Source of the DNA: Rothia mucilaginosa
GTDB taxonomy: Bacteria; Actinomycetota; Actinomycetes; Actinomycetales; Micrococcaceae
DNA length: 64,000 nt
Direction of reading: 5' to 3'
Assembly (NCBI RefSeq): GCF_001548235.1
Contig: NZ_AP014938.1
Span: forward strand, 1,922,001 to 1,986,000
Part shown: positions 1 to 64,000 of the stretch, piece by piece
How the letters are laid out: every line of letters starts with the position of its first letter
How positions within the stretch are numbered: position 1 is the stretch's first letter
Made by a program: the position numbers and the translations under genes
The notes under the pieces: model-generated
The model's database searches: none
What the model was told of the DNA's origin: nothing
The model's input: only the letters and a program-made list of their open reading frames with translations

Positions 1-674
1 CTATCGGTGAGGAAGCGCGCGAGCAGATTCTGGCTGAGACCGGCCGCCTGCCCGATGGTATTGCTGCCTGCGTGGGTGGCGGTTCGAACGCGATTGGCCT
101 GTTCCACGCGTTCTTGGATGATTCTTCGGTCGAGATTTACGGTTTTGAGGCTGGCGGTGACGGTGTGGATACCGGTCGTCACGCGGCGACCATTACTCTG
201 GGTCGTCCGGGCATGCTGCACGGCGCAATGACGTACCTGATGCAGGATGAAGACGGTCAGACCATTGAATCCCACTCGATTTCGGCCGGTCTGGATTACC
301 CGGGTGTGGGTCCGGAGCACTCCTACCTGTCCGATATTGGTCGCGTGACCTACGAGCCGGTGACCGACACCGAGGCGATGGACGCTCTGCGTCTGCTCTG
401 CCGTACCGAGGGTATTATTCCGGCGATTGAGTCCTCGCACGCTCTGGCGGGTGCGCTGCGCGTGTGCCAGCGTTGGGCTGCTGAGGATCCGGAGGCGGCA
501 CGCGAGAAGACGATGATTGTCTGCCTGTCCGGTCGTGGCGATAAGGACATGGAAACCGCTCTGAAGTGGTTCGGTCTGGGCAAGGCGATTCCGTCCTCGG
601 CCCTGATGACCGGTAATAAGGAAGCTGCCGCATCCGCTGCACAGAACGCACAGGCTGAAAGTGAGGCTAAGTAA
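1..674 (+). CDS. trpB: Tryptophan synthase beta chain, 3' part
   Basis: Partial gene running in from the left edge; about 223 C-terminal residues are visible. TrpB condenses indole with serine, using PLP, in the last step of tryptophan synthesis, in complex with TrpA in the cytoplasm. The PLP phosphate-binding loop GGGSNAIG is encoded at about 75-98 and the conserved SGRGDKD near the C-terminus at about 530-552. The stop codon overlaps the trpA start by one base (TAATG), so the two are translationally coupled. Nothing is abnormal in the visible part. Identification is secure. Confidence 0.97.
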
Positions 675-1528
675 TGAGCTACCAGGACGCTATTTCTCAG
701 GCGGCACCCTTTGAGGTGTTGGACGGTACGTTCCCGACTGCTAACCCCGATTCGCCTCTGGCGGCTCGTCTGGCTGAGTGCGAGAAGCAGGGCCGTGCGG
801 CGCTGATCGGCTACCTGCCGGTGGGCTTCCCGACCCTGGACGAGTCGATTGACGCGGCGATTGCTCTGGGCAATAACGGCGCGGACATTATCGAGCTGGG
901 CGTGCCTTATTCTGATCCGGTCATGGATGGTCCGGTGATTCAGAAGGCGACCGGCGTGGCGTTGGAGAACGGTTTCAAGCTTCCTCAGCTGTTTGAGGCG
1001 GTCCGCCGCATTACCGAGGCGACCGACGCGGTGGTTGTCGTGATGACCTACTGGAACCCGGTTCTGGCGTACGGTGTGAAGAATTTTGCGCGTGATTTGG
1101 CGGCTGCCGGCGGCGCGGGCATGATCACCCCGGACCTGGTGCCTGATGAGGCGTCGTCGTGGTTTGAGGCTTCTGACGAGTACGGTCTGGATCGTATTTT
1201 CCTTGCCGCGTTGTCTTCTTCGCCGGAGCGTTTGGCGACTATTGCGAAGGCGTCGAGCGGCTTCGTGTATGCCGTGTCGGTGATGGGCGTGACCGGTGCC
1301 CGCACCTCCGTGTCGGAGGCGGCTCGCACCCTGGTTGCGGACATTAAGGCTGCCGGTGCGCCTCGTGCGTGCGTGGGTCTGGGCGTTTCGACTCGTGCCC
1401 ACGTTGAGGAGATCGGCGAGTATGCGGACGGCGTGATTGTCGGTACCGCGCTGGTGAAGGCTTTGGCTTCTGGCGGTGTTGAGGCGGTGGCTAAGCTGAC
1501 CCGTGAGCTGGCGGGGCGTGAAGGCTAA
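674..1528 (+). CDS. trpA: Tryptophan synthase alpha chain
   Basis: 284 aa, normal family length. It cleaves indole-3-glycerol phosphate to indole, which channels to TrpB. The catalytic pair of the family is present: Glu74 in IIELGVPYSDP and Asp85 in DPVMDG. A TIM-barrel phosphate-binding region lies near the end (VGLGVSTRAHVEE, then DGVIVGTALV). The ATG overlaps the trpB stop and its own stop overlaps the lgt start (both TAATG), so trpB-trpA-lgt form a tight operon. Identification is secure. Confidence 0.98.
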   Translation: MSYQDAISQAAPFEVLDGTFPTANPDSPLAARLAECEKQGRAALIGYLPVGFPTLDESIDAAIALGNNGADIIELGVPYSDPVMDGPVIQKATGVALENGFKLPQLFEAVRRITEATDAVVVVMTYWNPVLAYGVKNFARDLAAAGGAGMITPDLVPDEASSWFEASDEYGLDRIFLAALSSSPERLATIAKASSGFVYAVSVMGVTGARTSVSEAARTLVADIKAAGAPRACVGLGVSTRAHVEEIGEYADGVIVGTALVKALASGGVEAVAKLTRELAGREG

Positions 1529-2547
1529 TGTCTGATGTGCTGTCGCTGGCGAGTGTGCCGGTAGCTAACGTGCTGGCTTCGATTCCGCTGGGTTCGATTC
1601 CTTCGCCGAGCGTTTCGTACCTGCAGCTGGGTCCGTTCCGTGTGCATTTCTATGCCCTGTGTATTCTTGCGGGTATGGCGGTGTGCTTGTGGTTGGGTTC
1701 TCGCCGTTGGAAGGCGGCGGGTGGTACCCCTGAGCGCGTTTTTGACGTGGCGATGTGGGCTATTCCGGCGGGCATTATTGGTGCCCGCGCCTACCACGTG
1801 CTGATTACTGACCCGGGTAGCTATTTCGGCCCGAATGTTGCTGATCCGTGGGCTTTCCTGAAGATTTGGGAGGGCGGCATTGGCATTATGGGTGCCGTGT
1901 CGGTCGGTGCGTTGGGCGCCTGGTATGGTTGCCGCCGCTATGGCATGAATTTCCCGGCTTTTGCGGATGCGGTAGCGCCGGGTATTCTGCTGGCTCAGGC
2001 GTTTGGCCGCTGGGGTAACTGGTTCAACCAGGAGCTGTTCGGTAAGCCGACGACTTTGCCGTGGGGCCTGGAGATTAGCGCTTCGAGCGGTAATTTCCCG
2101 CCTCAGTATCCGGCGGGTACGCTGTTCCATCCGACGTTCCTGTACGAGTCGCTGTGGAACTTGCTGGGTGTGGCGTTGTTGCTGTGGCTGGGCCGTAAGG
2201 GCGTGCTGAAGCTGGGTCAGACTCTGTGGCTGTACGTGTTCTACTACGGTGTGGGTCGCCTCTTCATTGAGATGTTCTTGCGTATTGATACCTCGGAGAT
2301 GCTTTGGGGCGTTCGTATTCACGTGTGGACTGCTCTGCTGCTGGTTCTGCTGGGTGCTGCTGGTTTTGTGGTGGCTGGTCGTCGTGCGGCGGCGAAGGCT
2401 GCTGCGGGTATTGAGCCGGCTCCTGCGGAGTTCGCTCCGAAGTCTGCCGCAGATGAGTCTGCTGAGGACGTTGAGGAGAAGGCATCCGAGAAGGAAGAAT
2501 CCAATGAGGATTCTGACTCTTCTGAGTCTTCGACAAAGGGCTCTTAG
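1528..2547 (+). CDS. lgt: Prolipoprotein diacylglyceryl transferase
   Basis: 339 aa multi-pass membrane protein. It transfers diacylglycerol from phosphatidylglycerol to the lipobox cysteine of prolipoproteins on the outer face of the membrane. The Lgt signature GRWGNWFNQELFG is at about residues 159-171, followed by HPTFLYES. About 50 C-terminal residues form a charged Ala/Glu/Ser-rich cytoplasmic tail not found in enterobacterial Lgt but common in actinobacteria. It is the last gene of the trp unit, coupled to trpA and followed by a strong terminator. The trpA-lgt linkage is common in actinobacteria. Confidence 0.97.
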   Translation: MSDVLSLASVPVANVLASIPLGSIPSPSVSYLQLGPFRVHFYALCILAGMAVCLWLGSRRWKAAGGTPERVFDVAMWAIPAGIIGARAYHVLITDPGSYFGPNVADPWAFLKIWEGGIGIMGAVSVGALGAWYGCRRYGMNFPAFADAVAPGILLAQAFGRWGNWFNQELFGKPTTLPWGLEISASSGNFPPQYPAGTLFHPTFLYESLWNLLGVALLLWLGRKGVLKLGQTLWLYVFYYGVGRLFIEMFLRIDTSEMLWGVRIHVWTALLLVLLGAAGFVVAGRRAAAKAAAGIEPAPAEFAPKSAADESAEDVEEKASEKEESNEDSDSSESSTKGS

Positions 2548-2584
2548 ACAAAGGGCTCCTAGCCTTTCATCTACATTCATAGAA

Positions 2585-2624
2585 AACCGCCGGATGGGGC
2601 AGAACCCCCGTCCGGCGGTTTTTT
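2585..2624 (+). terminator. Rho-independent terminator after lgt
   Basis: A 10-bp perfect stem (AACCGCCGGA with TCCGGCGGTT) with further inner pairing is followed by a run of T. It ends the trpBA-lgt unit. Confidence 0.9.
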
Positions 2625-2894
2625 GTACCTGTTTCTTGCGCTCTGTTGTTCTTCCACTCTGGCGCTTCCGCACTGGCATTCTTCTGCACTGGCATTCTTC
2701 CACTCTGGCGCTCTGCTAAGCGCGTGTAGCATTCACACACTGGTATGTGACGGCGCCGTGCGTGGATTTAGGCTGTTGAGAAGGCATAATAGAGGTATTG
2801 CATGTGGCGGGCGCCCGCGTCAGGAGTATGAGGCTCTTCGAGCGATGATGCCTGCTACGTTTAGAAACACCCACTCAACGTACAGGATTTTATC
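2625..2894. other. Intergenic, short direct repeats
   Basis: No gene is seen. Two 15-bp imperfect repeats of CACTGGCATTCTTC (about 2670-2700) sit inside a pair of CACTCTGGCGCT copies (about 2655-2666 and 2701-2712). The stretch presumably holds the promoter of the next gene; I could not pick a convincing -35/-10 pair. Confidence 0.4.
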
Positions 2895-4277
2895 GTGAGC
2901 TCTTCATCCGGCGATTCTTCGCGCCCCGTTTCTCCTTCTTCTCGTCCGGGCCTGTCGCGCCGCCGCCTGGTGGCTGGTGCGGCGTGGGCTGCCCCGGTTG
3001 TTGTGGCGTCGTCGGTGATTCCGGCGTATGCGGCTTCTGATGAGGAAGGCGAGTGCACCGGTCCCTACGAGGATTCGACGATGATTACTGCCGGTGACGG
3101 CGTGAAGAAGGTTGCCGTGCTGACGGTTCCTGCGGGCGCTAAGCGTATGCGTTTTACCGCTGTGGGCGGTGCTGGCGGCACGAACTACACTGTGGCTGAT
3201 GCCGGTTCCGGCGCCATGGTGGAGGGTTCTATGGCTGTGCGCGGCGGCCAGACTATTACTCTGACTGCCGGTTCGGGCGGTATCGGTAATGGTGAGCTGA
3301 AGCCCGCCGAGGGCGGCGACGGCTACGGCGTGGGCGGCTCCTCGAAGGCTTCTTCGCCGGTTCCCGCGAACGTTGTTTCTGCGATTAATGATTTGACCCG
3401 CATTTCTGGCGGTGTGACCGGTCGCGGCGGCATGAGCGCTGTGCTGTATTCGGCGTCCGGCGGTGGTTCCTCCGCTATTGAGGTGGACGGCGTGCCCATG
3501 ATTGTCGCCGGTGGCGGCGGCGGTGCTGGCGTCCTGGCGTCGTATGCGACGGTTCTGCCGAACCCCGCGAATGCGGGTGCTGTGCGCCCGACCGCGCACT
3601 ATTCGCTTGATAGCTCCGGTGGCGAGCACCAGTTCAGCACCGGTGGTGGCGCTGGTTCGGGTGATGGCGACGGTTCGCCCGGTTTTGTTGGTTTCACCTC
3701 GTACGAGGCGCAGTCTAATCCGATTCTGACGGTGAACCCGGGTTCGGGTGCCGCCGGTGGTGTGGGCGGTGCTGGCGGTGAGAAGCTGAACCCGCCGACT
3801 GCTGACGGTTCGGTGATTGGTTTTTCGAGCACTTCCACCCAGAAGCTGGTGAGCACTGCGACTGCCGGTGCGGCGGGTGCGAGCGGTTTCCGCGCGAAGG
3901 GCGCCGATGGTGTGGCGAGCTATTCGTACCAGTGGGATCAGACTCCGGAGGGTACCGATAACCGCCCGTCGAACGCTGGCGAGCTGTTTAACGGCTACCA
4001 GTCGGTGGTTTCTGGAGGCGGTGGCGCCGGTTATGGCGGCGGCGGCTCCGGTGCTGCGTTGAGCGTTTCGGCTCGTGTGGTGTCGCAGAAGTGGAATAAT
4101 GATTCGGCTCGTGCCCGCTATGCGGTGGGTTCGGTGCAGCTGGCTGGCGGTGGCGCTGGCGGCGGTACGTTCATGGATTCTACGGTGCGCATCATGGATC
4201 TGGGTTGGGCGTTGAACGCTCCGAATGGTCCGGGTGAGCGCGGTGCCGGCTATATTGAGGTTGCTTTCTGCTTCTAG
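2895..4277 (+). CDS. Secreted glycine-rich protein with Tat signal
   Basis: 460 aa, GTG start. The N-terminus carries a twin-arginine signal (SRRRLVAGAAWAAP at residues 21-34, likely cleavage after AYA-47), so the protein is probably exported folded. The mature part is very rich in Gly, Ala and Ser, with runs such as GGGGGAG and GGGGAGYGGGGSGAA, and ends in a hydrophobic AFCF. It has one Cys close to the cleavage site (GECTGP) and one as the penultimate residue, which could form a disulfide tying the two ends. There is no anchor or LPXTG-like motif. The gene stands alone between terminators. I do not recognise a named family; glycine-rich secreted proteins with this layout occur in several actinobacteria, and the function is unknown. 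Confidence 0.85.
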   Translation: MSSSSGDSSRPVSPSSRPGLSRRRLVAGAAWAAPVVVASSVIPAYAASDEEGECTGPYEDSTMITAGDGVKKVAVLTVPAGAKRMRFTAVGGAGGTNYTVADAGSGAMVEGSMAVRGGQTITLTAGSGGIGNGELKPAEGGDGYGVGGSSKASSPVPANVVSAINDLTRISGGVTGRGGMSAVLYSASGGGSSAIEVDGVPMIVAGGGGGAGVLASYATVLPNPANAGAVRPTAHYSLDSSGGEHQFSTGGGAGSGDGDGSPGFVGFTSYEAQSNPILTVNPGSGAAGGVGGAGGEKLNPPTADGSVIGFSSTSTQKLVSTATAGAAGASGFRAKGADGVASYSYQWDQTPEGTDNRPSNAGELFNGYQSVVSGGGGAGYGGGGSGAALSVSARVVSQKWNNDSARARYAVGSVQLAGGGAGGGTFMDSTVRIMDLGWALNAPNGPGERGAGYIEVAFCF

Positions 4278-4719
4278 GCGGCTTCTCAACGGATTCTAGG
4301 CGGCGGCTGCGAGCTTCTAGAGCTGCTATGAGCCTGTAGGAGTCGTATAGGTGTAGATTGAACCCTTTCTTTAGGGTGGTATGCGCCTCAAACTTAATAT
4401 TTAAATTTTTTCTGAGTGCCTCCCAGACCGCTGGTTTGGGAGGCATTCTCATCTTCTGTGTCGGTTCGTCATAGCGTCATATCAACCTTTGGCGGTTTAG
4501 CGCATTGGTCGGAATAGACCTTATCGAAAGCTCATCCTCGCTCGCGTGCCGACCCCTAAATAACCCCTCTGTCATATTCGGGGGTGAACCTTTAGATTGG
4601 CGGCTCATCATTTTACGGTGGAAATGTAAAGAATATACGCGCCCACCCCGCTAGGTTGCACGGCACAGATTGCAGATTGCGGCTTGAGCGCGGCTACCGA
4701 TAACTAAGGAGTTTAGGTT
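4278..4719. other. Intergenic, hairpins and adh promoter region
   Basis: No credible gene. A 12-bp stem hairpin at 4414-4447 (TGCCTCCCA pairing with TGGGAGGCA) could end the upstream gene, but its T-tract is poor. A smaller AACCCT/AGGGTG hairpin lies at about 4358-4377. The 4560-4700 stretch is AT-richer and probably holds the promoter of the dehydrogenase, with AAGAATATAC at about 4628-4637 as a possible -10 region. Confidence 0.4.
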
Positions 4720-5760
4720 ATGTGCAAGGAAACCATGAAGGCTGTTGTTGTCCCTGAGAAGGTTGACGGTTCGGTTGTTGTCCGTGAGGTCCCCGTTCCG
4801 GCTGTCGGTCACGGCCAGGCGCTCGTGAAGATTGAGTACTCGGGCGTGTGCCACACTGACCTGCACGTGGCTTCCGGTGATTTCGGTGAGGTTCCGGGTC
4901 GTATTCTGGGTCACGAGGGCATCGGCCGTGTCGTCAAGGTCGGTGAGGGTGTTGAGTCCCTGAAGGAAGGCGACCGCGTGTCGGTGGCTTGGTTCTTCGA
5001 GGGTTGCGGTCACTGCGAGTACTGCACCTCGGGCCGTGAGACCCTGTGCCGTTCGGTGAAGAACGCAGGCTACTCGGTTGACGGCGGCATGAGCGAGTAC
5101 ACCCTGGTGACCGCTGATTACGCGGTGAAGGTTCCTGAGGGTCTTGACCCGGCGCAGGCTAGCTCCATTACCTGCGCTGGTGTGACCACCTACAAGGCAA
5201 TCAAGGAGTCGCTGGTTCGCCCCGGTGAGTGGCTGGTTGCTTACGGCGCTGGCGGTCTGGGTAACCTGGCTGTTCAGTACGCTAAGAAGGTTTTCGGCGC
5301 CAAGGTTATCGCTGTTGACATCAACGACGACAAGCTGGCTCTGGCTCGTGAGACCGGCGCTGACCACGTCATCAACGGCCGTGAGGTTGAGGATGTTCCG
5401 GCTCGTATTCGCGAGCTGACCGGCGGTGGCGCTCACGCTGCTGTGGTGACCGCGGTGTCGAAGGTTGCATTCAACCAGGCTGTCGAGTCGGTTCGTGCGG
5501 GCGGTTCCGTGGTGGCTGTTGGTCTGCCCTCGGAGATGATGGAGCTGTCCATTGTGAAGATTATTCTGGACGGCATCCGCGTGGTGGGCTCCCTGGTGGG
5601 CACCCGTCAGGATCTGGCGGAGGCGTTCCAGTTCGGTGCTGACGGCATCGTGGTTCCGGTGGTTCAGCTGCGTGAGGTTGACGAGGCACCGGCTGTCTTC
5701 GAGGAAATGGCGGCGGGTAAGATTACCGGCCGTATGGTTCTGGACTTCGCTAGCCTCTAA
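4720..5760 (+). CDS. adhP: Zinc-dependent alcohol dehydrogenase (AdhP type)
   Basis: 346 aa cytoplasmic medium-chain dehydrogenase, interconverting primary alcohols and aldehydes with NAD(H). Catalytic zinc ligands are Cys44 and His65-Glu66 (GHEG). The structural zinc site is complete: Cys96, Cys99, Cys102 and Cys110 in [15 protein letters not shown]. The Rossmann nucleotide loop GAGGLG is at about 176-181. AAGGAG at 4706-4711 supports the ATG at 4720; an internal ATG at 4735 (MKAVVV) is also possible and matches many homologues better. The gene is monocistronic. It likely handles fermentative or exogenous alcohols. The gene symbol is given by family resemblance. Confidence 0.92.
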
Positions 5761-6090
5761 GCTAGCGATGGTTCGAGGCGCCCGGTAGGGCCTCAAGATC
5801 TCACTCGGCTGGGGTCTTGCCGGTAGTTTCGATGGTTATAGCGCCTAGGGCGCATCCCGTGTGGCGGGGGAGTAGGGGTACTCTTTCTGCTGTGCATACG
5901 ATGCGGGGTGCGCCTTAGTGTTTTTAACGCGGCGTTTTAGGGTTCCGGATTGTTGAGAGCCGTTATCGCGAGGAGCCGAATTCCTCTGTGAGTACTAGGC
6001 ACCTAAACGTAATATACGCAGGAATTTATTTTGAAATATTCGGGGAATATCTCAAAATTCTCACAAAATTAGTTCAATATAGCATTTTGT

Positions 6091-6150
6091 TTGACATCTA
6101 TAGACCTCAAAATGCATACTTGTATTGTAAACATTCAACCACTGGTTGAA
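6091..6150 (+). promoter_or_regulatory. Promoter with downstream palindromic operator
   Basis: A perfect -35 (TTGACA, 6091-6096) is followed by CATACT at 6115-6120 (18-bp spacing), and then a perfect 17-bp palindrome, TTCAACCACTGGTTGAA, at 6134-6150. The layout is that of a repressor-controlled promoter, and it faces a stretch without a convincing ORF. Confidence 0.55.
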
Positions 6151-6640
6151 GCGTAATATTTGCCGGAGAGATAGGTTTCGCACGTCGCTACACCTACCCT
6201 AGATGTAACGGGATATGACGCGTGAAGGTTTCGGCCCTCCTAGATATCGATTCCTTCTTACGGAACGCCATACCCGGGTGAATTTCAGCATCTTCGTACC
6301 GTGCCGTTATTCACCGTTGAGTCCTTACTTCCGGTCAGGCGCCCCTCTAGACACCTTCGGATTGAGGTCTCACCAACGATTAGTGTGGGCCCCACGGACA
6401 TAGTCAATGGGGACTATGTCCGCCACACTAATCCGGGGCTTTTAGGACATTGCATGACTTCGTGGTGGTTCGCCCGCCACGCTATAAATTTACCTGCCGG
6501 CACGGGTAACATAGCCGGGTTCTCTACTCACTCGGTAACCCACCCGCTGCAGAACGCATCTTGATTTTTGTGTTGTTCAGAAGATGCTTCCTGTAGCAAA
6601 AGAACGAGGGGCACCTCTGCCAGGTGCCCCTCGTTTTTAT
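6127..6640 (+). ncRNA. Candidate structured non-coding RNA
   Basis: About 510 nt between the promoter at 6091 and the terminator at 6604-6636 contain strong secondary structure and no good ORF. A 56-bp two-part inverted repeat spans 6378-6433 (outer GATTAGTGTGG/CCACACTAATC, inner GGACATAGTC/GACTATGTCC). A second stem at 6547-6596 pairs CTGCAG with CTGTAG outside and GCATCTT with AAGATGC inside, separated by a symmetrical 3-nt internal loop. I checked by eye for hallmark sequences of tmRNA, RNase P RNA and SRP RNA and saw none. Only weak short ORFs occur (for example 6215-6403, without a usable ribosome site). It could instead be a long leader of a lost gene. Confidence 0.45.
6604..6636. terminator. 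Bidirectional terminator
   Basis: A 13-bp stem (ACGAGGGGCACCT) with a 7-nt loop is flanked by a T-run on the plus strand and by TTCTTTT on the minus strand. It can end both the candidate RNA (+) and the muramidase gene (-). Confidence 0.85.
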
Positions 6641-6693
6641 ATGCGCGTTGCAGTGTTTATTAGCTGCCGCGCCGTTGAGTAAATGCCACGCTC

Positions 6694-8616
6694 TTAGTAG
6701 ATACCGCGCCGCGCGGTCCAGCGGATCGTGCCACGCTCAAAGTCCATGTAGTACACGCCGTTCGCGTAGGACTCGTCGCCGCGTGCCGCACCGTAGCGAG
6801 CGGTATTCTTCTCCCAGTGCTTGAAGATTGCGCCGTTACCGTTGGTCTCGTACGCACCGTACGCATCCGACCAGAGCAGTACCTTGCCGGAGGCGAATCG
6901 CACCTGAGCACCCGTGGAGGTGGCGGTTTCGTCGGTCACCGGTGCACCCCAGGTGCCGCGGTGCTGCAGGAAACGGTGGTAGAACGCGCCGCCGGTGTGC
7001 AGGCGGTGGGTGCCGGTCTGTGCGGACCACACGTAGGTGGTGCTGCCGGTGAATTCCTGCTTGATGATGCCGTTGCCCAGATTCTGCTCGTCAGTGGTAG
7101 GCACGCCCCTCATGCCAGCTGCACGCCAGGTCGCGTAGATGGAGCCGCGCTCATTGATGATGTGGGTGCCGTACGCGTTGGACCAGTAGGCGCCTTCACC
7201 GTTAGCGAAGGAGACTGCGATGGTGTCGGAGCGGGTTTCCTCGTCGGTGGTCAGGCCGCGGAATCGTGCCACGTCCGAGCGGAACTTATAATCCAGGCCG
7301 CCGTTGGTGACCAGCCAGTGCGAACCGTGAGAGTTCGTCCAGTAGATGGTCTTGCCGTTGGTGAACTTCTGCGCATACACGCCGTGACCCAGAGAGTACT
7401 CGGTGCCAATCGGGTTGCCGTAGAAGGAGCGATTCTTATTCCAGTAGCTGCCGATGCCGGTGCGAATATCAATCGAGCCGGTCGCGGTGGTCACCACGTT
7501 CGAATCCTGTACCGCGCGATCTTCTGCCGCACGGTCTTCCACAGCGCGGTCCTGGCCGTTCGACCAGTTGCGGTGCACAGCCTTCGGGTTCTTCGCCAGA
7601 ACCTTCAGATCGTTCACGGTGCCGGGGAAGAAGTTCGAGTCACCCACGAACGGGCCCGAATCGGTGAACTGCCAAATGTCGTAGCCGCTCCAACCTGCAG
7701 GGATAGCGCCGACCACGGTGGAGTAGCTCGCCAGGTGCAGCGGCAGGGTGCCGAACTGCTGCGAACCCACGCACTGCGACCACCAGGAGGTTGCGGTGTA
7801 CACCATCGGGTCGCGACCAGTCAGCGAACGGTAGGTGTCCACGAAGTCGCGGGTCCAGGCGGTCAGCTGCGCCGGGGTCATGTTGTAGCAGGTGTTGCCG
7901 TAGGCGGGGTAGGGGTTGAACTCGATGTCCAGCAGGCCGGGCAGGGTCTTGCCGTCGGCAGTCCACGCGCCACCATTCTGCACGAAGTAGCGTGCCTGAT
8001 CGGCACCCGAGGAGGTGCGGGGGTTTGCGAAGTGGTAGGCGCCGCGCACCATGCCGACCTGTGCCGAACCGTTGTACTGCTGACCGAAGTAGGGGTTGGC
8101 GTAGTAGCCGCCCTCGGTTGCCTTCACGTAGGCGAAGCGGGAACCTGCGGCGTAGGCGCTCGCCCAGTCCACGTTCTGCTGGTGCGAGGAGACATCCATG
8201 CCGAGGGTACCGCCGGAGGGGGTCCATGCGGAGCGGCCCTGTGCCAGTGCCTGACCGGCTGCCGGAGCTCGACCAGCTCCCAGACCCTGCGCGGAGCTCT
8301 GGGTCGCGGAAATACCGCTCAGGGTCGCGGTGGAAGCGGGGGAGGTGGCGCCGGTTCGCGCGTTGGCGGTGCCCAGGCGTTCGCGCTCGCCCGCACCCAT
8401 GGCGGGGTTGGAGCGTTCGACCAGGGATGCATCCGGGGCGGGGGCGTAGGTGAGCTCCTCGTAGGATGCGTTGGGGGTGACCTCTGCGGCTGCGCTCGCG
8501 CTGGGGGCGGCGAAGGCTGCGGGAACGGAGGTGAGGGATGCGGCGACCAGGGTGACTGCGGACGCCATGATGGAGCGGGCTGCCGCGGAGCGTGCGGCAG
8601 TCTGGAGTTTCTTCAT
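6694..8616 (-). CDS. Secreted GH25 muramidase with LGFP repeats
   Basis: 640 aa from ATG at 8616. The frame stays open to 8736, but the leading 40 residues are not signal-like, whereas MKKLQTAARSAAARS starts a normal Sec signal ending at about AFAA. The GH25 domain (about residues 135-335) cleaves the beta-1,4 bond between MurNAc and GlcNAc; catalytic acidic residues lie in LGMDVSSHQ (about 140) and LLDIEF (about 230). A linker with degenerate EDRAV pentads (about 370-385) leads to five LGFP repeats (385-640) ending at the C-terminus, which is the usual cell-wall-binding module of actinobacterial hydrolases. Likely role: peptidoglycan remodelling, or attack on neighbouring cells. There is no membrane anchor. 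Confidence 0.93.
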   Translation of the reverse strand: MKKLQTAARSAAARSIMASAVTLVAASLTSVPAAFAAPSASAAAEVTPNASYEELTYAPAPDASLVERSNPAMGAGERERLGTANARTGATSPASTATLSGISATQSSAQGLGAGRAPAAGQALAQGRSAWTPSGGTLGMDVSSHQQNVDWASAYAAGSRFAYVKATEGGYYANPYFGQQYNGSAQVGMVRGAYHFANPRTSSGADQARYFVQNGGAWTADGKTLPGLLDIEFNPYPAYGNTCYNMTPAQLTAWTRDFVDTYRSLTGRDPMVYTATSWWSQCVGSQQFGTLPLHLASYSTVVGAIPAGWSGYDIWQFTDSGPFVGDSNFFPGTVNDLKVLAKNPKAVHRNWSNGQDRAVEDRAAEDRAVQDSNVVTTATGSIDIRTGIGSYWNKNRSFYGNPIGTEYSLGHGVYAQKFTNGKTIYWTNSHGSHWLVTNGGLDYKFRSDVARFRGLTTDEETRSDTIAVSFANGEGAYWSNAYGTHIINERGSIYATWRAAGMRGVPTTDEQNLGNGIIKQEFTGSTTYVWSAQTGTHRLHTGGAFYHRFLQHRGTWGAPVTDETATSTGAQVRFASGKVLLWSDAYGAYETNGNGAIFKHWEKNTARYGAARGDESYANGVYYMDFERGTIRWTARRGIY

Positions 8617-9268
8617 AGGTTTTTTGCCTGTGTTTGAGAGGTGGATGCGTCGATGTGGCCCTGTGTGGGGGCTTCTGGCGCGAGTGAATAGGGGTGCAGT
8701 TGAGTGAGGTTGATGTGTCAATTGTTGCCGTGTCAAGCGACCGGCACAGCTAACAGCCTACGGTACCTGCACAGCTGTGCGCAATGTTTTGGTGTGTCTT
8801 TCTGACGGCATATTTTCCATGGAGTGCACAGTAATTCGGCGTCTTTGGAGAGGGTGTTTTATTTTGTGGTTTGTCGGTGTATTTACTTGGGGTGATTTTT
8901 CGGAAAAAAATTTTAGGCACGTGACACGCCGGGGCATTGCGAGTTTCACTCTGTGGACTGCCGCGTCGGGGCGTAATCGGGGTATAACTGGGGCGCAGTC
9001 GGGGCATAAGGAAAGGGGTGGGCCGCACACACAAAGACCCACCCCTCATGTTCCGGGTACTGTATTTGGCGCGGCCTCGCACCGGTACCCGGAGTTTCAT
9101 GGTCGATGCAGGAGAGATGAAAAGTCATCGACCACGTATATGGTGCCTGTTGGCACGTTTTTCTCGGCTCTTCCCGCCCGCTCTTTCAGGTTCTGGTGTC
9201 CGGCTGAAAGATCGGGAGGGAAGAGGCGAAAGTTTATTTTTCCTCGAATTTTTTAAAATTTCGAGGGC
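8617..9268. other. Intergenic between muramidase and flavodoxin genes
   Basis: About 650 bp with no credible gene. Minus-strand promoter elements for the muramidase probably lie near 8717-8740, where two TTGACA boxes occur on the minus strand 12 bp apart. An AT-rich inverted repeat, CCTCGAA...TTTCGAGG, at 9242-9266 sits just beyond the flavodoxin stop. The middle (8780-9000) holds nothing I recognise. Confidence 0.4.
9014..9046 (-). terminator. Probable terminator of the flavodoxin gene
   Basis: A 9-bp perfect stem (AGGGGTGGG with CCCACCCCT) is followed on the minus strand by TTTCCTT. It lies about 220 bp past the stop at 9269, so the assignment is tentative. Confidence 0.4.
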
Positions 9269-9841
9269 TTAGAGGAACTTGGCGATGTCCTCGACCAGCG
9301 GCTTGAGGGTCTCGCGGTCGATGTACTCAGCCTTGCCGGTCTTGTAGCATTCGAGCATCTGCTTGATGCCCTCGTTGGGGTTCGGGTTGGCCATGAGCCA
9401 TGCGCGGACCGGGCCCTTCAGAGCAGTCTTGTGAGCCAGCGAAATCTTGTCAAAGTCGATACCGCCACGCAGGTGGTAGACGGGGCGACCTTCGGTCAGT
9501 TCGGGGGTGTAGCTCTTGGCGACGGCCTTGTCCAGCAGCTTCTTCGAGTACTCACCGGTGAAGGAGACGGTGAAGAACGCGGTGCGGTTCTTCTTGGGCG
9601 CAATAATCGGCAGGATCTTCTTGCGAAGTGCCGGTGCGCCGTTGAGGAATCCACCGTAGTCACTGCCGGCAATGACGAAAGCATCGAATGCCTCTGCCTG
9701 CTCGGGGGTGACCTTGGAGGCGGGGACAGTCTCAACTTCGGGAGCCTGCGGGAGTGCACGCAGATCTTCTGCCAGCCAGGTGGCGTACTGTTCGGTGTAG
9801 CCGTAGGTGGAGCCGAAGATAATCAGCACGCGAGTAGTCAT
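9269..9841 (-). CDS. Flavodoxin-like protein
   Basis: 190 aa from ATG at 9841, preceded by GGAAGG at a good distance; an upstream in-frame start at 9874 lacks support. The FMN phosphate loop GSTYGYTEQYA (residues 9-19) and a second loop, GSDYGGFLNGAPA, are typical of the flavodoxin fold. It resembles the flavodoxin_5/HemG-like group (menaquinone-dependent protoporphyrinogen dehydrogenase) as well as generic flavodoxin domain proteins. It should carry FMN and act as a cytoplasmic electron carrier or a small oxidoreductase; the substrate cannot be told from sequence. The gene stands alone. Confidence 0.8.
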   Translation of the reverse strand: MTTRVLIIFGSTYGYTEQYATWLAEDLRALPQAPEVETVPASKVTPEQAEAFDAFVIAGSDYGGFLNGAPALRKKILPIIAPKKNRTAFFTVSFTGEYSKKLLDKAVAKSYTPELTEGRPVYHLRGGIDFDKISLAHKTALKGPVRAWLMANPNPNEGIKQMLECYKTGKAEYIDRETLKPLVEDIAKFL

Positions 9842-10364
9842 CTGTGAACCTTCCAGATATATTTCGCATTTCAAATACTAATTATGGGTTCCAATATAGG
9901 CTAGGCGCGCGAAAATGTGAAATCGCCCAGCCCTTGGATGCCCTATCTATCTTCTCATAGCCCACTCTGAGTGTCTCTATGTTTTTGAAACACGCCCGAA
10001 GGTTCTCGAGTGTGACTAAATATTGCACAGTGCCCATTTTCTATAGGTAAAAAGCACCCTAATTTACTTTCTGGGCGACATGGAGGCACGGGGACTGTGA
10101 AGTGGGTTTGGGTGAGGTGAACAGTAGGTGGGGAAGGGGTGCATAAAATGCGACGTGAAACACAAGTTCTTCGGTGGAAAGAGCTGGGAGAAACATACCC
10201 AAGAGGGCGCAAAACCCCTATAATTGAGAAAGAGTCCCACGCATCCGGCATGTGGTTACTTGTTAGAACACGTGGGAATAATTGGGAATTTGACGTTAGT
10301 CTTCCCCGGAAAATCAGTGTGACCCCTCAGGGGTCACACAAAACAACACACAAAGGTTAGGTAC
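9842..10364. other. Intergenic upstream of pyk
   Basis: About 520 bp containing divergent promoters for the flavodoxin gene (-) and pyk (+). No credible gene; an open frame on the minus strand (9955-10251) has neither ribosome site nor recognisable product. The notable element is the inverted repeat just before pyk, listed separately. Confidence 0.4.
10317..10339 (+). promoter_or_regulatory. Perfect inverted repeat in the pyk leader
   Basis: GTGTGACCCC and GGGGTCACAC are separated by 3 nt and end 25 bp before the pyk ATG. It may be a repressor operator or an RNA hairpin upstream of the ribosome site (AAAGGTTAGG). There is no T-tract, so it is not a terminator. Confidence 0.5.
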
Positions 10365-11828
10365 ATGAGGCGCGCAAAAATCGTTGCAACCATCGGTCCG
10401 GCAATCGAGTCCCCCGAGAAGATCTCCGAGGCAATCAAGGCTGGCCTGAACGTCGCCCGTCTGAACATGAGCCACGGTGACCACGCCGAGCACCAGGCAC
10501 GCTATGACACCATCCGTGAAGAGTCTGCAAAGCTCGGTAAGGACGTTGCTATCCTCGCCGACCTGCAGGGCCCCAAGATTCGCCTCGAGCGTTTCGCAAA
10601 CGGCAAGGAATACCTTGAGCCCGGCGCAGACTTCACCATCACTTCCGAAGACGTTGAAGGTACCGCAGAAATCTGTGGCACCACCTACAAGGGTCTGCCC
10701 GGCGACGTAAAGCTCGGCGACAAGCTCCTGCTCGACGACGGTAAGATCCGCCTCGAAGCTATTGAGGTAACTCCCACCCGCGTTCGCACCCGCGTGGTCG
10801 TCGGTGGTCCCATCTCCAACAACAAGGGCATTAACCTGCCCGGCGCAGCAGTCTCCCTGCCCGCGCTGACCGAGAAGGATGCAAACGACCTGCGCTTCGC
10901 ACTGAAGATGGGTGCAGACATCATTGCACTCTCCTTCGTCCGTACCGGCGCAGACGTTGACCCCGTCCACAAGATCATGGAAGAAGAGGGTATCCGCGTA
11001 CCCGTCATCGCCAAGATCGAGAAGCCCCAGGCAGTTGAGAACCTGCAGGACATCATCGACAAGTTCGACGGCATCATGGTCGCTCGTGGTGACCTCGGTG
11101 TTGAGCTGCCCTTCTCCGAGGTTCCCCTCGTCCAGAAGAAGGCAATCGACATGGCACGCCGCTGGGCAAAGCCCGTCATCGTGGCAACCCAGGTGCTCGA
11201 GTCCATGACCGACAACCCCGTCCCCACCCGTGCAGAGGTTTCTGACTGCGCTAACGCAATCCTCGACGGCGCAGATGCAGTAATGCTCTCCGGTGAGACC
11301 TCGGTCGGTAAGTACCCGATCCTGACCCTGCAGGCTATGGCTGCAATCGTTCAGGATACCGAAAAGGGCGGCCTGTACCGCGTGCCCGAGCTGGATCGCA
11401 AGCCCCGCACCCGCGGTGGCGCAATCACCCGCGCAGCAGTGAACATCGCTGACCAGCTGGACGCAAAGCTCATCGTTACTTTCACCCAGTCCGGTGACTC
11501 CGCACGTCGTCTGGCACGTCTGCGTCCCGAGACCCCGATTGTCGCGTTCACCACCAGCTCGAAGGTTCGCTCCTTCCTGTCCATGCTGTGGGGCGTTGAC
11601 GCTGAGCAGGTTGAGATGATCACCGATCAGGAAGGTCTGTTCCAGTTCGTGGACGAGTACCTGCTGAAGAACGGTCTGGCAGAAGCTGGCGACCTGGTCG
11701 TCGTTGCTGCCGGTGCTCCCGCAGGTCGCGCAGGTACCACCAACATGGTTCAGGTACACCGCGTCCACGGTGCTGAGGGCGAGCGCGAGGCTCTGCGTCC
11801 TTACGAGGAGGACGAGGTCAAGCGCTAA
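10365..11828 (+). CDS. pyk: Pyruvate kinase
   Basis: 487 aa, typical for bacterial pyruvate kinase. It converts phosphoenolpyruvate and ADP to pyruvate and ATP. The N-terminal active-site strand AKIVATIGPA (residues 3-12) is followed by LNMSHG (33-38), the lysine motif VIAKIEKPQAVENL and the Mg-binding signature MVARGDLGVELP (about 241-252). The B domain and C-terminal domain are both present, so it is full length. It is preceded by the inverted repeat at 10317 and followed by a strong terminator, hence monocistronic. The codon choice (C-rich third positions) is that of a highly expressed gene. Confidence 0.98.
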   Translation: MRRAKIVATIGPAIESPEKISEAIKAGLNVARLNMSHGDHAEHQARYDTIREESAKLGKDVAILADLQGPKIRLERFANGKEYLEPGADFTITSEDVEGTAEICGTTYKGLPGDVKLGDKLLLDDGKIRLEAIEVTPTRVRTRVVVGGPISNNKGINLPGAAVSLPALTEKDANDLRFALKMGADIIALSFVRTGADVDPVHKIMEEEGIRVPVIAKIEKPQAVENLQDIIDKFDGIMVARGDLGVELPFSEVPLVQKKAIDMARRWAKPVIVATQVLESMTDNPVPTRAEVSDCANAILDGADAVMLSGETSVGKYPILTLQAMAAIVQDTEKGGLYRVPELDRKPRTRGGAITRAAVNIADQLDAKLIVTFTQSGDSARRLARLRPETPIVAFTTSSKVRSFLSMLWGVDAEQVEMITDQEGLFQFVDEYLLKNGLAEAGDLVVVAAGAPAGRAGTTNMVQVHRVHGAEGEREALRPYEEDEVKR

Positions 11829-11896
11829 GCCGCTCACCAATCTTTTTCGATGCGTAGCTGAGGGTAATTCTCAGCCTGTACGCTCGGTGTATAGAG

Positions 11897-11941
11897 ACCG
11901 CCGCCCGGTCGTGAAACTCTCACGGTCGGGCGGCGGTTTTG
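11897..11941 (+). terminator. Terminator of pyk
   Basis: An 11-bp GC-rich stem (ACCGCCGCCCG with CGGGCGGCGGT), with extra GGTCGTGA/TCACGGTC pairing inside, is followed by TTTTG. Confidence 0.9.
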
Positions 11942-12015
11942 TGTGTCTGCGGGGTGTTTGCTTCCGGTGGGTTACGGGGACAGCGGAAAATACGCGGGCA
12001 TAGAAGTAGATACAG

Positions 12016-12054
12016 AAAAGCGGCGGGAAAGCTTCAAGCTTTCCCGCCGCTTTT
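12016..12054. terminator. Bidirectional terminator, perfect 19-bp stem
   Basis: AAAAGCGGCGGGAAAGCTT is repeated inverted around one base, with A- and T-runs on both sides. It abuts the CCA end of the minus-strand tRNA-Leu and also faces the pyk transcript. Confidence 0.9.
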
Positions 12055-12058
12055 GCGT

Positions 12059-12141
12059 TGGTGCCCGAGGTGGGACTCGAACCCACACTCCGAAGAACCT
12101 GATTTTGAGTCAGGCGCGTCTGCCAATTCCGCCACTCGGGC
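12059..12141 (-). tRNA. tRNA-Leu (anticodon CAA)
   Basis: 83 nt including an encoded CCA. The acceptor stem GCCCGAG pairs with CTCGGGC, the anticodon loop is CTCAAAA between CCTGA and TCAGG, there is a long variable arm of class II type, and the T-arm reads GGGTTCGAGTCCC. The anticodon CAA reads leucine UUG codons. Confidence 0.96.
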
Positions 12142-12499
12142 GTATCACGCATTTGTGCGTAACACCTTTAGAATTCTAACCCAGGCTGTCTAGAAAATCT
12201 AATCTATCTGACGTGTTGAGCAGGCTGAGGCGGGGCGCGGAACATCTACTGAGGGTTTCTGTTGCGCCTCTATGAGGGGGTAAGTCTGGAACCTGCCGCG
12301 CATTTGCCGAGGGATGTAGGAAGGGTGCGGGAGGGGACGTTGAGTGTAAATCCTGAGCTCAGGGTGAACCGGTGCCACTTATCCACAGGTGGAGGCGGGG
12401 GAGAAAGCGCGCATCCTGTATCCTTAAAGACTGACTAACCATCCCCGTTCGCCTTCGCGGCTGGGGGCCACCTCAACGTTAAGAAAGTGATCACGGCTC
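12142..12499. other. Intergenic upstream of tRNA-Leu (-) and ffh (+)
   Basis: About 360 bp that should hold the divergent promoters of the tRNA and of ffh. I see no gene, repeat or strong hairpin here, and the ribosome site in front of ffh is weak (AAGAAAG, about 12481-12487). Confidence 0.35.
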
Positions 12500-14077
12500 G
12501 TGTTCAATTCTCTCTCCGACCGCTTGACGGCAACTTTTAAGAACCTGCGCGGCAAGGGCCGCCTCTCCGAGGCAGACATTGATGCAACCGTCCGCGAAAT
12601 CCGCCGCGCCCTGCTCGACGCTGACGTCGCCGTCCCCGTGGTCCGCGAATTTACCGCCCACGTGAAGGAACGCGCTCTCGGTGCGGAAGTTTCCGAGGCG
12701 CTGAACCCCTCCCAGCAGATCGTCAAGATCGTGAACGAGGAGCTGGTGAGCATCCTCGGCGGTTCGACCCGCCGCATCAACATGGCGAAGAGCGGCCCGA
12801 CCATCATCATGCTGGCGGGTCTGCAGGGTGCCGGTAAGACCACCCTGGCGGGCAAGCTGGCTCACTGGTTGAAGGGCCAGGGTCACACCCCGATGCTGAT
12901 CGCATCCGACCTGCAGCGCCCCAACGCGGTGACCCAGCTGAAGGTCGTTGGCGAGCGCGCGGGCGTGCCCGTGTACGCGCCGCACCCCGGTGTGACCAGC
13001 GAGTTTGACGTGCCCACCGGCGATCCCGTACAGGTGGCACGTGACGGTGTGGCTGAGGCTCGCGCTAAGCTGCACGACGTGGTGATTGTCGATACCGCGG
13101 GTCGTCTGGGTGTTGACGCTGAGCTCATGCAGCAGGCACGTAACATTCGTGACGCTATTGAGCCGCACGAAGTTCTGTTCGTCATCGATGCGATGATCGG
13201 TCAGGACGCCGTGAACACCGCTAACGCCTTCAACGAGGGCGTGGACTTCACCGGTGTGGTCCTGTCTAAGCTTGATGGTGACGCCCGCGGTGGTGCGGCG
13301 CTGTCGGTGGCTTCGGTGACCGGCAAGCCGATTATGTTCGCGTCCACCGGTGAGAACGTCACTGACTTTGAACAGTTCCACCCGGACCGTATGGCAAGCC
13401 GCATCCTGGACATGGGTGACATCCTGACTCTGATTGAGCAGGCCGAAGCTCAGTGGGATAAGGCTGAGGCCGACCGCATGGCGAAGAAGTTCATCGATCA
13501 GGAAGACTTCACTTTTGAGGACTTCCTGGCTCAGATGCAGCAGATCCGTAAGCTTGGTTCCATGAAGAAGCTGCTCATGATGATGCCCGGCGCGGCTCAG
13601 ATGCGTCAGCAGCTCGAGGCCTTTGACGAGCGCGAGATTGACCGCGTGGAGGCGATTGTTCGCTCCATGACCCCGCACGAGCGCGTGGCTCCGCGCATCA
13701 TTAACGGTTCTCGCCGTGCCCGTATCGCTAAGGGTGCGGGTGTGACCGTGTCTGAGGTGAACCAGCTGATGGAGCGTTTCGCTCAGGCTCAGAAGATGAT
13801 GAAGAAGCTCGCTTCGGGCAAGATGCCCGGCATGCCCGGTGGTATGCAGATGCCCGGTATGGCGGCTGCGGCGGGTGGCGCTCGTAAGAACGCGAAGAAC
13901 AACAAGAAGAAGAAGGCTCGCTCCGGCAACCCGCAGAAGCGTGCGGCTCAGGAGGCGGCAGCAGCTAAGGCGCAGCAGGCTCGCGCCGGTGCTGCATTCG
14001 GTCAGCAGGCTCAGAACCAGGAGATGGATCTGTCCAGCATGAACCTGCCGAAGGGCTTCGAGAAGTTCCTGCAGTAA
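12500..14077 (+). CDS. ffh: Signal recognition particle protein Ffh
   Basis: 525 aa, GTG start (MFNSLSDRLTATFKNL). It binds 4.5S RNA and nascent signal sequences and docks to FtsY. The N domain is followed by the GTPase G domain: P-loop GLQGAGKTT (about 107-115), DTAGR, and SKLDGDARGG. The M domain starts at about 300; its methionine-rich finger is visible in KKLLMMMPGA and in MPGMPGGMQMPGM (about 443-455). The tail after about 460 is lysine- and glutamine-rich, as in many actinobacterial Ffh proteins. Full length; single gene. Confidence 0.98.
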   Translation: MFNSLSDRLTATFKNLRGKGRLSEADIDATVREIRRALLDADVAVPVVREFTAHVKERALGAEVSEALNPSQQIVKIVNEELVSILGGSTRRINMAKSGPTIIMLAGLQGAGKTTLAGKLAHWLKGQGHTPMLIASDLQRPNAVTQLKVVGERAGVPVYAPHPGVTSEFDVPTGDPVQVARDGVAEARAKLHDVVIVDTAGRLGVDAELMQQARNIRDAIEPHEVLFVIDAMIGQDAVNTANAFNEGVDFTGVVLSKLDGDARGGAALSVASVTGKPIMFASTGENVTDFEQFHPDRMASRILDMGDILTLIEQAEAQWDKAEADRMAKKFIDQEDFTFEDFLAQMQQIRKLGSMKKLLMMMPGAAQMRQQLEAFDEREIDRVEAIVRSMTPHERVAPRIINGSRRARIAKGAGVTVSEVNQLMERFAQAQKMMKKLASGKMPGMPGGMQMPGMAAAAGGARKNAKNNKKKKARSGNPQKRAAQEAAAAKAQQARAGAAFGQQAQNQEMDLSSMNLPKGFEKFLQ

Positions 14078-14195
14078 GAGCAAATATGAGCCCCGGTAAG
14101 GGGTGGTACGGGTGCGCACGTGGTTACGGGGCGCACCCGTACCGGTATGGTGCCCGGTTTGGGCATATGAACGGGTGTGTGAAGGGAAGGTATCA

Positions 14196-17030
14196 ATGGC
14201 TCAGAACGAGCAGAATTGGAATCGAGAGAACGCGGATGATCAGCTGAATGAGCAGATTATGCCGTGGTCTCAGCGCGCCTTCGCTGATGATGCTGTAGAG
14301 GGGCCTGCCGGTGAATCTGCCACCGAATCTGCAGACGAGTCTGCCGTTGAGTCTGTAGCTGAGGAGGGCTCGCTGGGCTTCTCCAATGCCCCCGCAGAGG
14401 ATAGCGACGACGACCATTCGGGCGACTTTGCAGGCGACTTTTCAGACGACTTTGCGGACGGCTTCGACAATAATTCGAGCATCCTTCCCGGGTACACCCC
14501 CGTCTGGGCGCGTATCGCCCTCGAGTACGGGGAGCACTCCGCCGAGCTGGCGGGCGACCTCGTCTACTCCAGCGAGAGCGATGATCCCGCCGTTGACGAC
14601 GTTGCCGCAACCATTCTGAACCTCATTCGTGAAGCCCGCAGCATGCACGATGAGGTGAAGGCGGAAGACCCCGATAAGCAGCGCGCCTGGAACGACCGGA
14701 CGAAGGTTGACCGCCTCGCCGCCGCCCTGGAGAGCGAAGAGTGGACCGTCGATAAGCTCACCGGCATGTGGGACGGCGCCCCGGCACCCGCCGGAACCGG
14801 CGAATCGGATAGCCCCGAGTACCTGCGCGCCCAGGATGAGGAGCGCACCGCCGAGAAGCAGCGCAATGAGCGCATCGAGCAGACCATGGAGCTGGAGGAG
14901 AAGATTCAGCGCCGCCGCATCATGGCTCGTTCCACCACCGATGAGGAGCTGATTGCCGCCCTCATTGAGGCGACCGCCGCCTCCCCGGAGCTGATTGCCT
15001 ACGAGATGGGTGAGCATCAGGTGCAGCTCTACGTGCTGTGCGCCGTGGATGATGAGGGCTACATGAACGTGCTGGAGGTCGCTGACGGCCACCTGCACGT
15101 GGGTACTCCCGTTGAGGATTACGTGGCGCAGCTGGTGGATCAGCTGCCGGTGACCGGTGCCGCCCTTGAGGGTGAGGCGACCGTGTGGGAGGAGCTGCCC
15201 GGCGGACAGGGTGAGCTGGAGTTCCTGGTGGACGGCGACGCCGCCATGCTCGTTGACCTGCCCATTGACATGATTACGGGGCTTCTTTTGGCGTACCTTC
15301 CTGCCGGTACTCGGCAGGTTGTTGCCGCGCCGGCGGGGGAGTGGACCCTCATTTCTGCCGATCCGGTGGATTTGATGGCGCTGCTGGGCCTGCTGAACTG
15401 CAACGCCCTGATTGCTGAGGGCAACGCGAACCAGCAGCACCTGGTGGTCTATGAGGAGCCCGCCCGCGAACCCTACTCGGATGAGGAATGGTACCTGGAG
15501 GCGTTCGGTGAACCCTACGAGAACATCGTGGAGGAGTTCACTTGGCAGCGTGTGCCTAAGCGCCTGAACCGTGCCCTCAGCCGTGAGGAAGTCGCACGTT
15601 TTGGCGGGGTGCTGGAGGATTTGCTCTCGGAGCTTCCCGGTAGCGCACCGGAGCTGTCGGGTTCGAAGATTTTCGGTTCCGATGAGGATGAAATCGAGCA
15701 GGGCATCGCTAATGTCATGGCGATGTTTGGTGTGGAGGCTGACTCCATTACCGGTCGCCGCCTGAACGCGTACCTGCGCGATACGAGCAATACCCTGGCG
15801 CTGGAGTCGGTGCTGCAGCTGCTGGATGTTCCCACGGAGCTGGCGCTGGTGCCGACCACCGGTTTTGATGTGGCGTCGATTAGCACGGCGCGCGTCTTCG
15901 GCAACGAGGATGAGGGTTTCGCGCAGTCTGCTGATGCGGCTGAACCTGCCGATACTGAAACTGCCGAGACTGAGCCTGCCGATGCGTCTGAATGTACTTT
16001 CTCTGAAGAGGATGAGGAGATTGAACCCTACCCGGGCGGCTACACCTCGCCCATGGAGCGTAGCTACCGGCTGGTGGCGACCGGCCGCCGCGTGACCCTC
16101 GCCGAGTGGATGGATGCCATTAGCCAGGGCCATATTCCCTTCGAGTACACCCATATGTCTTTTCCGGAAGACGCTCTTGACGAGGAAGAAGACGTCCTGG
16201 ATCCTGAGCCGTTTGATGACTTCGAGGCTCACTATGAGCAGGACAGCGATTTCGATAGGGACGAGGCGAACCAGCCTACGGGTGGCAGGAATTTCACCCC
16301 GGAGGAGGAAGAAGCTATTCTTGCGCATTTGAGGGCTGCCCTGGCACCGCACTCCGCTCAGTCTGCGGCGGAACAGCCTGCAACAGAACAGTCTGCCGCA
16401 GCGCAGTCCGAGGCGAACCCGGCTGAGGACGCATCATCTGATGCTGCGCACTCTGATGCCGCACAGCCGGAGAACGTATCCGCTGAGGACGTTCCGTCTC
16501 AGGCAACGCAGGTAGCTCCCTCCGCACGGTCTGTCTCGAAGAAGGCTGCCTCGAAGAAGCGCCTTACCCCGGAGCAGATTCGTGCGAAGACCCGCCGTGT
16601 GGGTCTTGTCTTGGGTGCGGATGTGACGGCTCAGAGCGCTATCGCTCTGGCCCTGGCCCGTGTGGCGCGCCGCCGCCGTGCTCAGGGTAAGGCGAGCCGT
16701 AAGTTCTCGGTGGCTGCCGCACTCTTTGCACTGAATGCCACCGTGGAATCTGCTCTGATTCCCACTGTGTTGCGTTCTTTTGAACAAACCCAGATGAAGA
16801 AGCATGCCCGCCCGGTGGCGGACGCTGAGCTGGTGCATCCGGGTGGTAGCGCGAGTGATGAGCGCTCGACCAAGAAGCGCACTCTGATTGATGATTTGCG
16901 TGAGGGTCACTACCGCACGGTGGAGGATGTTGCCCCGTCCACGGAGCAGGCACCCTCTGGACTGCGTGAGCGTGCCCTGGGTATAGTGCGTAGCATCAGG
17001 CAGCGCGCTGCGAAGAAAACCGACCGCTAA
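14196..17030 (+). CDS. Large acidic protein of unknown function
   Basis: 944 aa from ATG at 14196, with GGGAAGG well placed upstream; the frame is open from 14103, but the extra 31 residues look untranslated. The N-terminus (about 1-120) is strongly acidic, with DFAGDFSDDFADGF-type repeats. A middle part (about 270-620) looks folded and is rich in Leu, Ala and Glu. A low-complexity Ala/Glu/Ser/Gln linker spans about 720-790. The C-terminus is basic, with two hydrophobic stretches (GLVLGADVTAQSAIALALARVA and FSVAAALFALNATVESALIPTVL), then a Lys/Arg-rich end. No signal peptide. I do not recognise a family. It is followed 12 bp later by the NUDIX gene with no terminator between, so they may be co-transcribed. 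Confidence 0.8.
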   Translation: MAQNEQNWNRENADDQLNEQIMPWSQRAFADDAVEGPAGESATESADESAVESVAEEGSLGFSNAPAEDSDDDHSGDFAGDFSDDFADGFDNNSSILPGYTPVWARIALEYGEHSAELAGDLVYSSESDDPAVDDVAATILNLIREARSMHDEVKAEDPDKQRAWNDRTKVDRLAAALESEEWTVDKLTGMWDGAPAPAGTGESDSPEYLRAQDEERTAEKQRNERIEQTMELEEKIQRRRIMARSTTDEELIAALIEATAASPELIAYEMGEHQVQLYVLCAVDDEGYMNVLEVADGHLHVGTPVEDYVAQLVDQLPVTGAALEGEATVWEELPGGQGELEFLVDGDAAMLVDLPIDMITGLLLAYLPAGTRQVVAAPAGEWTLISADPVDLMALLGLLNCNALIAEGNANQQHLVVYEEPAREPYSDEEWYLEAFGEPYENIVEEFTWQRVPKRLNRALSREEVARFGGVLEDLLSELPGSAPELSGSKIFGSDEDEIEQGIANVMAMFGVEADSITGRRLNAYLRDTSNTLALESVLQLLDVPTELALVPTTGFDVASISTARVFGNEDEGFAQSADAAEPADTETAETEPADASECTFSEEDEEIEPYPGGYTSPMERSYRLVATGRRVTLAEWMDAISQGHIPFEYTHMSFPEDALDEEEDVLDPEPFDDFEAHYEQDSDFDRDEANQPTGGRNFTPEEEEAILAHLRAALAPHSAQSAAEQPATEQSAAAQSEANPAEDASSDAAHSDAAQPENVSAEDVPSQATQVAPSARSVSKKAASKKRLTPEQIRAKTRRVGLVLGADVTAQSAIALALARVARRRRAQGKASRKFSVAAALFALNATVESALIPTVLRSFEQTQMKKHARPVADAELVHPGGSASDERSTKKRTLIDDLREGHYRTVEDVAPSTEQAPSGLRERALGIVRSIRQRAAKKTDR

Positions 17031-17042
17031 AGGAAAGAAGCC

Positions 17043-17531
17043 ATGAAGGATTCCTATCTGAGCGATGAAGAGCTGAAGGCTTTTATCGCCACCTTGCCCA
17101 CGCGCCGTTTGGCGGCGGGCGCGCTGATTCGTAATGAGCGCGGCGAGATGCTGCTGGTGAAGCCGAACTATAAGGACGGCTGGATTCTTCCCGGCGGTAC
17201 CGTGGAGGCGGGCGAGGCGCCCAAGCCCGGTTGTGAGCGTGAGATTGCGGAGGAGCTGGGCCTGGATGTGAAGCTGGGTCGCGTGCTACTGATTTTCCAC
17301 GGCCTGTCGCTGGGCGTGTGGGGCGATTCGACCTACTACATGTATGACGGCGGCGTGATTGCGGCGGATACGAAGATTACCCTGCAGGATGCTGAGCTGG
17401 TGACCTATGAGTGGGTTGCTCCGGAGAACCTAGAGGGCTACGTGCGCCCGTCGATGGTGGAGCGTCTGCGTGAGTGCTACCGCGCCCTGGAGACGGGGGA
17501 GACTCTGGAGATGAGCAACCTCGACTCCTAA
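17043..17531 (+). CDS. NUDIX hydrolase
   Basis: 162 aa. The Nudix box GX5EX7REUXEEXGU is complete at residues 52-74 (GTVEAGEAPKPGCEREIAEELGL), giving the Mg-dependent pyrophosphatase helix. NUDIX enzymes hydrolyse nucleoside diphosphates linked to another moiety; which one cannot be predicted here. A ribosome site (AAAGGAAAG) lies immediately upstream, and the gene starts 12 bp after the 944-aa protein, suggesting one transcript. Nothing is unusual in sequence or codon use. Confidence 0.92.
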   Translation: MKDSYLSDEELKAFIATLPTRRLAAGALIRNERGEMLLVKPNYKDGWILPGGTVEAGEAPKPGCEREIAEELGLDVKLGRVLLIFHGLSLGVWGDSTYYMYDGGVIAADTKITLQDAELVTYEWVAPENLEGYVRPSMVERLRECYRALETGETLEMSNLDS

Positions 17532-17815
17532 TAACCTCGACTGGCGGCGGCTACGCTGCGGCTCGCCGGGAAGCTACCGGGTGCATCCCGGGGCACAGAA
17601 CGCTGTTTAAAAGTGATATTCGGTGCCTTGGGCAATTATTTTTCCGTGTCGCTAGCTTAAAATCTTGGGCTCTGATACCCTAGCTGAGTACCCGGCGACG
17701 CGCGACCCCTCTCTTCGCGCGCCGTTGTGTCCATAGAGGCGCCGTGAATGGCCCGCCCCACGGGTGCTGAACCGTGTGCCTCGCACCAAATTATGAAACA
17801 GGAGTAACCACTAAA
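17532..17815 (+). promoter_or_regulatory. rpsP leader with GC-rich hairpin
   Basis: The 280-bp gap holds the promoter of the rpsP unit; TTAAAAT at 17657-17663 and GATACCCT at 17674-17681 are -10-like. It is followed by a 13-bp stem with one mismatch (CGGCGACGCGCGA with TCGCGCGCCGTTG) at 17693-17727, in the transcribed leader. The hairpin lacks a T-tract, so a regulatory rather than terminating role is plausible. Confidence 0.45.
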
Positions 17816-18238
17816 GTGGCTGTTAAGATTCGTCTCAAGCGTATGGGTAAGATCCGCGATCCTCGTTACCGCATCGTGATCGCTGATTCGCGCGTCAAGC
17901 GCGACGGTAAGTCCATCGAAGAGATTGGTATTTACCACCCGACCGAGCACCCCTCGCGTATCGAGATCAACTCTGAGCGTGCTCAGTACTGGCTCTCCGT
18001 CGGCGCACAGCCGACCGAGCAGGTTCTGGCTCTGCTGAAGCTCTCGGGCGACTGGGCAGCATTCAAGGGCGAGAAGGCAGAGTCCAAGGTTCTGCCCGTC
18101 GAGGCTAAGGCTGAGTTCGTTGTTCCCGAAAAGGGTTCCGTGATCCTGCCCGAGGCTATCACCCCCAAGGCTGAGAAGGCTGAAGAGGCTGCTGAGGAAG
18201 CAGCACCCGAGGCTGAGGCTGAGGAAGCAGCTGAGTAA
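17816..18238 (+). CDS. rpsP: 30S ribosomal protein S16
   Basis: 140 aa from GTG at 17816 ([24 protein letters not shown], the canonical S16 start); the frame is open upstream to 17774, but that adds an unrelated leader. AGGAG at 17800-17804 precedes it. The S16 core (about 85 residues) is followed by an Ala/Glu-rich tail from about residue 110, typical of actinobacterial S16. Ends 2 bp before khpA, so the two are co-translated. Confidence 0.97.
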
Positions 18239-18240
18239 TT

Positions 18241-18486
18241 ATGTTGGCTGACGCACTCGAACACCTGGTTCGAGGGATTGTCGATCGTCCGGAGGACGTG
18301 AAGGTGCGCCTGCGCACCCAGCGTCACCGTGAAACCCTTGAGGTTCGCGTGCATCCGGATGACCTGGGCCGAGTTATCGGTAGGTCCGGTCGTACCGCCA
18401 AGAGCATCCGTCTGGTGATGGACGCTATTTCTGATGGCGAGCCGATGCGTATCGACATTATCGACACCGACAAAAAGCGACGCTAG
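18241..18486 (+). CDS. khpA: KH-domain RNA-binding protein KhpA
   Basis: 81 aa, the usual length of the KhpA/YlqC family. The single KH domain carries the GxxG loop in GRVIGRSGRTAKSIR (residues about 43-57). In Firmicutes it pairs with KhpB (Jag) and affects RNA levels and cell envelope growth. Its location between rpsP and rimM is the standard one. A good terminator follows, although rimM-trmD lies just beyond. Confidence 0.95.
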   Translation: MLADALEHLVRGIVDRPEDVKVRLRTQRHRETLEVRVHPDDLGRVIGRSGRTAKSIRLVMDAISDGEPMRIDIIDTDKKRR

Positions 18487-18500
18487 CTCGTAAACGCTTG

Positions 18501-18545
18501 AAGCCCCCGCTCCCGGAATTTTTCCGGAAGGCGGGGGCTTTCGCG
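18501..18545 (+). terminator. Terminator after khpA
   Basis: The 10-bp stem AAGCCCCCGC/GCGGGGGCTT contains an inner TCCGGAA hairpin and is followed by a short T-run (CTTTCG). Confidence 0.8.
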
Positions 18546-18680
18546 TGCCCGGGTCTCGGTGGTAGCGCGGGGTGGTAGTGCGGGCGGCAGAATGCGCCCG
18601 TCCCTAGTGCCCGGTAGAATAGTGGGAGCCGTGCACGTGCACGGCGTAGGTTTTCGACTTGTACCCAGCGGAGGAAAATT

Positions 18681-19343
18681 ATGCAGGTTGTGGTGGCTCG
18701 TATCGGTAAGCCTCACGGTATTCGTGGTGAGGTGACGGTTCAGCTCTTTACTGATGCCCCGCAGGAGCGTTTTGCCCGCGGTGAGGTGCTCGGTATCGAG
18801 AATTTCAAGCCCGGCTCTGCTGCCGCTTCGGTGGCGCCCACCGGTGAGCTGACGGTTGCCGGTGCCCGCTGGAACAAGAAGATTCTGGTGGTCCGTTTTG
18901 ATGAGGTGACTACCCGCAACCAGGCTGAGGAGCTGCGCGGCAGCCGCCTGGTCTACGAGGTTCCCGAGGATGAGGGCGACGAAGAGGGCTTCTACGAGCA
19001 GGAGCTGGTGAACCTGCCCGTGTACCTGCTGGCGGATGTGCCCGAGGGGGAGAGCCCCGTAGATAACCCGGCTGTGGGTAAGCCGCTGGGTAAGGTGACC
19101 GGTCTGCAGACCATGCCGGTGCAGGATTTGCTGCTGATTAAGCTGGCTCGTTCGCCGCGTCTTGCATCCGGTGCGGGTGAAGAGATCATGATTCCTTTTG
19201 TTGAGGAGATTGTGCCTGAGGTGGTTCCTTCGACCGAGGATGAGCCCGGCTTTGTGCTGCTGACCCCTCCGGCGGGTTTGATTGACCTGGTCGAGGACGC
19301 TGAGCAGGATTCTGCGCAGGCGACCGAGCAGGCGGGGGAGTAG
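18681..19343 (+). CDS. rimM: Ribosome maturation factor RimM
   Basis: 220 aa. It assists 30S head maturation and binds S19. The N-terminal RimM domain begins VVVARIGKPHGIRGEVTVQLFTD (residues 3-25, containing the conserved GxxHGxxGE) and the C-terminal PRC-barrel ends near IDLVEDAE; a short acidic tail follows. It has its own likely promoter upstream (TAGAAT at about 18615-18620) and a GGAGGAAA ribosome site. The stop lies 3 bp before trmD, so they form a two-gene unit. Confidence 0.96.
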   Translation: MQVVVARIGKPHGIRGEVTVQLFTDAPQERFARGEVLGIENFKPGSAAASVAPTGELTVAGARWNKKILVVRFDEVTTRNQAEELRGSRLVYEVPEDEGDEEGFYEQELVNLPVYLLADVPEGESPVDNPAVGKPLGKVTGLQTMPVQDLLLIKLARSPRLASGAGEEIMIPFVEEIVPEVVPSTEDEPGFVLLTPPAGLIDLVEDAEQDSAQATEQAGE

Positions 19344-19346
19344 TCC

Positions 19347-20306
19347 GTGCGCTACGATGTGGTCACGATTTTCCCCGAGTACCTGGAGCCGCTGAAGCTG
19401 TCCCTGCTGGGTAAGGCGCGCGAGAAGGGTCTGGTGGATCTGCACCTGCACGACCTGCGTGAGTACACCTTTGACCGTCACCGCACGGTGGATGACACCC
19501 CGTATGGCGGTGGCGCGGGCATGGTGATGAAGGCGGAGCCGTGGGGTTTGGCGCTGGATGAGGTGCTTGCCGCCTCCCCGCTAAACGCCGCTACCGAAGA
19601 TTCTACTGAGGGTGCCGAACCCGCCGCTGATACCCGCCCGCTGCTGATTGTCCCGTCTCCGGCGGGTGCCGTTTTCGATCAGGCGATGGCGTATGAGCTG
19701 GCGGAGGAGAAGCATATCGTCTTCGCTCCGGCGCGCTACGAGGGCATCGACGAGCGCGTGCTGGACTGGGCACAGGAGAGCTTCCGCGTGATGCCCGTGT
19801 CCCTGGGCGACTATGTGCTTTACGGCGGTGAGGTTGCGGTCATGGCAATGATTGAGGCTATCACCCGCCTGATTCCGGGCGCGATGGGTAACCCCGCCTC
19901 CCTGGAGGAGGAGTCGCATACGGGCGGTCTGCTGGAGTATCCGGTGTACACGAAGCCCGCCGTGTGGCGTGACCGTGAGGTTCCGGAGGTGCTGCTGTCG
20001 GGTAATCACGGTGCGATTGCGCGTTGGCGTCGTGACCGTCAGATTGAGCGCACCCTGGAGCGCCGCCCGGACCTGTTGGAGGCGTATCCGGTGGAGCAGT
20101 GGGATAAGAAGGACCGCCGCTTCTTGGCTGAGCGCGGGGTGCATTTTGCGAACCCGGCGAAGGCGGCTCAGAAGAAGGCGAAGAAGAACCCGGCACCGCA
20201 GGCTGATAGCGCGGCTCAGGCGGCACAGCCTGATACTGCACAGTCTAATACCGTGCAGCCTAATACCGTGCAGCCTAATACCGTGCAGACCCAGCCGGAA
20301 TCCTAA
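19347..20306 (+). CDS. trmD: tRNA (guanine-37-N1)-methyltransferase TrmD
   Basis: 319 aa, GTG start ([16 protein letters not shown]). It methylates G37 of tRNAs reading CNN codons and prevents frameshifting. The SPOUT knot is visible in [25 protein letters not shown] and [22 protein letters not shown] ~30-residue insert rich in Ala, Glu and Thr lies at about 72-93. The enzyme core ends near residue 275; the remaining ~45 residues are a basic then Gln/Ala-rich tail that finishes with 15-bp tandem repeats encoding QPNTV-like units. Paired with rimM. Confidence 0.96.
20241..20285 (+). repeat. 15-bp tandem repeat in the trmD 3' end
   Basis: Three copies of CAGCCTAATACCGTG, the first with one change, run in frame and encode Q(P/S)NTV units in the disposable tail of TrmD. 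Copy number could vary by slippage without breaking the frame. Confidence 0.85.
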
Positions 20307-20350
20307 GCTTCGAACGGGTGCCTGTGGGCGCCTCGTGATCCTCTGAATGG

Positions 20351-20397
20351 GGGGTTAGCGTCATATAACTGTTAGTTGGCGCTAACCCCTATTTTTT
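20351..20397 (+). terminator. Terminator of rimM-trmD
   Basis: A perfect 10-bp stem (GGGGTTAGCG with CGCTAACCCC) is followed by TATTTTTT. Confidence 0.92.
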
Positions 20398-20438
20398 GTG
20401 CCCGTGAACCGTTATGCTGAGGTTGTCCTCGCTCAGAA

Positions 20439-20453
20439 TATAGCCTGCCTATA
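20439..20453 (+). promoter_or_regulatory. Weak iron-box-like near-palindrome
   Basis: TATAGCCTGCCTATA lies about 60 bp before the monooxygenase gene. It resembles half of the DtxR/IdeR consensus (AGCCT...CCTA) but is one base short in the middle. Low confidence as an iron box; it could be another operator. Confidence 0.25.
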
Positions 20454-20515
20454 GGTGGTGCGAGGTCTAACCCGCTTTCATTGTTGAAAGCACGTACTCA
20501 ACAGAAGGAGGACAT

Positions 20516-20803
20516 ATGTCCGTTGTTAAGGTTCACCGTTTGACTGTCGTTGGCGACAATCGTGATGAGCTGGAGAAGCGCTTTGCCGCTGCCCGCCATA
20601 TTGCTGACTCTTTCCCGGGCTTTGAGGGTTTTGAGCTCTGGCGCCCCCTGGATGAGGGCGGCGACTACTTCGTGGTGACCCGCTGGGTTGATGAGGCAAG
20701 CCATGATGCGTACGCGGCGGCTCGTCGTGAGCGTGACCCGAATACTGTTGTCTCTCACGCTGATGGCACCATGAGCTTCGAGAAGGTGGAGTTCAGCGAG
20801 TAA
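20516..20803 (+). CDS. ABM-family monooxygenase, MhuD/IsdG-like
   Basis: 95 aa dimeric alpha/beta-barrel type protein. Its N-terminal half matches mycobacterial MhuD closely in layout (SVVKVHRLTV, DELEKRF, PGFEGFELWRP, YFVVTRW). From memory of MhuD, however, the heme-oxygenase residues Asn7, Trp66 and His75 align here with His7, Tyr66 and Pro75, so heme breakdown cannot be assumed. It may be a divergent heme-binding protein or an antibiotic-biosynthesis-monooxygenase member acting on another substrate. AAGGAGG sits 4 nt before the ATG. The gene is single and has its own terminator. Confidence 0.8.
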   Translation: MSVVKVHRLTVVGDNRDELEKRFAAARHIADSFPGFEGFELWRPLDEGGDYFVVTRWVDEASHDAYAAARRERDPNTVVSHADGTMSFEKVEFSE

Positions 20804-20837
20804 CGGGTCACTCGGGGAACTATAGATAAATCCCAAC

Positions 20838-20871
20838 GATAATCGCCCTGATTAGGGGTTATCCTATTTTT
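20838..20871 (+). terminator. Terminator of the monooxygenase gene
   Basis: An imperfect stem (GATAAT...CCCT with AGGGGTTATC) is followed by CCTATTTTTAT. Confidence 0.7.
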
Positions 20872-21136
20872 ATCTCACATACTGAGGGGTCGCACTAACT
20901 TTTCTGAATATTGCTTTAAGTGGGTATTAGCCCATGTGGAGGCGATATAAGGGAGGGTCGGCGCGGCCCCTCCTTGATTTTTCGGGGCATAAAATCTGCA
21001 GGTATTTCGTGGTGGTTGGATATGTGGGTTCGGTGCTATAAAACACCTGAATTGTGGTCAATAAATACCCTCTGTATCCTTCAATCCGAAAGTGACACTT
21101 TAATGCAAAAAGGTTATTATTGTTCCCGAGAGCACA

Positions 21137-21261
21137 CTTCGTCCGTGCCGGTAGTTCGGGCGAAGACGGCGATCCCCTCTCAGCTGCATCGCATGACGTA
21201 GCTGAGTCACTCAAGGGAAATATTCAGCGCACCCAGGTCAGCGCCTCCTCTGCATAGGAGG
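21137..21261 (+). promoter_or_regulatory. Three-hairpin leader with sequestered ribosome site
   Basis: Three hairpins follow each other: CTTCGTCC/GGGCGAAG (21137-21165, one G-T pair), CTCAGCT/AGCTGAG (21179-21206), and CCTCCT/AGGAGG (21244-21261). In the last, the 3' strand is a perfect Shine-Dalgarno sequence that the hairpin would hide. It stands before a 33-codon ORF. The layout is that of a regulatory RNA leader; no known riboswitch class was recognised. Confidence 0.4.
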
Positions 21262-21271
21262 TTTGGCAAGG

Positions 21272-21373
21272 GTGCCGACTCAACTATCACGTATTCACAC
21301 AAGTGGTGCATGGTGCGGAACCCCGCAATATATGGGATGGGAGCTTGGTGGTTCGAGCGTTCATCGTGGTTGA
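21272..21373 (+). CDS. Possible 33-residue peptide
   Basis: GTG start 10 nt after the AGGAGG at 21256-21261, then an open frame to TGA at 21371. The peptide begins MPTQLSRIHT and contains a single Cys, two Trp and several Gly; I recognise no family. No modification or export gene is adjacent. Supported only by the strong ribosome site and by the structured stretch around it. It may be spurious, or a short decoy or leader ORF. Confidence 0.25.
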   Translation: MPTQLSRIHTSGAWCGTPQYMGWELGGSSVHRG

Positions 21374-21494
21374 TGACCCTCCTTATCGCGGACAGGAAAG
21401 TGCTTTGCTTAGCGGGTGGGCAATTCGGTGGTCCGGACCGAAGCTCACCCGCTCCGCTGTTTAAAAGATTCCTTCAGGCCGTAACGCTTTTCGG

Positions 21495-21911
21495 CTAGTG
21501 CTTTTCGGGTACCGGGCGCTCGCGGAACTCGATTGGCCGCTTCGCTTTGGGCAGCGAGTACATGACGCGCAGGTACGCATCCTCCACCAGCTCTTCTAGT
21601 ACCCGCTCGGTTATGCCTTCGCCGGCGCCCACGGAAATCCAGTGCCGCTTATTCATGTGCCATGCCGGAATGATGCTCGGGTAGATGCGCTGTAGCACCT
21701 CGGATTCTTCCGGGTCGGTTTTGAGATTCACGATGGGGTAGCCGATGCCTTCCGTGTACATGGCGAAGATCTTGCCGCCTACCCGGTACACCGTGTGCTC
21801 GGGCCCGAATGGCTGATCGCGCGTCGCCAGCGGCATGGCGAGCGTGAGGCGGTCAACGGTATGTTCGAGGTCTTCGGGTGCCAGAAGTTTGGGGGAGGGG
21901 TTTGTGCTCAT
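21495..21911 (-). CDS. MmcQ/YjbR family protein
   Basis: 138 aa. The pattern of a cysteine-free YjbR domain is clear: TRDQPFGPEHTVYRVGGKIFAM, YPIVNLKTDPEES, IIPAWHMNKRHWISV and LEELVEDAYLRV. YjbR-type proteins have a CyaY-like fold and are assumed to bind DNA, but their role is unknown. Single gene, reading toward the structured stretch at 21411-21452, which may serve as its end. Confidence 0.88.
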   Translation of the reverse strand: MSTNPSPKLLAPEDLEHTVDRLTLAMPLATRDQPFGPEHTVYRVGGKIFAMYTEGIGYPIVNLKTDPEESEVLQRIYPSIIPAWHMNKRHWISVGAGEGITERVLEELVEDAYLRVMYSLPKAKRPIEFRERPVPEKH

Positions 21912-22003
21912 AGCTTCGAGTCTAGTACCCGCGTGGTACTTCGCATAGCATGCAACCTAAAACTCTCGTACCCTCAGCCGAATCCACGCTAAAATAGGTA
22001 ACT

Positions 22004-23683
<1,680 letters not shown>

Positions 23684-23700
23684 GGTTTGGTTCGGTAACG

Positions 23701-23742
23701 AGCCCCGCCTCCTGACGCTGTTGAAGCGTGAGGAGGTGGGGC
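23701..23742 (+). terminator. Hairpin after ettA
   Basis: A long stem (AGCCCCGCCTCCT with AGGAGGTGGGGCT, plus inner ACGCT/AGCGT) directly follows the stop. The T-tract is nearly absent, so termination efficiency is uncertain. Confidence 0.6.
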
Positions 23743-23762
23743 TTCGCTGTGCCCGCCGCTCT

Positions 23763-23798
23763 GTGCCCACCGACGTGCCCGCCGGTGTGCCCGCCGGT
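23763..23798. repeat. 12-bp tandem repeat
   Basis: Three copies of GTGCCCGCCGGT, the first degenerate, lie in the intergenic stretch between ettA and the HdeD-like gene. Confidence 0.7.
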
Positions 23799-23967
23799 GT
23801 GTCCACTCGCCGGGATGCGGGCGGGAGGCTGACGAGCGCACCGTCCGCTGTTCGCCGGTAGAAATAGTTCGAGCCCCGGTAACCGGCGGGTCGTGGCGGA
23901 ATTCACATTCGTGGCATAATAGACATGTATAACTAACTAACGCATTTGATACGAAGGGTAGAGTGTC

Positions 23968-24543
23968 ATGCTTTCAAAATATAACTGGATGTCCCTGGCC
24001 ACGGGCGTGCTGCTGATTATCGCGGCCGTCTACATGTTTGCGAACCCCGCCGTGCCGCTGGCCGCGCTGGGCTTCATCTTCTCCTACGCCGTGCTGCTCG
24101 GTGGCGTGTTTGAAGTGGTGCGTTACTTCGGCACGCCAAAGCAGGCACGTACCGGCTGGGACCTGGTTGACGGCATCCTGACCGTGGTGGCTGGTCTGAT
24201 TCTGCTGAGCGCTTCGGCTGGTGCGCAGGCGACGTACATTCCGACTATTGTGGGCGTGTGGCTGATTATGTGGGCGCTGATTCGTCTGATGACTGCCCAG
24301 GCCATGAAATACCTGAGCTACGCCGCCGGACGCCACCTGCAGTTCTCTGCTATCGGTACCCTGATCCTGGGTTTGCTCGTGCTGCTGTTCCCGATGATCT
24401 TCGGCGTGGCGGCAGTATGGATGGCAGCACTGGGTCTTCTGGTAACCGGCCTGGTGTTCGTGGGTGACTTCTTCGTTTCCCGCCGAATCAAGCGCACCGT
24501 GCACATTTCCCCGGACGGTGTGATTGACGTCGAAGCCAAATAA
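23968..24543 (+). CDS. HdeD/DUF308 family membrane protein
   Basis: 191 aa with about six hydrophobic segments (for example residues 8-24, 30-50, 72-88, 92-110, 122-142 and 148-168) and short loops, as in the HdeD/DUF308 family. In E. coli HdeD is linked to acid resistance; here the function is only suggested. AAGGGTAG precedes the ATG. Single gene with its own terminator. The C-terminal RRIKRTVHISPDGVIDVEAK is cytoplasmic by the positive-inside rule. Confidence 0.88.
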   Translation: MLSKYNWMSLATGVLLIIAAVYMFANPAVPLAALGFIFSYAVLLGGVFEVVRYFGTPKQARTGWDLVDGILTVVAGLILLSASAGAQATYIPTIVGVWLIMWALIRLMTAQAMKYLSYAAGRHLQFSAIGTLILGLLVLLFPMIFGVAAVWMAALGLLVTGLVFVGDFFVSRRIKRTVHISPDGVIDVEAK

Positions 24544-24582
24544 GAGCTTCCAAACGGCTTCTAGACCGTACACTAGAACATA

Positions 24583-24622
24583 AGAAAGACCGTGTGAGAC
24601 AACCACCTCACACGGTCTTTCT
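24583..24622. terminator. Bidirectional terminator
   Basis: A perfect 16-bp stem (AGAAAGACCGTGTGAG) with an 8-nt loop separates two convergent genes and has T-rich ends both ways. Confidence 0.9.
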
Positions 24623-24649
24623 GTATGCTCTAACGTTTGTATCGGAACT

Positions 24650-25558
24650 TTAGCGGTATTCCGGCAGGCGGAACATCATTTCCTGCGCCACGGTCGCCAC
24701 CAGCTCACCGGAACGATTGAAAATCGAACCCTGCGCGAGCATCCTGCCACCCTGCGCGCTCGGAGAATCCAGCACGTACAGCAGCCACTCATCGGCACGC
24801 GCCGAACGGTGGAACCACATCGCGTGATCCAGCGAGGCGCTCTTGAGGCCCGGCTCCAGCCAGAACTTGCCGTGACGGCGCAGAGCCGGCTCCAGCGGCA
24901 GATAATCCGAAGCGTAGGCGATAGCGGCGCGGTGCTCCGCCTCCGACGCCTCAGAACCATCAGCATGCACCAGGCGGTCAAAGGTCTTGAACCACACACA
25001 GGCACGCGGCTGTGTCGAGGAGGCATCCGCCTGAGTGTACAGGGGCGCGTCCACGTGTCGCATATCAATCGGACGTTCCCACGAGACCGCCTGTGCAATG
25101 GGGTGGGGGAGCTGACCCAGGTAGTCGCTGACCATCGGCAATGATTCGGGGTCCGGCACCTCCGGCATGGTCACTGCGGTGTGCTCCGGGCCGCGGCTAT
25201 CGGACTGGAACGACATAATCGCCGAGAACATGGGCGCCTCATCCTGGAACACCTGCACGCGGCGGGTCGAGAAGGAACGGCTATCATTCAGGCGCTGAGT
25301 GGCGAAGAACAGTTCACGCTCAATATCGCCGGGACGCAGAAAGTAGGCGTGAATCGAGTGGATGTCCTTGCCCTCCACCGTGCGGTCGGCGGCAATAATC
25401 GACTGGGCAAGAACCTGACCACCGAAAGTACGCGGCTGTTCGCGGGTGAGCGTCACACCGGTGGACACTTCATCACTACCGAAGGAGGCGGGCGCCGCCT
25501 CCACAGGGGAGAGGTCCAGCATCCGCATGAGGTTTTGGGTCACAGTGGGCTTGGTCAT
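24650..25558 (-). CDS. tesB: Acyl-CoA thioesterase II
   Basis: 302 aa from ATG at 25558 (MTKPTVTQNLMRMLDL); the frame is open to 25651, but that start is not preferred. Double hotdog fold: the N-terminal half has GGQVLAQSIIAADRTV and IHSIHAYFLRPGD, the C-terminal half has SLDHAMWFHRSARADEWLLY with the catalytic Asp, and RMLAQGSIFNRSGELVATVAQE. It hydrolyses acyl-CoA esters to free fatty acid and CoA in the cytoplasm. Single gene, convergent with the HdeD-like gene. Confidence 0.95.
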   Translation of the reverse strand: MTKPTVTQNLMRMLDLSPVEAAPASFGSDEVSTGVTLTREQPRTFGGQVLAQSIIAADRTVEGKDIHSIHAYFLRPGDIERELFFATQRLNDSRSFSTRRVQVFQDEAPMFSAIMSFQSDSRGPEHTAVTMPEVPDPESLPMVSDYLGQLPHPIAQAVSWERPIDMRHVDAPLYTQADASSTQPRACVWFKTFDRLVHADGSEASEAEHRAAIAYASDYLPLEPALRRHGKFWLEPGLKSASLDHAMWFHRSARADEWLLYVLDSPSAQGGRMLAQGSIFNRSGELVATVAQEMMFRLPEYR

Positions 25559-25763
25559 GGTTTTATTCTCGCACGTTTTCAATGAACCGGTTTCTGGCGT
25601 AGAGTGGGAGAGCATACTCTGAGACAACCACGACAGGTTGATTCGGAACATTGACTAGGAACAATGACCCGGATAGTCGATCCGGAACGTCTGCCTAACA
25701 CACCATCGCAGATATCACCCACCAACTTGCCACCGAGCAGGCCTACGCCGAAAAGGAGCAGAA

Positions 25764-26627
25764 ATGACTACGCCGTCTGAAACCACCCCTGACAATACCC
25801 CCGTGCAGGAGAACGCTCCCGATCAGAACAGCGCACCGAACGCGGCGGCACCCATTGAACTCAAGTACAACCCCCACGAAGGCGTGGAGGAGCCCTACCT
25901 GATTCTGCCCGGCGGAGCGCAGGGTGCCGCAGCGGTCAAGGACCTTGCCACCTACATTTCTCGCGCCCTGGCGGTGAACCCGGACGCCGCTATCCGCCTG
26001 ACTGCGCGCGGCCGCGTGGTGGCGGTGTTCGCCTGCTCCCTGGAGCCGGAGGACGCCTCCTCGGACACCCCGGTCATTATGGGTCTGCGCGCCCTGCACC
26101 TGCTGGCTGACTCCACCCTGGACATGACCGTTCAGGCGCAGGCGCTGCTGGACCGTCTGGCGCGTCTGCAGAAGCAGGCAGAAGAACAGGGTAACGAAGA
26201 GAACCCGCAGCTGGTGCTGTTCATGCCGCCGGTGACCGTCAACGCTAGCTGGGCTGGTAAGTCTGCCCCGCTCAGCGGCTGGTACGAGGTTGGTACCGTC
26301 CCGGTTGAAGAGTTCCACCGCGCCACCGCAGAGGGCCTGGAGGCGGTAGAACGCGCCCTGCCCGAGAACCCCGGCGCTACTGTGCTTTCCACGGTGCGCT
26401 CGCGTATTTGGTCCTCCGATATGGTGCTGGAGTACCTACCTGAGTTCGATACCGTGCTAGTACCGACCGGCGCGGCATTCGCCCTGCGCGTGTTCGGTTT
26501 CATTCCGGAAGGCTTCACTGGCGATCTGCCGCTGTTCGCTGCGCATGTAGGTTCGGACGAGTGGCTGCGCATCGTTGCACCGGCCGGCATGGTGCTGGTG
26601 CGCCGCGGGTCCGGTTCGCTACTCTAA
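25764..26627 (+). CDS. Conserved actinobacterial protein of unknown function
   Basis: 287 aa, no signal peptide or membrane segment. The first ~35 residues are Pro/Asn/Thr-rich and disordered. The rest looks like two alpha/beta halves: PYLILPGGAQGAAAVKDLATYISRAL to about 160, and SGWYEVGTVPVEEFHRATAEGLEAVERAL to the end. It faintly recalls SseB-type proteins but I cannot assign it. AAGGAG is placed 6 nt before the ATG. Normal codon use for the window; single gene followed by a modest hairpin. Confidence 0.78.
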   Translation: MTTPSETTPDNTPVQENAPDQNSAPNAAAPIELKYNPHEGVEEPYLILPGGAQGAAAVKDLATYISRALAVNPDAAIRLTARGRVVAVFACSLEPEDASSDTPVIMGLRALHLLADSTLDMTVQAQALLDRLARLQKQAEEQGNEENPQLVLFMPPVTVNASWAGKSAPLSGWYEVGTVPVEEFHRATAEGLEAVERALPENPGATVLSTVRSRIWSSDMVLEYLPEFDTVLVPTGAAFALRVFGFIPEGFTGDLPLFAAHVGSDEWLRIVAPAGMVLVRRGSGSLL

Positions 26628-26660
26628 ACCGTTTGTTGAGACATTTCTAGATTTTTTACG

Positions 26661-26702
26661 CTGGTGGTGTGGGCTCTTTGCCTGCGCCACCAGTGGTTTT
26701 CT
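26661..26702 (+). terminator. Probable terminator
   Basis: CTGGTGG pairs with CCACCAG around a 19-nt loop, followed by TGGTTTTCT. Confidence 0.5.
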
Positions 26703-26904
26703 ATGCTGTATGACATCAACGGGGTAGTTGTAATAATGACATTCGATAGGGCATTACTTTACGAAAATAGGGTATTCTAGAAAGACTACGCCCTTTCACC
26801 GGGGCGTCTTTGACACACCGATTACCAGCCACACCGCACGGGAACTCTTCCGCCGCGCCCTCACCAGGCGCATTCTTCCCGTACGGATCGAAAGTGAGAC
26901 CTAT

Positions 26905-27510
26905 ATGGATCTGATTGCAGTCGACATTGACGGTACCCTTGCCAGCAACCGAGATCAGATGGACAAGTACCTGACCGGTTTCTTCGCAAGCAACCGCCGA
27001 TTCTTCAAGGCCATCCGCAACGCCACGGTCAATGTTGAAATTGCCGACCGTGTTCGCGAAATCGCGGCAGACACCGGCGCAGAGGTCGTAGTAATTACCG
27101 GCCGAGACGGCACCTACATGAAGGAATTGAACCAGTTCATCGCCCGCGCAGGTCTGGAACCCAAGCACGTGTTCGCTAAGCCCGGCAACGACGGCTCCAA
27201 CAGCCCCGCATGGAAGGACTCCATCATTGAGTCCCTGATTGCTGACGGCAACCGCATTATCTATGCTTTTGAAGACACCGACCACGAGGTGTACCTGCGC
27301 CGCGGCATTCCCGTCACCTGGGTCGCCCCGATTCGCGACTACATTGGCGAATGGCACTACGAGTCGATCGACATTGACCCGGTCGCCTGGGCTGCCGAGC
27401 AGCGTGAGAAGGAAGCCGCTCGTGAGCGTCAGAAGCGTCGCCTTGCGGAGGGCGTGCTCGCACACCAGAAGGCCGAGGCGAAGGAACGCCAGGCAAACGT
27501 CGCGGCATAA
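26905..27510 (+). CDS. HAD-superfamily phosphatase-like protein
   Basis: 201 aa. HAD motif I DIDGT gives nucleophile Asp7 and acid/base Asp9; motif II is VVVITGR at about 60-66; a candidate motif III Lys lies in NSPAWKDSII, and motif IV acids in AFEDTDHEVY. It resembles acid-phosphatase and polynucleotide 3'-phosphatase-like HAD proteins; the substrate is unknown. The C-terminal ~40 residues are a highly charged helix (REKEAARERQKRRLAEG). Cytoplasmic; single gene with a strong terminator. Confidence 0.85.
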   Translation: MDLIAVDIDGTLASNRDQMDKYLTGFFASNRRFFKAIRNATVNVEIADRVREIAADTGAEVVVITGRDGTYMKELNQFIARAGLEPKHVFAKPGNDGSNSPAWKDSIIESLIADGNRIIYAFEDTDHEVYLRRGIPVTWVAPIRDYIGEWHYESIDIDPVAWAAEQREKEAARERQKRRLAEGVLAHQKAEAKERQANVAA

Positions 27511-27558
27511 AACCCGCACACTAACTTGAGAGCTGCGGTGGGTAACCCACTCAAACGA

Positions 27559-27602
27559 ATGAGGCGCCGGAAGGATTCAATCATCCCGGCGCCTCATTTT
27601 TG
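27559..27602 (+). terminator. Terminator of the HAD gene
   Basis: A perfect 12-bp stem (ATGAGGCGCCGG) with a 15-nt loop is followed by TTTTT. The next gene is convergent, so it may serve both. Confidence 0.9.
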
Positions 27603-27628
27603 ATGCCTTATACGTTTATCAAAACTGA

Positions 27629-28786
27629 TTAGGCGGTGCCGAGCAGTTCACGCAGACGAGTCGCAAAGGGGCCCGCCAGCTTATGGTGCGCCTTCTCCTT
27701 CAGATGCACGCCATCAGCCATGTCACCCTCAGCCAGGTAGAGGCTCTGCCAGCCCGAGGTGTCCATGAACAGCACGCCGGTCTCGCGGGCACCCTGCCTT
27801 GCCACCTCGTTTGCCACGTGACGCTTATGCGCCACCTGCTTATCCGGTGCTGACGCCTCATCCATAGACACCACACCACCGAACACGATTTTCGACGACG
27901 GGTACATGCGTCGCAGCTGCTCAATAACCTGAGTCTGGTGAGCGTTCACATGCTCGCGAGCCTTCGTCTCATCCTCGTGAATGTAAATGTCATTGCCGGA
28001 GGCATCCAGGTAAATCACGCCGGGGTTACCGCTCGGCAGAGCCCAACGGCCACCCATCACACCCTGATAGTAGGAAGGGCACACACCCTCGCGGGCGGTC
28101 ACAAAACCGATGCCGCCGCAACGGAACAGGTACGGGACGAAACCTGCCTGCTTCAGACCCAAACCAACCCAGGAGGTTGAGGTCACCTGCGAGTCACCAA
28201 TCACCAGGGCATCCTTAGCGCCAAGAACATTGGTGTTACGCGGCAGACCGTTCGCCTTATCCCAGTAGAGTTCAGCCTTCTCAAACTTGGTGTACAGAAC
28301 GCCCTTCTTGGATCGCCAGCTCACCGGCAGACCCTCCCAACCGGCAAAGTCGCTGTACCCGCGCTGCTTCCACCAGTGCTCGTAGACGCCGGATTCCACC
28401 GCAACCGGACCGTACTTGGGGGTGTACATGACCACGCCACCCTTGAACTGCTGAACCAGCATGTCGGCGGCATCAGCGGAGGTGGGGAACGGCGCCTGAA
28501 TCTCACCGGTTGCCTGCGCGCCCTCCTTGCCGAAGGCGTTCTGCGCGGTGCGTTCCATCTTCTGCGCCGGGGTGGTCGGTTCCGGAGTCGGCTCGGGGGA
28601 GGGGGACTCGCTGGGGCTTTCCTGCGCCGACTGGGTAGGCTCGGCGCCCGTAGCAGCGGTAGCGGCGGTGCCACCGGGCGCGGTGAAGCCTCCTGCGGAG
28701 TACACGCCAAAGGAACCGGCAGCAACCACAGCAAGGATTGTGCCGGTCAGAGAAACTTTCGCGATAGGAGACTTGATAGAAGGCAT
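27629..28786 (-). CDS. Secreted LGFP-repeat SGNH hydrolase
   Basis: 385 aa from ATG at 28786 (MPSIKSPIAKVSLTGTILAVVAAGSFGVYSAGG, a signal/anchor). The frame stays open to 29038, but that extension crosses 12-bp tandem repeats and lacks coding character. A Pro/Ser/Glu-rich linker (about 45-75) is followed by an LGFP-type repeat pair (about 115-185) and a SGNH esterase domain: block I GDSQ with the nucleophile Ser (about 198), a GGIGF stretch, GND (about 263) and the DGVH motif (about 359-362). It probably deacylates a cell-wall or glycan ester outside the membrane. It shares its LGFP module with the GH25 enzyme upstream. Confidence 0.85.
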   Translation of the reverse strand: MPSIKSPIAKVSLTGTILAVVAAGSFGVYSAGGFTAPGGTAATAATGAEPTQSAQESPSESPSPEPTPEPTTPAQKMERTAQNAFGKEGAQATGEIQAPFPTSADAADMLVQQFKGGVVMYTPKYGPVAVESGVYEHWWKQRGYSDFAGWEGLPVSWRSKKGVLYTKFEKAELYWDKANGLPRNTNVLGAKDALVIGDSQVTSTSWVGLGLKQAGFVPYLFRCGGIGFVTAREGVCPSYYQGVMGGRWALPSGNPGVIYLDASGNDIYIHEDETKAREHVNAHQTQVIEQLRRMYPSSKIVFGGVVSMDEASAPDKQVAHKRHVANEVARQGARETGVLFMDTSGWQSLYLAEGDMADGVHLKEKAHHKLAGPFATRLRELLGTA

Positions 28787-28889
28787 GCACAACAGTATAC
28801 GATAGGCGCAACCCCAAGTAGAGAGCTTTTGAGGGATATTCAAATGAAAATAACAAAAAATATGCACCGCAGTGACAAGAATTAGACTC

Positions 28890-28937
28890 GGTGCGCAAAC
28901 CGGTATGCAAACCGGTATGCAAACCGGTGCGCAACTT
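28890..28937. repeat. 12-bp tandem repeat upstream of the SGNH gene
   Basis: Four copies of GGTATGCAAACC (two perfect, two flanking with changes) lie about 105-150 bp upstream of the gene start, in the promoter region. Confidence 0.8.
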
Positions 28938-28980
28938 GGGGCACAACTCAAAATAGAACCGGCATACCCCCATACAGAAA

Positions 28981-29019
28981 CGTCCCCTCCCACCCCGGAT
29001 CTCGGGGTAGAAGGGGACG
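28981..29019 (-). terminator. Terminator of pepN
   Basis: CGTCCCCT pairs with AGGGGACG, enclosing a second stem ACCCCGG/CGGGGT. On the minus strand it is followed by TTTCTG. Confidence 0.75.
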
Positions 29020-29085
29020 AATAAAAACCCATGAGCAAAAACCTATGAGAGCAGGTGGCGAACCCGCCTCAGCTCACAAGCATTG

Positions 29086-31635
29086 TTAGATGTCAGCCGC
29101 CTGAACCTTCAGCGCACGAGCCACGCCGTCGCGTGCCTCCGCAATCTGACGGTACAGAGCCGCAGCATCCTCAGGCAGAGAAGCCAGGTACGCCTCGGTA
29201 CGCTCCAGCAGCTCAGCGGTCGGCACGCTCGGGTACATGCCACCAATAATCTGCATGGAAATCTCGTGCGAACGCGAACGCCAAATACCCTCAATCTGCT
29301 CGAAGTACGGCTCATCGTACTGGGCAATCAGCTCGGGCTTGCCGGACTTGAAACCGGAAATAGCGTAACGCTGAATCATGTTCGACAGCTCGCCGGTCAC
29401 CATGATCTTGTTCCAGTACTCAGCCTTAGCCTCCGCAGTCGGAATCGACGCGTATGCCTGAGCGGCGTACTGCTGACCGTTTGCAGTGTTGTCGTTCTCC
29501 AGCTCCGCAGCAATCTGCTCGGCGGAGAAACGGCCACCGGTAGCCAGGCGGCACACCAGGTTCCAACGCAGGTCAGCGTCAATATCCAGGCCCTCAAGGG
29601 TCAGCTCACCCTCGAAGAGACGCTGCACGTTGTCGTACTGCTCCTCGGTGCGGGTCTGGTTGATGAACGCCTGCAGCAGCTGCAGCTGAGCATCCGAATC
29701 GGGCTCTGCAACGCATGCCAGCTCCCAGAGACGGTCAGCGGCACGGTGGCGGGTCTCCTCGCGAGCCTCAGGAGCCACGAAGGAGTGCAGGGTAGCGGAC
29801 AGGTTGTTGATCTGGGTGCGCAGAGCGGTGGAGTTGGTCTCCTTACCGATGTTGTTCAGCACCAGGTCAACGTACTTACGTGCCGGCATCTGAGCGTCAC
29901 GCACGGTATCCCAGAGCGAACCCCAGACCACGCCGCGAGCCACGGACGAATCAATATCGCCCAGGTGCTTGATAGCGGTCTCGATGGAACGCTCGTCCAG
30001 GCGAATCTTTGCGTACGCCAGATCCTCATCGTTCAGCAGCAGCAGGTCGGGGCGCTTCTTGCCGATAGCCTCCTCAACCACGGTCAGCTCGCCGTCGATG
30101 TCCAGCTCAATGCGGTCGGTGCGGGTCAGCTTGCCGTCCACCAGGTTGTAGAAACCAATCACGGCACGGTGCGGGCGCAGGGTCTCGAAGCCCTCAGCGT
30201 AGGACTGGCGAATACCCAGCGAAGAGATGTTGCCAGCCTCGTCGTTCTCAATCTCAACGGCGAGAGTGTTCACGCCAGCGGTCTCAAGCCACTTGGCGCT
30301 CCACGCACGCACGTCACGGCCGGAGGTGCGCTCCAGCTCAACCAGCAGGTCGTCCAGAACGGTGTTGCCCCAGCTGTGCTTATCGAAGTACACCTTCAGA
30401 GCAGCCATGAAGTTCTCCTGGCCAACCCACGCCACCATCTGACGCAGCACCGAAGCACCCTTCGCGTACGTAATGCCGTCGAAGTTCACCTGAACATCGG
30501 CAAGGTCACGGATCTCAGCCACAATCGGGTGAGTCGAAGACAGCTGATCCTGACGGTACGCCCAGGTCTTCTCCGATGCGGCGAAGGTAGCCCACGCCTC
30601 CTTCGCGTAGCGGGTGTTCTCCGCAGCAGCCAGGGTCGACATGAACTCAGCGAAGGACTCGTTCAGCCACAGGTCGTTCCACCACTTCATGGTGACCAGG
30701 TCGCCGAACCACATGTGAGCCAGCTCGTGCAGAACGGTGATAGCGCGGCGCTCACGCAGAGCCTCCGCAACCTTGGAGCGGAAGACGTAAGTCTCCAGGT
30801 AGGTCACGCAGCCAGCGTTCTCCATCGCACCGGCGTTGAACTCGGGCACGAACAGCTGATCGTACTTCTCGAACGGGTACGGGGTCTTGAACTGCTCCTC
30901 GTAGAACTCGAAGCCCTGACGGGTCAGCTCAAACATGTCCTCAGCATCCACAAACGGCATGAGGGACTTACGAGCGTACACGCCCAGCGGAATCACGCGA
31001 CCCTCAGAGTTGGTCAGCTCGCTGGTGACCTTCTCGTAGGGGCCAGCCACAATCGCGGTAATGTACGAAGACATGCGCGGGGTCGGCTTGAAGAACCAAG
31101 TCTTTGCACGGCCGCAACCGCACTCCTTCTCCTCAATCTTCACCTCGGGCTGGTTAGACACAACCACCCAGTGCGAGGGAACGCGCACAATAAACTCGAA
31201 TTCAGCCTTCAGGTCGGGCTGCTCAAAGACGGGGAATACGCGGCGGGAGTCCGGCACCTCAAACTGGGAGTACAGGTACACTTCGCCGTCGGCGGGGTCC
31301 ACGAAACGGTGCAGACCCTCACCGGTGTTGGTGTAGAACATCTCTGCGTCAATGACCAGGGTGTTCTCAGCCGCCAGGTTCGGCAGCTGGATGCGCTCGC
31401 CGTCAGCCAGGTCGGTGCTCAGCTCTTCGCCGTTGAGGTTAATGGACTTGACCGAGGAAGTAATCGCGTCAATGAAGGTGGAGGCACCTTCCTGAGCGTC
31501 GAAGCGGATTTCAACCTTCGAGGAGAAGACGTCTTTGTCCTTCGGCAGGTCGAGTTCAATACGGTACGAGTGCACGCGCTTAATGATGGATGCGCGTTCG
31601 GTTGCCTCATTGCGGGTTAGGTTCAGGCCGGGCAT
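29086..31635 (-). CDS. pepN: Aminopeptidase N (M1 family)
   Basis: 849 aa from ATG at 31635 (MPGLNLTRNEATERA), preceded by GGAGAGGGAGC; the frame runs open to 31797, but the extra part has no ribosome site. Zinc metallopeptidase releasing N-terminal residues from peptides in the cytoplasm. The substrate-binding GAMEN is at about 270, the zinc site HELAH at about 299-303 with the third ligand in WLNESFAE (about 322), and the catalytic Tyr region follows. The C-terminal ERAP1-like domain is intact. Normal length for actinobacterial PepN. Confidence 0.96.
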   Translation of the reverse strand: MPGLNLTRNEATERASIIKRVHSYRIELDLPKDKDVFSSKVEIRFDAQEGASTFIDAITSSVKSINLNGEELSTDLADGERIQLPNLAAENTLVIDAEMFYTNTGEGLHRFVDPADGEVYLYSQFEVPDSRRVFPVFEQPDLKAEFEFIVRVPSHWVVVSNQPEVKIEEKECGCGRAKTWFFKPTPRMSSYITAIVAGPYEKVTSELTNSEGRVIPLGVYARKSLMPFVDAEDMFELTRQGFEFYEEQFKTPYPFEKYDQLFVPEFNAGAMENAGCVTYLETYVFRSKVAEALRERRAITVLHELAHMWFGDLVTMKWWNDLWLNESFAEFMSTLAAAENTRYAKEAWATFAASEKTWAYRQDQLSSTHPIVAEIRDLADVQVNFDGITYAKGASVLRQMVAWVGQENFMAALKVYFDKHSWGNTVLDDLLVELERTSGRDVRAWSAKWLETAGVNTLAVEIENDEAGNISSLGIRQSYAEGFETLRPHRAVIGFYNLVDGKLTRTDRIELDIDGELTVVEEAIGKKRPDLLLLNDEDLAYAKIRLDERSIETAIKHLGDIDSSVARGVVWGSLWDTVRDAQMPARKYVDLVLNNIGKETNSTALRTQINNLSATLHSFVAPEAREETRHRAADRLWELACVAEPDSDAQLQLLQAFINQTRTEEQYDNVQRLFEGELTLEGLDIDADLRWNLVCRLATGGRFSAEQIAAELENDNTANGQQYAAQAYASIPTAEAKAEYWNKIMVTGELSNMIQRYAISGFKSGKPELIAQYDEPYFEQIEGIWRSRSHEISMQIIGGMYPSVPTAELLERTEAYLASLPEDAAALYRQIAEARDGVARALKVQAADI

Positions 31636-32012
31636 ACAGCTCCCTCTCCTTAGATGTGAATAGCGTGCCGTGCTGACACGCCCTGTCATGGTGTCCTGGT
31701 TCCCGAGGCGCGGCTCCTGCGACGCTGCATACGTAGCGCTGGAGGTATTCAAACGTGGGCGCGGCGAATCGGGACACCAAAAAGTGCCATAACCCACAGT
31801 CTACCGTATAGGTGGGGGTCTAGAAGGCTCCGCATTACCCGAACCCGCGCGAATTCGATACAGTTAAGACAGAAAAAACCCAAACGGGGAAGCGTATCCC
31901 ACCTGATGGATGCGCGGCGCACTCTAGCAACGGCGCTCAGAACTGAGAACCGGCGCCTCCCACGAACGCACAAACGCACGTCACACCAAGACAAAATCAC
32001 CAGGAGAGTACC
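31636..32012. other. Divergent promoter region of pepN and rpiB
   Basis: About 380 bp without a credible gene. GATACAGT at about 31856-31863 is a -10-like element on the plus strand. Nothing else stands out. Confidence 0.35.
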
Positions 32013-32504
32013 ATGCGCGTACACATCGCAACCGACCACGCTGGCCTCGAACTGAGCCACTACCTGATTGAGTCCCTCACCGCTGCGGGCTACGAAATGA
32101 TTGACCACGGCCCCGCCGACTACGACCCGCTGGATGACTACCCCTCGTTCTGCATTAACGCAGCCCTCGGTGTGAAGCGTGACCGCGAGGCTGGCCTGGA
32201 CTCCCTGGGTATTGTGCTGGGCGGTAGCGGCAACGGTGAGCAGATGGCTGCGAACAAGGTTGAGGGTATCCGCGCGGCTCTGGCATGGAACCACGACACC
32301 GCGGCGCTGGCTCGCGAGCACAACAACGCACAGGTCGTAGCTGTGGGCGGCCGCCAGCACAGCAAGGAAGAAGCACTGGAAATCATCAAGGTCTTCCTGG
32401 CTACCCACTGGACCAACGAGGAGCGTCACGCACGCCGTATCGGTCAGCTGGCTGAGTACGAGCAGACCGGCGACATTGCCGGCAAGCAGATTGACGCTGC
32501 CTAA
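32013..32504 (+). CDS. rpiB: Ribose-5-phosphate isomerase B
   Basis: 163 aa. It interconverts ribose 5-phosphate and ribulose 5-phosphate in the pentose phosphate pathway. The start MRVHIATDHAGLELSHYLIESL and the loop GGSGNGEQMAANKVEGIRAAL are typical. The catalytic base position is Glu (GNGEQM), as in mycobacterial RpiB, rather than the Cys of E. coli. AGGAGAG precedes the ATG. Followed by a hairpin and then nei. Confidence 0.96.
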   Translation: MRVHIATDHAGLELSHYLIESLTAAGYEMIDHGPADYDPLDDYPSFCINAALGVKRDREAGLDSLGIVLGGSGNGEQMAANKVEGIRAALAWNHDTAALAREHNNAQVVAVGGRQHSKEEALEIIKVFLATHWTNEERHARRIGQLAEYEQTGDIAGKQIDAA

Positions 32505-32516
32505 GCTCTAAAAACA

Positions 32517-32546
32517 TGAGGCGCATAGTGCAGGCTATGCGCCTCA
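32517..32546 (+). terminator. Hairpin after rpiB
   Basis: A perfect 12-bp stem (TGAGGCGCATAG with CTATGCGCCTCA) but only a T-poor tail (GTCGTCTC). Confidence 0.6.
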
Positions 32547-32623
32547 GTCGTCTCTGCACTCCATATAATCCGCACTATTTCTAGCCGCGCTATTTCCAGC
32601 CGACAAGTTTTCGAGGAGAACCC

Positions 32624-33508
32624 GTGCCCGAAGGCCACTCCATCCACCGTATCGCCCGCCAAATCAGCGACGTCTTCACCGGCGAGCGCGTGCAGGTTTC
32701 CTCCCCGCAGGGCCGCTACGCCGAGGGTGCCGCCCTGCTGGACGGTCACACCATCACCGGGGCGTACGCGCACGGTAAGCACCTATTTGTGACCTTCGAG
32801 AACGACCTGACCCTGAACGTGCACCTGGGTATTTACGGTAACTGGAGCTTCGGCGGGGATGAGACGTTCACGGGTGCTTCGAGCATTGGCGCGCCCCGCA
32901 AGATTGGCGAAAAAGAATACGCCGCGGGGGAGGGGGAGCCCTACGCCGGTCCTCCCGAGCCGAAGAGTACGGTGCGTTGCCGTATCGTTTCGGAGCACGG
33001 CTGGGCCGACCTGGTGGGCCCGACTATCTGCCGCACCCTCACGCCGGAGGAGGTGCGCACCGTCCGCTCGAAGCTCGGCCCCGACCCGCTCAACCCGGAC
33101 GCCGACCCCGAACAGTTCTACCGCGCCGCACGTAAGAGCTCCCGCCCGATTGGTGTGATTCTGATGGATCAGGCGGCAATCTCCGGCGTGGGCAATATTT
33201 TCCGCGCCGAATCGCTGTACCGCCAGGAAATTGACCCGCTACGCCCCGGCAAGAGCCTCAGCGACGAGGAGCTGCAGCGACTCTGGGAAGACAATAAGCA
33301 CCTGCTGGTCATCGGCGTGCGTGTGGGTCGTATTATCACCACCGAACCGGAAGACCGCCCCGGCGTACCCGAAACCGAAGCCTGGCCCGACCACGCCAAC
33401 TACGTGTACATGCACCACGGCGAGCCCTGCCGCCGCTGCGGAACGACCATCCGCATGGAAGAAATCGCCGGCCGCAAACTCTACTGGTGCCCCGGCTGCC
33501 AGAAGTAG
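32624..33508 (+). CDS. nei: Endonuclease VIII-like DNA glycosylase
   Basis: 294 aa, GTG start. Base-excision repair enzyme of the Fpg/Nei family. The essential N-terminal Pro-Glu is present (PEGHSIHRIARQ), the conserved Lys lies in HGKHLFVTF, the helix-two-turn-helix region is around DQAAISGVGNIFRAE, and the C-terminal zinc finger is complete (CRRCGTTIRMEEIAGRKLYWCPGCQ). The PEGHSIHR start points to the actinobacterial Nei-type rather than MutM. A diverged copy of about 25 of its codons recurs downstream of the next gene. Confidence 0.94.
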   Translation: MPEGHSIHRIARQISDVFTGERVQVSSPQGRYAEGAALLDGHTITGAYAHGKHLFVTFENDLTLNVHLGIYGNWSFGGDETFTGASSIGAPRKIGEKEYAAGEGEPYAGPPEPKSTVRCRIVSEHGWADLVGPTICRTLTPEEVRTVRSKLGPDPLNPDADPEQFYRAARKSSRPIGVILMDQAAISGVGNIFRAESLYRQEIDPLRPGKSLSDEELQRLWEDNKHLLVIGVRVGRIITTEPEDRPGVPETEAWPDHANYVYMHHGEPCRRCGTTIRMEEIAGRKLYWCPGCQK

Positions 33509-33527
33509 CCACAGGAGGAGAGGAACA

Positions 33528-34073
33528 ATGGCTGAGGCTCTAATGGTGGTGGATGTTCAGAGGGGTTTTCTGCATCCGCAGCTACCGGCTAGAAATAATG
33601 ACGGCGCGGAAGAGAAGATGCAGAAGATCATGGAGGCTTTCCGCCGTTCAGGGCGGGAAATAATCCATATTCAGCATCGGGGAACGGACCCGAGCTCTTT
33701 CTTTTACGATGAGGAAAATATTAGGTTTCAGACCGGGTTTGAGCCTCATGCGGGGGAGAGGGTATTTACCAAAAATGTGAATAGTGCGTTTATTGGTACG
33801 AATCTGCTTGCCTATCTGCGTGAACGCGGGATTGATCGGCTCACGGTGATGGGTTGTACGCTGCCGCATTGTGTGTCTACCACTGTGCGGATGGCGGCAA
33901 ATTATGGTTTTCAGGTGGCTCTTGTTGAGGATGCCTGTGTAACCTTTGCGCTTTCTGATGGTGCCGGTGATTTTCTTTCCCCGGAGATGGTGCACCTCTA
34001 CAATGTTGCGGCGTTGCGCGATGAATTCGCCACGATTGTCTCGGCGCAGCAGATGCTTGAGGAGTATATGTAA
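33528..34073 (+). CDS. Isochorismatase-family cysteine hydrolase
   Basis: 181 aa from ATG at 33528 behind AGGAGAGG; the frame is open upstream only because it runs through nei in another frame. The triad of the family is visible: Asp9 in VVDVQRGF, Lys in FTKNVNSAF (about 85), and Cys in GCTLPHCVSTT (about 117). It likely cleaves an amide such as nicotinamide or a related small amide, not necessarily isochorismate. Base composition is clearly lower in GC, with A/T-ending codons and AGG, GGG and ATA usage unlike neighbouring genes. It sits between nei and a fragment of nei, which suggests acquisition by insertion. Confidence 0.88.
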   Translation: MAEALMVVDVQRGFLHPQLPARNNDGAEEKMQKIMEAFRRSGREIIHIQHRGTDPSSFFYDEENIRFQTGFEPHAGERVFTKNVNSAFIGTNLLAYLRERGIDRLTVMGCTLPHCVSTTVRMAANYGFQVALVEDACVTFALSDGAGDFLSPEMVHLYNVAALRDEFATIVSAQQMLEEYM

Positions 34074-34099
34074 GCAGGCTGGAGCGTGCGGATTCCGAG

Positions 34100-34177
34100 C
34101 GCGCTGGTGTGCCCGAAACTGAGGCCTGGCCCGAGCACGCCAACTACGTGTACATGCATCACAGCGAGCAGGTCTAA
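34100..34177 (+). pseudogene. Decayed fragment of the nei 3' end
   Basis: Translates as AGVPETEAWPEHANYVYMHH then SEQV and a stop, matching the stretch of Nei just before its zinc finger (nei 33358-33421), with several silent and a few amino-acid changes. It has no start of its own and lacks the zinc finger. It marks a duplicated junction on the far side of the isochorismatase gene. Confidence 0.8.
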
Positions 34178-34192
34178 AATCCGCTCAAATAT

Positions 34193-34222
34193 TTGACAGC
34201 CCAGATGGAACCTCGCTACTAT
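34193..34222 (+). promoter_or_regulatory. Promoter of tRNA-Gly
   Basis: TTGACA at 34193-34198 and TACTAT at 34217-34222 (18-bp spacing) lie 16 bp before the tRNA. Confidence 0.8.
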
Positions 34223-34238
34223 GGTCAAGTTCCATTCC

Positions 34239-34309
34239 GGGGATGTAGCTTAATGGTAAAGCCTCAGTCTTCCAAACTGATTACGCGGGTTCGATTCCCG
34301 TCATCCCCT
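34239..34309 (+). tRNA. tRNA-Gly (anticodon TCC)
   Basis: 71 nt without CCA. Acceptor GGGGATG pairs with CATCCCC, the anticodon loop is CTTCCAA between TCAGT and ACTGA, and the T-arm reads GGGTTCGATTCCC. It reads GGA/GGG glycine codons. Confidence 0.96.
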
Positions 34310-34314
34310 CGCAC

Positions 34315-34345
34315 AATCCCCCCGACGTTGTCGGGGGGATTTTTT
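34315..34345 (+). terminator. Terminator of tRNA-Gly
   Basis: A 10-bp stem (ATCCCCCCGA with TCGGGGGGAT) followed by TTTTTT. Confidence 0.93.
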
Positions 34346-34523
34346 GTGCTCGGGGATGCCGGGAATCGCTTACGGGCGAAAATACATTCCCTCGCGCGCT
34401 CGGGATTTTCGCCCTCCAGCCCGTCATCCCCTCACCGCGCATCCACACAAAACACCCCACAAAACCAAGGGAGACAGGGGAGTACGCGCTCAGTGGAAAT
34501 AAACCGTGCACGAGCCGCTGTGT

Positions 34524-34553
34524 TGGGCATTTAGCGGGAAAACAGGTAAACTA
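34524..34553 (+). promoter_or_regulatory. Promoter of tRNA-Pro
   Basis: TTGGGC at 34524-34529 and TAAACT at 34548-34553 with 18-bp spacing, 48 bp before the tRNA. Confidence 0.55.
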
Positions 34554-34601
34554 GGGCACTGACTGTGTTAAACACGCAAGTGCGCAACACGGTCGGTTTC
34601 A

Positions 34602-34676
34602 CGGGGCGTGGCGTAGCTTGGCTAACGCGCCTGCTTTGGGAGCAGGAGATCGCAGGTTCGAATCCTGTCGCCCCGA
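34602..34676 (+). tRNA. tRNA-Pro (anticodon TGG)
   Basis: 75 nt without CCA. Acceptor CGGGGCG pairs with CGCCCCG, the anticodon loop is TTTGGGA between CCTGC and GCAGG, and the T-arm reads CAGGTTCGAATCCTG. No terminator is seen between it and tig. Confidence 0.96.
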
Positions 34677-34783
34677 CGTGAAACGGTTGCCGCGACGCTA
34701 CAGGGTCGTGGCGCTCTTTCCACTAAGCAACCGCGGCACACACGATTCGTGCCGCACCGAAACTATATGAGGAGATCACGGAC

Positions 34784-36085
34784 GTGAAGACCGCCGTCGA
34801 GAAGCTCAACCCGACCCTCGCAAAGATTGAGGTCGAGGTTCCCTTCGCAGAATTCAAGCCCTACCTGGACCGCACCTACAAGAACCTCTCGGGTCAGATC
34901 AGCGTTCCCGGCTTCCGCAAGGGTAAGCTGCCCAAGCAGCTCATCGAGCAGCGTGCGGGCTTCGACTACATCGTCGAGGCATCCCTGAACGACGCTCTGA
35001 ACGACTACTACGCACAGGCACTGGGCGAGAACGAACTCTCCCCCCTGGCACAGCCCGAGCTGGACGTTCAGTCCCAGCCCTCCACCGAGAACCGTGAAGC
35101 AGACGTCAAGCTGACCATCACCGTCACCGTCCGCCCCGAAATCGAGCTGCCCAACTACGAGGGCCTCGAGGTTGAGGTTGACGAGGTAGAGGTCACCGCT
35201 GAGGACGAGGTTCAGGCACTGGACGCTCTGCGTGAGCGCTTCGGCACCCTGAAGACCGTTGAGCGCCCCGCAGCTGACAAGGACTTCGTGACCATCGACA
35301 TCGCCGCAGAAATCGACGGCGAGCAGGTAGACGCAGCAAACGACCTGTCCTACCAGATCGGTTCCGGCACCATGCTCGACGGCATCGACGAGGCTCTGAC
35401 CGGCCTGTCCGCTGGCGAGGACGCAACCTTCGAGACCAAGCTCTCCGGCGGCGAGCACGCAGGCGAGCAGGCAGTCATCAAGGTCAAGCTCTCCGCAGTC
35501 AAGGAGCGCGAGCTGCCCGAAGCTGACGACGAGTTCGCACAGCTGGCTTCCGAGTTCGACACCATCGACGAGCTGAAGGAAGACATCAAGAAGCAGGTTG
35601 CAGAAGCTAAGGTCGCCGAGCAGGGCACCCAGGCACGCGACAAGGTCCTCGCAAAGCTCGTTGAGCTCGTAGAGATCCCCGTCCCCGAGAAGGTTATCGA
35701 GGACCAGCTCGAGCAGCACTTCAACAACCCCAACGCTGAAGCAGGCCACGACACCGAGGAGCACCGCGCCGAGGTTCGTGCCAACACCGAGACCGCATTC
35801 AAGAACGAGATGGTTCTCGACGCTGTTGCGGACAAGGAAGAAGTGACCGTCGACCAGGCTGAGATGATCAACTACATCATCACCATGAGCTCCCAGTACG
35901 GCATGGACCCCAACCAGTTCGCACAGATGCTGGACGGCTCCGGCCAGGCAGGCGCACTGGTCGGCGAGGTTCGCCGCTCCAAGGCTCTGGCAGCAGTGCT
36001 GAAGACCGCAGTGGTCAAGGACACCAAGGGCAACGTTGTTGACCTGTCCAAGTACCTGGGCGAGGGCGAAGAGGCAGCTGCCTAA
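34784..36085 (+). CDS. tig: Trigger factor
   Basis: 433 aa, GTG start behind AGGAG. Ribosome-associated chaperone with peptidyl-prolyl isomerase activity. The N-terminal ribosome-binding loop is visible in [19 protein letters not shown] (residues about 42-60), the FKBP-type PPIase domain at about 155-240, then the helical substrate-cradle C-domain. The C-terminus is acidic/Ala-rich. The codon set is that of a highly expressed gene. It precedes clpP1-clpP2-clpX, the common arrangement. Confidence 0.97.
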
Positions 36086-36150
36086 ATCCCCGCCACGGTC
36101 TGCAAAAAGCCACCCCGCTAGAGGGCGTGAGCTGATTGCTTGAAACGTGT

Positions 36151-36205
36151 AGCCTCAGCGGGCATCCACCGAGCTTATCGGTTGGGTGCCCGCTGAGGCT
36201 TTTTT
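36151..36205 (+). terminator. Terminator of tig
   Basis: A perfect 14-bp stem (AGCCTCAGCGGGCA with TGCCCGCTGAGGCT), with an inner CCGA/TCGG stem, followed by TTTTTT. Confidence 0.95.
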
Positions 36206-36405
36206 CACCCCAAACTATTCCGACCTCAAGTTATTCCGTACCGAGGTTTTCGCCTCTGCTTCACCCCCTGGCGAACGAACAACCCGAAGGGAAGCGGGGG
36301 AGAGCAACTATCGGTAAGGTAGTAGCAACGAAACTTTTCGCGTGCGCTCCGGCGCGTAAATCGCGCAAAGATGCAGCGAAGACCCATTAGAGAAGAAGAG
36401 GAAGA
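36206..36405. other. Upstream region of clpP1
   Basis: With the tig tail this leaves about 320 bp without a gene. GCGCAAA appears at about 36361-36367, but I see no clean ClgR operator (GTTCGC-type palindrome). An AGAAGAGGAAGA ribosome site lies directly before clpP1. Confidence 0.3.
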
Positions 36406-37059
36406 ATGTCCAGCTACATGCCTCTGCCCATCGGCGCCTCCCAGGCAGCCGGCGTGGCGCCCGCGCCGTCTATGGCAACCCCCATCGTTGGTGCCCAGGA
36501 AGATTACGTCTACAACAGCCTCCTGAAGGAGCGCATTATCTGGCTCGGCTCCGAGGTGCGCGACTCCAACGCCAACCTCATCTGCTCCCAGATGCTGCTG
36601 CTCTCGGCTGAAGACCCCGAGGCAGACATCTACCTGTACATCAACTCTCCCGGCGGCTCCGTCACCGCTGGCATGGCTATCTACGACACCATGCAGCTCA
36701 TCCCGAACGACGTGGTGACCGTGGTGACCGGCATGGCAGCATCCATGGGTCAGTTCCTGCTCACCGCAGGCACCATCGGCAAGCGCTACGCAACCCCGAA
36801 TGCCCGAATCCTCATGCACCAGCCCCTCGGCGGCATTGGCGGTACCGCGTCGGATATCCGCACCCAGGCTGAGCTGATTCTGGACATGAAGAAGCGCCTG
36901 GCAGAGATCACCGCTGAGCGCACCGGCAAGAGCCTGGAAACCATCCTGAAGGATAACGACCGCGACAACTGGTTCAATGCGGAAGAAGGCCTGGAATACG
37001 GCTTCTTCGACCACATTGCCACCACCGCCGGTAAGCTGCCCGAATCGAAGAACGCATAA
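36406..37059 (+). CDS. clpP1: ATP-dependent Clp protease proteolytic subunit 1
   Basis: 217 aa serine peptidase, one of two ClpP paralogues that in actinobacteria form a mixed ClpP1P2 barrel. The catalytic triad is intact: Ser in GMAASMGQ (about 112), His in LMHQPLGG (about 138), and the Asp region ending FFDHI. A processed N-terminal propeptide of ~30 residues is likely. The stop lies 11 bp before the start of clpP2; they are one operon. Confidence 0.96.
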
Positions 37060-37070
37060 GGGAGATGCAC

Positions 37071-37754
37071 ATGAACTACCTGCCGAACGATATCACCACC
37101 TCGGCGCCGGCTATGCCGAGCAACCGCTACGTGCTCCCCAGCTTCGAGGAGCGCACCCCCTACGGTTACAAGCGTCAGGACCCGTACGCAAAGCTGTTTG
37201 AGGACCGCATCATCTTCCTGGGCACCCAGGTGGACGACGCATCCGCTGACGACATCATGGCTCAGCTGCTGGTGCTGGAGGCGCAGGACCCCGAGCGTGA
37301 CATCACCCTGTACATCAACTCGCCCGGCGGCTCCTTCACCGCAATGACCGCCATCTACGACACCATGCAGTTCATCCGCCCCGAGATCCAGACCGTGTGC
37401 CTGGGCCAGGCGGCATCCGCTGCGGCGGTTCTGCTGGCTGCCGGTACCCCCGGCAAGCGTCTGGCACTGCCGAACGCTCGCGTGCTGATTCACCAGCCCG
37501 CGCTGAGCGGCCAGCAGGGTGGCCAGGCATCTGACATTGAGATTCACGCGAACGAGGTTATGCGTATGCGTGAGTGGACTGCACAGACCCTGGCACTGCA
37601 CTCGGGCAAGACCTACGAGGAAGTTGACCGCTCCATTGAGCGTGACAACATTCTGACTGCGGCTGCTGCCCTGGAGTACGGCCTGGTCGATAAGGTGCTG
37701 GAGTCGCGTAAGCTGCGTAAGCCTGCGACCAACACCGCTATTTCCCACACCTAA
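37071..37754 (+). CDS. clpP2: ATP-dependent Clp protease proteolytic subunit 2
   Basis: 227 aa from ATG at 37071. An ATG at 37065 is also in frame but is directly adjacent to the GGGAG ribosome site (37060-37064), so the second ATG, 6 nt away, is the better start. Catalytic Ser in GQAASAAAV and His in LIHQPALSG are intact. It partners with ClpP1 and docks the ClpX/ClpC ATPases. A hairpin without T-tract (37774-37795) follows. Confidence 0.96.
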
Positions 37755-38273
37755 ACTTTAGTTTTGAGGAATATCCCCGAGCATTTTTCGGGGGAGGGGC
37801 GGCATTGCCCCGTGTGCGAGCCTTCGGGCTGGTGCGCGGTGCGATGCCGCCCTTTTTGCGCCCTCTGATTTGTGCCTGCTGTTTTGTGCCCACTGTTTTG
37901 TACCCGCTGGGTGGGTTGCGGTGAGACCAGCTGATATGTGGTGTTGACCTGCGCTTTTGTGCTGGGTTTATAGTCTGCGGGGCTGTACCATCAGCCGGGC
38001 TTTACCGTCACATACCGGAGCATCAGCCCCTGCCGCCGTCATAAAAGACGCGCTTTGTCATATGCCCGGTAAGTCCGTCCATTTGCGGTGCGTAATTCTG
38101 AGTTCCGGGGTGAACTCCGGTAGCCTTAGAGAAGGAGAAAATTAGAGTATTTCATACCGGTTTCTCACTCAAACCAGGGCGCCCACCACCGCCCCTCCTG
38201 AGAAATCACCGCAGACATCAGGTCACTGACCCGTCTGCACCGATTTCACCACGCCGATCGAAAGGGAATCTCC
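37755..38273. other. Intergenic between clpP2 and clpX
   Basis: About 520 bp, no gene. It holds a hairpin (TCCCCGA/TCGGGGA, 37774-37794) and three 14-bp tandem repeats (TTTTGTGCCCGCTG-like) at 37868-37909. The 38130-38145 stretch carries an AAGGAGAAAATTAG sequence with no ORF following. clpX thus appears to have its own promoter. Confidence 0.4.
37868..37909. repeat. 14-bp tandem repeat
   Basis: Three imperfect copies of TTTTGTGCCCACTG between clpP2 and clpX. Confidence 0.7.
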
Positions 38274-39641
38274 GTGGCCACAGACGTCATTGCCCCTCCC
38301 GAACAGCCCAACGCCAGCATGCGATGCTCCTTCTGCAAGAAGACTCGCGCGCAGGTTTTCAAGATTGTGCTCGGCCCGAACGTTTCCATCTGCGACGAGT
38401 GCGTGGAGCTGTGCGAAGAGATTCTCGCTGAAGAGCGTCTGAAGGTGAAAGCCCCCGCAGCTGCCTCCGCGCCTCAGCTGGCTACTCCGCGCGAAATTTA
38501 CAGCTACCTCAACGACTACGTCATCGGTCAGGACGCGGCGAAGCGCACCCTGGCGGTGGCGGTGTACAACCACTACAAGCGCATCCACGATATTGATAAC
38601 CCGGTGTTGACCTCCCGCATTCTTTCGGCGACCGCGGGGGAGCAGGTGGAGCTGGGCAAATCGAATATTCTGATGCTCGGCCCGACCGGTTGCGGTAAAA
38701 CCTACCTGGCGGCAACCCTGGCGAAGAAGCTGGATGTGCCCTTCGCCCTGGTCGACGCAACCACCCTCACCGAGGCGGGCTACGTGGGTGACGACGTGGA
38801 GAACATTCTGTTGCGCCTCATCAACGCCGCTGACGGCGATATTGCTAAGGCTCAGCGCGGCATCATCTACATTGACGAGATTGACAAGATTGCCCGCAAG
38901 GGCGGCGAGAACCTCTCCATCACCCGTGACGTGTCCGGTGAGGGTGTGCAGCAGGCGCTGTTGAAGATTATTGAGGGCACCGTGGCGACCGTACCACCGG
39001 AGGGCGGACGCAAGCACCCGGCACACGCGAACATTGAGATTGATACCTCGAACATTCTCTTCATCGTGGCCGGCGCCTTCGACAATATTGACGACCGCAT
39101 CGCAGCCCGCGTGGGTGCCGGCGGTATCGGTTTCGGCGCTGAACTGGGCGGTTCCGTGAAGAACCCGCTGGACCAGATTATGCCCGAGGACCTGGCGCAC
39201 TACGGCATTATCCCCGAGCTGATTGGCCGCTTGCCGGTCATCTCGACCCTGAGCGAGCTCAACGAAGAAGAGCTGGCTCGCGTGCTGACCGAACCGAAGA
39301 ACGCGCTGCTCAAGCAGTACCGTCACCTCTTCGCCCTGGACGGCGTGGAGCTCATCATCGACGACGCAGCAGTCGCGGCTATTGCGCGCCTCGCCGCTGA
39401 GCGCGGTACCGGTGCCCGCGGCCTGCGTTCCATGATGGAGCAGATTCTGCAGCCGATTATGTTCGACATCCCGGACCGCACCGATGTGGTGTCCATCGTC
39501 ATTGGTGAGGACACCGTGCTCAACGGCACCGAGCCCCGCTACGTGCTGCAGGCACCCGACCCTGAAGCGGAGACCACCCGCGCTGTGAAGGGGGAGGCGA
39601 AGGCCGCCTCCGTGAAGGACGCGGACCGTCAGGCGGCATAA
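38274..39641 (+). CDS. clpX: ATP-dependent Clp protease ATPase subunit ClpX
   Basis: 455 aa, GTG start. AAA+ unfoldase that feeds substrates into ClpP. The N-terminal zinc finger has Cys18, Cys21, Cys40 and Cys43. Walker A is GPTGCGKT (about 140-147), Walker B is IIYIDEIDK (about 199-207), and the ClpP-docking IGF loop is present in GGIGFGAEL (about 282-290). Sensor and arginine-finger regions follow ([20 protein letters not shown]). The last ~45 residues form a charged tail. Intact. Confidence 0.97.
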
Positions 39642-39677
39642 CCGAATACTTCCAGCCGACAGGCTAGGGAATAAAGA

Positions 39678-39709
39678 AGCCGTCGCCCCGGTTATGCGGG
39701 GTGACGGCT
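39678..39709 (+). terminator. Hairpin after clpX
   Basis: AGCCGTCGCCCCG pairs with CGGGGTGACGGCT (one mismatch); no T-tract follows. Confidence 0.5.
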
Positions 39710-39829
39710 CACTAGCAGGTACCGCTCTTGTTGGCATGCCCTGAAGAGTGTGTGCTGAAGAGCGTGTACCGAAGAATAAGCGCCGGCTCATAGAAGCGGC
39801 TGGCGCAACCGTATGAGAGAGGAACACTC

Positions 39830-40471
39830 ATGGCTGAGAACGCACCCGCACAGGTTGATTTCTGGTTCGACCCGATTTGCCCCTGGTGCTGGATTACCTC
39901 CCGCTGGATTGGTGAGGTGCAGAAGGTCCGCAACGTTGAGGTGACCTGGCGCCCCTTCTCCCTGTCCATGCACAACCAGGGCCGTGACCTGCCCGCCGAC
40001 TACCAGGCAATGATGGACCAGTCCTGGGCGCCGACCCGCCTCATCACCGCTGTGCGCGAGCTGCACGGCGACGAGGTCATCAAGCCCCTCTACGATGCTC
40101 TGGGCGAGCAGATTCACCACAACAGCAACAAGGCTGATTCCTACCGCGATGCAATCGTCAAGGCACTGGAAGAGGTCAACCTGCCCGCAGAGCTGGCGGA
40201 TGTCGCCTTCACCGATCAGTACGATGAGCAGATGCGCGCCTCCCTGGACCTGGCGCTGGAGACCGTGGGCGGCACCGACATCGGTGTTCCGCTGATCTCT
40301 ATTAACGGCACCGCTTTCTTCGGCCCGGTTATCTCCCCGAGCCCCGCCGGTGAAGAGGCAGGTAAGCTCTTCGACGGTGCCCTGGCGCTGGCTTCCTACC
40401 CCGGCTTCTTCGAGCTGAAGCGCCCCCGTACCGTGGGTCCGATTTTCCACGGCGAAAACGGCGAAGCCTAA
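39830..40471 (+). CDS. DsbA-fold mycothiol-dependent nitroreductase-like protein
   Basis: 213 aa thioredoxin-fold protein without signal peptide, hence cytoplasmic. The N-terminal VDFWFDPICPWCWITSRW contains the CPWC active site at residues 17-20 and matches the actinobacterial group of Rv2466c, a mycothiol-dependent reductase of nitro compounds and oxidised thiols. A cis-Pro region is seen in GVPLISINGTAFFGPV. Likely role: oxidative or nitrosative stress protection using mycothiol. Single gene with a strong terminator. Confidence 0.9.
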   Translation: MAENAPAQVDFWFDPICPWCWITSRWIGEVQKVRNVEVTWRPFSLSMHNQGRDLPADYQAMMDQSWAPTRLITAVRELHGDEVIKPLYDALGEQIHHNSNKADSYRDAIVKALEEVNLPAELADVAFTDQYDEQMRASLDLALETVGGTDIGVPLISINGTAFFGPVISPSPAGEEAGKLFDGALALASYPGFFELKRPRTVGPIFHGENGEA

Positions 40472-40520
40472 GAACCCTGCACTGCGCGCAGGCTCGGTAG
40501 AGTCTGCGGATGCAGAGCAT

Positions 40521-40561
40521 AAAAGTACCGCCCGGTCATGTACTGACCGGGCGGTACTTTT
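40521..40561. terminator. Bidirectional terminator
   Basis: A perfect 18-bp stem (AAAAGTACCGCCCGGTCA) with a 5-nt loop between convergent genes, T-rich on both sides. Confidence 0.92.
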
Positions 40562-40666
40562 CTATTTACTCTGTTGCCCTGAGGCGTGTAAGCCCTGAAG
40601 CATGCAATCCCTAAAGCGTGGATTCTATGCGCGGTGAGTGCGGCCCGCAGCGGTAGCCTTGCGTGC

Positions 40667-42199
40667 CTACTGTGCTTTCTGTGCCTTCTGCACTTTGTGC
40701 GCCTTACGCTGAGCCCTGTGCTCGAGAACCTTCGGGTGCGTTGCCCGCTGCACAATCTTCGTATCACGCATATGGAAGGTGCGGGTTGCCGTGTACTGAA
40801 CCGCCGCGTCCGAGGTGAACGCCAACATAGCAAACACGGCAACGCCCAGCTGGAAGAAAATCGTGGACAGCGGCAGGGACTGGTGCCCCCACAGCACGCC
40901 GCCGGTAATCGCCGCGAAGTTCAGTGCCGTCAACAGCAGAGCCAGTCGGCGCGCCTTCGACGAGCCTCGCAGCGTACTCCACAGCAGGAACAGATGCACC
41001 GCCGAATAAATCGCCACAAAACCAACCAGCACCGTACCGGTAATGGTCAGCAGCACGTCGCTATCTGCCTGATCGAAGAGGTTCAGCAACTCAATGTCGT
41101 TGCCGGAGCCATCCTCCAACAGCTCGGCGCGCAGTGCTGGGCGGCTGAGCGCCAGAATGACGCTGTTGATAATGTCTGCGAGGGTCACGGCAATGAGCAT
41201 ACCCGAACCGACCAGCAGACTCAGCGGCATGCGGTACGCCAGGTCGTGCGCGCTAGAGAGGTGAATTTCTTCCTGCTTCTGCGGCTCTAACCCCTCATTG
41301 TTCAGCACGATGACCGGGAGCGCGCCGTCCGTGCGAATCGCGTCACCGCCTCCGTTGCGGGCGTGGTAACCGGAAGAAAAATCGTGCAGAATCTCAACGT
41401 GAGTTTCCGGGTGAGCGTACTGAATGGACTCCACAATGTAGTCGCGTTCAAAGTCGGTTTCAGCGTCAATGCGGTGCGTGACCTGCAGGGTGAAGAAGCT
41501 GAAACCCACACCGGAGTCGTACGTGCCCGCCGCCAACCAATCTACTCGGTGACCGCCCGGCAACAACCAGCCGTCAGGGGTTTTCCAGAAACGCACGTGG
41601 TGGCGTTTCTCGGGGTTGCCGTCCACTTCCTGTTGGTAGGCGAAATCCTGCGTCCTACCAAAAATTTTCAGCGGGGAGACCGGCGCCTCCGCGTAGGAAC
41701 GGCGGGTGATGGTGGAGAGAATAATTTTCCAGGAGGAGACGAGGGTGACGCCGTCAGCGCGGGTCCATCCCGCATTCTGCATGACCTGGTGAATCTGCTC
41801 CTCGGTACCAATCAGACCGATATTGACCGGGTCGCCGAGCAGGCCGTCCGGGGTGCGGGTGCGCCCAATAAAGTAGTCGGGCACGTAGATGCGGGTCATG
41901 ATGGCGTGAAAACGCGGTAGCGTCAGGTACGCGGTGACCGCCCAGAAAATGAAAGCGATGGGGACGCCCCAAAAAGAGTGGCCGACCGTATTCACCAGAA
42001 TCATGAAGGTCAGCACGAGGGCCGCGACGCCGGCGAAGATGAAGAAGAGAGTGTCCCAGAAATTGACCCAGAAGCTGCGCGGGACGAGGTCTTGCGACTC
42101 GCCGCGCGTGTCAATATCACCACGGTAGACCGGTGGCGAGGTAACTGGGGGAGCGACGTCGCTACGTATAGGCCGCAGGACGCGTTTTTGGTGGGACAT
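40667..42199 (-). CDS. LssY_C-domain membrane protein
   Basis: 510 aa. Two hydrophobic segments near the N-terminus (about 45-67 and 72-92) precede a soluble domain with the LssY C-terminal pattern: GDPVNIGLIGTEEQIHQVMQNAGW, APVSPLKIFGRTQDFAYQ, RHHVRFWKTPDGW, VTHRIDAETDFERDYIVE. After it come further membrane segments (about 320-350, 385-410, 425-440, 450-470) and a Lys/Gln-rich tail. The LssY domain is often fused to PAP2 phosphatases or found alone; its biochemical role is not established. Probably an envelope protein. No operon partner is evident. Confidence 0.83.
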   Translation of the reverse strand: MSHQKRVLRPIRSDVAPPVTSPPVYRGDIDTRGESQDLVPRSFWVNFWDTLFFIFAGVAALVLTFMILVNTVGHSFWGVPIAFIFWAVTAYLTLPRFHAIMTRIYVPDYFIGRTRTPDGLLGDPVNIGLIGTEEQIHQVMQNAGWTRADGVTLVSSWKIILSTITRRSYAEAPVSPLKIFGRTQDFAYQQEVDGNPEKRHHVRFWKTPDGWLLPGGHRVDWLAAGTYDSGVGFSFFTLQVTHRIDAETDFERDYIVESIQYAHPETHVEILHDFSSGYHARNGGGDAIRTDGALPVIVLNNEGLEPQKQEEIHLSSAHDLAYRMPLSLLVGSGMLIAVTLADIINSVILALSRPALRAELLEDGSGNDIELLNLFDQADSDVLLTITGTVLVGFVAIYSAVHLFLLWSTLRGSSKARRLALLLTALNFAAITGGVLWGHQSLPLSTIFFQLGVAVFAMLAFTSDAAVQYTATRTFHMRDTKIVQRATHPKVLEHRAQRKAHKVQKAQKAQ

Positions 42200-42394
42200 T
42201 CCCGCCCTTTCTGCAACATAGTGAGGGTCTTTGAATATCCATAACTATAGCAAGGGGCAGAATGTGCGAAGTATGCATTCCGGGCAGGGCTTAATCGCTT
42301 GGCTCGATTGCCCTGCCACAGAAAAACCGCAGAAAAACGCGGTACAAACACTGAGTGCTGGCGTTGCCGCGCGAAAGAAATATAGGGTGTGCCC

Positions 42395-42796
42395 CTACTC
42401 GGGGAGGGGCTTAGCCTCAACCGCGGCACGTGCAGCCGCAATGGAGCTTTCGTGGTGCAGCATATCGCGGCCTTCACGCATGAGGCGCACCCACTTGCGG
42501 GTCAGCTCTTCGAGCTTCTGAGCGCTCAAAGAGCCGGAGGCGATGCTCGCCTCATCGGTGGCGGCGCTGGTGGAAATATGCTGATGCCATAGTTCGTACA
42601 CTTCGTTGGTGTAGTTGGCATGTAGCGTCTGGGCGTATTCGCGTGCCTGGCTGATGTATTCGTTCAGGCTTGTGTGGTAGTGCTGAAGCTGGTCGGGGGA
42701 AATGTTTGCTTGCGCTCCTGGCGGTGAGCTCGGGGTTGAGCTCTGCCTCGCGTGCGGGTTATCGGGGGAACCGGAAGGTAATGAGTGTGAAGTCAT
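42395..42796 (-). CDS. Small hypothetical protein
   Basis: 133 aa with a Ser/Pro-rich disordered start (1-32) and a predicted all-helical, amphipathic remainder (LQHYHTSLNEYISQAREYAQTLHANYTNEVYELWHQH and LSAQKLEELTRKWVRLMREGRDMLHHESSIAAARAAVEA). No signal or membrane segment. Reading-frame codon use is compatible with a real gene, but there is no clear ribosome site before the ATG; it may be leaderless. Function unknown. Confidence 0.55.
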   Translation of the reverse strand: MTSHSLPSGSPDNPHARQSSTPSSPPGAQANISPDQLQHYHTSLNEYISQAREYAQTLHANYTNEVYELWHQHISTSAATDEASIASGSLSAQKLEELTRKWVRLMREGRDMLHHESSIAAARAAVEAKPLPE

Positions 42797-43334
42797 GATG
42801 ATATAGGGTGCGCCTACTTTGGCGCGGGGTCAGAGTCAGGTGGCATCGCTGCCCCCGGACTGGTTGAGTTCTTGTCGTGCGGTTGGGCGGTTATGTCTAT
42901 GTTCGTACCGGTGAATTGTCTGTTGCTGAAGTTGAATAGAGGGTTGTTCCTGGCGGTAAAACCCTCGCATCAACAATCATACATAAAGTGACAGTCAATC
43001 TCATAAGGTTGATTATGCTCTTTGCACATTGATGAATATAAAAATGGGTTGGGAATTCCGCAGAATACCCACAGGCAAACACGCTAAAACCCACATCGTT
43101 GGGGGAGGCGCTGGTGAAGATTCTCAGAGGGCTGGAGCAGGCATCCACGGGCGAAGTTCGGACAAAGCCCATAGTCAGGGCCGTAGCGGCCAACCGCCGG
43201 GGTCTCACACCCGGCGAGCTGCAACGAACAACAGGCACAGAAAACGGGGCGGTACCGTCAACCGGTACCACCCCGTCCTCAACGCTCAGGCAGCGTCATA
43301 AATTTAAGCGAAGAACGCTCAAAATTAGGCGAAA
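42797..43334. other. Intergenic between valS and the 133-aa gene
   Basis: About 540 bp. The valS end hairpin lies at 43243-43276. A GC-rich hairpin (CGCCGGG...CCCGGCG) lies at about 43196-43217. Two open frames overlap here on opposite strands (42897-43271 and 43099-43470) but neither has a ribosome site or a recognisable product. Confidence 0.35.
43243..43276 (-). terminator. Terminator of valS
   Basis: ACGGGG and CCCCGT flank an inner GGTACC pair. On the minus strand the stem is followed by TTTTCTG. Confidence 0.8.
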
Positions 43335-46067
43335 TTATTCAGCTGCTTCTTCCACAACGAGCACAACATCGCGAACCTCCAGCTCGCCCTCGGCCGCCAC
43401 CAGAGACAGCTCACGAGCGTTACCGGCAGCCTTCAGATCAGCCAAGCCAGCGGCAATGCGATCCAGCTGAGCCTGCGGAGCCGCAATGGTTGCGGACTCA
43501 ACCTCGGTGCGCTGCTTAACCTTCGCGTCGCTCTTAGCCTTACGCAGACCACCCAGAGCCTCAGCAACATCCGGCAGGATCTGCTTCAGCGACTCGATCT
43601 GAGCCGGGTCAGCGTCCGCCAGGACCCACTGAGCAGAAATGCCGGCAGTCGGGTTCTGTGCAGAGTACTCAGCCAGCAGGGTGCCTTCCAGGATGGGCAG
43701 TGCCTGCGGCCACTCGGCGCGGTGCACGCTACCTGCACGCCACCAGGACCAAATCTCTTCGGTCACGAACGGCAGGAAGGGCGCGAACAGGCGCAGCAGA
43801 GCATCCAGGGTGGTTGCCAGAGCGGCCAGAACAGAAGCCTGCTCCTCCTCGCCGCGAGCACCGTACGCACGGTCCTTAATCAGCTCAACGAAGTCGTCGG
43901 TGAAGGACCAGAAGAAGCTCTCGCAAATCTGCAGGGCACGAGCGTACTCGTACTTCTCAAATGCGGCGGTTGCCTCTTCAATCAGGTACGCCAGGCGAGC
44001 CAGCAGGGAACGGTCCAGAGCGTTGATCAGCACGCGGCCCTGAGCCTGAGAAGTGATGACGGATTTCTCGGTAGCGCCCAGGTTCAGCACGAACTTGGAT
44101 GCGTTCAGCAACTTGATGGCAAGGCGGCGGCCAATCTTCATCTGGCCTTCGTCGTAGGCGGTGTCAGCACCCAGGCGAGCGGAAGCAGCCCAGTAGCGCA
44201 CAGCGTCCGAACCGTACTTCTCCAGAACCTCGTTGGGGACCACAACGTTGCCCTTAGACTTGGACATCTTCTTGCGGTCCGGGTCGAGAATCCAGCCGGA
44301 GAGCGCGGTGTTGTACCACGGCACGGAGGAAGCCAGGGTCTCCGCGCGAACAGCGGTGGAGAACAGCCAGGTGCGGATAATGTCGTGACCCTGCGGGCGC
44401 AGATCCATGGGGAAGGTCTTCGCGTGCAGGTCCGGGTTCACGCCCCAACCGGTCGCAATCTGCGGGGTCAGGGAGGAAGTAGCCCAGGTGTCCAGAACGT
44501 CCGGGTCAGCGATGAAGCCGCCCGCTACGCCGCGCTGATCCTCGGTGTAACCGGGAGCAGGCTGAGATGCGGGGTCAACCGGCAGCATCTCTTCGGTCGG
44601 CAGAATCGGGTTCTCGTAGTCCGGCTCACCCTCAGCGTCCAGCGGGTACCAGACGGGGAAGGGAACGCCGAAGAAACGCTGGCGAGAAATCAGCCAGTCG
44701 CCGTTCAGACCCTCAACCCAGTTCTCGTAGCGGCTACGCATGAAGGAGGGGAACCAGTTCATTTCACGGCCGCGCTCGATGAGCTTCTCGCGGCGTGCAG
44801 CGTCACGGCCACCGTTGCGGATGTACCACTGGCGGGAAGCAACGATTTCGAGGGGCTTGTCGCCCTTCTCGTAGAACTTCACGGGGTGGGTAATCGGCTT
44901 GGGGTCGCCGTCCATTTCGCCAGCTTCAACCAGCATTTCCACGACGGTCTTCTGTGCGGTGAAGACGGTGGTGCCTGCCATGCGCTCGTAGCGCTCGCGG
45001 CCCTCGGGGGAGGTGATCCACTCGGGGGTTTCGCGGGAGAAACGGCCGTCGCGACCGATGAGGGCGCGGGTGTCCAGCTGCAGTTCACGCCACCAGGTGA
45101 CGTCGGTGGTGTCGCCGAAGGTACAGATCATGGCGATACCGGCACCCTTGTCGGGCTGTGCCAGCGGGTGCGCCTTGATCTCAACCTCAACGCCGAACAG
45201 CGGGGAGGTGACGGTGGTGCCGAACAGAGGCTTGTAACGCTCGTCGTCCGGGTGCGCCACGAGAGCCACACAGGAGGGCAGCAGCTCGGGGCGAGTGGTC
45301 TCAATCCAGACCTTCTCGCCGTTGGGGCGGTGGAAGCTGATGCGGTGGTACGCGCCGGGGCGTTCCTTGTCTTCCAGCTCAGCCTGTGCCACTGCGGTGC
45401 GGAAGGTGACGTCCCACATGGTCGGTGCTTCAGCCATGTAGGCGTTGCCTGCTTCCAGGTCCTTCAGGAAGGCGAGCTGGGAGACCTTGCGGGAGTGTGC
45501 GTCGATGGTGCGGTAGGTGCGCGACCAGTCAACGGACAGACCCAGGGTGGTGAAGAGGTTTTCGAAGACCTTCTCGTCTTCAACCGCGAGCTCTTCACAG
45601 AGTTCAATGAAGTTGTTGCGGGAAATGCGCGGCCACTTTGCTTGGCTGCGGTCGGGCTTGGGGGTGCCGTCTGCCTTCCAGGTGATCAGGTCGCGGAAGG
45701 AGTCGTTGTCTGCCACGGAGGGGTCGCAGAGAACGCCGTAGTAGTTCTGAACGCGGCGTTCGGTGGGCAGGCCGTTGTCATCCCAGCCGAGGGGGTAGAA
45801 CACGTTCTTGCCGGTCATGCGCTGGTAGCGTGCAATGACGTCGGTCTGAGTGTAGGAGAACATGTGACCCACGTGCAGGGAGCCGGATGCGGTCGGCGGC
45901 GGGGTGTCAATGGAGTAGACCTGTTCGCGAGTGGTGTTCTCGTCGAATGCGTAGGTCTTCTCGTCGGCCCAGCGCTGCGAGAGCTTCTCTTCGAGGCCTT
46001 CGAGGGCGGGGCGGTCGGGAACGTTAATCTGTACGGGCGAGTCTGAGCCCAAAATGTTTTCAGCCAT
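43335..46067 (-). CDS. valS: Valyl-tRNA synthetase
   Basis: 910 aa class I aminoacyl-tRNA synthetase. The HIGH motif appears as HVGH in TASGSLHVGHMFSYTQTD (about 60-77) and KMSKS as KMSKSKGN (about 596-603). The CP1 editing domain lies between them, and a C-terminal coiled-coil arm ends the protein (QAQLDRIAAGLADLKAAGN). It lacks a clear ribosome site at the ATG (46067). The 104-aa gene ends 19 bp upstream on the same strand, so co-transcription is possible. Confidence 0.97.
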   Translation of the reverse strand: MAENILGSDSPVQINVPDRPALEGLEEKLSQRWADEKTYAFDENTTREQVYSIDTPPPTASGSLHVGHMFSYTQTDVIARYQRMTGKNVFYPLGWDDNGLPTERRVQNYYGVLCDPSVADNDSFRDLITWKADGTPKPDRSQAKWPRISRNNFIELCEELAVEDEKVFENLFTTLGLSVDWSRTYRTIDAHSRKVSQLAFLKDLEAGNAYMAEAPTMWDVTFRTAVAQAELEDKERPGAYHRISFHRPNGEKVWIETTRPELLPSCVALVAHPDDERYKPLFGTTVTSPLFGVEVEIKAHPLAQPDKGAGIAMICTFGDTTDVTWWRELQLDTRALIGRDGRFSRETPEWITSPEGRERYERMAGTTVFTAQKTVVEMLVEAGEMDGDPKPITHPVKFYEKGDKPLEIVASRQWYIRNGGRDAARREKLIERGREMNWFPSFMRSRYENWVEGLNGDWLISRQRFFGVPFPVWYPLDAEGEPDYENPILPTEEMLPVDPASQPAPGYTEDQRGVAGGFIADPDVLDTWATSSLTPQIATGWGVNPDLHAKTFPMDLRPQGHDIIRTWLFSTAVRAETLASSVPWYNTALSGWILDPDRKKMSKSKGNVVVPNEVLEKYGSDAVRYWAASARLGADTAYDEGQMKIGRRLAIKLLNASKFVLNLGATEKSVITSQAQGRVLINALDRSLLARLAYLIEEATAAFEKYEYARALQICESFFWSFTDDFVELIKDRAYGARGEEEQASVLAALATTLDALLRLFAPFLPFVTEEIWSWWRAGSVHRAEWPQALPILEGTLLAEYSAQNPTAGISAQWVLADADPAQIESLKQILPDVAEALGGLRKAKSDAKVKQRTEVESATIAAPQAQLDRIAAGLADLKAAGNARELSLVAAEGELEVRDVVLVVEEAAE

Positions 46068-46086
46068 AACGGCTATTTTCTCATAT

Positions 46087-46401
46087 TCACGGCATTCTCT
46101 CAGCTCCAGGGGAATTCTGCGCTGTGCTGTTCTGTTCGTACTGCTCGATGGCGGCTTCTAGACGCGCCAGGAGGTGCCGGTACCGGCGTGCGAACTGCGC
46201 CCTGCGTGCGGCGGCGCGTACCCCGCGGGAGGCGGTGAGTTCCTGCCAGCTGGCGGGGTCCAGGTAGCTCTGCCCGAGTAGTAGGTGCACCTCGGAACTG
46301 TAGGGGGTTCCGGTGGCGGCACGGATGCTGCGTGCCCGCTGCTGGAGCGCTTGGCGCTGCTCGTGTAGTGCGGTGATGCGCTGGCGTGGTGTTGCTGTCA
46401 T
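46087..46401 (-). CDS. Small arginine-rich hypothetical protein
   Basis: 104 aa, Arg/Ala/Gln-rich and probably all helical (RQRITALHEQRQALQQRARSIRA, then GVRAAARRAQFARRYRHLLARLEAAIEQYEQN). Net positive charge suggests nucleic-acid binding, but no family is recognised. AGGAACC stands before the ATG. Located 19 bp upstream of valS on the same strand. Confidence 0.55.
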   Translation of the reverse strand: MTATPRQRITALHEQRQALQQRARSIRAATGTPYSSEVHLLLGQSYLDPASWQELTASRGVRAAARRAQFARRYRHLLARLEAAIEQYEQNSTAQNSPGAERMP

Positions 46402-46433
46402 GTGGGGGTTCCTATAGGAGGAGTAATCGGCGG

Positions 46434-46481
46434 TTCAGCGGAAAACTCAGTGGTAAGTTCAGCGGCAAACTCAATGGAAAA
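46434..46481. repeat. Two 24-bp tandem repeats
   Basis: A 24-bp unit beginning TTCAGCGG occurs twice with five differences; each unit is itself two 12-bp halves. It lies upstream of the 104-aa gene. Confidence 0.7.
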
Positions 46482-46550
46482 CGGCAATGGGGGAGAGCCC
46501 CTAAAATACTGCCCTCGGTCATCTGCAGTGTAGGCGCGAAAATCTGCGGT

Positions 46551-46592
46551 ATCAACAGTGACAGTATCAATAGTGACAGTATCAACAGCCGG
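46551..46592. repeat. 15-bp tandem repeat
   Basis: ATCAACAGTGACAGT is repeated with one change and then partially. Same intergenic stretch as the 24-bp repeats, about 70 bp before the small membrane protein gene. Confidence 0.7.
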
Positions 46593-46656
46593 TGAATCCT
46601 TCTCAGCGGCGCGGCGGCGGCGTAGACTGAAAGTACACGACCTTTGAGGAGTTGCC

Positions 46657-46971
46657 ATGAGTTCTCTGAGTATTTTCGGTTTGGGCACGTCTGAAACTGT
46701 TCTGCTGATACTGCACCTGGTGCTGGTTGCGTTGTGCATCTGGCATTTGACGGTGTGTAGCGGTTACGGTGAGGCGCGCATGCGTTTCGTCCTGCCTCTG
46801 ATTGTGTTCATGCCGGGCGCCGCGATTCTTTATTTGATGTCGGCGCGTGAGGGTACGGTCCCTCCGGATACGATCAAGACCGGTAGTAGTTCGCCCGTGT
46901 ATTTTGAGCACCGCCTCGGATTCCGTGACGGTGGTAGGAGCCGCTGGGGTCTGCCTCGCCGCCGCAAGTAG
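46657..46971 (+). CDS. Small two-TM membrane protein
   Basis: 104 aa with two hydrophobic helices (about residues 13-32 and 43-61) joined by a short loop, then a basic C-terminal tail (DGGRSRWGLPRRRK). The layout recalls PLDc_N-type small membrane proteins. Strong GAGGAG ribosome site 7 nt before the ATG. Monocistronic as far as seen. Function unknown. Confidence 0.75.
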   Translation: MSSLSIFGLGTSETVLLILHLVLVALCIWHLTVCSGYGEARMRFVLPLIVFMPGAAILYLMSAREGTVPPDTIKTGSSSPVYFEHRLGFRDGGRSRWGLPRRRK

Positions 46972-47053
46972 CGGCCTGACGGGGTGCCGGGCGGTTGTGG
47001 TACCGGCACCTATCTCACTTCTCACTATCGCACTATCGAAAATTTCAAAATAT

Positions 47054-47092
47054 ATGCCCGCGAGTTTGCTTGAACAGAGCACCCGCGGGCAT
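47054..47092. terminator. Hairpin between small membrane protein and SDR genes
   Basis: ATGCCCGCG pairs with CGCGGGCAT; T-rich only on the minus side. It ends 20 bp before the SDR start and may act as a leader hairpin or weak terminator. Confidence 0.4.
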
Positions 47093-47112
47093 CGCTCTAC
47101 TAGGATTAAAGT

Positions 47113-47913
47113 ATGACTGAGAACACCCACATTCCTGCATCTCCTTTTCTGCCTCATACTGGCGACGGCAAAGTTGCCGTGGTGACCGGTGCATCCAGCG
47201 GTATTGGTCGTGCCACCGTACAGCAGCTGGTAGCAACCGGCTGGACCGTCTACGCTCTGGCGCGTCGCACCGATCGCCTGTACACCCTCTATGCGGAGAC
47301 GGGCGCTCACCCGGTGACCTGTGACGTGACCGACGAGCATTCCGTGCGCTTCGTTGCCGAGCAGATTCTGGAAGAGCAGGGCACCATTGACGCCCTGGTC
47401 AATATTGCCGGCGGCGCTATTGGCGTGGATAAGGTTGCCGACGGCAAGTCTGATGATTATCTGAAGATGTACCAGATGAATGTGCTCGGCATCCTGCACA
47501 TGGTGCGCGCCTTCGCGGAGGCGCTACGCCTGAACGGTCACGGCACGATTCTGAACCTGACCTCCACCGCAGCGGAACATGGCTACGAGGGCGGCGCCGG
47601 ATACAACGCGGCGAAGTTTGGCGCTCGCGGTCTGACCGAGGCGCTGCGCCTGGAAGAGGCGGAGCATAATGTGCGTGTGATTGAGATTTGCCCGGGCATG
47701 GTGCACACCGAGGAGTTCTCCCTGAACCGCCTGGGTTCCAAAGAGGCTGCCGAGCGCGTCTACGCGGGCGTTGAGAAGCCTTTGACCGCCGAGGATGTGG
47801 CGCAGACCGTGACTTTTGCTCTGAACGTTCCGCACCACGTGAACCTTGACCGCATTACGATTCGCCCGGTGGCTCAGCCCAGCCAATTCAAGGTGATTCG
47901 TAAGGAGAGCTAA
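47113..47913 (+). CDS. Short-chain dehydrogenase/reductase
   Basis: 266 aa classical SDR. The cofactor loop TGASSGIG is at residues 25-32, the NNAG-equivalent reads NIAGG, catalytic Ser lies in LNLTSTAAEHGY, and the YxxxK pair is Tyr164-Lys168 (YNAAK). An acidic or basic cofactor discriminator after beta-2 (ALARRTDRL) suggests NADP. It resembles the serine/3-hydroxy acid dehydrogenase (YdfG-like) group; substrate not certain. Own terminator. Confidence 0.92.
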   Translation: MTENTHIPASPFLPHTGDGKVAVVTGASSGIGRATVQQLVATGWTVYALARRTDRLYTLYAETGAHPVTCDVTDEHSVRFVAEQILEEQGTIDALVNIAGGAIGVDKVADGKSDDYLKMYQMNVLGILHMVRAFAEALRLNGHGTILNLTSTAAEHGYEGGAGYNAAKFGARGLTEALRLEEAEHNVRVIEICPGMVHTEEFSLNRLGSKEAAERVYAGVEKPLTAEDVAQTVTFALNVPHHVNLDRITIRPVAQPSQFKVIRKES

Positions 47914-47956
47914 GCTTTGCGCTCTTGCGCTCGCTGATGCGGGGGTTATTATGCGT

Positions 47957-48001
47957 GCCTCGCCCGTATTCCAGATTCTTGGGATGCGGGCGAGGCTTTT
48001 T
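47957..48001 (+). terminator. Terminator of the SDR gene
   Basis: A perfect 10-bp stem (GCCTCGCCCG with CGGGCGAGGC), an inner ATTCC/GGGAT stem, and TTTTT. Confidence 0.92.
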
Positions 48002-48149
48002 GTGTGCGCGCCCGGTAAATCTGTGGCTTGTGTGGAGCTTTGGTTGGGGTGCCGTGCGGGGCGGGAATAGGTAGGGGAGAGATATCAAGGAGCACTTGAT
48101 GAAACTATAAAGTGGTACGTGAGACTTTAAGGTTCACCATAGTGAAATG

Positions 48150-48177
48150 GTTGGGGTGAAATTATCCACGGAAAGTA
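48150..48177 (+). promoter_or_regulatory. Shared upstream motif, copy 1
   Basis: GTTGGGGTGAAATTATCC matches the motif GTTAGGGTGGAATTACCGAT that also precedes the second, fourth and fifth surface-protein genes. It starts 309 bp before the start of gene 1. Confidence 0.4.
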
Positions 48178-48221
48178 TCATATTTTCTTCAAACGCAATC
48201 AAAATGTAGGTTTGCCGGTGC

Positions 48222-48239
48222 TCATATGTCGACATATGA
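48222..48239 (+). promoter_or_regulatory. Perfect 18-bp palindrome
   Basis: TCATATGTCGACATATGA, 220 bp before surface-protein gene 1. It is a strong candidate operator; its TGTCGA core and CATA/TATG arms recur in the HtaA promoter at 59692-59737. Confidence 0.5.
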
Positions 48240-48458
48240 CCGCAAAACACCACAATTGGTCTGTATTAACTCTCAGCTTGAGGGGTGGTTTTATAACGAT
48301 TTCATTACAGTTGCTTAAAGTGGGCATTAAGAGGATAGAAGACTCAGGGTCGGGTGCTAGCCTTTTAGCAGTCACACCCGCATGTGAATCTGCGCGCCCT
48401 TCAAAGACGGAGGCGCACCGTGTAGGTTCACCACCGATAATTCAGAGATCGAGGAAAA

Positions 48459-50282
48459 ATGTCGAAGACTACCCGTCGCGTTTACAAGATCGCAGCTGCG
48501 GCAGCCTTTACTGCCGGTTCCGTGGCAGCAATCCCGGCAACCTTTGCGGCAGAAGCACCCGCCGATCAGCAGCAGCAGGTTGTTGATCAGAAGGCAACCG
48601 CCCAGGCTTCTTCCCTGCCTGGCGGCAACGCAACCGAGACCCCCAAGGCTGAGGCTCCGAAGACCGAAGCTCCCAAGGCTGAGGCAACCGAGGCTCCCAA
48701 GGCAGAGACCCCCAAGGCTGAGGCTCCGAAGACCGAAGCTCCTAAGGCAGAGGCAACTGAAGCACCTAAGGCTGAGGCAACCGAGGCTCCTAAGGCTGAG
48801 GCACCGAAGACCGAAGCTCCTAAGGCAGAGGCAACTGAAGCACCTAAGGCAGAGACTCCCAAGGCTGAAGCACCTAAGGCAGAGACTCCCAAGGCTGAAG
48901 CACCTAAGGCTGAGGCTACCGAGGCTCCGAAGACCGAAGCTCCTAAGGCTGAGGCAACCGAGGCTCCCAAGGCTGAGACTCCTGCCCCCACCGCTCCTGC
49001 AACCCCCGAGCCCTCCACCCCCTCCACTCCGGCACCCGAGGCAAAGCAGGCTGACCCCTCCATCGTTATCGAGGATGCTCGCTTCCCCGGTAACGCACAG
49101 CTGAACACCGTGAGCGTTGTTGGCACCGGCTTCTACGGTGAGAAGGTCAGCCCCGGCGTACAGGTCAGCATCTACGCACTGGACGCAGACAACCAGATCA
49201 CCGGTGAGGCTCTCGCTACCGTTGTGGTACCCGCAGAGCAGATTCAGGACGGCACCTTCAAGGCTTCCATTACCGTTGAGGCAAGCAAGCTGCCTGCTGG
49301 CGCATCCTACGCACTGGCTGCTGTCAGCAACCCGCAGGGTCAGCCCAACGAGAAGCTCGTGGCTATCTCCTCCTTCAAGGTCACCGAGTCTACTTCGCCC
49401 GAGGCTCCCAAGAACGAAGAGACCCCTGCGCCCGTAACCCCGGCACCCGAGGCTCCCAAGACTGAGACCCCCAAGGAAGAAACTCCTGCTCCGGAAGCAC
49501 CCAAGGCTGAGACTCCGGCACCCGAGCAGACCGAGACCCCCGCTCCTGAGGCTCCCGCGGCACCCGAGAATGCAACCCTCACCACCGAGGATGCTTCCCT
49601 GGATCCGAACGACCAGTACAACGTTCTGACCTTCAACGGCTCCGGCTTCACCCACGAGTCCGTCGCTAACGGTGTCCAGATCGCAATCTACCGTCTGGAT
49701 GCAAACGGCAACATCACTGGCGAGGCTCTGGCAACCCACGATATTCCCGCTTCTGAAATCGTGAACGGCACCTTCCGCGTCAAGGTCAGCGTTCTTGCTG
49801 AGCTGCTGCAGCCCGGTTACGCTTACGCAATGGTGGCAACCAGCGACCCCAACGGCCTGGTACACCAGGTGGCAGTCACCACCGCTACCGTGAGCGATGC
49901 GAACAACCCCGCACCGACCCTGCCGGCAGCTACCGAGGGTGACAACACCACCGTTCGCGATAATGGCGACGGCACCACCAGCGTCTTCACCGCTGAAATG
50001 CGCGAAGACGGTTCGGTTGTCGTAACCGAGACCCGTATGCCTTCTTCTCAGGCACCCAAGGCTAAGGTTGGCAACGCATCCGCTGCCACCTCCTCTAGCT
50101 CCAACGGCCACACTGTAGGTGTCTCCGGCACCAAGGGCTCGACTTCGACCTCTTCTTCGGCTTCTTCGAAGCCGCAGCTGGCTAACACCGGTGCTGAGGG
50201 TGTTGCAGGTATCGCAGGCGTTGGCGCCGCAGCTCTGATTGCTGGTGCTGCACTGATGCTCCTGCGCCGCCGCAGCCTCTAA
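48459..50282 (+). CDS. LAXTG surface protein 1, module family
   Basis: 607 aa. Sec signal peptide (MSKTTRRVYKIAAAAAFTAGSVAAIPATFA). Residues ~60-185 are tandem pentads of PKAEA/PKTEA/PKAET/TEA type, a wall-spanning stalk. Two copies of the ~100-residue module follow (about 197-310 and 373-480; the first begins IVIEDARFPGN and contains GVQVSIYALDADNQITGEALA), separated by a second Pro/Glu/Thr stalk. A Ser-rich stretch precedes the sorting signal LANTG (about 575-579), a hydrophobic helix and RRRSL. LAXTG is the motif recognised by class E sortases. Presumed cell-wall-linked adhesin or scaffold; the ligand is unknown. Strong terminator follows. Confidence 0.88.
   Translation: MSKTTRRVYKIAAAAAFTAGSVAAIPATFAAEAPADQQQQVVDQKATAQASSLPGGNATETPKAEAPKTEAPKAEATEAPKAETPKAEAPKTEAPKAEATEAPKAEATEAPKAEAPKTEAPKAEATEAPKAETPKAEAPKAETPKAEAPKAEATEAPKTEAPKAEATEAPKAETPAPTAPATPEPSTPSTPAPEAKQADPSIVIEDARFPGNAQLNTVSVVGTGFYGEKVSPGVQVSIYALDADNQITGEALATVVVPAEQIQDGTFKASITVEASKLPAGASYALAAVSNPQGQPNEKLVAISSFKVTESTSPEAPKNEETPAPVTPAPEAPKTETPKEETPAPEAPKAETPAPEQTETPAPEAPAAPENATLTTEDASLDPNDQYNVLTFNGSGFTHESVANGVQIAIYRLDANGNITGEALATHDIPASEIVNGTFRVKVSVLAELLQPGYAYAMVATSDPNGLVHQVAVTTATVSDANNPAPTLPAATEGDNTTVRDNGDGTTSVFTAEMREDGSVVVTETRMPSSQAPKAKVGNASAATSSSSNGHTVGVSGTKGSTSTSSSASSKPQLANTGAEGVAGIAGVGAAALIAGAALMLLRRRSL
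48640..49000 (+). repeat. 15-bp-based repeat array encoding the stalk
   Basis: Units such as GCTCCTAAGGCAGAG recur in register. A longer block of over 50 bp (from GCTCCGAAGACCGAAG onward) is repeated almost exactly about 80 bp apart, starting near 48726 and 48809. Stalk length could vary by recombination without frame loss. Confidence 0.85.
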
Positions 50283-50343
50283 TAGCTCAGCCTTATGGGC
50301 TAGGCTCTGAAAATCTGATGCTCACCGCAAGGTGAGTGAAACG

Positions 50344-50385
50344 AGTGCCGCCAATACTCTAGAAAGAGTGTTGGCGGCACTTTTG
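50344..50385 (+). terminator. Terminator of surface-protein gene 1
   Basis: A 17-bp stem with one G-T pair (AGTGCCGCCAATACTCT with AGAGTGTTGGCGGCACT), 4-nt loop, then TTTT. Confidence 0.92.
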
Positions 50386-50907
50386 CGTGTCAGTAGTTAT
50401 GCGTGCTAGTAGATTTGCGTGCCAGCGGTTTTGCTGAGCTGTTCTGCTGGGCTACTTTGAGTCTGAGCGAGGGCGTGTGCGGCAAAGTGTGTGTTGCAGG
50501 CTGGGGGAGGGGTGTGGGTGTTCCCTTCCGTGTTGGGGTGCAGACATGTTGGGGTGCAGGGCGGTGCGGTGGTGTGGTTCTGCGGAGGTTTTTATTGGGC
50601 AATTATTGGTATGCACGTTTTTAGTGAATGCGCCGGGAAAAGCGGTGTGACCTGCTATTTTTTCACTTAAAAGAAATAAATTAAATGCATGAATGTGCAG
50701 AATATTTTTATCTCAAATCCGTTAAAACTGCATATGCATGCAATAAAACCTTGAGCCTCAAGGGAGAGTTGAGAAATTTTACCTAGTCCATGCAGTTTGA
50801 ATGCTCTTGATGCTGTTCCGAAGAGTAAAAAATATTCTGTGTGGGTTATTGCACAGGAAAACACTTGGAAGGTAAAGCGGATTTACCGCAATAAACGCAA
50901 AAGTATT
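50386..50907. other. Intergenic before surface-protein gene 2
   Basis: About 520 bp with no gene. The first half is GT-rich with a repeated GTTGGGGTGCAG (about 50534-50560); the second half is AT-rich with a GCATATGC/TGCATGCA palindromic cluster at about 50728-50742 and an inverted repeat GGTAAA/TTTACC at about 50871-50887. Confidence 0.4.
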
Positions 50908-50934
50908 GTTAGTGTGGAATTACCGATAAATAGA
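50908..50934 (+). promoter_or_regulatory. Shared upstream motif, copy 2
   Basis: GTTAGTGTGGAATTACCGAT followed by AAATAGA; the ACCGATAAATAGA part is identical in copy 5 at 57724-57736. It starts 178 bp before the ATG of gene 2. Confidence 0.5.
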
Positions 50935-51085
50935 GCGATTCCCTTCGCGGTAACTTCCACCATTACATGAACGTTATGACTAGTCCGTACGTTATAGCGT
51001 TCAATCCCGAAGAGGCACCTGTCCACCTTCGATCCGTGGCACCCTCCGGAGGGTATCGTTCACACTCACAGAAAAGGTGTGTTCC

Positions 51086-53080
51086 ATGCCCGAACCCGCT
51101 CACTCAAAAACTCGTGCAACAGCCGCTATTGCTGCTTCCGTCCTGTCCGTCACCGGTGTTGGTGCTGCGCACGCAGATGTGCAGGTGCAGAATACTGGAG
51201 GGGTGGCTTCAGCGACCACGGTGGAGTCTGATAATCCTCCCTCCGAGGAAGATGTAACCCCCATCGAAAACGTTGCTACCCAGAATTCCCCGCAGGTGTA
51301 CGTAGAGCAGGGCGTTGTCATTAACCCCGCACGCTCCCAGAGCATCACCGTCAGTGGTGAAGGCTTCACCGGCGGCCCTGTTGAGCGTTACGGCGTGGCG
51401 GTCTACGTGAGCGAATACCGCCAGTACCCCCTCTACGCGTTGGCTCGCGGCTCCGCCGTAGCGATGACCCTCGTACCCGAACTCGACGTGGAGGGTGGTC
51501 GCTTCAGCACCCAGCTGACCCTGCCCGCAGGCACCCTCGACCCCAACCAGCAGTACGTCGTCGCGACCGCAGTGGTTGACCCCGGCAAGGGCTACGCAAC
51601 GGAGGATCCCTCCTACAACTCCTCTGCACCCTTGGAGCTGCTGCCTGCAGACACTCAGAATGAGCCGCTCAACGCTCAGATTCTTTCGGGTCAGTTGGAA
51701 ATCCCGCAGGAAAAGAACCTTGTCGTCTACAAGGTCACCGGTCTGGGTGAGGCGCAGGCTTTCGAGGTGATGACCTATGCCTATGCTCTGGATAGTCAGG
51801 GTAACCGCATCCTGCTCGCTGCCTCTCCCGCACGTGCCGACGTTATGAACGGCACCCTCTTGGATGGCATTGAGGTGCCCGGGTCCAGGTTGGAAGAAGT
51901 GCAGGCTGTTCACGAAGATCTGCGCTATGTGCTCAGCGTTGAAATCGCGCCCTCTGCGGCTAATGGTTATACCGCCCAGGAAGTTGAGGTTCCCTTCATG
52001 AATGGTTGGAATGCACAGAATGGCTCCGCTCCGGTTGCTACCGCTGAGCGCGCAATGGCGGAGCAGGCACAGTCTGAGAAGAAGCAGTCTGAAGAGGATG
52101 TACAGTCCGAGCAGAGCGCCCAGGCTGAGTCTGCACAGGTTGAGTCTGGTCAGGCTGCCTCGAATGCCCAGTCTGAGCAGGCGGTTGCCGTGAGCCCCGT
52201 CGAGCAGTTCGATCGCGTACTGCCCGAGGATGATCCGCGCCGCCACTACGACCTGCCGCGCAACACCGTCTTTGACCGCGTCCATGACACCACCGAAGAA
52301 CAGAACAACACCTCTAACCCCGTGATGACCGCCCGCCTGCACGTAGAAGAAACCGTAGTTCCCGAAAACGACTCCGAGAAGGCTCTGACCGTGCGCGGCG
52401 AGGGTTTCACTGGCGTCAGCTCGGTACACCTGATGGTTAGTGCTGTCGACGAATACGGTGTGGCACGCGATGGCGTAATTGCCTCGGCTGATGTCTCTGA
52501 GATTGACGCCTCCGGTGCTTTTACTGCCCAGGTGCAGATTCCCGGCTCGGAGCTCAAGCCCGGCACTACCTACCGTGTGAGTGCTGTGGCGGAGGATGAG
52601 CAGGGCACCGTGCGCATGGTCAACGGTGGCTTCACTGTTGAGCGCGATAGTGTGGATAACGTGCCTGCAACCCCTGAGGCGTCGGAGTCTGAAAGCTCTG
52701 CGCCTGAGGTTAATGCGCCTGATGCTACCGCGCCTGCTGAGGCTACCGCTCCTGCGGCAGATCAGCAGAAGGCGGGGGAGAGCGCTACCGACCAGAAGGA
52801 TGATACTTCGGTTCCGGTTCAGAATACCGGTGCTCAGGATGCGTCCGCTCAGAAGGTCGAAGCTCAGGAGGTTGAACCGCAGAAGAGTGGCGAGCAGAAG
52901 GCGCAGGCCTCTGGTTCTCAGAAGGTTGCCGCTGGTGCCCAGCAGAAGCGTGAGCAGTTGGCGGCTACCGGCGCCTCCAATATGCTGGTCATTAGCGCTG
53001 CTGGATCGCTGTCACTGCTTGCCGGTATGCGTTTGAGCCGCCGTCGCCGTAGTGAGATGCAGCTCAGTTCTCGCCGCTAA
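51086..53080 (+). CDS. LAXTG surface protein 2, module family
   Basis: 664 aa from ATG at 51086 behind AAAAGG; a GTG at 51077 in the same frame is too close to the ribosome site. Signal peptide MPEPAHSKTRATAAIAASVLSVTGVGAAHA. Three modules: about 70-180 (YVEQGVVINPARSQSITV), 195-305 (LNAQILSGQLEIPQEKNLVV) and 413-515 (RLHVEETVVPENDSEKALTV). A Gln/Ser/Glu-rich linker (about 320-375) and a Pro/Glu/Ala then Gln-rich stalk (535-630) separate them. The sorting signal is LAATG, hydrophobic helix, then RRRR and a short tail. Probable wall-anchored protein; strong terminator follows. Confidence 0.87.
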   Translation: MPEPAHSKTRATAAIAASVLSVTGVGAAHADVQVQNTGGVASATTVESDNPPSEEDVTPIENVATQNSPQVYVEQGVVINPARSQSITVSGEGFTGGPVERYGVAVYVSEYRQYPLYALARGSAVAMTLVPELDVEGGRFSTQLTLPAGTLDPNQQYVVATAVVDPGKGYATEDPSYNSSAPLELLPADTQNEPLNAQILSGQLEIPQEKNLVVYKVTGLGEAQAFEVMTYAYALDSQGNRILLAASPARADVMNGTLLDGIEVPGSRLEEVQAVHEDLRYVLSVEIAPSAANGYTAQEVEVPFMNGWNAQNGSAPVATAERAMAEQAQSEKKQSEEDVQSEQSAQAESAQVESGQAASNAQSEQAVAVSPVEQFDRVLPEDDPRRHYDLPRNTVFDRVHDTTEEQNNTSNPVMTARLHVEETVVPENDSEKALTVRGEGFTGVSSVHLMVSAVDEYGVARDGVIASADVSEIDASGAFTAQVQIPGSELKPGTTYRVSAVAEDEQGTVRMVNGGFTVERDSVDNVPATPEASESESSAPEVNAPDATAPAEATAPAADQQKAGESATDQKDDTSVPVQNTGAQDASAQKVEAQEVEPQKSGEQKAQASGSQKVAAGAQQKREQLAATGASNMLVISAAGSLSLLAGMRLSRRRRSEMQLSSRR

Positions 53081-53120
53081 AACAGGTCAATTATTGCCCC
53101 ACTAGGCAAAACATGCACAT

Positions 53121-53172
53121 AGATGTAGGGATGTCCGAAATGCAAGATTCGGGCATCCCTACATCTTTAACT
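53121..53172 (+). terminator. Terminator of surface-protein gene 2
   Basis: A perfect 13-bp stem (AGATGTAGGGATG with CATCCCTACATCT), inner CCGAA/TTCGG, then TTTAACTTTTT. Confidence 0.92.
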
Positions 53173-53376
53173 TTTTCTAAGGTTATACCTATAATTTAGA
53201 GTGCTGTCATAGACGGTACTATCACTCTTACCACCCCGTTCACCCGGGGTAGGAGTCGCTGTGAAGCGCCTCCCGGTCACCGATATCAGAGAACCGTTAT
53301 TCTGCGCCTACTTCCGACCTTTGGGCGCAGGAGTCACACAACGATTCATCACACTCACTCACGAAAATAGGTGACC
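53173..53376 (+). promoter_or_regulatory. Leader of surface-protein gene 3
   Basis: CCTATAATTTAG at about 53185-53196 contains a consensus -10 (TATAAT). The transcribed part can form GGAGTCGCT/AGCGCCTCC (about 53251-53272) and TGCGCC/GGGCGCA (about 53303-53329). This is the one paralogue without the GTTAGGG...ACCGAT motif, although CACCGATATCAGAGA occurs at about 53278-53292. Confidence 0.45.
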
Positions 53377-55215
53377 ATGTTTTCCACGCAGCGTTCCTGC
53401 CGCGGCGCGGCGCTAGTAGCGTCTGCCGCCCTCGGTTTGGGCGGCTCCGTCGCGCCTGCAACTCTGGCCCCCGCTACCTTCGCATCTGCCGCTTATGCGC
53501 AGACTCAGCTGTCTCCGAAGCCTGAACTTCCCATTACTGTTGCCGCCGACGTCGTTCAGCACAGCATCACCTTGGATCTGCTGGCTCAGACTAGCGACTA
53601 CACTCTCCTGCAGGTCAGCGGTGTAACTTCCCTGGATCAGGTGAAGGTTCGCCTGTCTGCCATCTCCGTTGAGGATGGCATTGTCGCCACTATGACCGTA
53701 CCTGATGCTCAGCTGACTGCCTCAAAGAATGAAGAAGGCAACATGGAGCTGAGCATTCACCAGCGCCTCAATGTTGAGCAGCCGTACATGGTCGAAATTG
53801 AGAATCTAAGCAACGGCGAGACTGTCTCCGTTGAGTTTATGCCTGAGCATGGTGTAACAGCCGATGAGATTATGGCTAGCCGCCAGAACATTTTCTTCCC
53901 CGACACCCCCGGTGTTCCCCGCGCTAACCGCGTGGAGGCGAACCCCGCCCCCGAGGTGTCCCTGAGCCCCAGCGCATCCCCGAGTGCCGCGAAGGATAGC
54001 CCGCGCCCGACGGTTGCCCCGGCACCTTCTGAGGCGCCGTCTGCTTCGCAGAGCGCTTCGGCACGTCCTTCCGCGAGTGCATCTGCTAGCGCCTCGGCGA
54101 ATGCGTCGGCGAGTGCATCCGCGAGCGCGTCTGCCAGTGCTTCTGCCTCGGCGAGCTCTTCTGCTGATGATGCGGCGCCTGCTGAGGTGACCGAGGACCG
54201 CCTGCTGGTGCACTCCCGCTCTGATCAGGCTCCCGCGGAGACCCGCGAGGCGACCCTGGAAATTTCTACCGCAGAACTGCGCGGTTCGGATGAGGTGCAG
54301 CCGATTAGCGTGCGCGCTAAGAACGTGGCGGAGAGCGGCTTGGGTTATGACGTGATGGTCTTTGAAATGCCTGCCGACGGTGGTGCCGTGGGTTCGCCGC
54401 TGGCGACCACGCATGTGAGCCCTCAGCAGGTGGCTGATGCTTCTTTCTCTGCTGATTTGAAGGTTCCCGGCACTTCTTTGAATGCGGGTAAGCGCTACCG
54501 TGTGGTTGTGGTGGGTGGTGACTCCACTGAGGAGCTGAAGCTCATGGCGACCAGCACTTTTGGTGTGAGCGTGATTCAGCGTGCTGTTCCTGTTGATCCG
54601 GCTCCGAGGCATACGAATACTGTTGTTCGCCCGCTGGCCCCGGTGATTTCTGAGGCGAATCAGCGGGTGAGCCCTTCGGCTCCTTCGGGCTATGTGAGCC
54701 CTGCGGGCTCTTCAGATGCCTCTGCAGACGCTCAGGGTTTGGTGACTGATTCTGTCGCTAAGATTCCGTCGGCGGATGGCGCTCTGGGCTATATTATGCA
54801 GGCGCAGCAGTCTGCGCGTGCGATTACCGCGCAGGCTCGTAGTTCTGTGGCTGAGACTGCGGTGGTTCCTTCGACGCTGGTGATGTCTGGTTATGCGGTG
54901 ATGCTGCCCGGTCGTACCGTGGTGAACCTGTTGGGTTACCAGCCTCTTGAGGGGGAGACGGTGACTGTTTCTTCGCCGCAGGAGAATGCGGGTGCTGCGG
55001 GTTCGGGTAGCTTCTATACGCGTAGCTCGAAGTCGCGCGGTGATTCTTCCGGTTCGAAGCTGGAGGCGAGCGCCCAGGATAACGGCCCTCTGCCGGAGGG
55101 TACCTTGCCGCTGAGTATTGCCCTGCTGGGGTCGGTTGCCTTTGTGGGTACTGCTGTGGCGGTTAATGTGTATCGTCGTCGCCTTGAGGGCGCTGAGGAG
55201 CTGGGAGCTGAGTAG
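53377..55215 (+). CDS. Membrane-anchored surface protein 3, module family
   Basis: 612 aa from ATG at 53377; a GTG at 53371 lies inside the ribosome site. Signal peptide MFSTQRSCRGAALVASAALG...AAYA. First module about 45-155 (ITVAADVVQHSITLDLLAQ); then a Pro/Ser linker and a Ser-Ala tract (about 225-265); second module about 285-395 (GYDVMVFEMPADGGAVGSPLATTHVSPQQV); a long Ser/Ala-rich stretch to about 570; then a single membrane helix (LSIALLGSVAFVGTAVAVNVY), RRR and an acidic tail. There is no LAXTG/LPXTG; LPEGT just before the helix could be a scrambled remnant. Probably membrane-anchored rather than wall-linked. Confidence 0.85.
   Translation: MFSTQRSCRGAALVASAALGLGGSVAPATLAPATFASAAYAQTQLSPKPELPITVAADVVQHSITLDLLAQTSDYTLLQVSGVTSLDQVKVRLSAISVEDGIVATMTVPDAQLTASKNEEGNMELSIHQRLNVEQPYMVEIENLSNGETVSVEFMPEHGVTADEIMASRQNIFFPDTPGVPRANRVEANPAPEVSLSPSASPSAAKDSPRPTVAPAPSEAPSASQSASARPSASASASASANASASASASASASASASASSSADDAAPAEVTEDRLLVHSRSDQAPAETREATLEISTAELRGSDEVQPISVRAKNVAESGLGYDVMVFEMPADGGAVGSPLATTHVSPQQVADASFSADLKVPGTSLNAGKRYRVVVVGGDSTEELKLMATSTFGVSVIQRAVPVDPAPRHTNTVVRPLAPVISEANQRVSPSAPSGYVSPAGSSDASADAQGLVTDSVAKIPSADGALGYIMQAQQSARAITAQARSSVAETAVVPSTLVMSGYAVMLPGRTVVNLLGYQPLEGETVTVSSPQENAGAAGSGSFYTRSSKSRGDSSGSKLEASAQDNGPLPEGTLPLSIALLGSVAFVGTAVAVNVYRRRLEGAEELGAE
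54050..54165 (+). repeat. Ser-Ala codon repeat tract
   Basis: Alternating Ser and Ala codons (GCGAGTGCATCT-like 12-bp units) encode about 38 residues of the linker of protein 3. Mixed synonymous codons imply age or selection against perfect repeats. Confidence 0.8.
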
Positions 55216-55595
55216 CCCTGCTTGAGTAGTTCCAGCTTCTGGATCTTCGCGCGTGAGGCGTGTGTGACTCTCTGTGGGGGAGTCGTTGAGTGGGAGGCGC
55301 TCTGCCGGGTGCGTGCTGATGGGGTGCGTGTTCGGTGGGGCGCCTTCTGCGTGCCTGGTTGTCTGTGTACCTGGATGTCGACCCTGTTGTGTGGTGGTCT
55401 GTTGCGCTTTGGCCTGTTGTGCCTTGGGGCGGTGTAAAAAATCTCTTTTTCGTGCACTTGTGGGAATATTTATGGCATTCGAATTTTGCGTTATTTATAT
55501 CTCAGTAAAGTATTTAATTCCCTTTTATTTCGGCAATTGTTGCGGCATAAAGTTTTAGCACATGAATGCAATGCAACATTTAGTGCAATATCTAT
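55216..55595. other. Intergenic before surface-protein gene 4
   Basis: About 380 bp without a gene: a GC/GT-rich first half and an AT-rich second half from 55440. No terminator hairpin is evident after gene 3, so read-through toward gene 4 is possible. Confidence 0.35.
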
Positions 55596-55620
55596 GTTAG
55601 GCTGGGATATAACCGACGTA
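55596..55620 (+). promoter_or_regulatory. Shared upstream motif, copy 4
   Basis: GTTAGGCTGGGATATAACCGA, 106 bp before gene 4, matches the GTTAGGGTGGAATTACCGAT motif with a one-base insertion. Confidence 0.45.
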
Positions 55621-55701
55621 CTGGTGCGCAAATACCTGGATAGAAACACCGGCTTGTGGTGAGCCTTCCCTAGTCCACGCTTTGCGTCTACATCGATTGA
55701 A

Positions 55702-57549
55702 ATGGCACACATGACTATCACTCGACTTCCGAAACGCATTCATGCTCTTTCGCTTGCTGCCGCTCTAGGCGCAAGCGCTTTTGTGCTTCCTGGCGCCTCC
55801 GCAACCGAGGCTGAAGCAATTAATGTGAATGATTGTCTGGCGGCTCTAGTTAATAACGAATTTGATTCGAGTTGCCCTTATGAAGACCTTGAAATTGAGG
55901 TCGATACCATCGAAATTCGCGTGCAGTCCATTAAGGATGGCAAAGCGACCCTGAAGCTTGCACCCCTTTACGAGGGTGGCTATGTGGGTGACGCATCCAA
56001 GGTCTACTTGGTGTTGCAGTACTACAGCACCACCGGCGCGGTGCTCGGATCTGACACCTACGAGCCGTCTGCCCTGCAGGTCGAGCGCGCTGATGACGGC
56101 ACAATGCTCGTCACCTTTGAGATGCCGCAGACGCCCCAGGAAGGCTACTACTCCATTAGTGCCATGGATCTGATGACCTCCGACGCGGGTTACGGCGAAT
56201 TCATGATTTCTGGAGGCTCCCTCGCACCGCACACTATTCCCGTTGAAGATGACTCTGACGAGGTTATGGTGGATAAGGTGGATAAGAAGGAGAGTGCCCA
56301 CCATGTGCCGACCATTGATGAGCTGAAGGCGCTGGAGAAGCTCCGTGAAGAGGAGCAGAAGAACCAGCAGGCTGCAGATCAGAAGGGTAGCAAGGATAGG
56401 GTCAAGGTAGAGATTCCCTCTGATTCTTCTGAGCAGCCGAACCTTGAAACCCACACTCAGAAGCTGGAACAGGTCCCCGGCGGATCGACCTCTTCTCGTG
56501 ATACTCAGACCCTGAGCGTTTCGGAACTGAAGGTTGCGTATGCTGAGGTTCGCTCTGATAAGGAAACCAAGCCGGTGACCATCAGTGCAGAGCGCCTGCC
56601 CGCAAACGCGGCTGGCTACGACCTGATTGTGGTTGAAACCGATATGAGTGGCAACCACAAGGGCGATGCGCTGTCCATTACGCACATCAGCTCTAATCGC
56701 ATCGTCAATGGCGCGTTCAAGGAAGAGATTGGTATGCCCGGTTCTCTGTTGAAGACCGGCTCGGTGTACACCGCTTACCTAGTCCGTGCGGACGATACTG
56801 AGTACGCGGAAGAAGTTGTCTCGGTGCGATTCAAAGTCAGCGGTGAGGCGACCGGTAGCGCAACCTCCTCGACGAAGGATGAGATGCCCAGCCAGGATGC
56901 CAACGCATCGCTCACGCCCAGCACTAATGCGGCAGAGTCGACCGGCGCTACTCAGGGTAGCTCCTCCTCGGCTACTAGCTCCGTCTCGACCCGCTCTGAT
57001 GCAACCCAGTCGGGCTCAGGCCAGTCTGCCACGAGTGCACCCCGCTCCACTCTGGATGCGGTGAGCGCCATGTCCAAGGCAAAGGAAGCGAAGGCGGAGC
57101 GTCAGCGTCAGGCCCTTCTGGCTTTGGCTCAGGCACGTACGATAAGTCCGCGTTCGGCTTTTGAACCGACCCGCACTAACCAGATTTCGGCGTACAGCTC
57201 GGGGTCTGACCCGGCGTCGATCGCTGTTGCTGCGAACATGGATGCTCTGACGGATGAAGAAAAAGCGGCGTCGGCAGCTTCTGGTAGTGGCAATAAGGGT
57301 TTCACTCCCGTGGTTCACTCCGAGTCTAATACTCGTTCCGCGACGGTGAACTCGAACGTCACCCAGGTGCACTCCAACGCGAATGCTGATCGTCAGGATG
57401 GCGTGAAGGCTGTAGCTTCCGCAGCATCTCCTGCTGGTGAAGAGGTTGCGCAGCACGGTGTAGCTTTCTGGGTTCTTGGAGGCGCCGGCTTGATGCTGGT
57501 GGTTGGTGCCGCGTGGATGGCTCACCGTAGGGGAGTCCTCGGCGGCTAA
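55702..57549 (+). CDS. Membrane-anchored surface protein 4, module family
   Basis: 615 aa; ATG 55702, or ATG 55711 (MTITRLPKRIHALSLAAALGASAFVLPGASA), with no clear ribosome site for either. Signal peptide; a short segment with two Cys (DCLAALVNNEFDSSC), probably a disulfide. First module about 50-175 (IEIRVQSIKDGKATLKLAP); a charged Lys/Glu/Gln linker (195-265); second module about 270-385 (GYDLIVVETDMSGNHKGDALSITHIS). A Ser/Thr-rich stalk follows, then VAQHG where LAQTG would be expected, a membrane helix (VLGGAGLMLVVGAAWMA) and HRRGVLGG. The sorting motif has thus lost its Leu and Thr; membrane retention is expected. Confidence 0.85.
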   Translation: MAHMTITRLPKRIHALSLAAALGASAFVLPGASATEAEAINVNDCLAALVNNEFDSSCPYEDLEIEVDTIEIRVQSIKDGKATLKLAPLYEGGYVGDASKVYLVLQYYSTTGAVLGSDTYEPSALQVERADDGTMLVTFEMPQTPQEGYYSISAMDLMTSDAGYGEFMISGGSLAPHTIPVEDDSDEVMVDKVDKKESAHHVPTIDELKALEKLREEEQKNQQAADQKGSKDRVKVEIPSDSSEQPNLETHTQKLEQVPGGSTSSRDTQTLSVSELKVAYAEVRSDKETKPVTISAERLPANAAGYDLIVVETDMSGNHKGDALSITHISSNRIVNGAFKEEIGMPGSLLKTGSVYTAYLVRADDTEYAEEVVSVRFKVSGEATGSATSSTKDEMPSQDANASLTPSTNAAESTGATQGSSSSATSSVSTRSDATQSGSGQSATSAPRSTLDAVSAMSKAKEAKAERQRQALLALAQARTISPRSAFEPTRTNQISAYSSGSDPASIAVAANMDALTDEEKAASAASGSGNKGFTPVVHSESNTRSATVNSNVTQVHSNANADRQDGVKAVASAASPAGEEVAQHGVAFWVLGGAGLMLVVGAAWMAHRRGVLGG

Positions 57550-57614
57550 TGCTCCTCATCAGTGCTTTTTGAAGGCTCTGTATATGATGTTCTTTGTTTT
57601 ATGAGGAATGTTCG

Positions 57615-57646
57615 CCCCCGCTATCTGTAGACGCAGATAGCGGGGG
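57615..57646 (+). terminator. Hairpin after surface-protein gene 4
   Basis: A perfect 13-bp stem (CCCCCGCTATCTG with CAGATAGCGGGGG), 6-nt loop, with only TAATT after it. Confidence 0.7.
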
Positions 57647-57709
57647 TAATTCGTATGTTCAGGGTGTTCAAAAAAACTCTACCTCGCATGAATAAACCTT
57701 AAGGTTCGT

Positions 57710-57736
57710 GATAGGGTTGAAATAACCGATAAATAG
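57710..57736 (+). promoter_or_regulatory. Shared upstream motif, copy 5
   Basis: GATAGGGTTGAAATAACCGAT followed by AAATAGA, 177 bp before gene 5, almost the same distance as copy 2 from gene 2. Confidence 0.5.
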
Positions 57737-57886
57737 ATGCGAGCTATTGTCAGGTCGTCACCACCTGAAATACGACGCGGAGCGTGGTACGACGAGCCCG
57801 GGCGCATGACGCTCCCGAAGGGCTCCCCGCGGCACGTGAAGAACGAGCAGTAGTGCGCACAATTCCACCACGAAAAGACGCATTGC
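57737..57886 (+). promoter_or_regulatory. Structured leader of surface-protein gene 5
   Basis: GGAGCGT pairs with ACGCTCC (57780-57820) and GAGCCC with GGGCTC (57796-57826) as mutually exclusive alternatives; CAGGT/ACCTG lies at about 57751-57769. The ribosome site before ATG 57887 is weak. Confidence 0.35.
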
Positions 57887-59542
57887 ATGAGTATTTATTC
57901 AGCGAAGCACCGTATTGTCACCGCAACCATTTTGGTTGCGGGGCTTCAGTGTGGGCTTGTTGTACCCTCCGTCGCAGCGGAAGCCCCCGTCACGACGCAC
58001 TCTGCTATGCAGAAACCCTCCGCATTGAACGCGGACCAGGCTGAAGACAACCAGAAGGCGCAGAGCGCAGCCTCCACAATCACCATGAAGGCGCAGCTTA
58101 GGGATGGCGGCTACCTTCTACGTTGGACGGGCTTCCCTGAAAATCTGGAGGCCTCCAGTGTTCTGGCTGACGTGAACTTCTACACCCCTTCCGGTGAGTA
58201 CGGTGGCTCCGTGCTGGAAAGCCCGACCCTAACTGAGGGGACCAAGGAGGGGGAGTTCCGCCTGCTGATGAGCCCGGCAACGGACTCTAACGTCGTGTAC
58301 GTCATTGTTCTGGAAGATACCGTGCACGGCGTCTCCTACGAATTCTTTGTGACCGAGCGGGACAACCGCCTGGTTGAGGCCGCTGACCCACGCAACGGTA
58401 AGGCAAAGCCCACCGAACCGCCGGTCGACATTGAGCGCGAAGAAGCCGGAACTGCCGAGGCGACTCCTCAATCAACCCCTGAAACTGTAAACCTGCCTTC
58501 GCCCACCGCCATCTCAACTACCGCCACCTCATCCACCGATACGTTACCCACCGATGCGGGCGGTGACACGGTTCGCCGTACCGTAGACAACCGGAAGAAC
58601 AAAGATTCTGGTCAGTATGGTATCTCCGAAGACACCAGTATGCATGACCCGATGAATCAGCGCGAGGGTAAGGCGCACATGTCCATTCAGGACTCGCAGG
58701 GTAACTCTCAGGATGACACAAAGCCCGTCACGGTCCGTGCCACGAACTTCCCTCAGAACGAGAAGGGTTACGACCTGATCGTCATGGAAATCGACTCCAA
58801 CGGCAACACTGTGGGTGATGCGCTCGCCATCGTGCATGTGGGTCCGGAATCCATTTCTGCCGGTGCTTTCGAGGCTGTGATTGGCGTGCCCGGTGCGTCC
58901 TTGCAGATTGGCAAGACGTACCTGGTGGCAGCATTTGACGCCGCCAATGATGGCAACCTTCAGCTGAATACGGTTCGTTTTACGGTGACTCAGGCATCTG
59001 TCGAGAATGGTGGCTCGTCGTCTGATTCTTCCTCTAAGAACGAGAGTGAATCGGCTGCGGAACCTTCTGCGAATCCTACGATTACCACTGATTCTGCAGG
59101 TGCATCTGGCGCGAGCACACCCGCCGCAGGATCTAGGTCTAAGACCCGCGGTATTCAGGCTGATACCGCCATGGCTCCGGGCACTAAGGACGCCACGATT
59201 TCTGTTCCGCGCCCCTCGGGTGGTTCTGTTACCGAGTCTTCCTCGGCTCTGGGGTACCGCACTGAGGAGGCGCAGCCTGTTCAGGTGCCGACCCCCGACT
59301 CTAATCTGCCTTCGGGTATCGGCTCGGCGGCGCAGTCTCGCCGCGCCGCGATTCTGAACGGTTCTTCCACTCAGGTTCGTACTGAGCCCGGGCCGCAGAA
59401 CGGCGTGAAGGCAATGGAGGCGCAGATTACCCGCAATATGGATACGAGCTTGCCTCTTCTGCCGATTTTGGTAATTTTGGGTGGCGGCCTGATTCTTGGC
59501 GCCCTGGGTGTGTCGCGTGTGCACGCTCCGAAGAAGGATTAG
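57887..59542 (+). CDS. Membrane-anchored surface protein 5, module family
   Basis: 551 aa. Signal peptide MSIYSAKHRIVTATILVAGLQCGLVVPSVAA. First module about 60-165 (TITMKAQLRDGGYLLRWTGFPENLEASSVLADVNFYTPSGEYGG); Thr/Pro/Ser linker (170-220); second module about 265-375 (GYDLIVMEIDSNGNTVGDALAIVHVGPESI), closest to that of protein 4. A Ser/Gly-rich stalk follows; GVKAMEAQ before the helix is shared with protein 4 (GVKAVASA). The membrane helix LPLLPILVILGGGLILGALGV ends in SRVHAPKKD. No sorting motif remains. No terminator is seen before the HtaA gene. Confidence 0.85.
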   Translation: MSIYSAKHRIVTATILVAGLQCGLVVPSVAAEAPVTTHSAMQKPSALNADQAEDNQKAQSAASTITMKAQLRDGGYLLRWTGFPENLEASSVLADVNFYTPSGEYGGSVLESPTLTEGTKEGEFRLLMSPATDSNVVYVIVLEDTVHGVSYEFFVTERDNRLVEAADPRNGKAKPTEPPVDIEREEAGTAEATPQSTPETVNLPSPTAISTTATSSTDTLPTDAGGDTVRRTVDNRKNKDSGQYGISEDTSMHDPMNQREGKAHMSIQDSQGNSQDDTKPVTVRATNFPQNEKGYDLIVMEIDSNGNTVGDALAIVHVGPESISAGAFEAVIGVPGASLQIGKTYLVAAFDAANDGNLQLNTVRFTVTQASVENGGSSSDSSSKNESESAAEPSANPTITTDSAGASGASTPAAGSRSKTRGIQADTAMAPGTKDATISVPRPSGGSVTESSSALGYRTEEAQPVQVPTPDSNLPSGIGSAAQSRRAAILNGSSTQVRTEPGPQNGVKAMEAQITRNMDTSLPLLPILVILGGGLILGALGVSRVHAPKKD

Positions 59543-59669
59543 TTGCGTAGATTAGTTGCGTAGGGGCTGGGGGAGTGGTGGCCCCCGGTGCTTGGGCGGC
59601 GTGCTGGTGTGGGCTAGTTGTATCCCCGTCAGTGTGCGGTGGAGTGTTTTGTCATAAAACGGTTCACTT

Positions 59670-59747
59670 GGTGTGTATCTTGAGAAATACTCATACTGTC
59701 GATATAGTAAGCCTGTCCTAACAATGTCGATAGTATGGATACACACC
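59670..59747 (+). promoter_or_regulatory. Nested inverted repeats abutting the HtaA start
   Basis: Outer arms GGTGTGTATC (59670-59679) and GATACACACC (59738-59747) enclose inner arms CATACTGTCGATA (59692-59704) and TGTCGATAGTATG (59725-59737). The ATG follows 1 nt later with no Shine-Dalgarno sequence. TGTCGATA appears twice. A weak DtxR-like half-site (AGCCTGTCCTAA, 59710-59721) lies in the loop. This may be a double operator or an RNA fold controlling translation. Confidence 0.5.
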
Positions 59748-59748
59748 A

Positions 59749-62505
59749 ATGAAGATTTTCACATCTAGCACCCGCTTCTCCAAGGGAGCCTGCGCCCTCG
59801 CCGTCGCTGGCGCTGTTGCCCTGCCCCTGGCACCCGTTCTCGCCGAGAACATTAATATCGCCGCCCAGAACGTTGCCGCACAGAACGTCGCAGCAGGCGA
59901 CCAGGCAACCGCTGGCGCGTCCTTCGGTTGGGGCGTGCGCGCCTCCTTCCTGTCCTATAACGGTATGCCCCGCGAAATGACCGACGGCGCAGCCTGGGAC
60001 GCAACCGCAAAGCAGTTCACCTTCACCCCGACCTCCACCACCGTCTCTGAAGACGGCAAGCAGGTCACCCTGCAGGCTGCCGGCCGCCTCTGGTTCACCG
60101 GCCACTGCGCCGAAGGTCAGGATCCCGAAACCGGTTGTGCCCTGAACCTCACCTTCTCTAACCCCCGCGTGGAACTGAACCTCGCTGACGGCACCGGCTC
60201 CCTCTACATGACCGTGCGCACCAAGAACTACGCCAGCGGCAAGTTCGAGGGCCCCATGGAAGTCAAGATGGCTACCCTGAGCACCGGCACCGCCAAGCAG
60301 AGCGATAAGGACGGTGTGGTCAGCATTAGCGGCATCTCCGCGAACCTGACCGCCGACGGTAACCACGCCTTCTCCGACTTCTATAACGAAGGCGCCAGCC
60401 TCGACCCGCTGAGCATCTCCTACACCGGTAGCGCAGCGAACACCACCAAGAGCGCCTACAGCGTCGCCGAGTCCTACAACACCGGCGCGGGCGTGAACCA
60501 GCCCCAGAACACCGCACGTCTGGGCCAGAACCACATCGTGCACGTGGCACCCCCGAGCTTCAGCGGCGACACCACCTACACCGTGCTGAACAGCTCCAAC
60601 CTGAAGATGACCGACACCGGCGTCCTGAAGGCAATCAAGGGCGTTTTCGCTGTGGACGCTGACGGCAACCGCATGCTCGTCATCGGCAGCGAAAGCAACA
60701 AGCCCGAGCTGTACACCGTGACCGCTGAGGGTAAGCTCGTCTCCTCCGGTATCTACTCCGACGCGGAGCTCGGTGCCACCACCGTCAAGGCAATTGGCTA
60801 CAACCCCGCCAACAACACCTGGGGCATCCTCAGCATTGACGGCCAGGGCGGCGGCAAGCTGACCATTATTGACGCATCCGGCAAGGCAACCTCGCAGGCT
60901 CTGCCGAAGCCCGACTCCATCGACCCGCAGGTTGTGAACGCCTACTCGCTCGACGAGTACTACGGCGACTCGTTCTCCAACAACACCGTGACCCTCGCGC
61001 CGCTGCCCGACGGTAGCTTCGTGTACGCGCCGTCGACCTCCATCTACGATGCGTCTGGCGAAAAAGTGGTCCAGAAGGGCCACCTGCTGCACCTGAGCAG
61101 CAACGGCGTGTCCCTGGTGCCGAACTCCTCGCCCGAGGGCTACACCACCACCCTGTCCTCGACCCTGGTCAGCCCCAAGGGCTACATTTACCGTTGGAAC
61201 AACTGGTCCGGCGGTAAGGTCCAGGTCCTCAAGTACGAGAACGGTGCTTTCAGCGTGGTCCGCGAGTCCTCAACCCTTGAGGGCTTCGAGAAGACCGAGG
61301 TTGCCACCATGTTCCTGACCCGCGCGGGTAACGTGGTCGTGGTGGACGCATCCGGCTCCCGCCTGGTGTTCATGGATGACACCCTGAACAAGGTGAACGA
61401 GGTGGTGCTCTCCTCGATGCGCAAGACCGACAAGAGCGGCGGCTACAACGCTCTCGAACTGCCCAACGGCGATATTATCTACCCGACCAGCTTCGAGAAC
61501 CCGAACACCTACGAGGATCAGCTGTGGCTGAACCGTCTGGCAGTGAACTCGGCACCGGCACCGGCTCCTGAGCCGACCAAGTCTGCTGAACCGACCGTTG
61601 CTCCCACCGAGGCACCTACCGCTGAGCCGACTGTTGCCCCCACCGCGGAGCCGACTAAGTCTGCTGAGCCGACCGTTGCTCCCACCGCTGAGCCTACCGT
61701 GGCACCCTCTGCAACTGCAGAACCCACCATGACGCCTTCTGTAAGCGCTGAGCCTACCGCGGAGCCTTCGGTAACGGCTGAGCCCACTGCGACCGCAGAA
61801 CCGACTGCTGAGCCTACCGTGACCGCTGAGCCGACTGTTGCTCCGACCGTGGCACCCTCTGCAACCGCTGAGCCCAGCGTGACCGCAGAACCCACCGCAG
61901 TGCCTTCGGAGGAGCCCACCTCGCCGTCTCTGCCGACCGCGTCCGTGGCGCCTTCTGCAACCCCGAGCGCGTCTGTAACCCCGAGCGCATCGGTGAGCGC
62001 ATCCCCGACCGCGGTTCCGAGCGTTCCCGCCGTGACCCCCTCGGCGACCGTGTCCGCATCGGCGTCCGCTAGCGCGTCTGCTTCTTCGAGTGTTTCTGCG
62101 AGCGCGTCGAGCTCCGCAAGCAGCTCCAGCAGCGCATCGGCGAGCGAATCGGCATCTTCGAGCGCCTCTGCTTCCGCGAGTGCTTCCGCTTCTGAGAGCA
62201 GCACCGCCGACCAGAACACTGCCGGCCACAAGGGCGGCTCCAACGGTGGTTCTGATACTGGTTCCGGCACCTCCGACAACTTGGGTGTGAGCGGTTCCAA
62301 CGGTGGTTCCTCTAACGGTGGTTCCTCTAACGGTGGTTCCTCCCTCGGTGGTGGTTCTTCCGCAGGTAGCTCCTCGACCTCCGGTAGCTCCTCCTCGAAG
62401 CTGGCTCAGACCGGCGCATCCGGCGCTATGTTCGCCGCAGCAGCCGGTGCCATCACCCTGGCTGCAGGTACCGCACTGGTTGTGGCACGCCGCCGCAAGA
62501 GCTAA
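59749..62505 (+). CDS. LAXTG-anchored HtaA-domain heme-binding protein
   Basis: 918 aa. Signal peptide to about Ala32. HtaA domain at about 58-222: WGVRASFLSY with Tyr70, GRLWFTGH with His119 and FSDFYNEGASLDPLSISY with Tyr212, equivalent to the Tyr/His/Tyr heme contacts known for corynebacterial HtaA. Next comes a beta-propeller-like part (about 300-600; repeats of the type ADGNRMLVIGS, NNTWGILSIDG and AGNVVVVDASGSRLVF). Then EPTVAPTA-type stalk repeats (604-720), a Ser/Ala tract (745-825), Gly/Ser-rich SNGGS repeats, and the sorting signal LAQTG (about 884-888), helix and RRRKS. Probably captures heme at the wall. Confidence 0.9.
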   Translation: MKIFTSSTRFSKGACALAVAGAVALPLAPVLAENINIAAQNVAAQNVAAGDQATAGASFGWGVRASFLSYNGMPREMTDGAAWDATAKQFTFTPTSTTVSEDGKQVTLQAAGRLWFTGHCAEGQDPETGCALNLTFSNPRVELNLADGTGSLYMTVRTKNYASGKFEGPMEVKMATLSTGTAKQSDKDGVVSISGISANLTADGNHAFSDFYNEGASLDPLSISYTGSAANTTKSAYSVAESYNTGAGVNQPQNTARLGQNHIVHVAPPSFSGDTTYTVLNSSNLKMTDTGVLKAIKGVFAVDADGNRMLVIGSESNKPELYTVTAEGKLVSSGIYSDAELGATTVKAIGYNPANNTWGILSIDGQGGGKLTIIDASGKATSQALPKPDSIDPQVVNAYSLDEYYGDSFSNNTVTLAPLPDGSFVYAPSTSIYDASGEKVVQKGHLLHLSSNGVSLVPNSSPEGYTTTLSSTLVSPKGYIYRWNNWSGGKVQVLKYENGAFSVVRESSTLEGFEKTEVATMFLTRAGNVVVVDASGSRLVFMDDTLNKVNEVVLSSMRKTDKSGGYNALELPNGDIIYPTSFENPNTYEDQLWLNRLAVNSAPAPAPEPTKSAEPTVAPTEAPTAEPTVAPTAEPTKSAEPTVAPTAEPTVAPSATAEPTMTPSVSAEPTAEPSVTAEPTATAEPTAEPTVTAEPTVAPTVAPSATAEPSVTAEPTAVPSEEPTSPSLPTASVAPSATPSASVTPSASVSASPTAVPSVPAVTPSATVSASASASASASSSVSASASSSASSSSSASASESASSSASASASASASESSTADQNTAGHKGGSNGGSDTGSGTSDNLGVSGSNGGSSNGGSSNGGSSLGGGSSAGSSSTSGSSSSKLAQTGASGAMFAAAAGAITLAAGTALVVARRRKS
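61565..61920 (+). repeat. Pro-Thr-Ala-Glu stalk repeats in the HtaA protein
   Basis: Variants of GCTGAGCCGACCGTTGC, in 12- to 18-bp multiples, encode AEPTVAPT/AEPSVTAEPT units. Similar stalks in genes 1 and 6 differ in unit sequence, so they arose independently. Confidence 0.8.
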
Positions 62506-62521
62506 GATTTAGCCTTCGCGC

Positions 62522-62573
62522 AACACCCCGCTTCGCCACTCGTGTTTATGAGTGGGGGAGCGGGGTGTTCCTT
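62522..62573 (+). terminator. Terminator of the HtaA gene
   Basis: An 11-bp stem (AACACCCCGCT with AGCGGGGTGTT), inner CACTC/GAGTG stem, then CCTTT. Confidence 0.85.
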
Positions 62574-62588
62574 TCATACAATGGAAAT

Positions 62589-63329
62589 ATGACTATTCTG
62601 AATGTAATCGCAACCTCGCACGGCACCGACTCGGTCGCCGGTCGCGAGGCTATCACGCTGATTCGTGAGCAGATTAAGTTCCTGCTCGCTCAGCGTAATG
62701 ACGGTGTGGAGTACCGTGTCCACGCCGCATATGTGGATGTGGAATCTCCCAGCGTTGATGATGCCGCAGCCTCCCTGCCCAATGATGAGCCCTGCGTGAT
62801 TGTGCCGATTCTGCTGTCGACCGGCTTCCATACTCAGGTGGATTTGCGCCGTGCCGCACGCAATAGCGGTATTGAGCGTATCAGCATTGGCGAGTCTTTG
62901 GGCCCGGATGCGCGCCTTGCCGCGCTGACCCGCGCTCGCTTGGAGGAAGCTGGCTGGACTCCCGGCGACGGCCCTGTGGTTCAGGGTGCTGCCGGTTCTT
63001 CCCGCCCTGATGGTCGCGCGGATATGAGCCGTGCCGCCGAGCTGCTGGCTGAGGAGTTGCACGTTCCGGTGCATCACGGCTTCATTGCCGCGATTGATCC
63101 GAAGTTCCACGAGGTGGTTGCCGAACATCAGCCTAAGTTCGCTGCGACCTACCTGCTGGCGGAGGGTTTCTTCGCCGGTAAGATGCGCCGTGATGCTGAG
63201 TCGACCGGTGTGCCGGTGAAGGTTGCCGCGCCGCTGGTGAACGCGCAGGGTGGCGCTTCTGCTGCCGTGGTGGCGGAGTGCTTTATTGACCGCATGGATG
63301 CGGCTATTGCCCAGCTGGACGCCGCCTAG
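62589..63329 (+). CDS. Sirohydrochlorin chelatase-like (CbiX/SirB)
   Basis: 246 aa from ATG at 62589 (MTILNVIATSHGTDSVAGREAI); the frame is open from 62565, but that overlaps the terminator. The catalytic His of the CbiX family is His11 in ATSHGTDS; the second half has VPVHHGFIAAIDPKFHEVV with the partner His. Family members insert Fe or Co into sirohydrochlorin. Next to nirD, an iron chelatase role for siroheme, the cofactor of nitrite reductase, is the natural reading. Cytoplasmic. Confidence 0.85.
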   Translation: MTILNVIATSHGTDSVAGREAITLIREQIKFLLAQRNDGVEYRVHAAYVDVESPSVDDAAASLPNDEPCVIVPILLSTGFHTQVDLRRAARNSGIERISIGESLGPDARLAALTRARLEEAGWTPGDGPVVQGAAGSSRPDGRADMSRAAELLAEELHVPVHHGFIAAIDPKFHEVVAEHQPKFAATYLLAEGFFAGKMRRDAESTGVPVKVAAPLVNAQGGASAAVVAECFIDRMDAAIAQLDAA

Positions 63330-63370
63330 CGCGTCCGCAGTTCACCCCGCCTCATCGGGGCTTCTGAAAG

Positions 63371-63420
63371 AGCAACACAAAAACCTCGGGACGTTATGTT
63401 CCCGAGGTTTTTGTGTTGCT
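63371..63420. terminator. Bidirectional terminator, 21-bp perfect stem
   Basis: AGCAACACAAAAACCTCGGGA is inverted perfectly around an 8-nt loop, between the convergent chelatase and nirD genes. Confidence 0.93.
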
Positions 63421-63463
63421 TCGTTTGTTAGCCTTCGCCTGTTAGCCGTAGGCGGCTGAGAGT

Positions 63464-63790
63464 TTAGGCGGTCTTGAGGTAGACGTCGCCGTCGCGGACC
63501 TCTACGGGGTAGACCTTGATGGAGTAGGAGGGGTCAGAGAGGCACTCGCCGGTGGTCAGGTCGTAGACCTCCTTGTAGAGGGGGGAGGTGATGGTGGGGT
63601 TGCCGTTCTTCTCGCCGACGATGCCGCGTGCGAGGACCAGTGCCTGGCTGTGCGGGTCGAGGTGGTCGCTGGCGAAGATGCCGTGCTTGGTCTTGTAGAT
63701 GGCGTACTGGTAGCCGTCGACCAGGGCGACTTCACCCCAGTTTTCTTCGAGGTCAGATTCGGCGCAGATGCGTACCCAGTTCTCAGCCAT
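63464..63790 (-). CDS. nirD: Nitrite reductase small subunit NirD
   Basis: 108 aa Rieske-fold protein, partner of the siroheme-containing NirB in NADH-dependent nitrite reduction. NirD layout: WVRICAESDLEENWGEVALVDGYQYAIYKTKHGIFASDHLDPHSQA, then NPTITSPLYKEVYDLTTGECLSDP. The Rieske Cys-His ligand pairs are absent (only two Cys in all), as in E. coli NirD, so it should not carry a 2Fe-2S cluster. AAAGGAAA precedes the ATG. NirB is not in the window; the gene has its own upstream region. Confidence 0.92.
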   Translation of the reverse strand: MAENWVRICAESDLEENWGEVALVDGYQYAIYKTKHGIFASDHLDPHSQALVLARGIVGEKNGNPTITSPLYKEVYDLTTGECLSDPSYSIKVYPVEVRDGDVYLKTA

Positions 63791-64000
63791 GGGGGTTTCC
63801 TTTCGAAGTGGTGGTCTGCGCCGCGCGGGGTGCAGGACACAATAGCGGTTCGTGTGTTCTTTGTTTGGAGTTTACCTTATGAAACCCACATTTGGAAATG
63901 GGGCGCGCGGAGGGTGCTAAAGGTTATTTTTACCCTAAAAGATGACCTTGAATTTTATAGATTAGCCTTACCTAAATTAAGTCTAGATAAGGTAAGAATA
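63791..64000. other. Right-edge intergenic region
   Basis: Contains the nirD promoter on the minus strand and the iron-box promoter on the plus strand. No gene begins before the window ends. Confidence 0.5.
63957..63975 (+). promoter_or_regulatory. DtxR/IdeR-type iron box
   Basis: ATAGATTAGCCTTACCTAA matches 16 of 19 positions of the DtxR/IdeR consensus TTAGGTTAGSCTAACCTAA. It lies at the right edge and presumably controls a plus-strand iron-acquisition gene outside the window. A TTGAAT -35-like element overlaps it on the left. Confidence 0.65.

Follow-up and report, generated by a model that had tools for sequence, protein, structure and literature searches.

Organization of the array

Within the window, a 64,000-nucleotide stretch of Rothia mucilaginosa DNA, five consecutive plus-strand genes, here called A to E, occupy positions 48459-59542, and their ORFs agree with the sequence-only reading that preceded this analysis (Table 1). 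Low-complexity linkers, which that reading described as stalks, are evident in the translations. A hydrophobic N-terminal segment is clear in A, C, D and E, in keeping with the signal peptides proposed earlier, but the corresponding segment of B, despite being signal-peptide-like, lies below the hydropathy threshold used. A hydrophobic C-terminal segment is likewise present in all five proteins, although the single type of membrane helix originally described lumped together two kinds: A and B end in sorting signals, whereas L[AP]xTG is absent from the last 60 residues of C, D and E, which probably stay in the membrane. Gene A is matched by the NCBIfam models NF058582 (31.5 bits, cut-off 27) and TIGR01167 (20.5 bits, cut-off 15.9), the latter also matching gene B at 16.5 bits. 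The sole sortase found in the genome belongs to class E (NF033747, 1.9e-80), and the substrate features of this class, namely LAXTG, a hydrophobic segment and a basic tail, are found in A, B and the neighboring gene F, whose PT-type repeats score under the cut-off of the Pfam PT model. Gene D has 605 relatives; among the 120 listed, those with names come from R. mucilaginosa or uncultured Rothia.

Table 1. Features of the array and of the adjoining gene F (positions in the window; iE, profile HMM value; "reciprocal", value with the HtaA-linked-only profile).
Feature	Position	Strand	Description
Gene A, 607 aa	48459..50282	+	Signal peptide, acidic Pro/Glu/Ala-rich stalk, 2 modules, LANTG, TM, RRR tail
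Module A1	49050..49376	+	iE 7.6e-39; reciprocal 1.2e-9
Module A2	49566..49892	+	iE 3.8e-40; reciprocal 1.1e-8
LANTG sorting signal of A	50178..50192	+	Motif scan
Gene B, 667 aa	51077..53080	+	2 certain modules and divergent B2, LAATG signal
Module B1	51284..51631	+	iE 1.6e-33; reciprocal 1.1e-14
Module B2, divergent	51671..52000	+	hhalign 76-77% vs module profiles; 30 column shuffles <= 2.9%
Module B3	52325..52639	+	iE 1.6e-37; reciprocal 8e-8
LAATG sorting signal of B	52958..52972	+	Motif scan
Gene C, 614 aa	53371..55215	+	Ser/Ala-rich stalk, TM segment near C-terminus, no LxxTG signal
C1, possible degenerate module	53533..53850	+	hhalign 10.5% and 1.5%, marginal; shuffles <= 1.9%
Module C2	54244..54567	+	iE 2.1e-41; reciprocal 5.3e-6, partial
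Gene D, 615 aa	55702..57549	+	TM segment near C-terminus, no LxxTG signal
D1, divergent module	55897..56217	+	hhalign 56% vs 79-module profile, 2.4% vs 25-module core profile; shuffles, run vs core profile only, <= 1.1%
Module D2	56503..56838	+	iE 1.5e-42; reciprocal 8.3e-4
Juxtamembrane motif QV[HR][ST]..GVKA in D	57364..57411	+	Conserved; alignment of D and E, three Rothia genomes
Gene E, 551 aa	57887..59542	+	TM segment near C-terminus, no LxxTG signal
E1, Fn3-like predicted fold	58073..58366	+	Model mean pLDDT 63.6
Module E2	58667..58987	+	iE 8.9e-43; reciprocal 5.7e-6; predicted Ig/Fn3-like sandwich
Juxtamembrane motif QVRT..GVKA in E	59372..59413	+	Conserved; alignment of D and E, three Rothia genomes
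Gene F, 918 aa	59749..62505	+	HtaA domain, PT-type repeats, LAQTG signal; next gene after the array, outside the interval read earlier
HtaA (CR) domain of F	59917..60420	+	Pfam HtaA 2.6e-39, 135.9 bits, cut-off 24

Modules and predicted fold

Eleven modules (2+3+2+2+2) had been counted in A to E, seven of which are certain by profile HMM (A1, A2, B1, B3, C2, D2 and E2). The remaining four are of uneven standing: B2 and D1 are supported, the orthologue of D1 in the Rothia genome G101 passing 1e-3 in an iterated HMM; C1 is marginal; and E1 is represented by a low-confidence predicted fold, with hhalign values against the module (0.39% and 0.25%) in the same range as shuffles. The residue pattern said to recur about 11 times rises above background in 6 of the 11 modules but is in effect the sequence of E2. 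Over its 23 fixed positions, the best gapless matches were 23 for E2, 20 for D2, 18 for C2, 14 for A1, 13 for A2 and 10 for B1, followed by 7 each for B2, B3 and D1, 6 for E1 and 4 for C1. Background never went above 9, whether it came from 200 shuffled versions of A to E or from 86 further ORFs of the window with at least 150 aa.

The module is predicted to be a seven-stranded, two-sheet Ig/Fn3-like sandwich (AlphaFold pLDDT 88), and the predicted structure of E2 thus agrees with the Ig-like fold suggested previously. A Pfam search of A to E yielded zero families reaching their cut-offs; the best fn3 (PF00041) score was 14.4 bits in B (cut-off 25), no fn3 match being listed for the other four proteins. 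Similarly, A to E gave no match to HtaA (PF04213) at E <= 1 and none to the Shr-like hemoglobin-interacting domain (PF07550), a model that matched 1 of 47 modules (E 0.094) and reached a sub-threshold 18.3 bits (cut-off 22.3) in the protein L009:15929-17896. The latter belongs to a second locus, where about 11 module genes with SLH-like ends lie in tandem (4 of the 8 proteins scanned exceed the Pfam SLH cut-off). Beyond the array, the genome carries about 12 further module genes, for a total of about 17.

The module mostly accompanies HtaA domains outside Rothia

Despite the lack of any Pfam or NCBIfam match above cut-off, which bears out the earlier statement that the module fits no named family, comparison of sequences indicates that the window modules are homologous to an unannotated companion module found in HtaA polypeptides of many actinobacteria. 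To judge from their domain content, the copies outside Rothia mostly belong to HtaA (CR-domain) heme-binding proteins, a finding that is new here. In 38 genomes of the order, a local HMM detected HtaA in 23 of 39 non-Rothia module ORFs at iE <= 1e-3 (20/39 at <= 1e-10), leaving 16 without HtaA in the same ORF under the looser test; among the strongest module ORFs (module iE <= 1e-14), 14 of 15 carry it. Pfam itself detects HtaA in 13 of the 16 module ORFs first examined. The two profiles match different sequence, since none of 86 module/HtaA pairs overlaps by more than 20 residues. At the class level, HtaA was present in 19 of 24 sampled module ORFs (9/24 at <= 1e-10) and 18 of 20 loci, these places having been located by a profile that itself includes HtaA-linked rows; scoring with a Rothia-only profile gives 18/22.

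The relationship also holds in the opposite direction. An HtaA-linked-only profile without Rothia rows, built from 26 copies themselves chosen by similarity to Rothia modules, recovers all seven certain modules, from 1.1e-14 for B1, the nearest of the window's modules to the HtaA-linked copies, to 8.3e-4 for D2 (best reversed control, 2.1); B2, C1, D1 and E1 were unmatched by it up to E 10. The loop motif AAH...DR.LD of the HtaA-linked copies, in which AAH occurs in 11 of 12 aligned rows, is missing from all seven window modules, so the function of the module may have shifted. Several module-bearing HtaA proteins also contain Big_3_5 Ig domains, and for this reason the module may be a mere spacer in those proteins.

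HtaA and heme genes in Rothia

None of the 42 Rothia module ORFs carries HtaA in the same ORF; the association within this genus is one of neighboring genes and shared genomes. The HtaA gene F follows the array in the window genome, G159 and G101, and follows its remains in G002. G149 has a neighboring pair, a module gene and an HtaA gene in the same orientation with about 0.4 kb between them, and in G153, gene A adjoins a CbiX gene with no HtaA beside it, the two HtaA genes of that genome lying elsewhere. All 7 module-bearing genomes among the 35 of Rothia have HtaA, which occurs in 19 of the 35, and none of the 16 HtaA-less genomes bears the module (P = 0.0075, kinship ignored); 12 of the 19 HtaA-positive genomes lack a module match at E <= 0.01.

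Another HtaA gene of the window genome has neighboring ORFs read as a heme oxygenase and a heme ABC transporter, and a 2013 paper (PMC3667864) attributes heme and hemin uptake systems to R. mucilaginosa. No IdeR/DtxR box with <= 3 mismatches was found upstream of A to E, but the consensus used is nearly absent genome-wide, so this negative result says little about regulation.

History of the array and selection

The array is common, one to one, to three Rothia genomes (window, G159 and G101) and has decayed in a fourth, G002, where A and F persist. Growth by duplication, as previously proposed, is supported by the module tree, in which B3, C2, D2 and E2 fall into a single clade (98/85) containing C2+D2+E2 (99/91) and D2+E2 (100/88), with a bootstrap that had not settled. 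Every certain module clusters with the corresponding modules of the two other complete arrays, which implies that the duplications predate the split of the three genomes.

The companion claim of immune-type diversification is not supported between species: dN/dS of the certain modules against G159 ranges from 0.04 to 0.24, and none exceeds 1 (one dS value was not computable). These ratios indicate purifying selection on the array modules between species. In 6 of the 7, dN/dS against G159 is below that of the rest of the protein; the exception, A1 (0.24 vs 0.11), also has the highest value of the certain modules against G159 and against G101 (0.34). Window and G101 array proteins are 0.39-0.73 identical, compared with 0.82 for the flanking CbiX and 0.85 for the flanking SDR.

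Proposed function and alternatives

The most likely reading of these data, which we put forward tentatively and at somewhat less than even confidence, is that A to E are cell-surface binding proteins whose heads represent an unannotated Ig/Fn3-like companion module of HtaA (CR) domains. It builds on homology, predicted fold class, sorting signals, synteny and between-species purifying selection, each demonstrated above. Because no other folded domains were recognised in A to E, the modules may be taken as ligand-binding heads, which would be displayed on flexible stalks. A and B would be anchored to the wall by the class E sortase, beside the wall-anchored HtaA protein F, and C, D and E would be held on the membrane. 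The modules would keep a host or salivary ligand, plausibly a heme carrier, near the cell, and F/HtaA, together with HmuTUV, would take heme from it; that this ligand is a hemoprotein is a guess.

A bolder proposal, which we consider unlikely, supposes that the module supplies a part otherwise missing from the HtaA heme system, the capture of host proteins. Heme would be bound by the CR domains and hemoglobin contacted by the Ig-like companion, and Rothia would have split the function into separate receptors of different specificities (A and B on the wall, C to E on the membrane, an SLH-type group at another locus) supplying HtaA in trans. Relevant to both readings is a structural study of HtaA and ChtA from C. 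diphtheriae, published in 2025 (PMC12494546): the CR domains examined by NMR bound no met-hemoglobin, which conflicts with earlier work on immobilised hemoglobin, and the authors allow hemoglobin binding by other segments of these proteins.

About as likely as the HtaA-companion role is one as generic adhesins, whose Ig-like modules would bind salivary glycoproteins, mucosa or other bacteria, the HtaA link reflecting a shared actinobacterial pool of Ig-like domains. That 14 of the 15 strongest non-Rothia module ORFs are HtaA proteins is more than such a pool leads one to expect, and the location of the array, intact or decayed, next to HtaA in four genomes also speaks against it, as does the separate neighboring pair in G149. 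The architecture of stalk, module and anchor, the second tandem locus, the loss of the HtaA-type loop motif and the decay of the array in G002 with A and F kept are nevertheless what adhesins could display.

Quite unlikely is a structural coat, in which A to E would be mostly stalks or spacers that set the chemistry and spacing of the wall surface, with modules lacking a specific ligand. Long low-complexity linkers, the adjoining Ig spacers in HtaA proteins and faster evolution outside the modules in most genes are consistent with it, but passive spacers would seem to need neither the greater conservation of six certain modules relative to the rest of their proteins (against G159) nor seven module types each kept one to one in three genomes. 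Highly improbable is the earlier idea of an immune-exposed, antigenically diversifying family, since all computable between-species dN/dS values, for genes and modules alike, stay at or below 1 and the three complete arrays have the same gene content, even though comparison of the window with G101 shows quicker divergence of the array proteins than of the genes flanking them and A1 tops the certain modules in dN/dS.

These findings give identity by descent to about 17 unannotated surface-protein genes of R. mucilaginosa, the most abundant species in the SPARK saliva cohort according to a 2026 paper (PMC12979206). They also point to an unannotated domain of wide occurrence that goes together with the heme-binding HtaA domains and would be a candidate hemoglobin-contact segment in those actinobacteria that carry it; should the heme link be wrong, the module would still be a defined target for adhesion studies.

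Comparison with known systems

The module resembles fibronectin type III and bacterial Ig domains (PF00041 and the Big families) in fold class, and differs in scoring below their cut-offs. Stalked Ig-like adhesins and ester-bond adhesin repeats (PDB 8fha, 7ui8) share the architecture of stalk and anchor with A to E; the likeness of their repeats to the module is one of fold, which GH2 sandwich domains, Brr2 and Fn3 match equally well, and sequence comparison gave nothing significant (7ui8, E 0.11-0.15). The NEAT and Shr-type hemoprotein-capture domains of Firmicutes, neither of which was matched in A to E, are what we take to be the functional analogue if the modules capture hemoproteins. Class E sortase-anchored surface proteins are represented by A, B and F through their LAXTG signals and the class E sortase of the genome, unlike C, D and E, which are without the motif. 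Finally, compared with the HtaA/CR-domain heme-binding surface proteins of Actinobacteria (PF04213), A to E lack both the HtaA domain and AAH...DR.LD in their modules, but they likewise possess signal peptides and wall or membrane anchors, their array adjoins an HtaA gene, and their module recurs within the HtaA chain itself in over half of the module ORFs of the order.

Association of the module with HtaA domains

Profile comparisons suggest that the ~100-residue module repeated in the five array proteins A-E is very probably a companion of HtaA domains, with identity by descent. Profile A4, built from 47 Rothia modules, detected the module in 41 of the order's 347 genomes; 38 of the 41 are non-Rothia, and for these one place per genome was fetched. 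The order- and class-level module counts are lower bounds covering ORFs of 200 aa or more (150 aa or more in the Rothia sets). Pfam recognized HtaA in 13 of the 16 module proteins examined first. A local HtaA HMM did so in 23/39 non-Rothia module ORFs of the order at iE <= 1e-3 (20/39 at <= 1e-10), three of the positives being weaker than 1e-10 and two (L088 and L089) not being called by Pfam. Among the strongest module ORFs (iE <= 1e-14), HtaA was present in 14/15, the exception being L084. The other 16 of the 39 module ORFs do not themselves carry HtaA; two of them, L114 and L121, have an overlapping or adjacent HtaA ORF.

At class level, 28/394 genomes matched profile A9, in which HtaA-linked rows are already included. 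Within the 20 genomes new to the analysis, 19 of which lie outside the order, HtaA accompanied the module in 19/24 ORFs and 18/20 loci (9/24 ORFs at <= 1e-10), and with modules scored by the Rothia-only profile HtaA was present in 18/22 module ORFs. A reverse profile of 26 HtaA-linked copies, which holds no Rothia rows but is not a wholly independent test since its copies were originally picked by the Rothia profile, recovered B1 (1.1e-14), A1 (1.2e-9), A2 (1.1e-8), B3 (8e-8), C2 (5.3e-6, partial), E2 (5.7e-6), and D2 (8.3e-4), with the reversed control at 2.1; B2, C1, D1, and E1 were not found by this profile.

Across the Rothia loci, the HtaA HMM matched 4/274 ORFs, all of them F genes, and 0/42 module ORFs. 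In four genomes, F comes directly after the array or what is left of it, and in another Rothia genome, G149, some 0.4 kb separates a module gene (L044:7453-11133) from an HtaA gene on the same strand (L144:1009-3189). HtaA occurs in 7/7 module-bearing Rothia genomes versus 19/35 overall (nominal P 0.0075, which ignores kinship). Another HtaA gene, this one with three domains, is present in the window's genome; its neighbours were read by eye as encoding heme oxygenase and HmuTUV.

The sequence-only reading had found no named family for the module. This stands insofar as the module is without a Pfam or NCBIfam model, but homology now places it as an HtaA-domain companion. Scans of A-E against Pfam and NCBIfam gave no module match above cut-off, and the best Pfam value over the 47 modules was E 0.015. 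PDB sequence searches returned nothing significant: the best values, 0.086 (7-row profile) and 0.077 (47-row profile), both belonged to ribosomal protein eS21, which we take as a chance match, while macromomycin (0.18) and an ester-bond adhesin repeat (0.11-0.15) were likewise not significant. Foldseek gave 0 matches at E <= 0.001 out of 1850 at E <= 10, and since VIA rows belonging to unrelated families scored equally, the module is not assigned to any closer family. A plasmid search with A gave no match, a related-locus search with D found no relative among 42 candidate stretches, and a protein search with a distant module protein as query gave 3 matches. No report of the array or module was found among the titles and abstract openings surveyed, a scope that most subscription papers fall outside.

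Organization and distribution of the array

The earlier proposal of a tandem family describes a real array, which is kept in three genomes and is decaying in a fourth. The window's genome is a single contig of 2.29 Mb, and its array features are listed below.

Coordinates of the array genes, their downstream neighbours, and the juxtamembrane motif
Feature	Coordinates	Strand	Description
Gene A	48459-50282	+	ORF
Gene B	51077-53080	+	ORF
Gene C	53371-55215	+	ORF
Gene D	55702-57549	+	ORF
Gene E	57887-59542	+	ORF
Gene F	59749-62505	+	HtaA protein (Pfam HtaA); next gene after E
CbiX-like gene	62565-63329		Next after F
QV[HR][ST]..GVKA motif of D and E	57364-57411 and 59372-59413		Just before membrane segment; kept within otherwise fast-evolving linker

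Gaps measure 290-794 bp within the array and 206 bp between E and F. In the three Rothia genomes compared, each of A-F is preceded by its own conserved block (read by eye), which makes separate promoters likely. Simple consensus scans of the B-C gap showed a 19-pair hairpin followed by a T-rich stretch (53121-53166) and, immediately after it, a promoter-like pair (53167-53195); these are the probable terminator of B and promoter of C. Only B and E share a short upstream word, of 13 bases, among A-F. With an iron-box consensus, no site was found within the array at up to 3 mismatches; position 59703, upstream of F, matches it at 14 of 19 bases, but five shuffled windows gave 0-4 matches of that quality. 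No weight is placed on these shared words and iron-box matches. The sole genome site at up to 3 mismatches is a DtxR/IdeR-like palindrome (63957-63975, 16/19), located outside the array before an ORF read by eye as nitrite reductase-like.

The module is present in 7/35 Rothia genomes (E <= 0.01). Complete A-E sets, in the order SDR-A-B-C-D-E-F, occur in the window, in G159, and in G101 (R. mucilaginosa 141_RMUC); F is followed by CbiX in the window and in G101, and the stretch fetched from G159 does not reach that gene. G101 has an additional 335-aa ORF between A and B (L055:11650-12657), absent from the window and oxidoreductase-like as read by eye. The only whole genes in Rothia sp. RSM386 (G002) are A and F; the 1.8-kb interval between them holds a 159-residue ORF with 64% identity to the end of E and fragments corresponding to C, E, and the A-B, C-D, and E-F gaps. 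These leftover pieces indicate that the array is one decayed through internal deletions. G153 has an A-like gene between SDR and CbiX without HtaA there, and no module ORF was found within the 9 kb surrounding its single-domain HtaA gene, located elsewhere. Among the 120 matches listed for protein D, the named ones are Rothia mucilaginosa or uncultured Rothia.

An ABO-associated region of R. mucilaginosa is reported to contain a 3-isopropylmalate dehydrogenase gene along with a protein lacking annotation (PMC12979206). The array is probably not that region: the genome's sole leuB-like match, at G000:1839688, falls short of the family cut-off, at 260.9 of 353.2 bits, and the module was not found at that place.

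Evolution of the array and further module genes

In a tree of 106 modules, which rests on few columns and leaves deep forks open and bootstrap not settled, the seven array modules each group 1:1 across the window, G159, and G101 arrays. Nested clades are formed by B3, C2, D2, and E2. Relative to G159, dN/dS is 0.04-0.24 in the seven certain modules and 0.11-0.40 outside modules. Relative to G101, array dS (1.06-2.47, partly saturated) exceeds that of the flanking SDR (0.77) and CbiX (0.88), whereas F and its counterpart (L040:1245-3974) differ by a dS of 0.25, far below SDR, CbiX, and the array, which suggests that the lineages probably exchanged the HtaA gene recently.

About 17 module genes, A-E included, were found in the window's genome. 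The array profile detected a second locus at ~56-81 kb and a single gene near 1,629 kb; with the iterated profile, the count was 11 module genes for the former (one split over two fetched stretches) and 1 at 1,629 kb. This second tandem locus (L009:20-18999 and L048:6-6558) has divergent module copies and SLH-like C-terminal regions, with Pfam SLH above cut-off in 4/8 scanned proteins and below it in 4/8. One of its proteins has a Shr-HID match under threshold (18.3 bits, cut-off 22.3).

Anchoring and possible function

Sorting signals are present in A (LANTG), B (LAATG), and F (LAQTG), and no sorting motif was found in C, D, and E; the one sortase found in the genome is of class E (NF033747, 269.7 bits, cut-off 160). 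The juxtamembrane motif QV[HR][ST]...GVKA, common to D and E and present more loosely in C, is kept in 3/3 genomes and is a possible processing or docking site. Two HtaA proteins from other Rothia genomes (L144:1009-3189 and L145:4654-7293) have an SLH-like end, read by eye, versus LAQTG in F; the anchor may have been swapped within this protein family.

If A-E bind anything, the modules would be their working heads, because these proteins have no other recognised folded domain. A-E might act next to heme capture by HtaA, a role favoured by the module's companionship with HtaA domains and by F lying next to the array. However, 7/7 window modules lack the loops that HtaA-linked modules conserve (AAH...DR.LD), which makes an adhesin role about as likely as a heme role. 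A heme role of the modules can be proposed tentatively in its broad form and is unlikely in its bold form.

Among known systems, a word search of the main text of a fibrillar adhesin survey found neither Rothia nor HtaA (PMC9210967). HtaA proteins with C-tail anchors have been described, the word Ig-like being absent from the accessible text (PMC10924467). In C. diphtheriae, CR domains tested by NMR showed no met-hemoglobin binding, a result at odds with previous reports; the authors leave open that other segments bind met-hemoglobin (PMC12494546).
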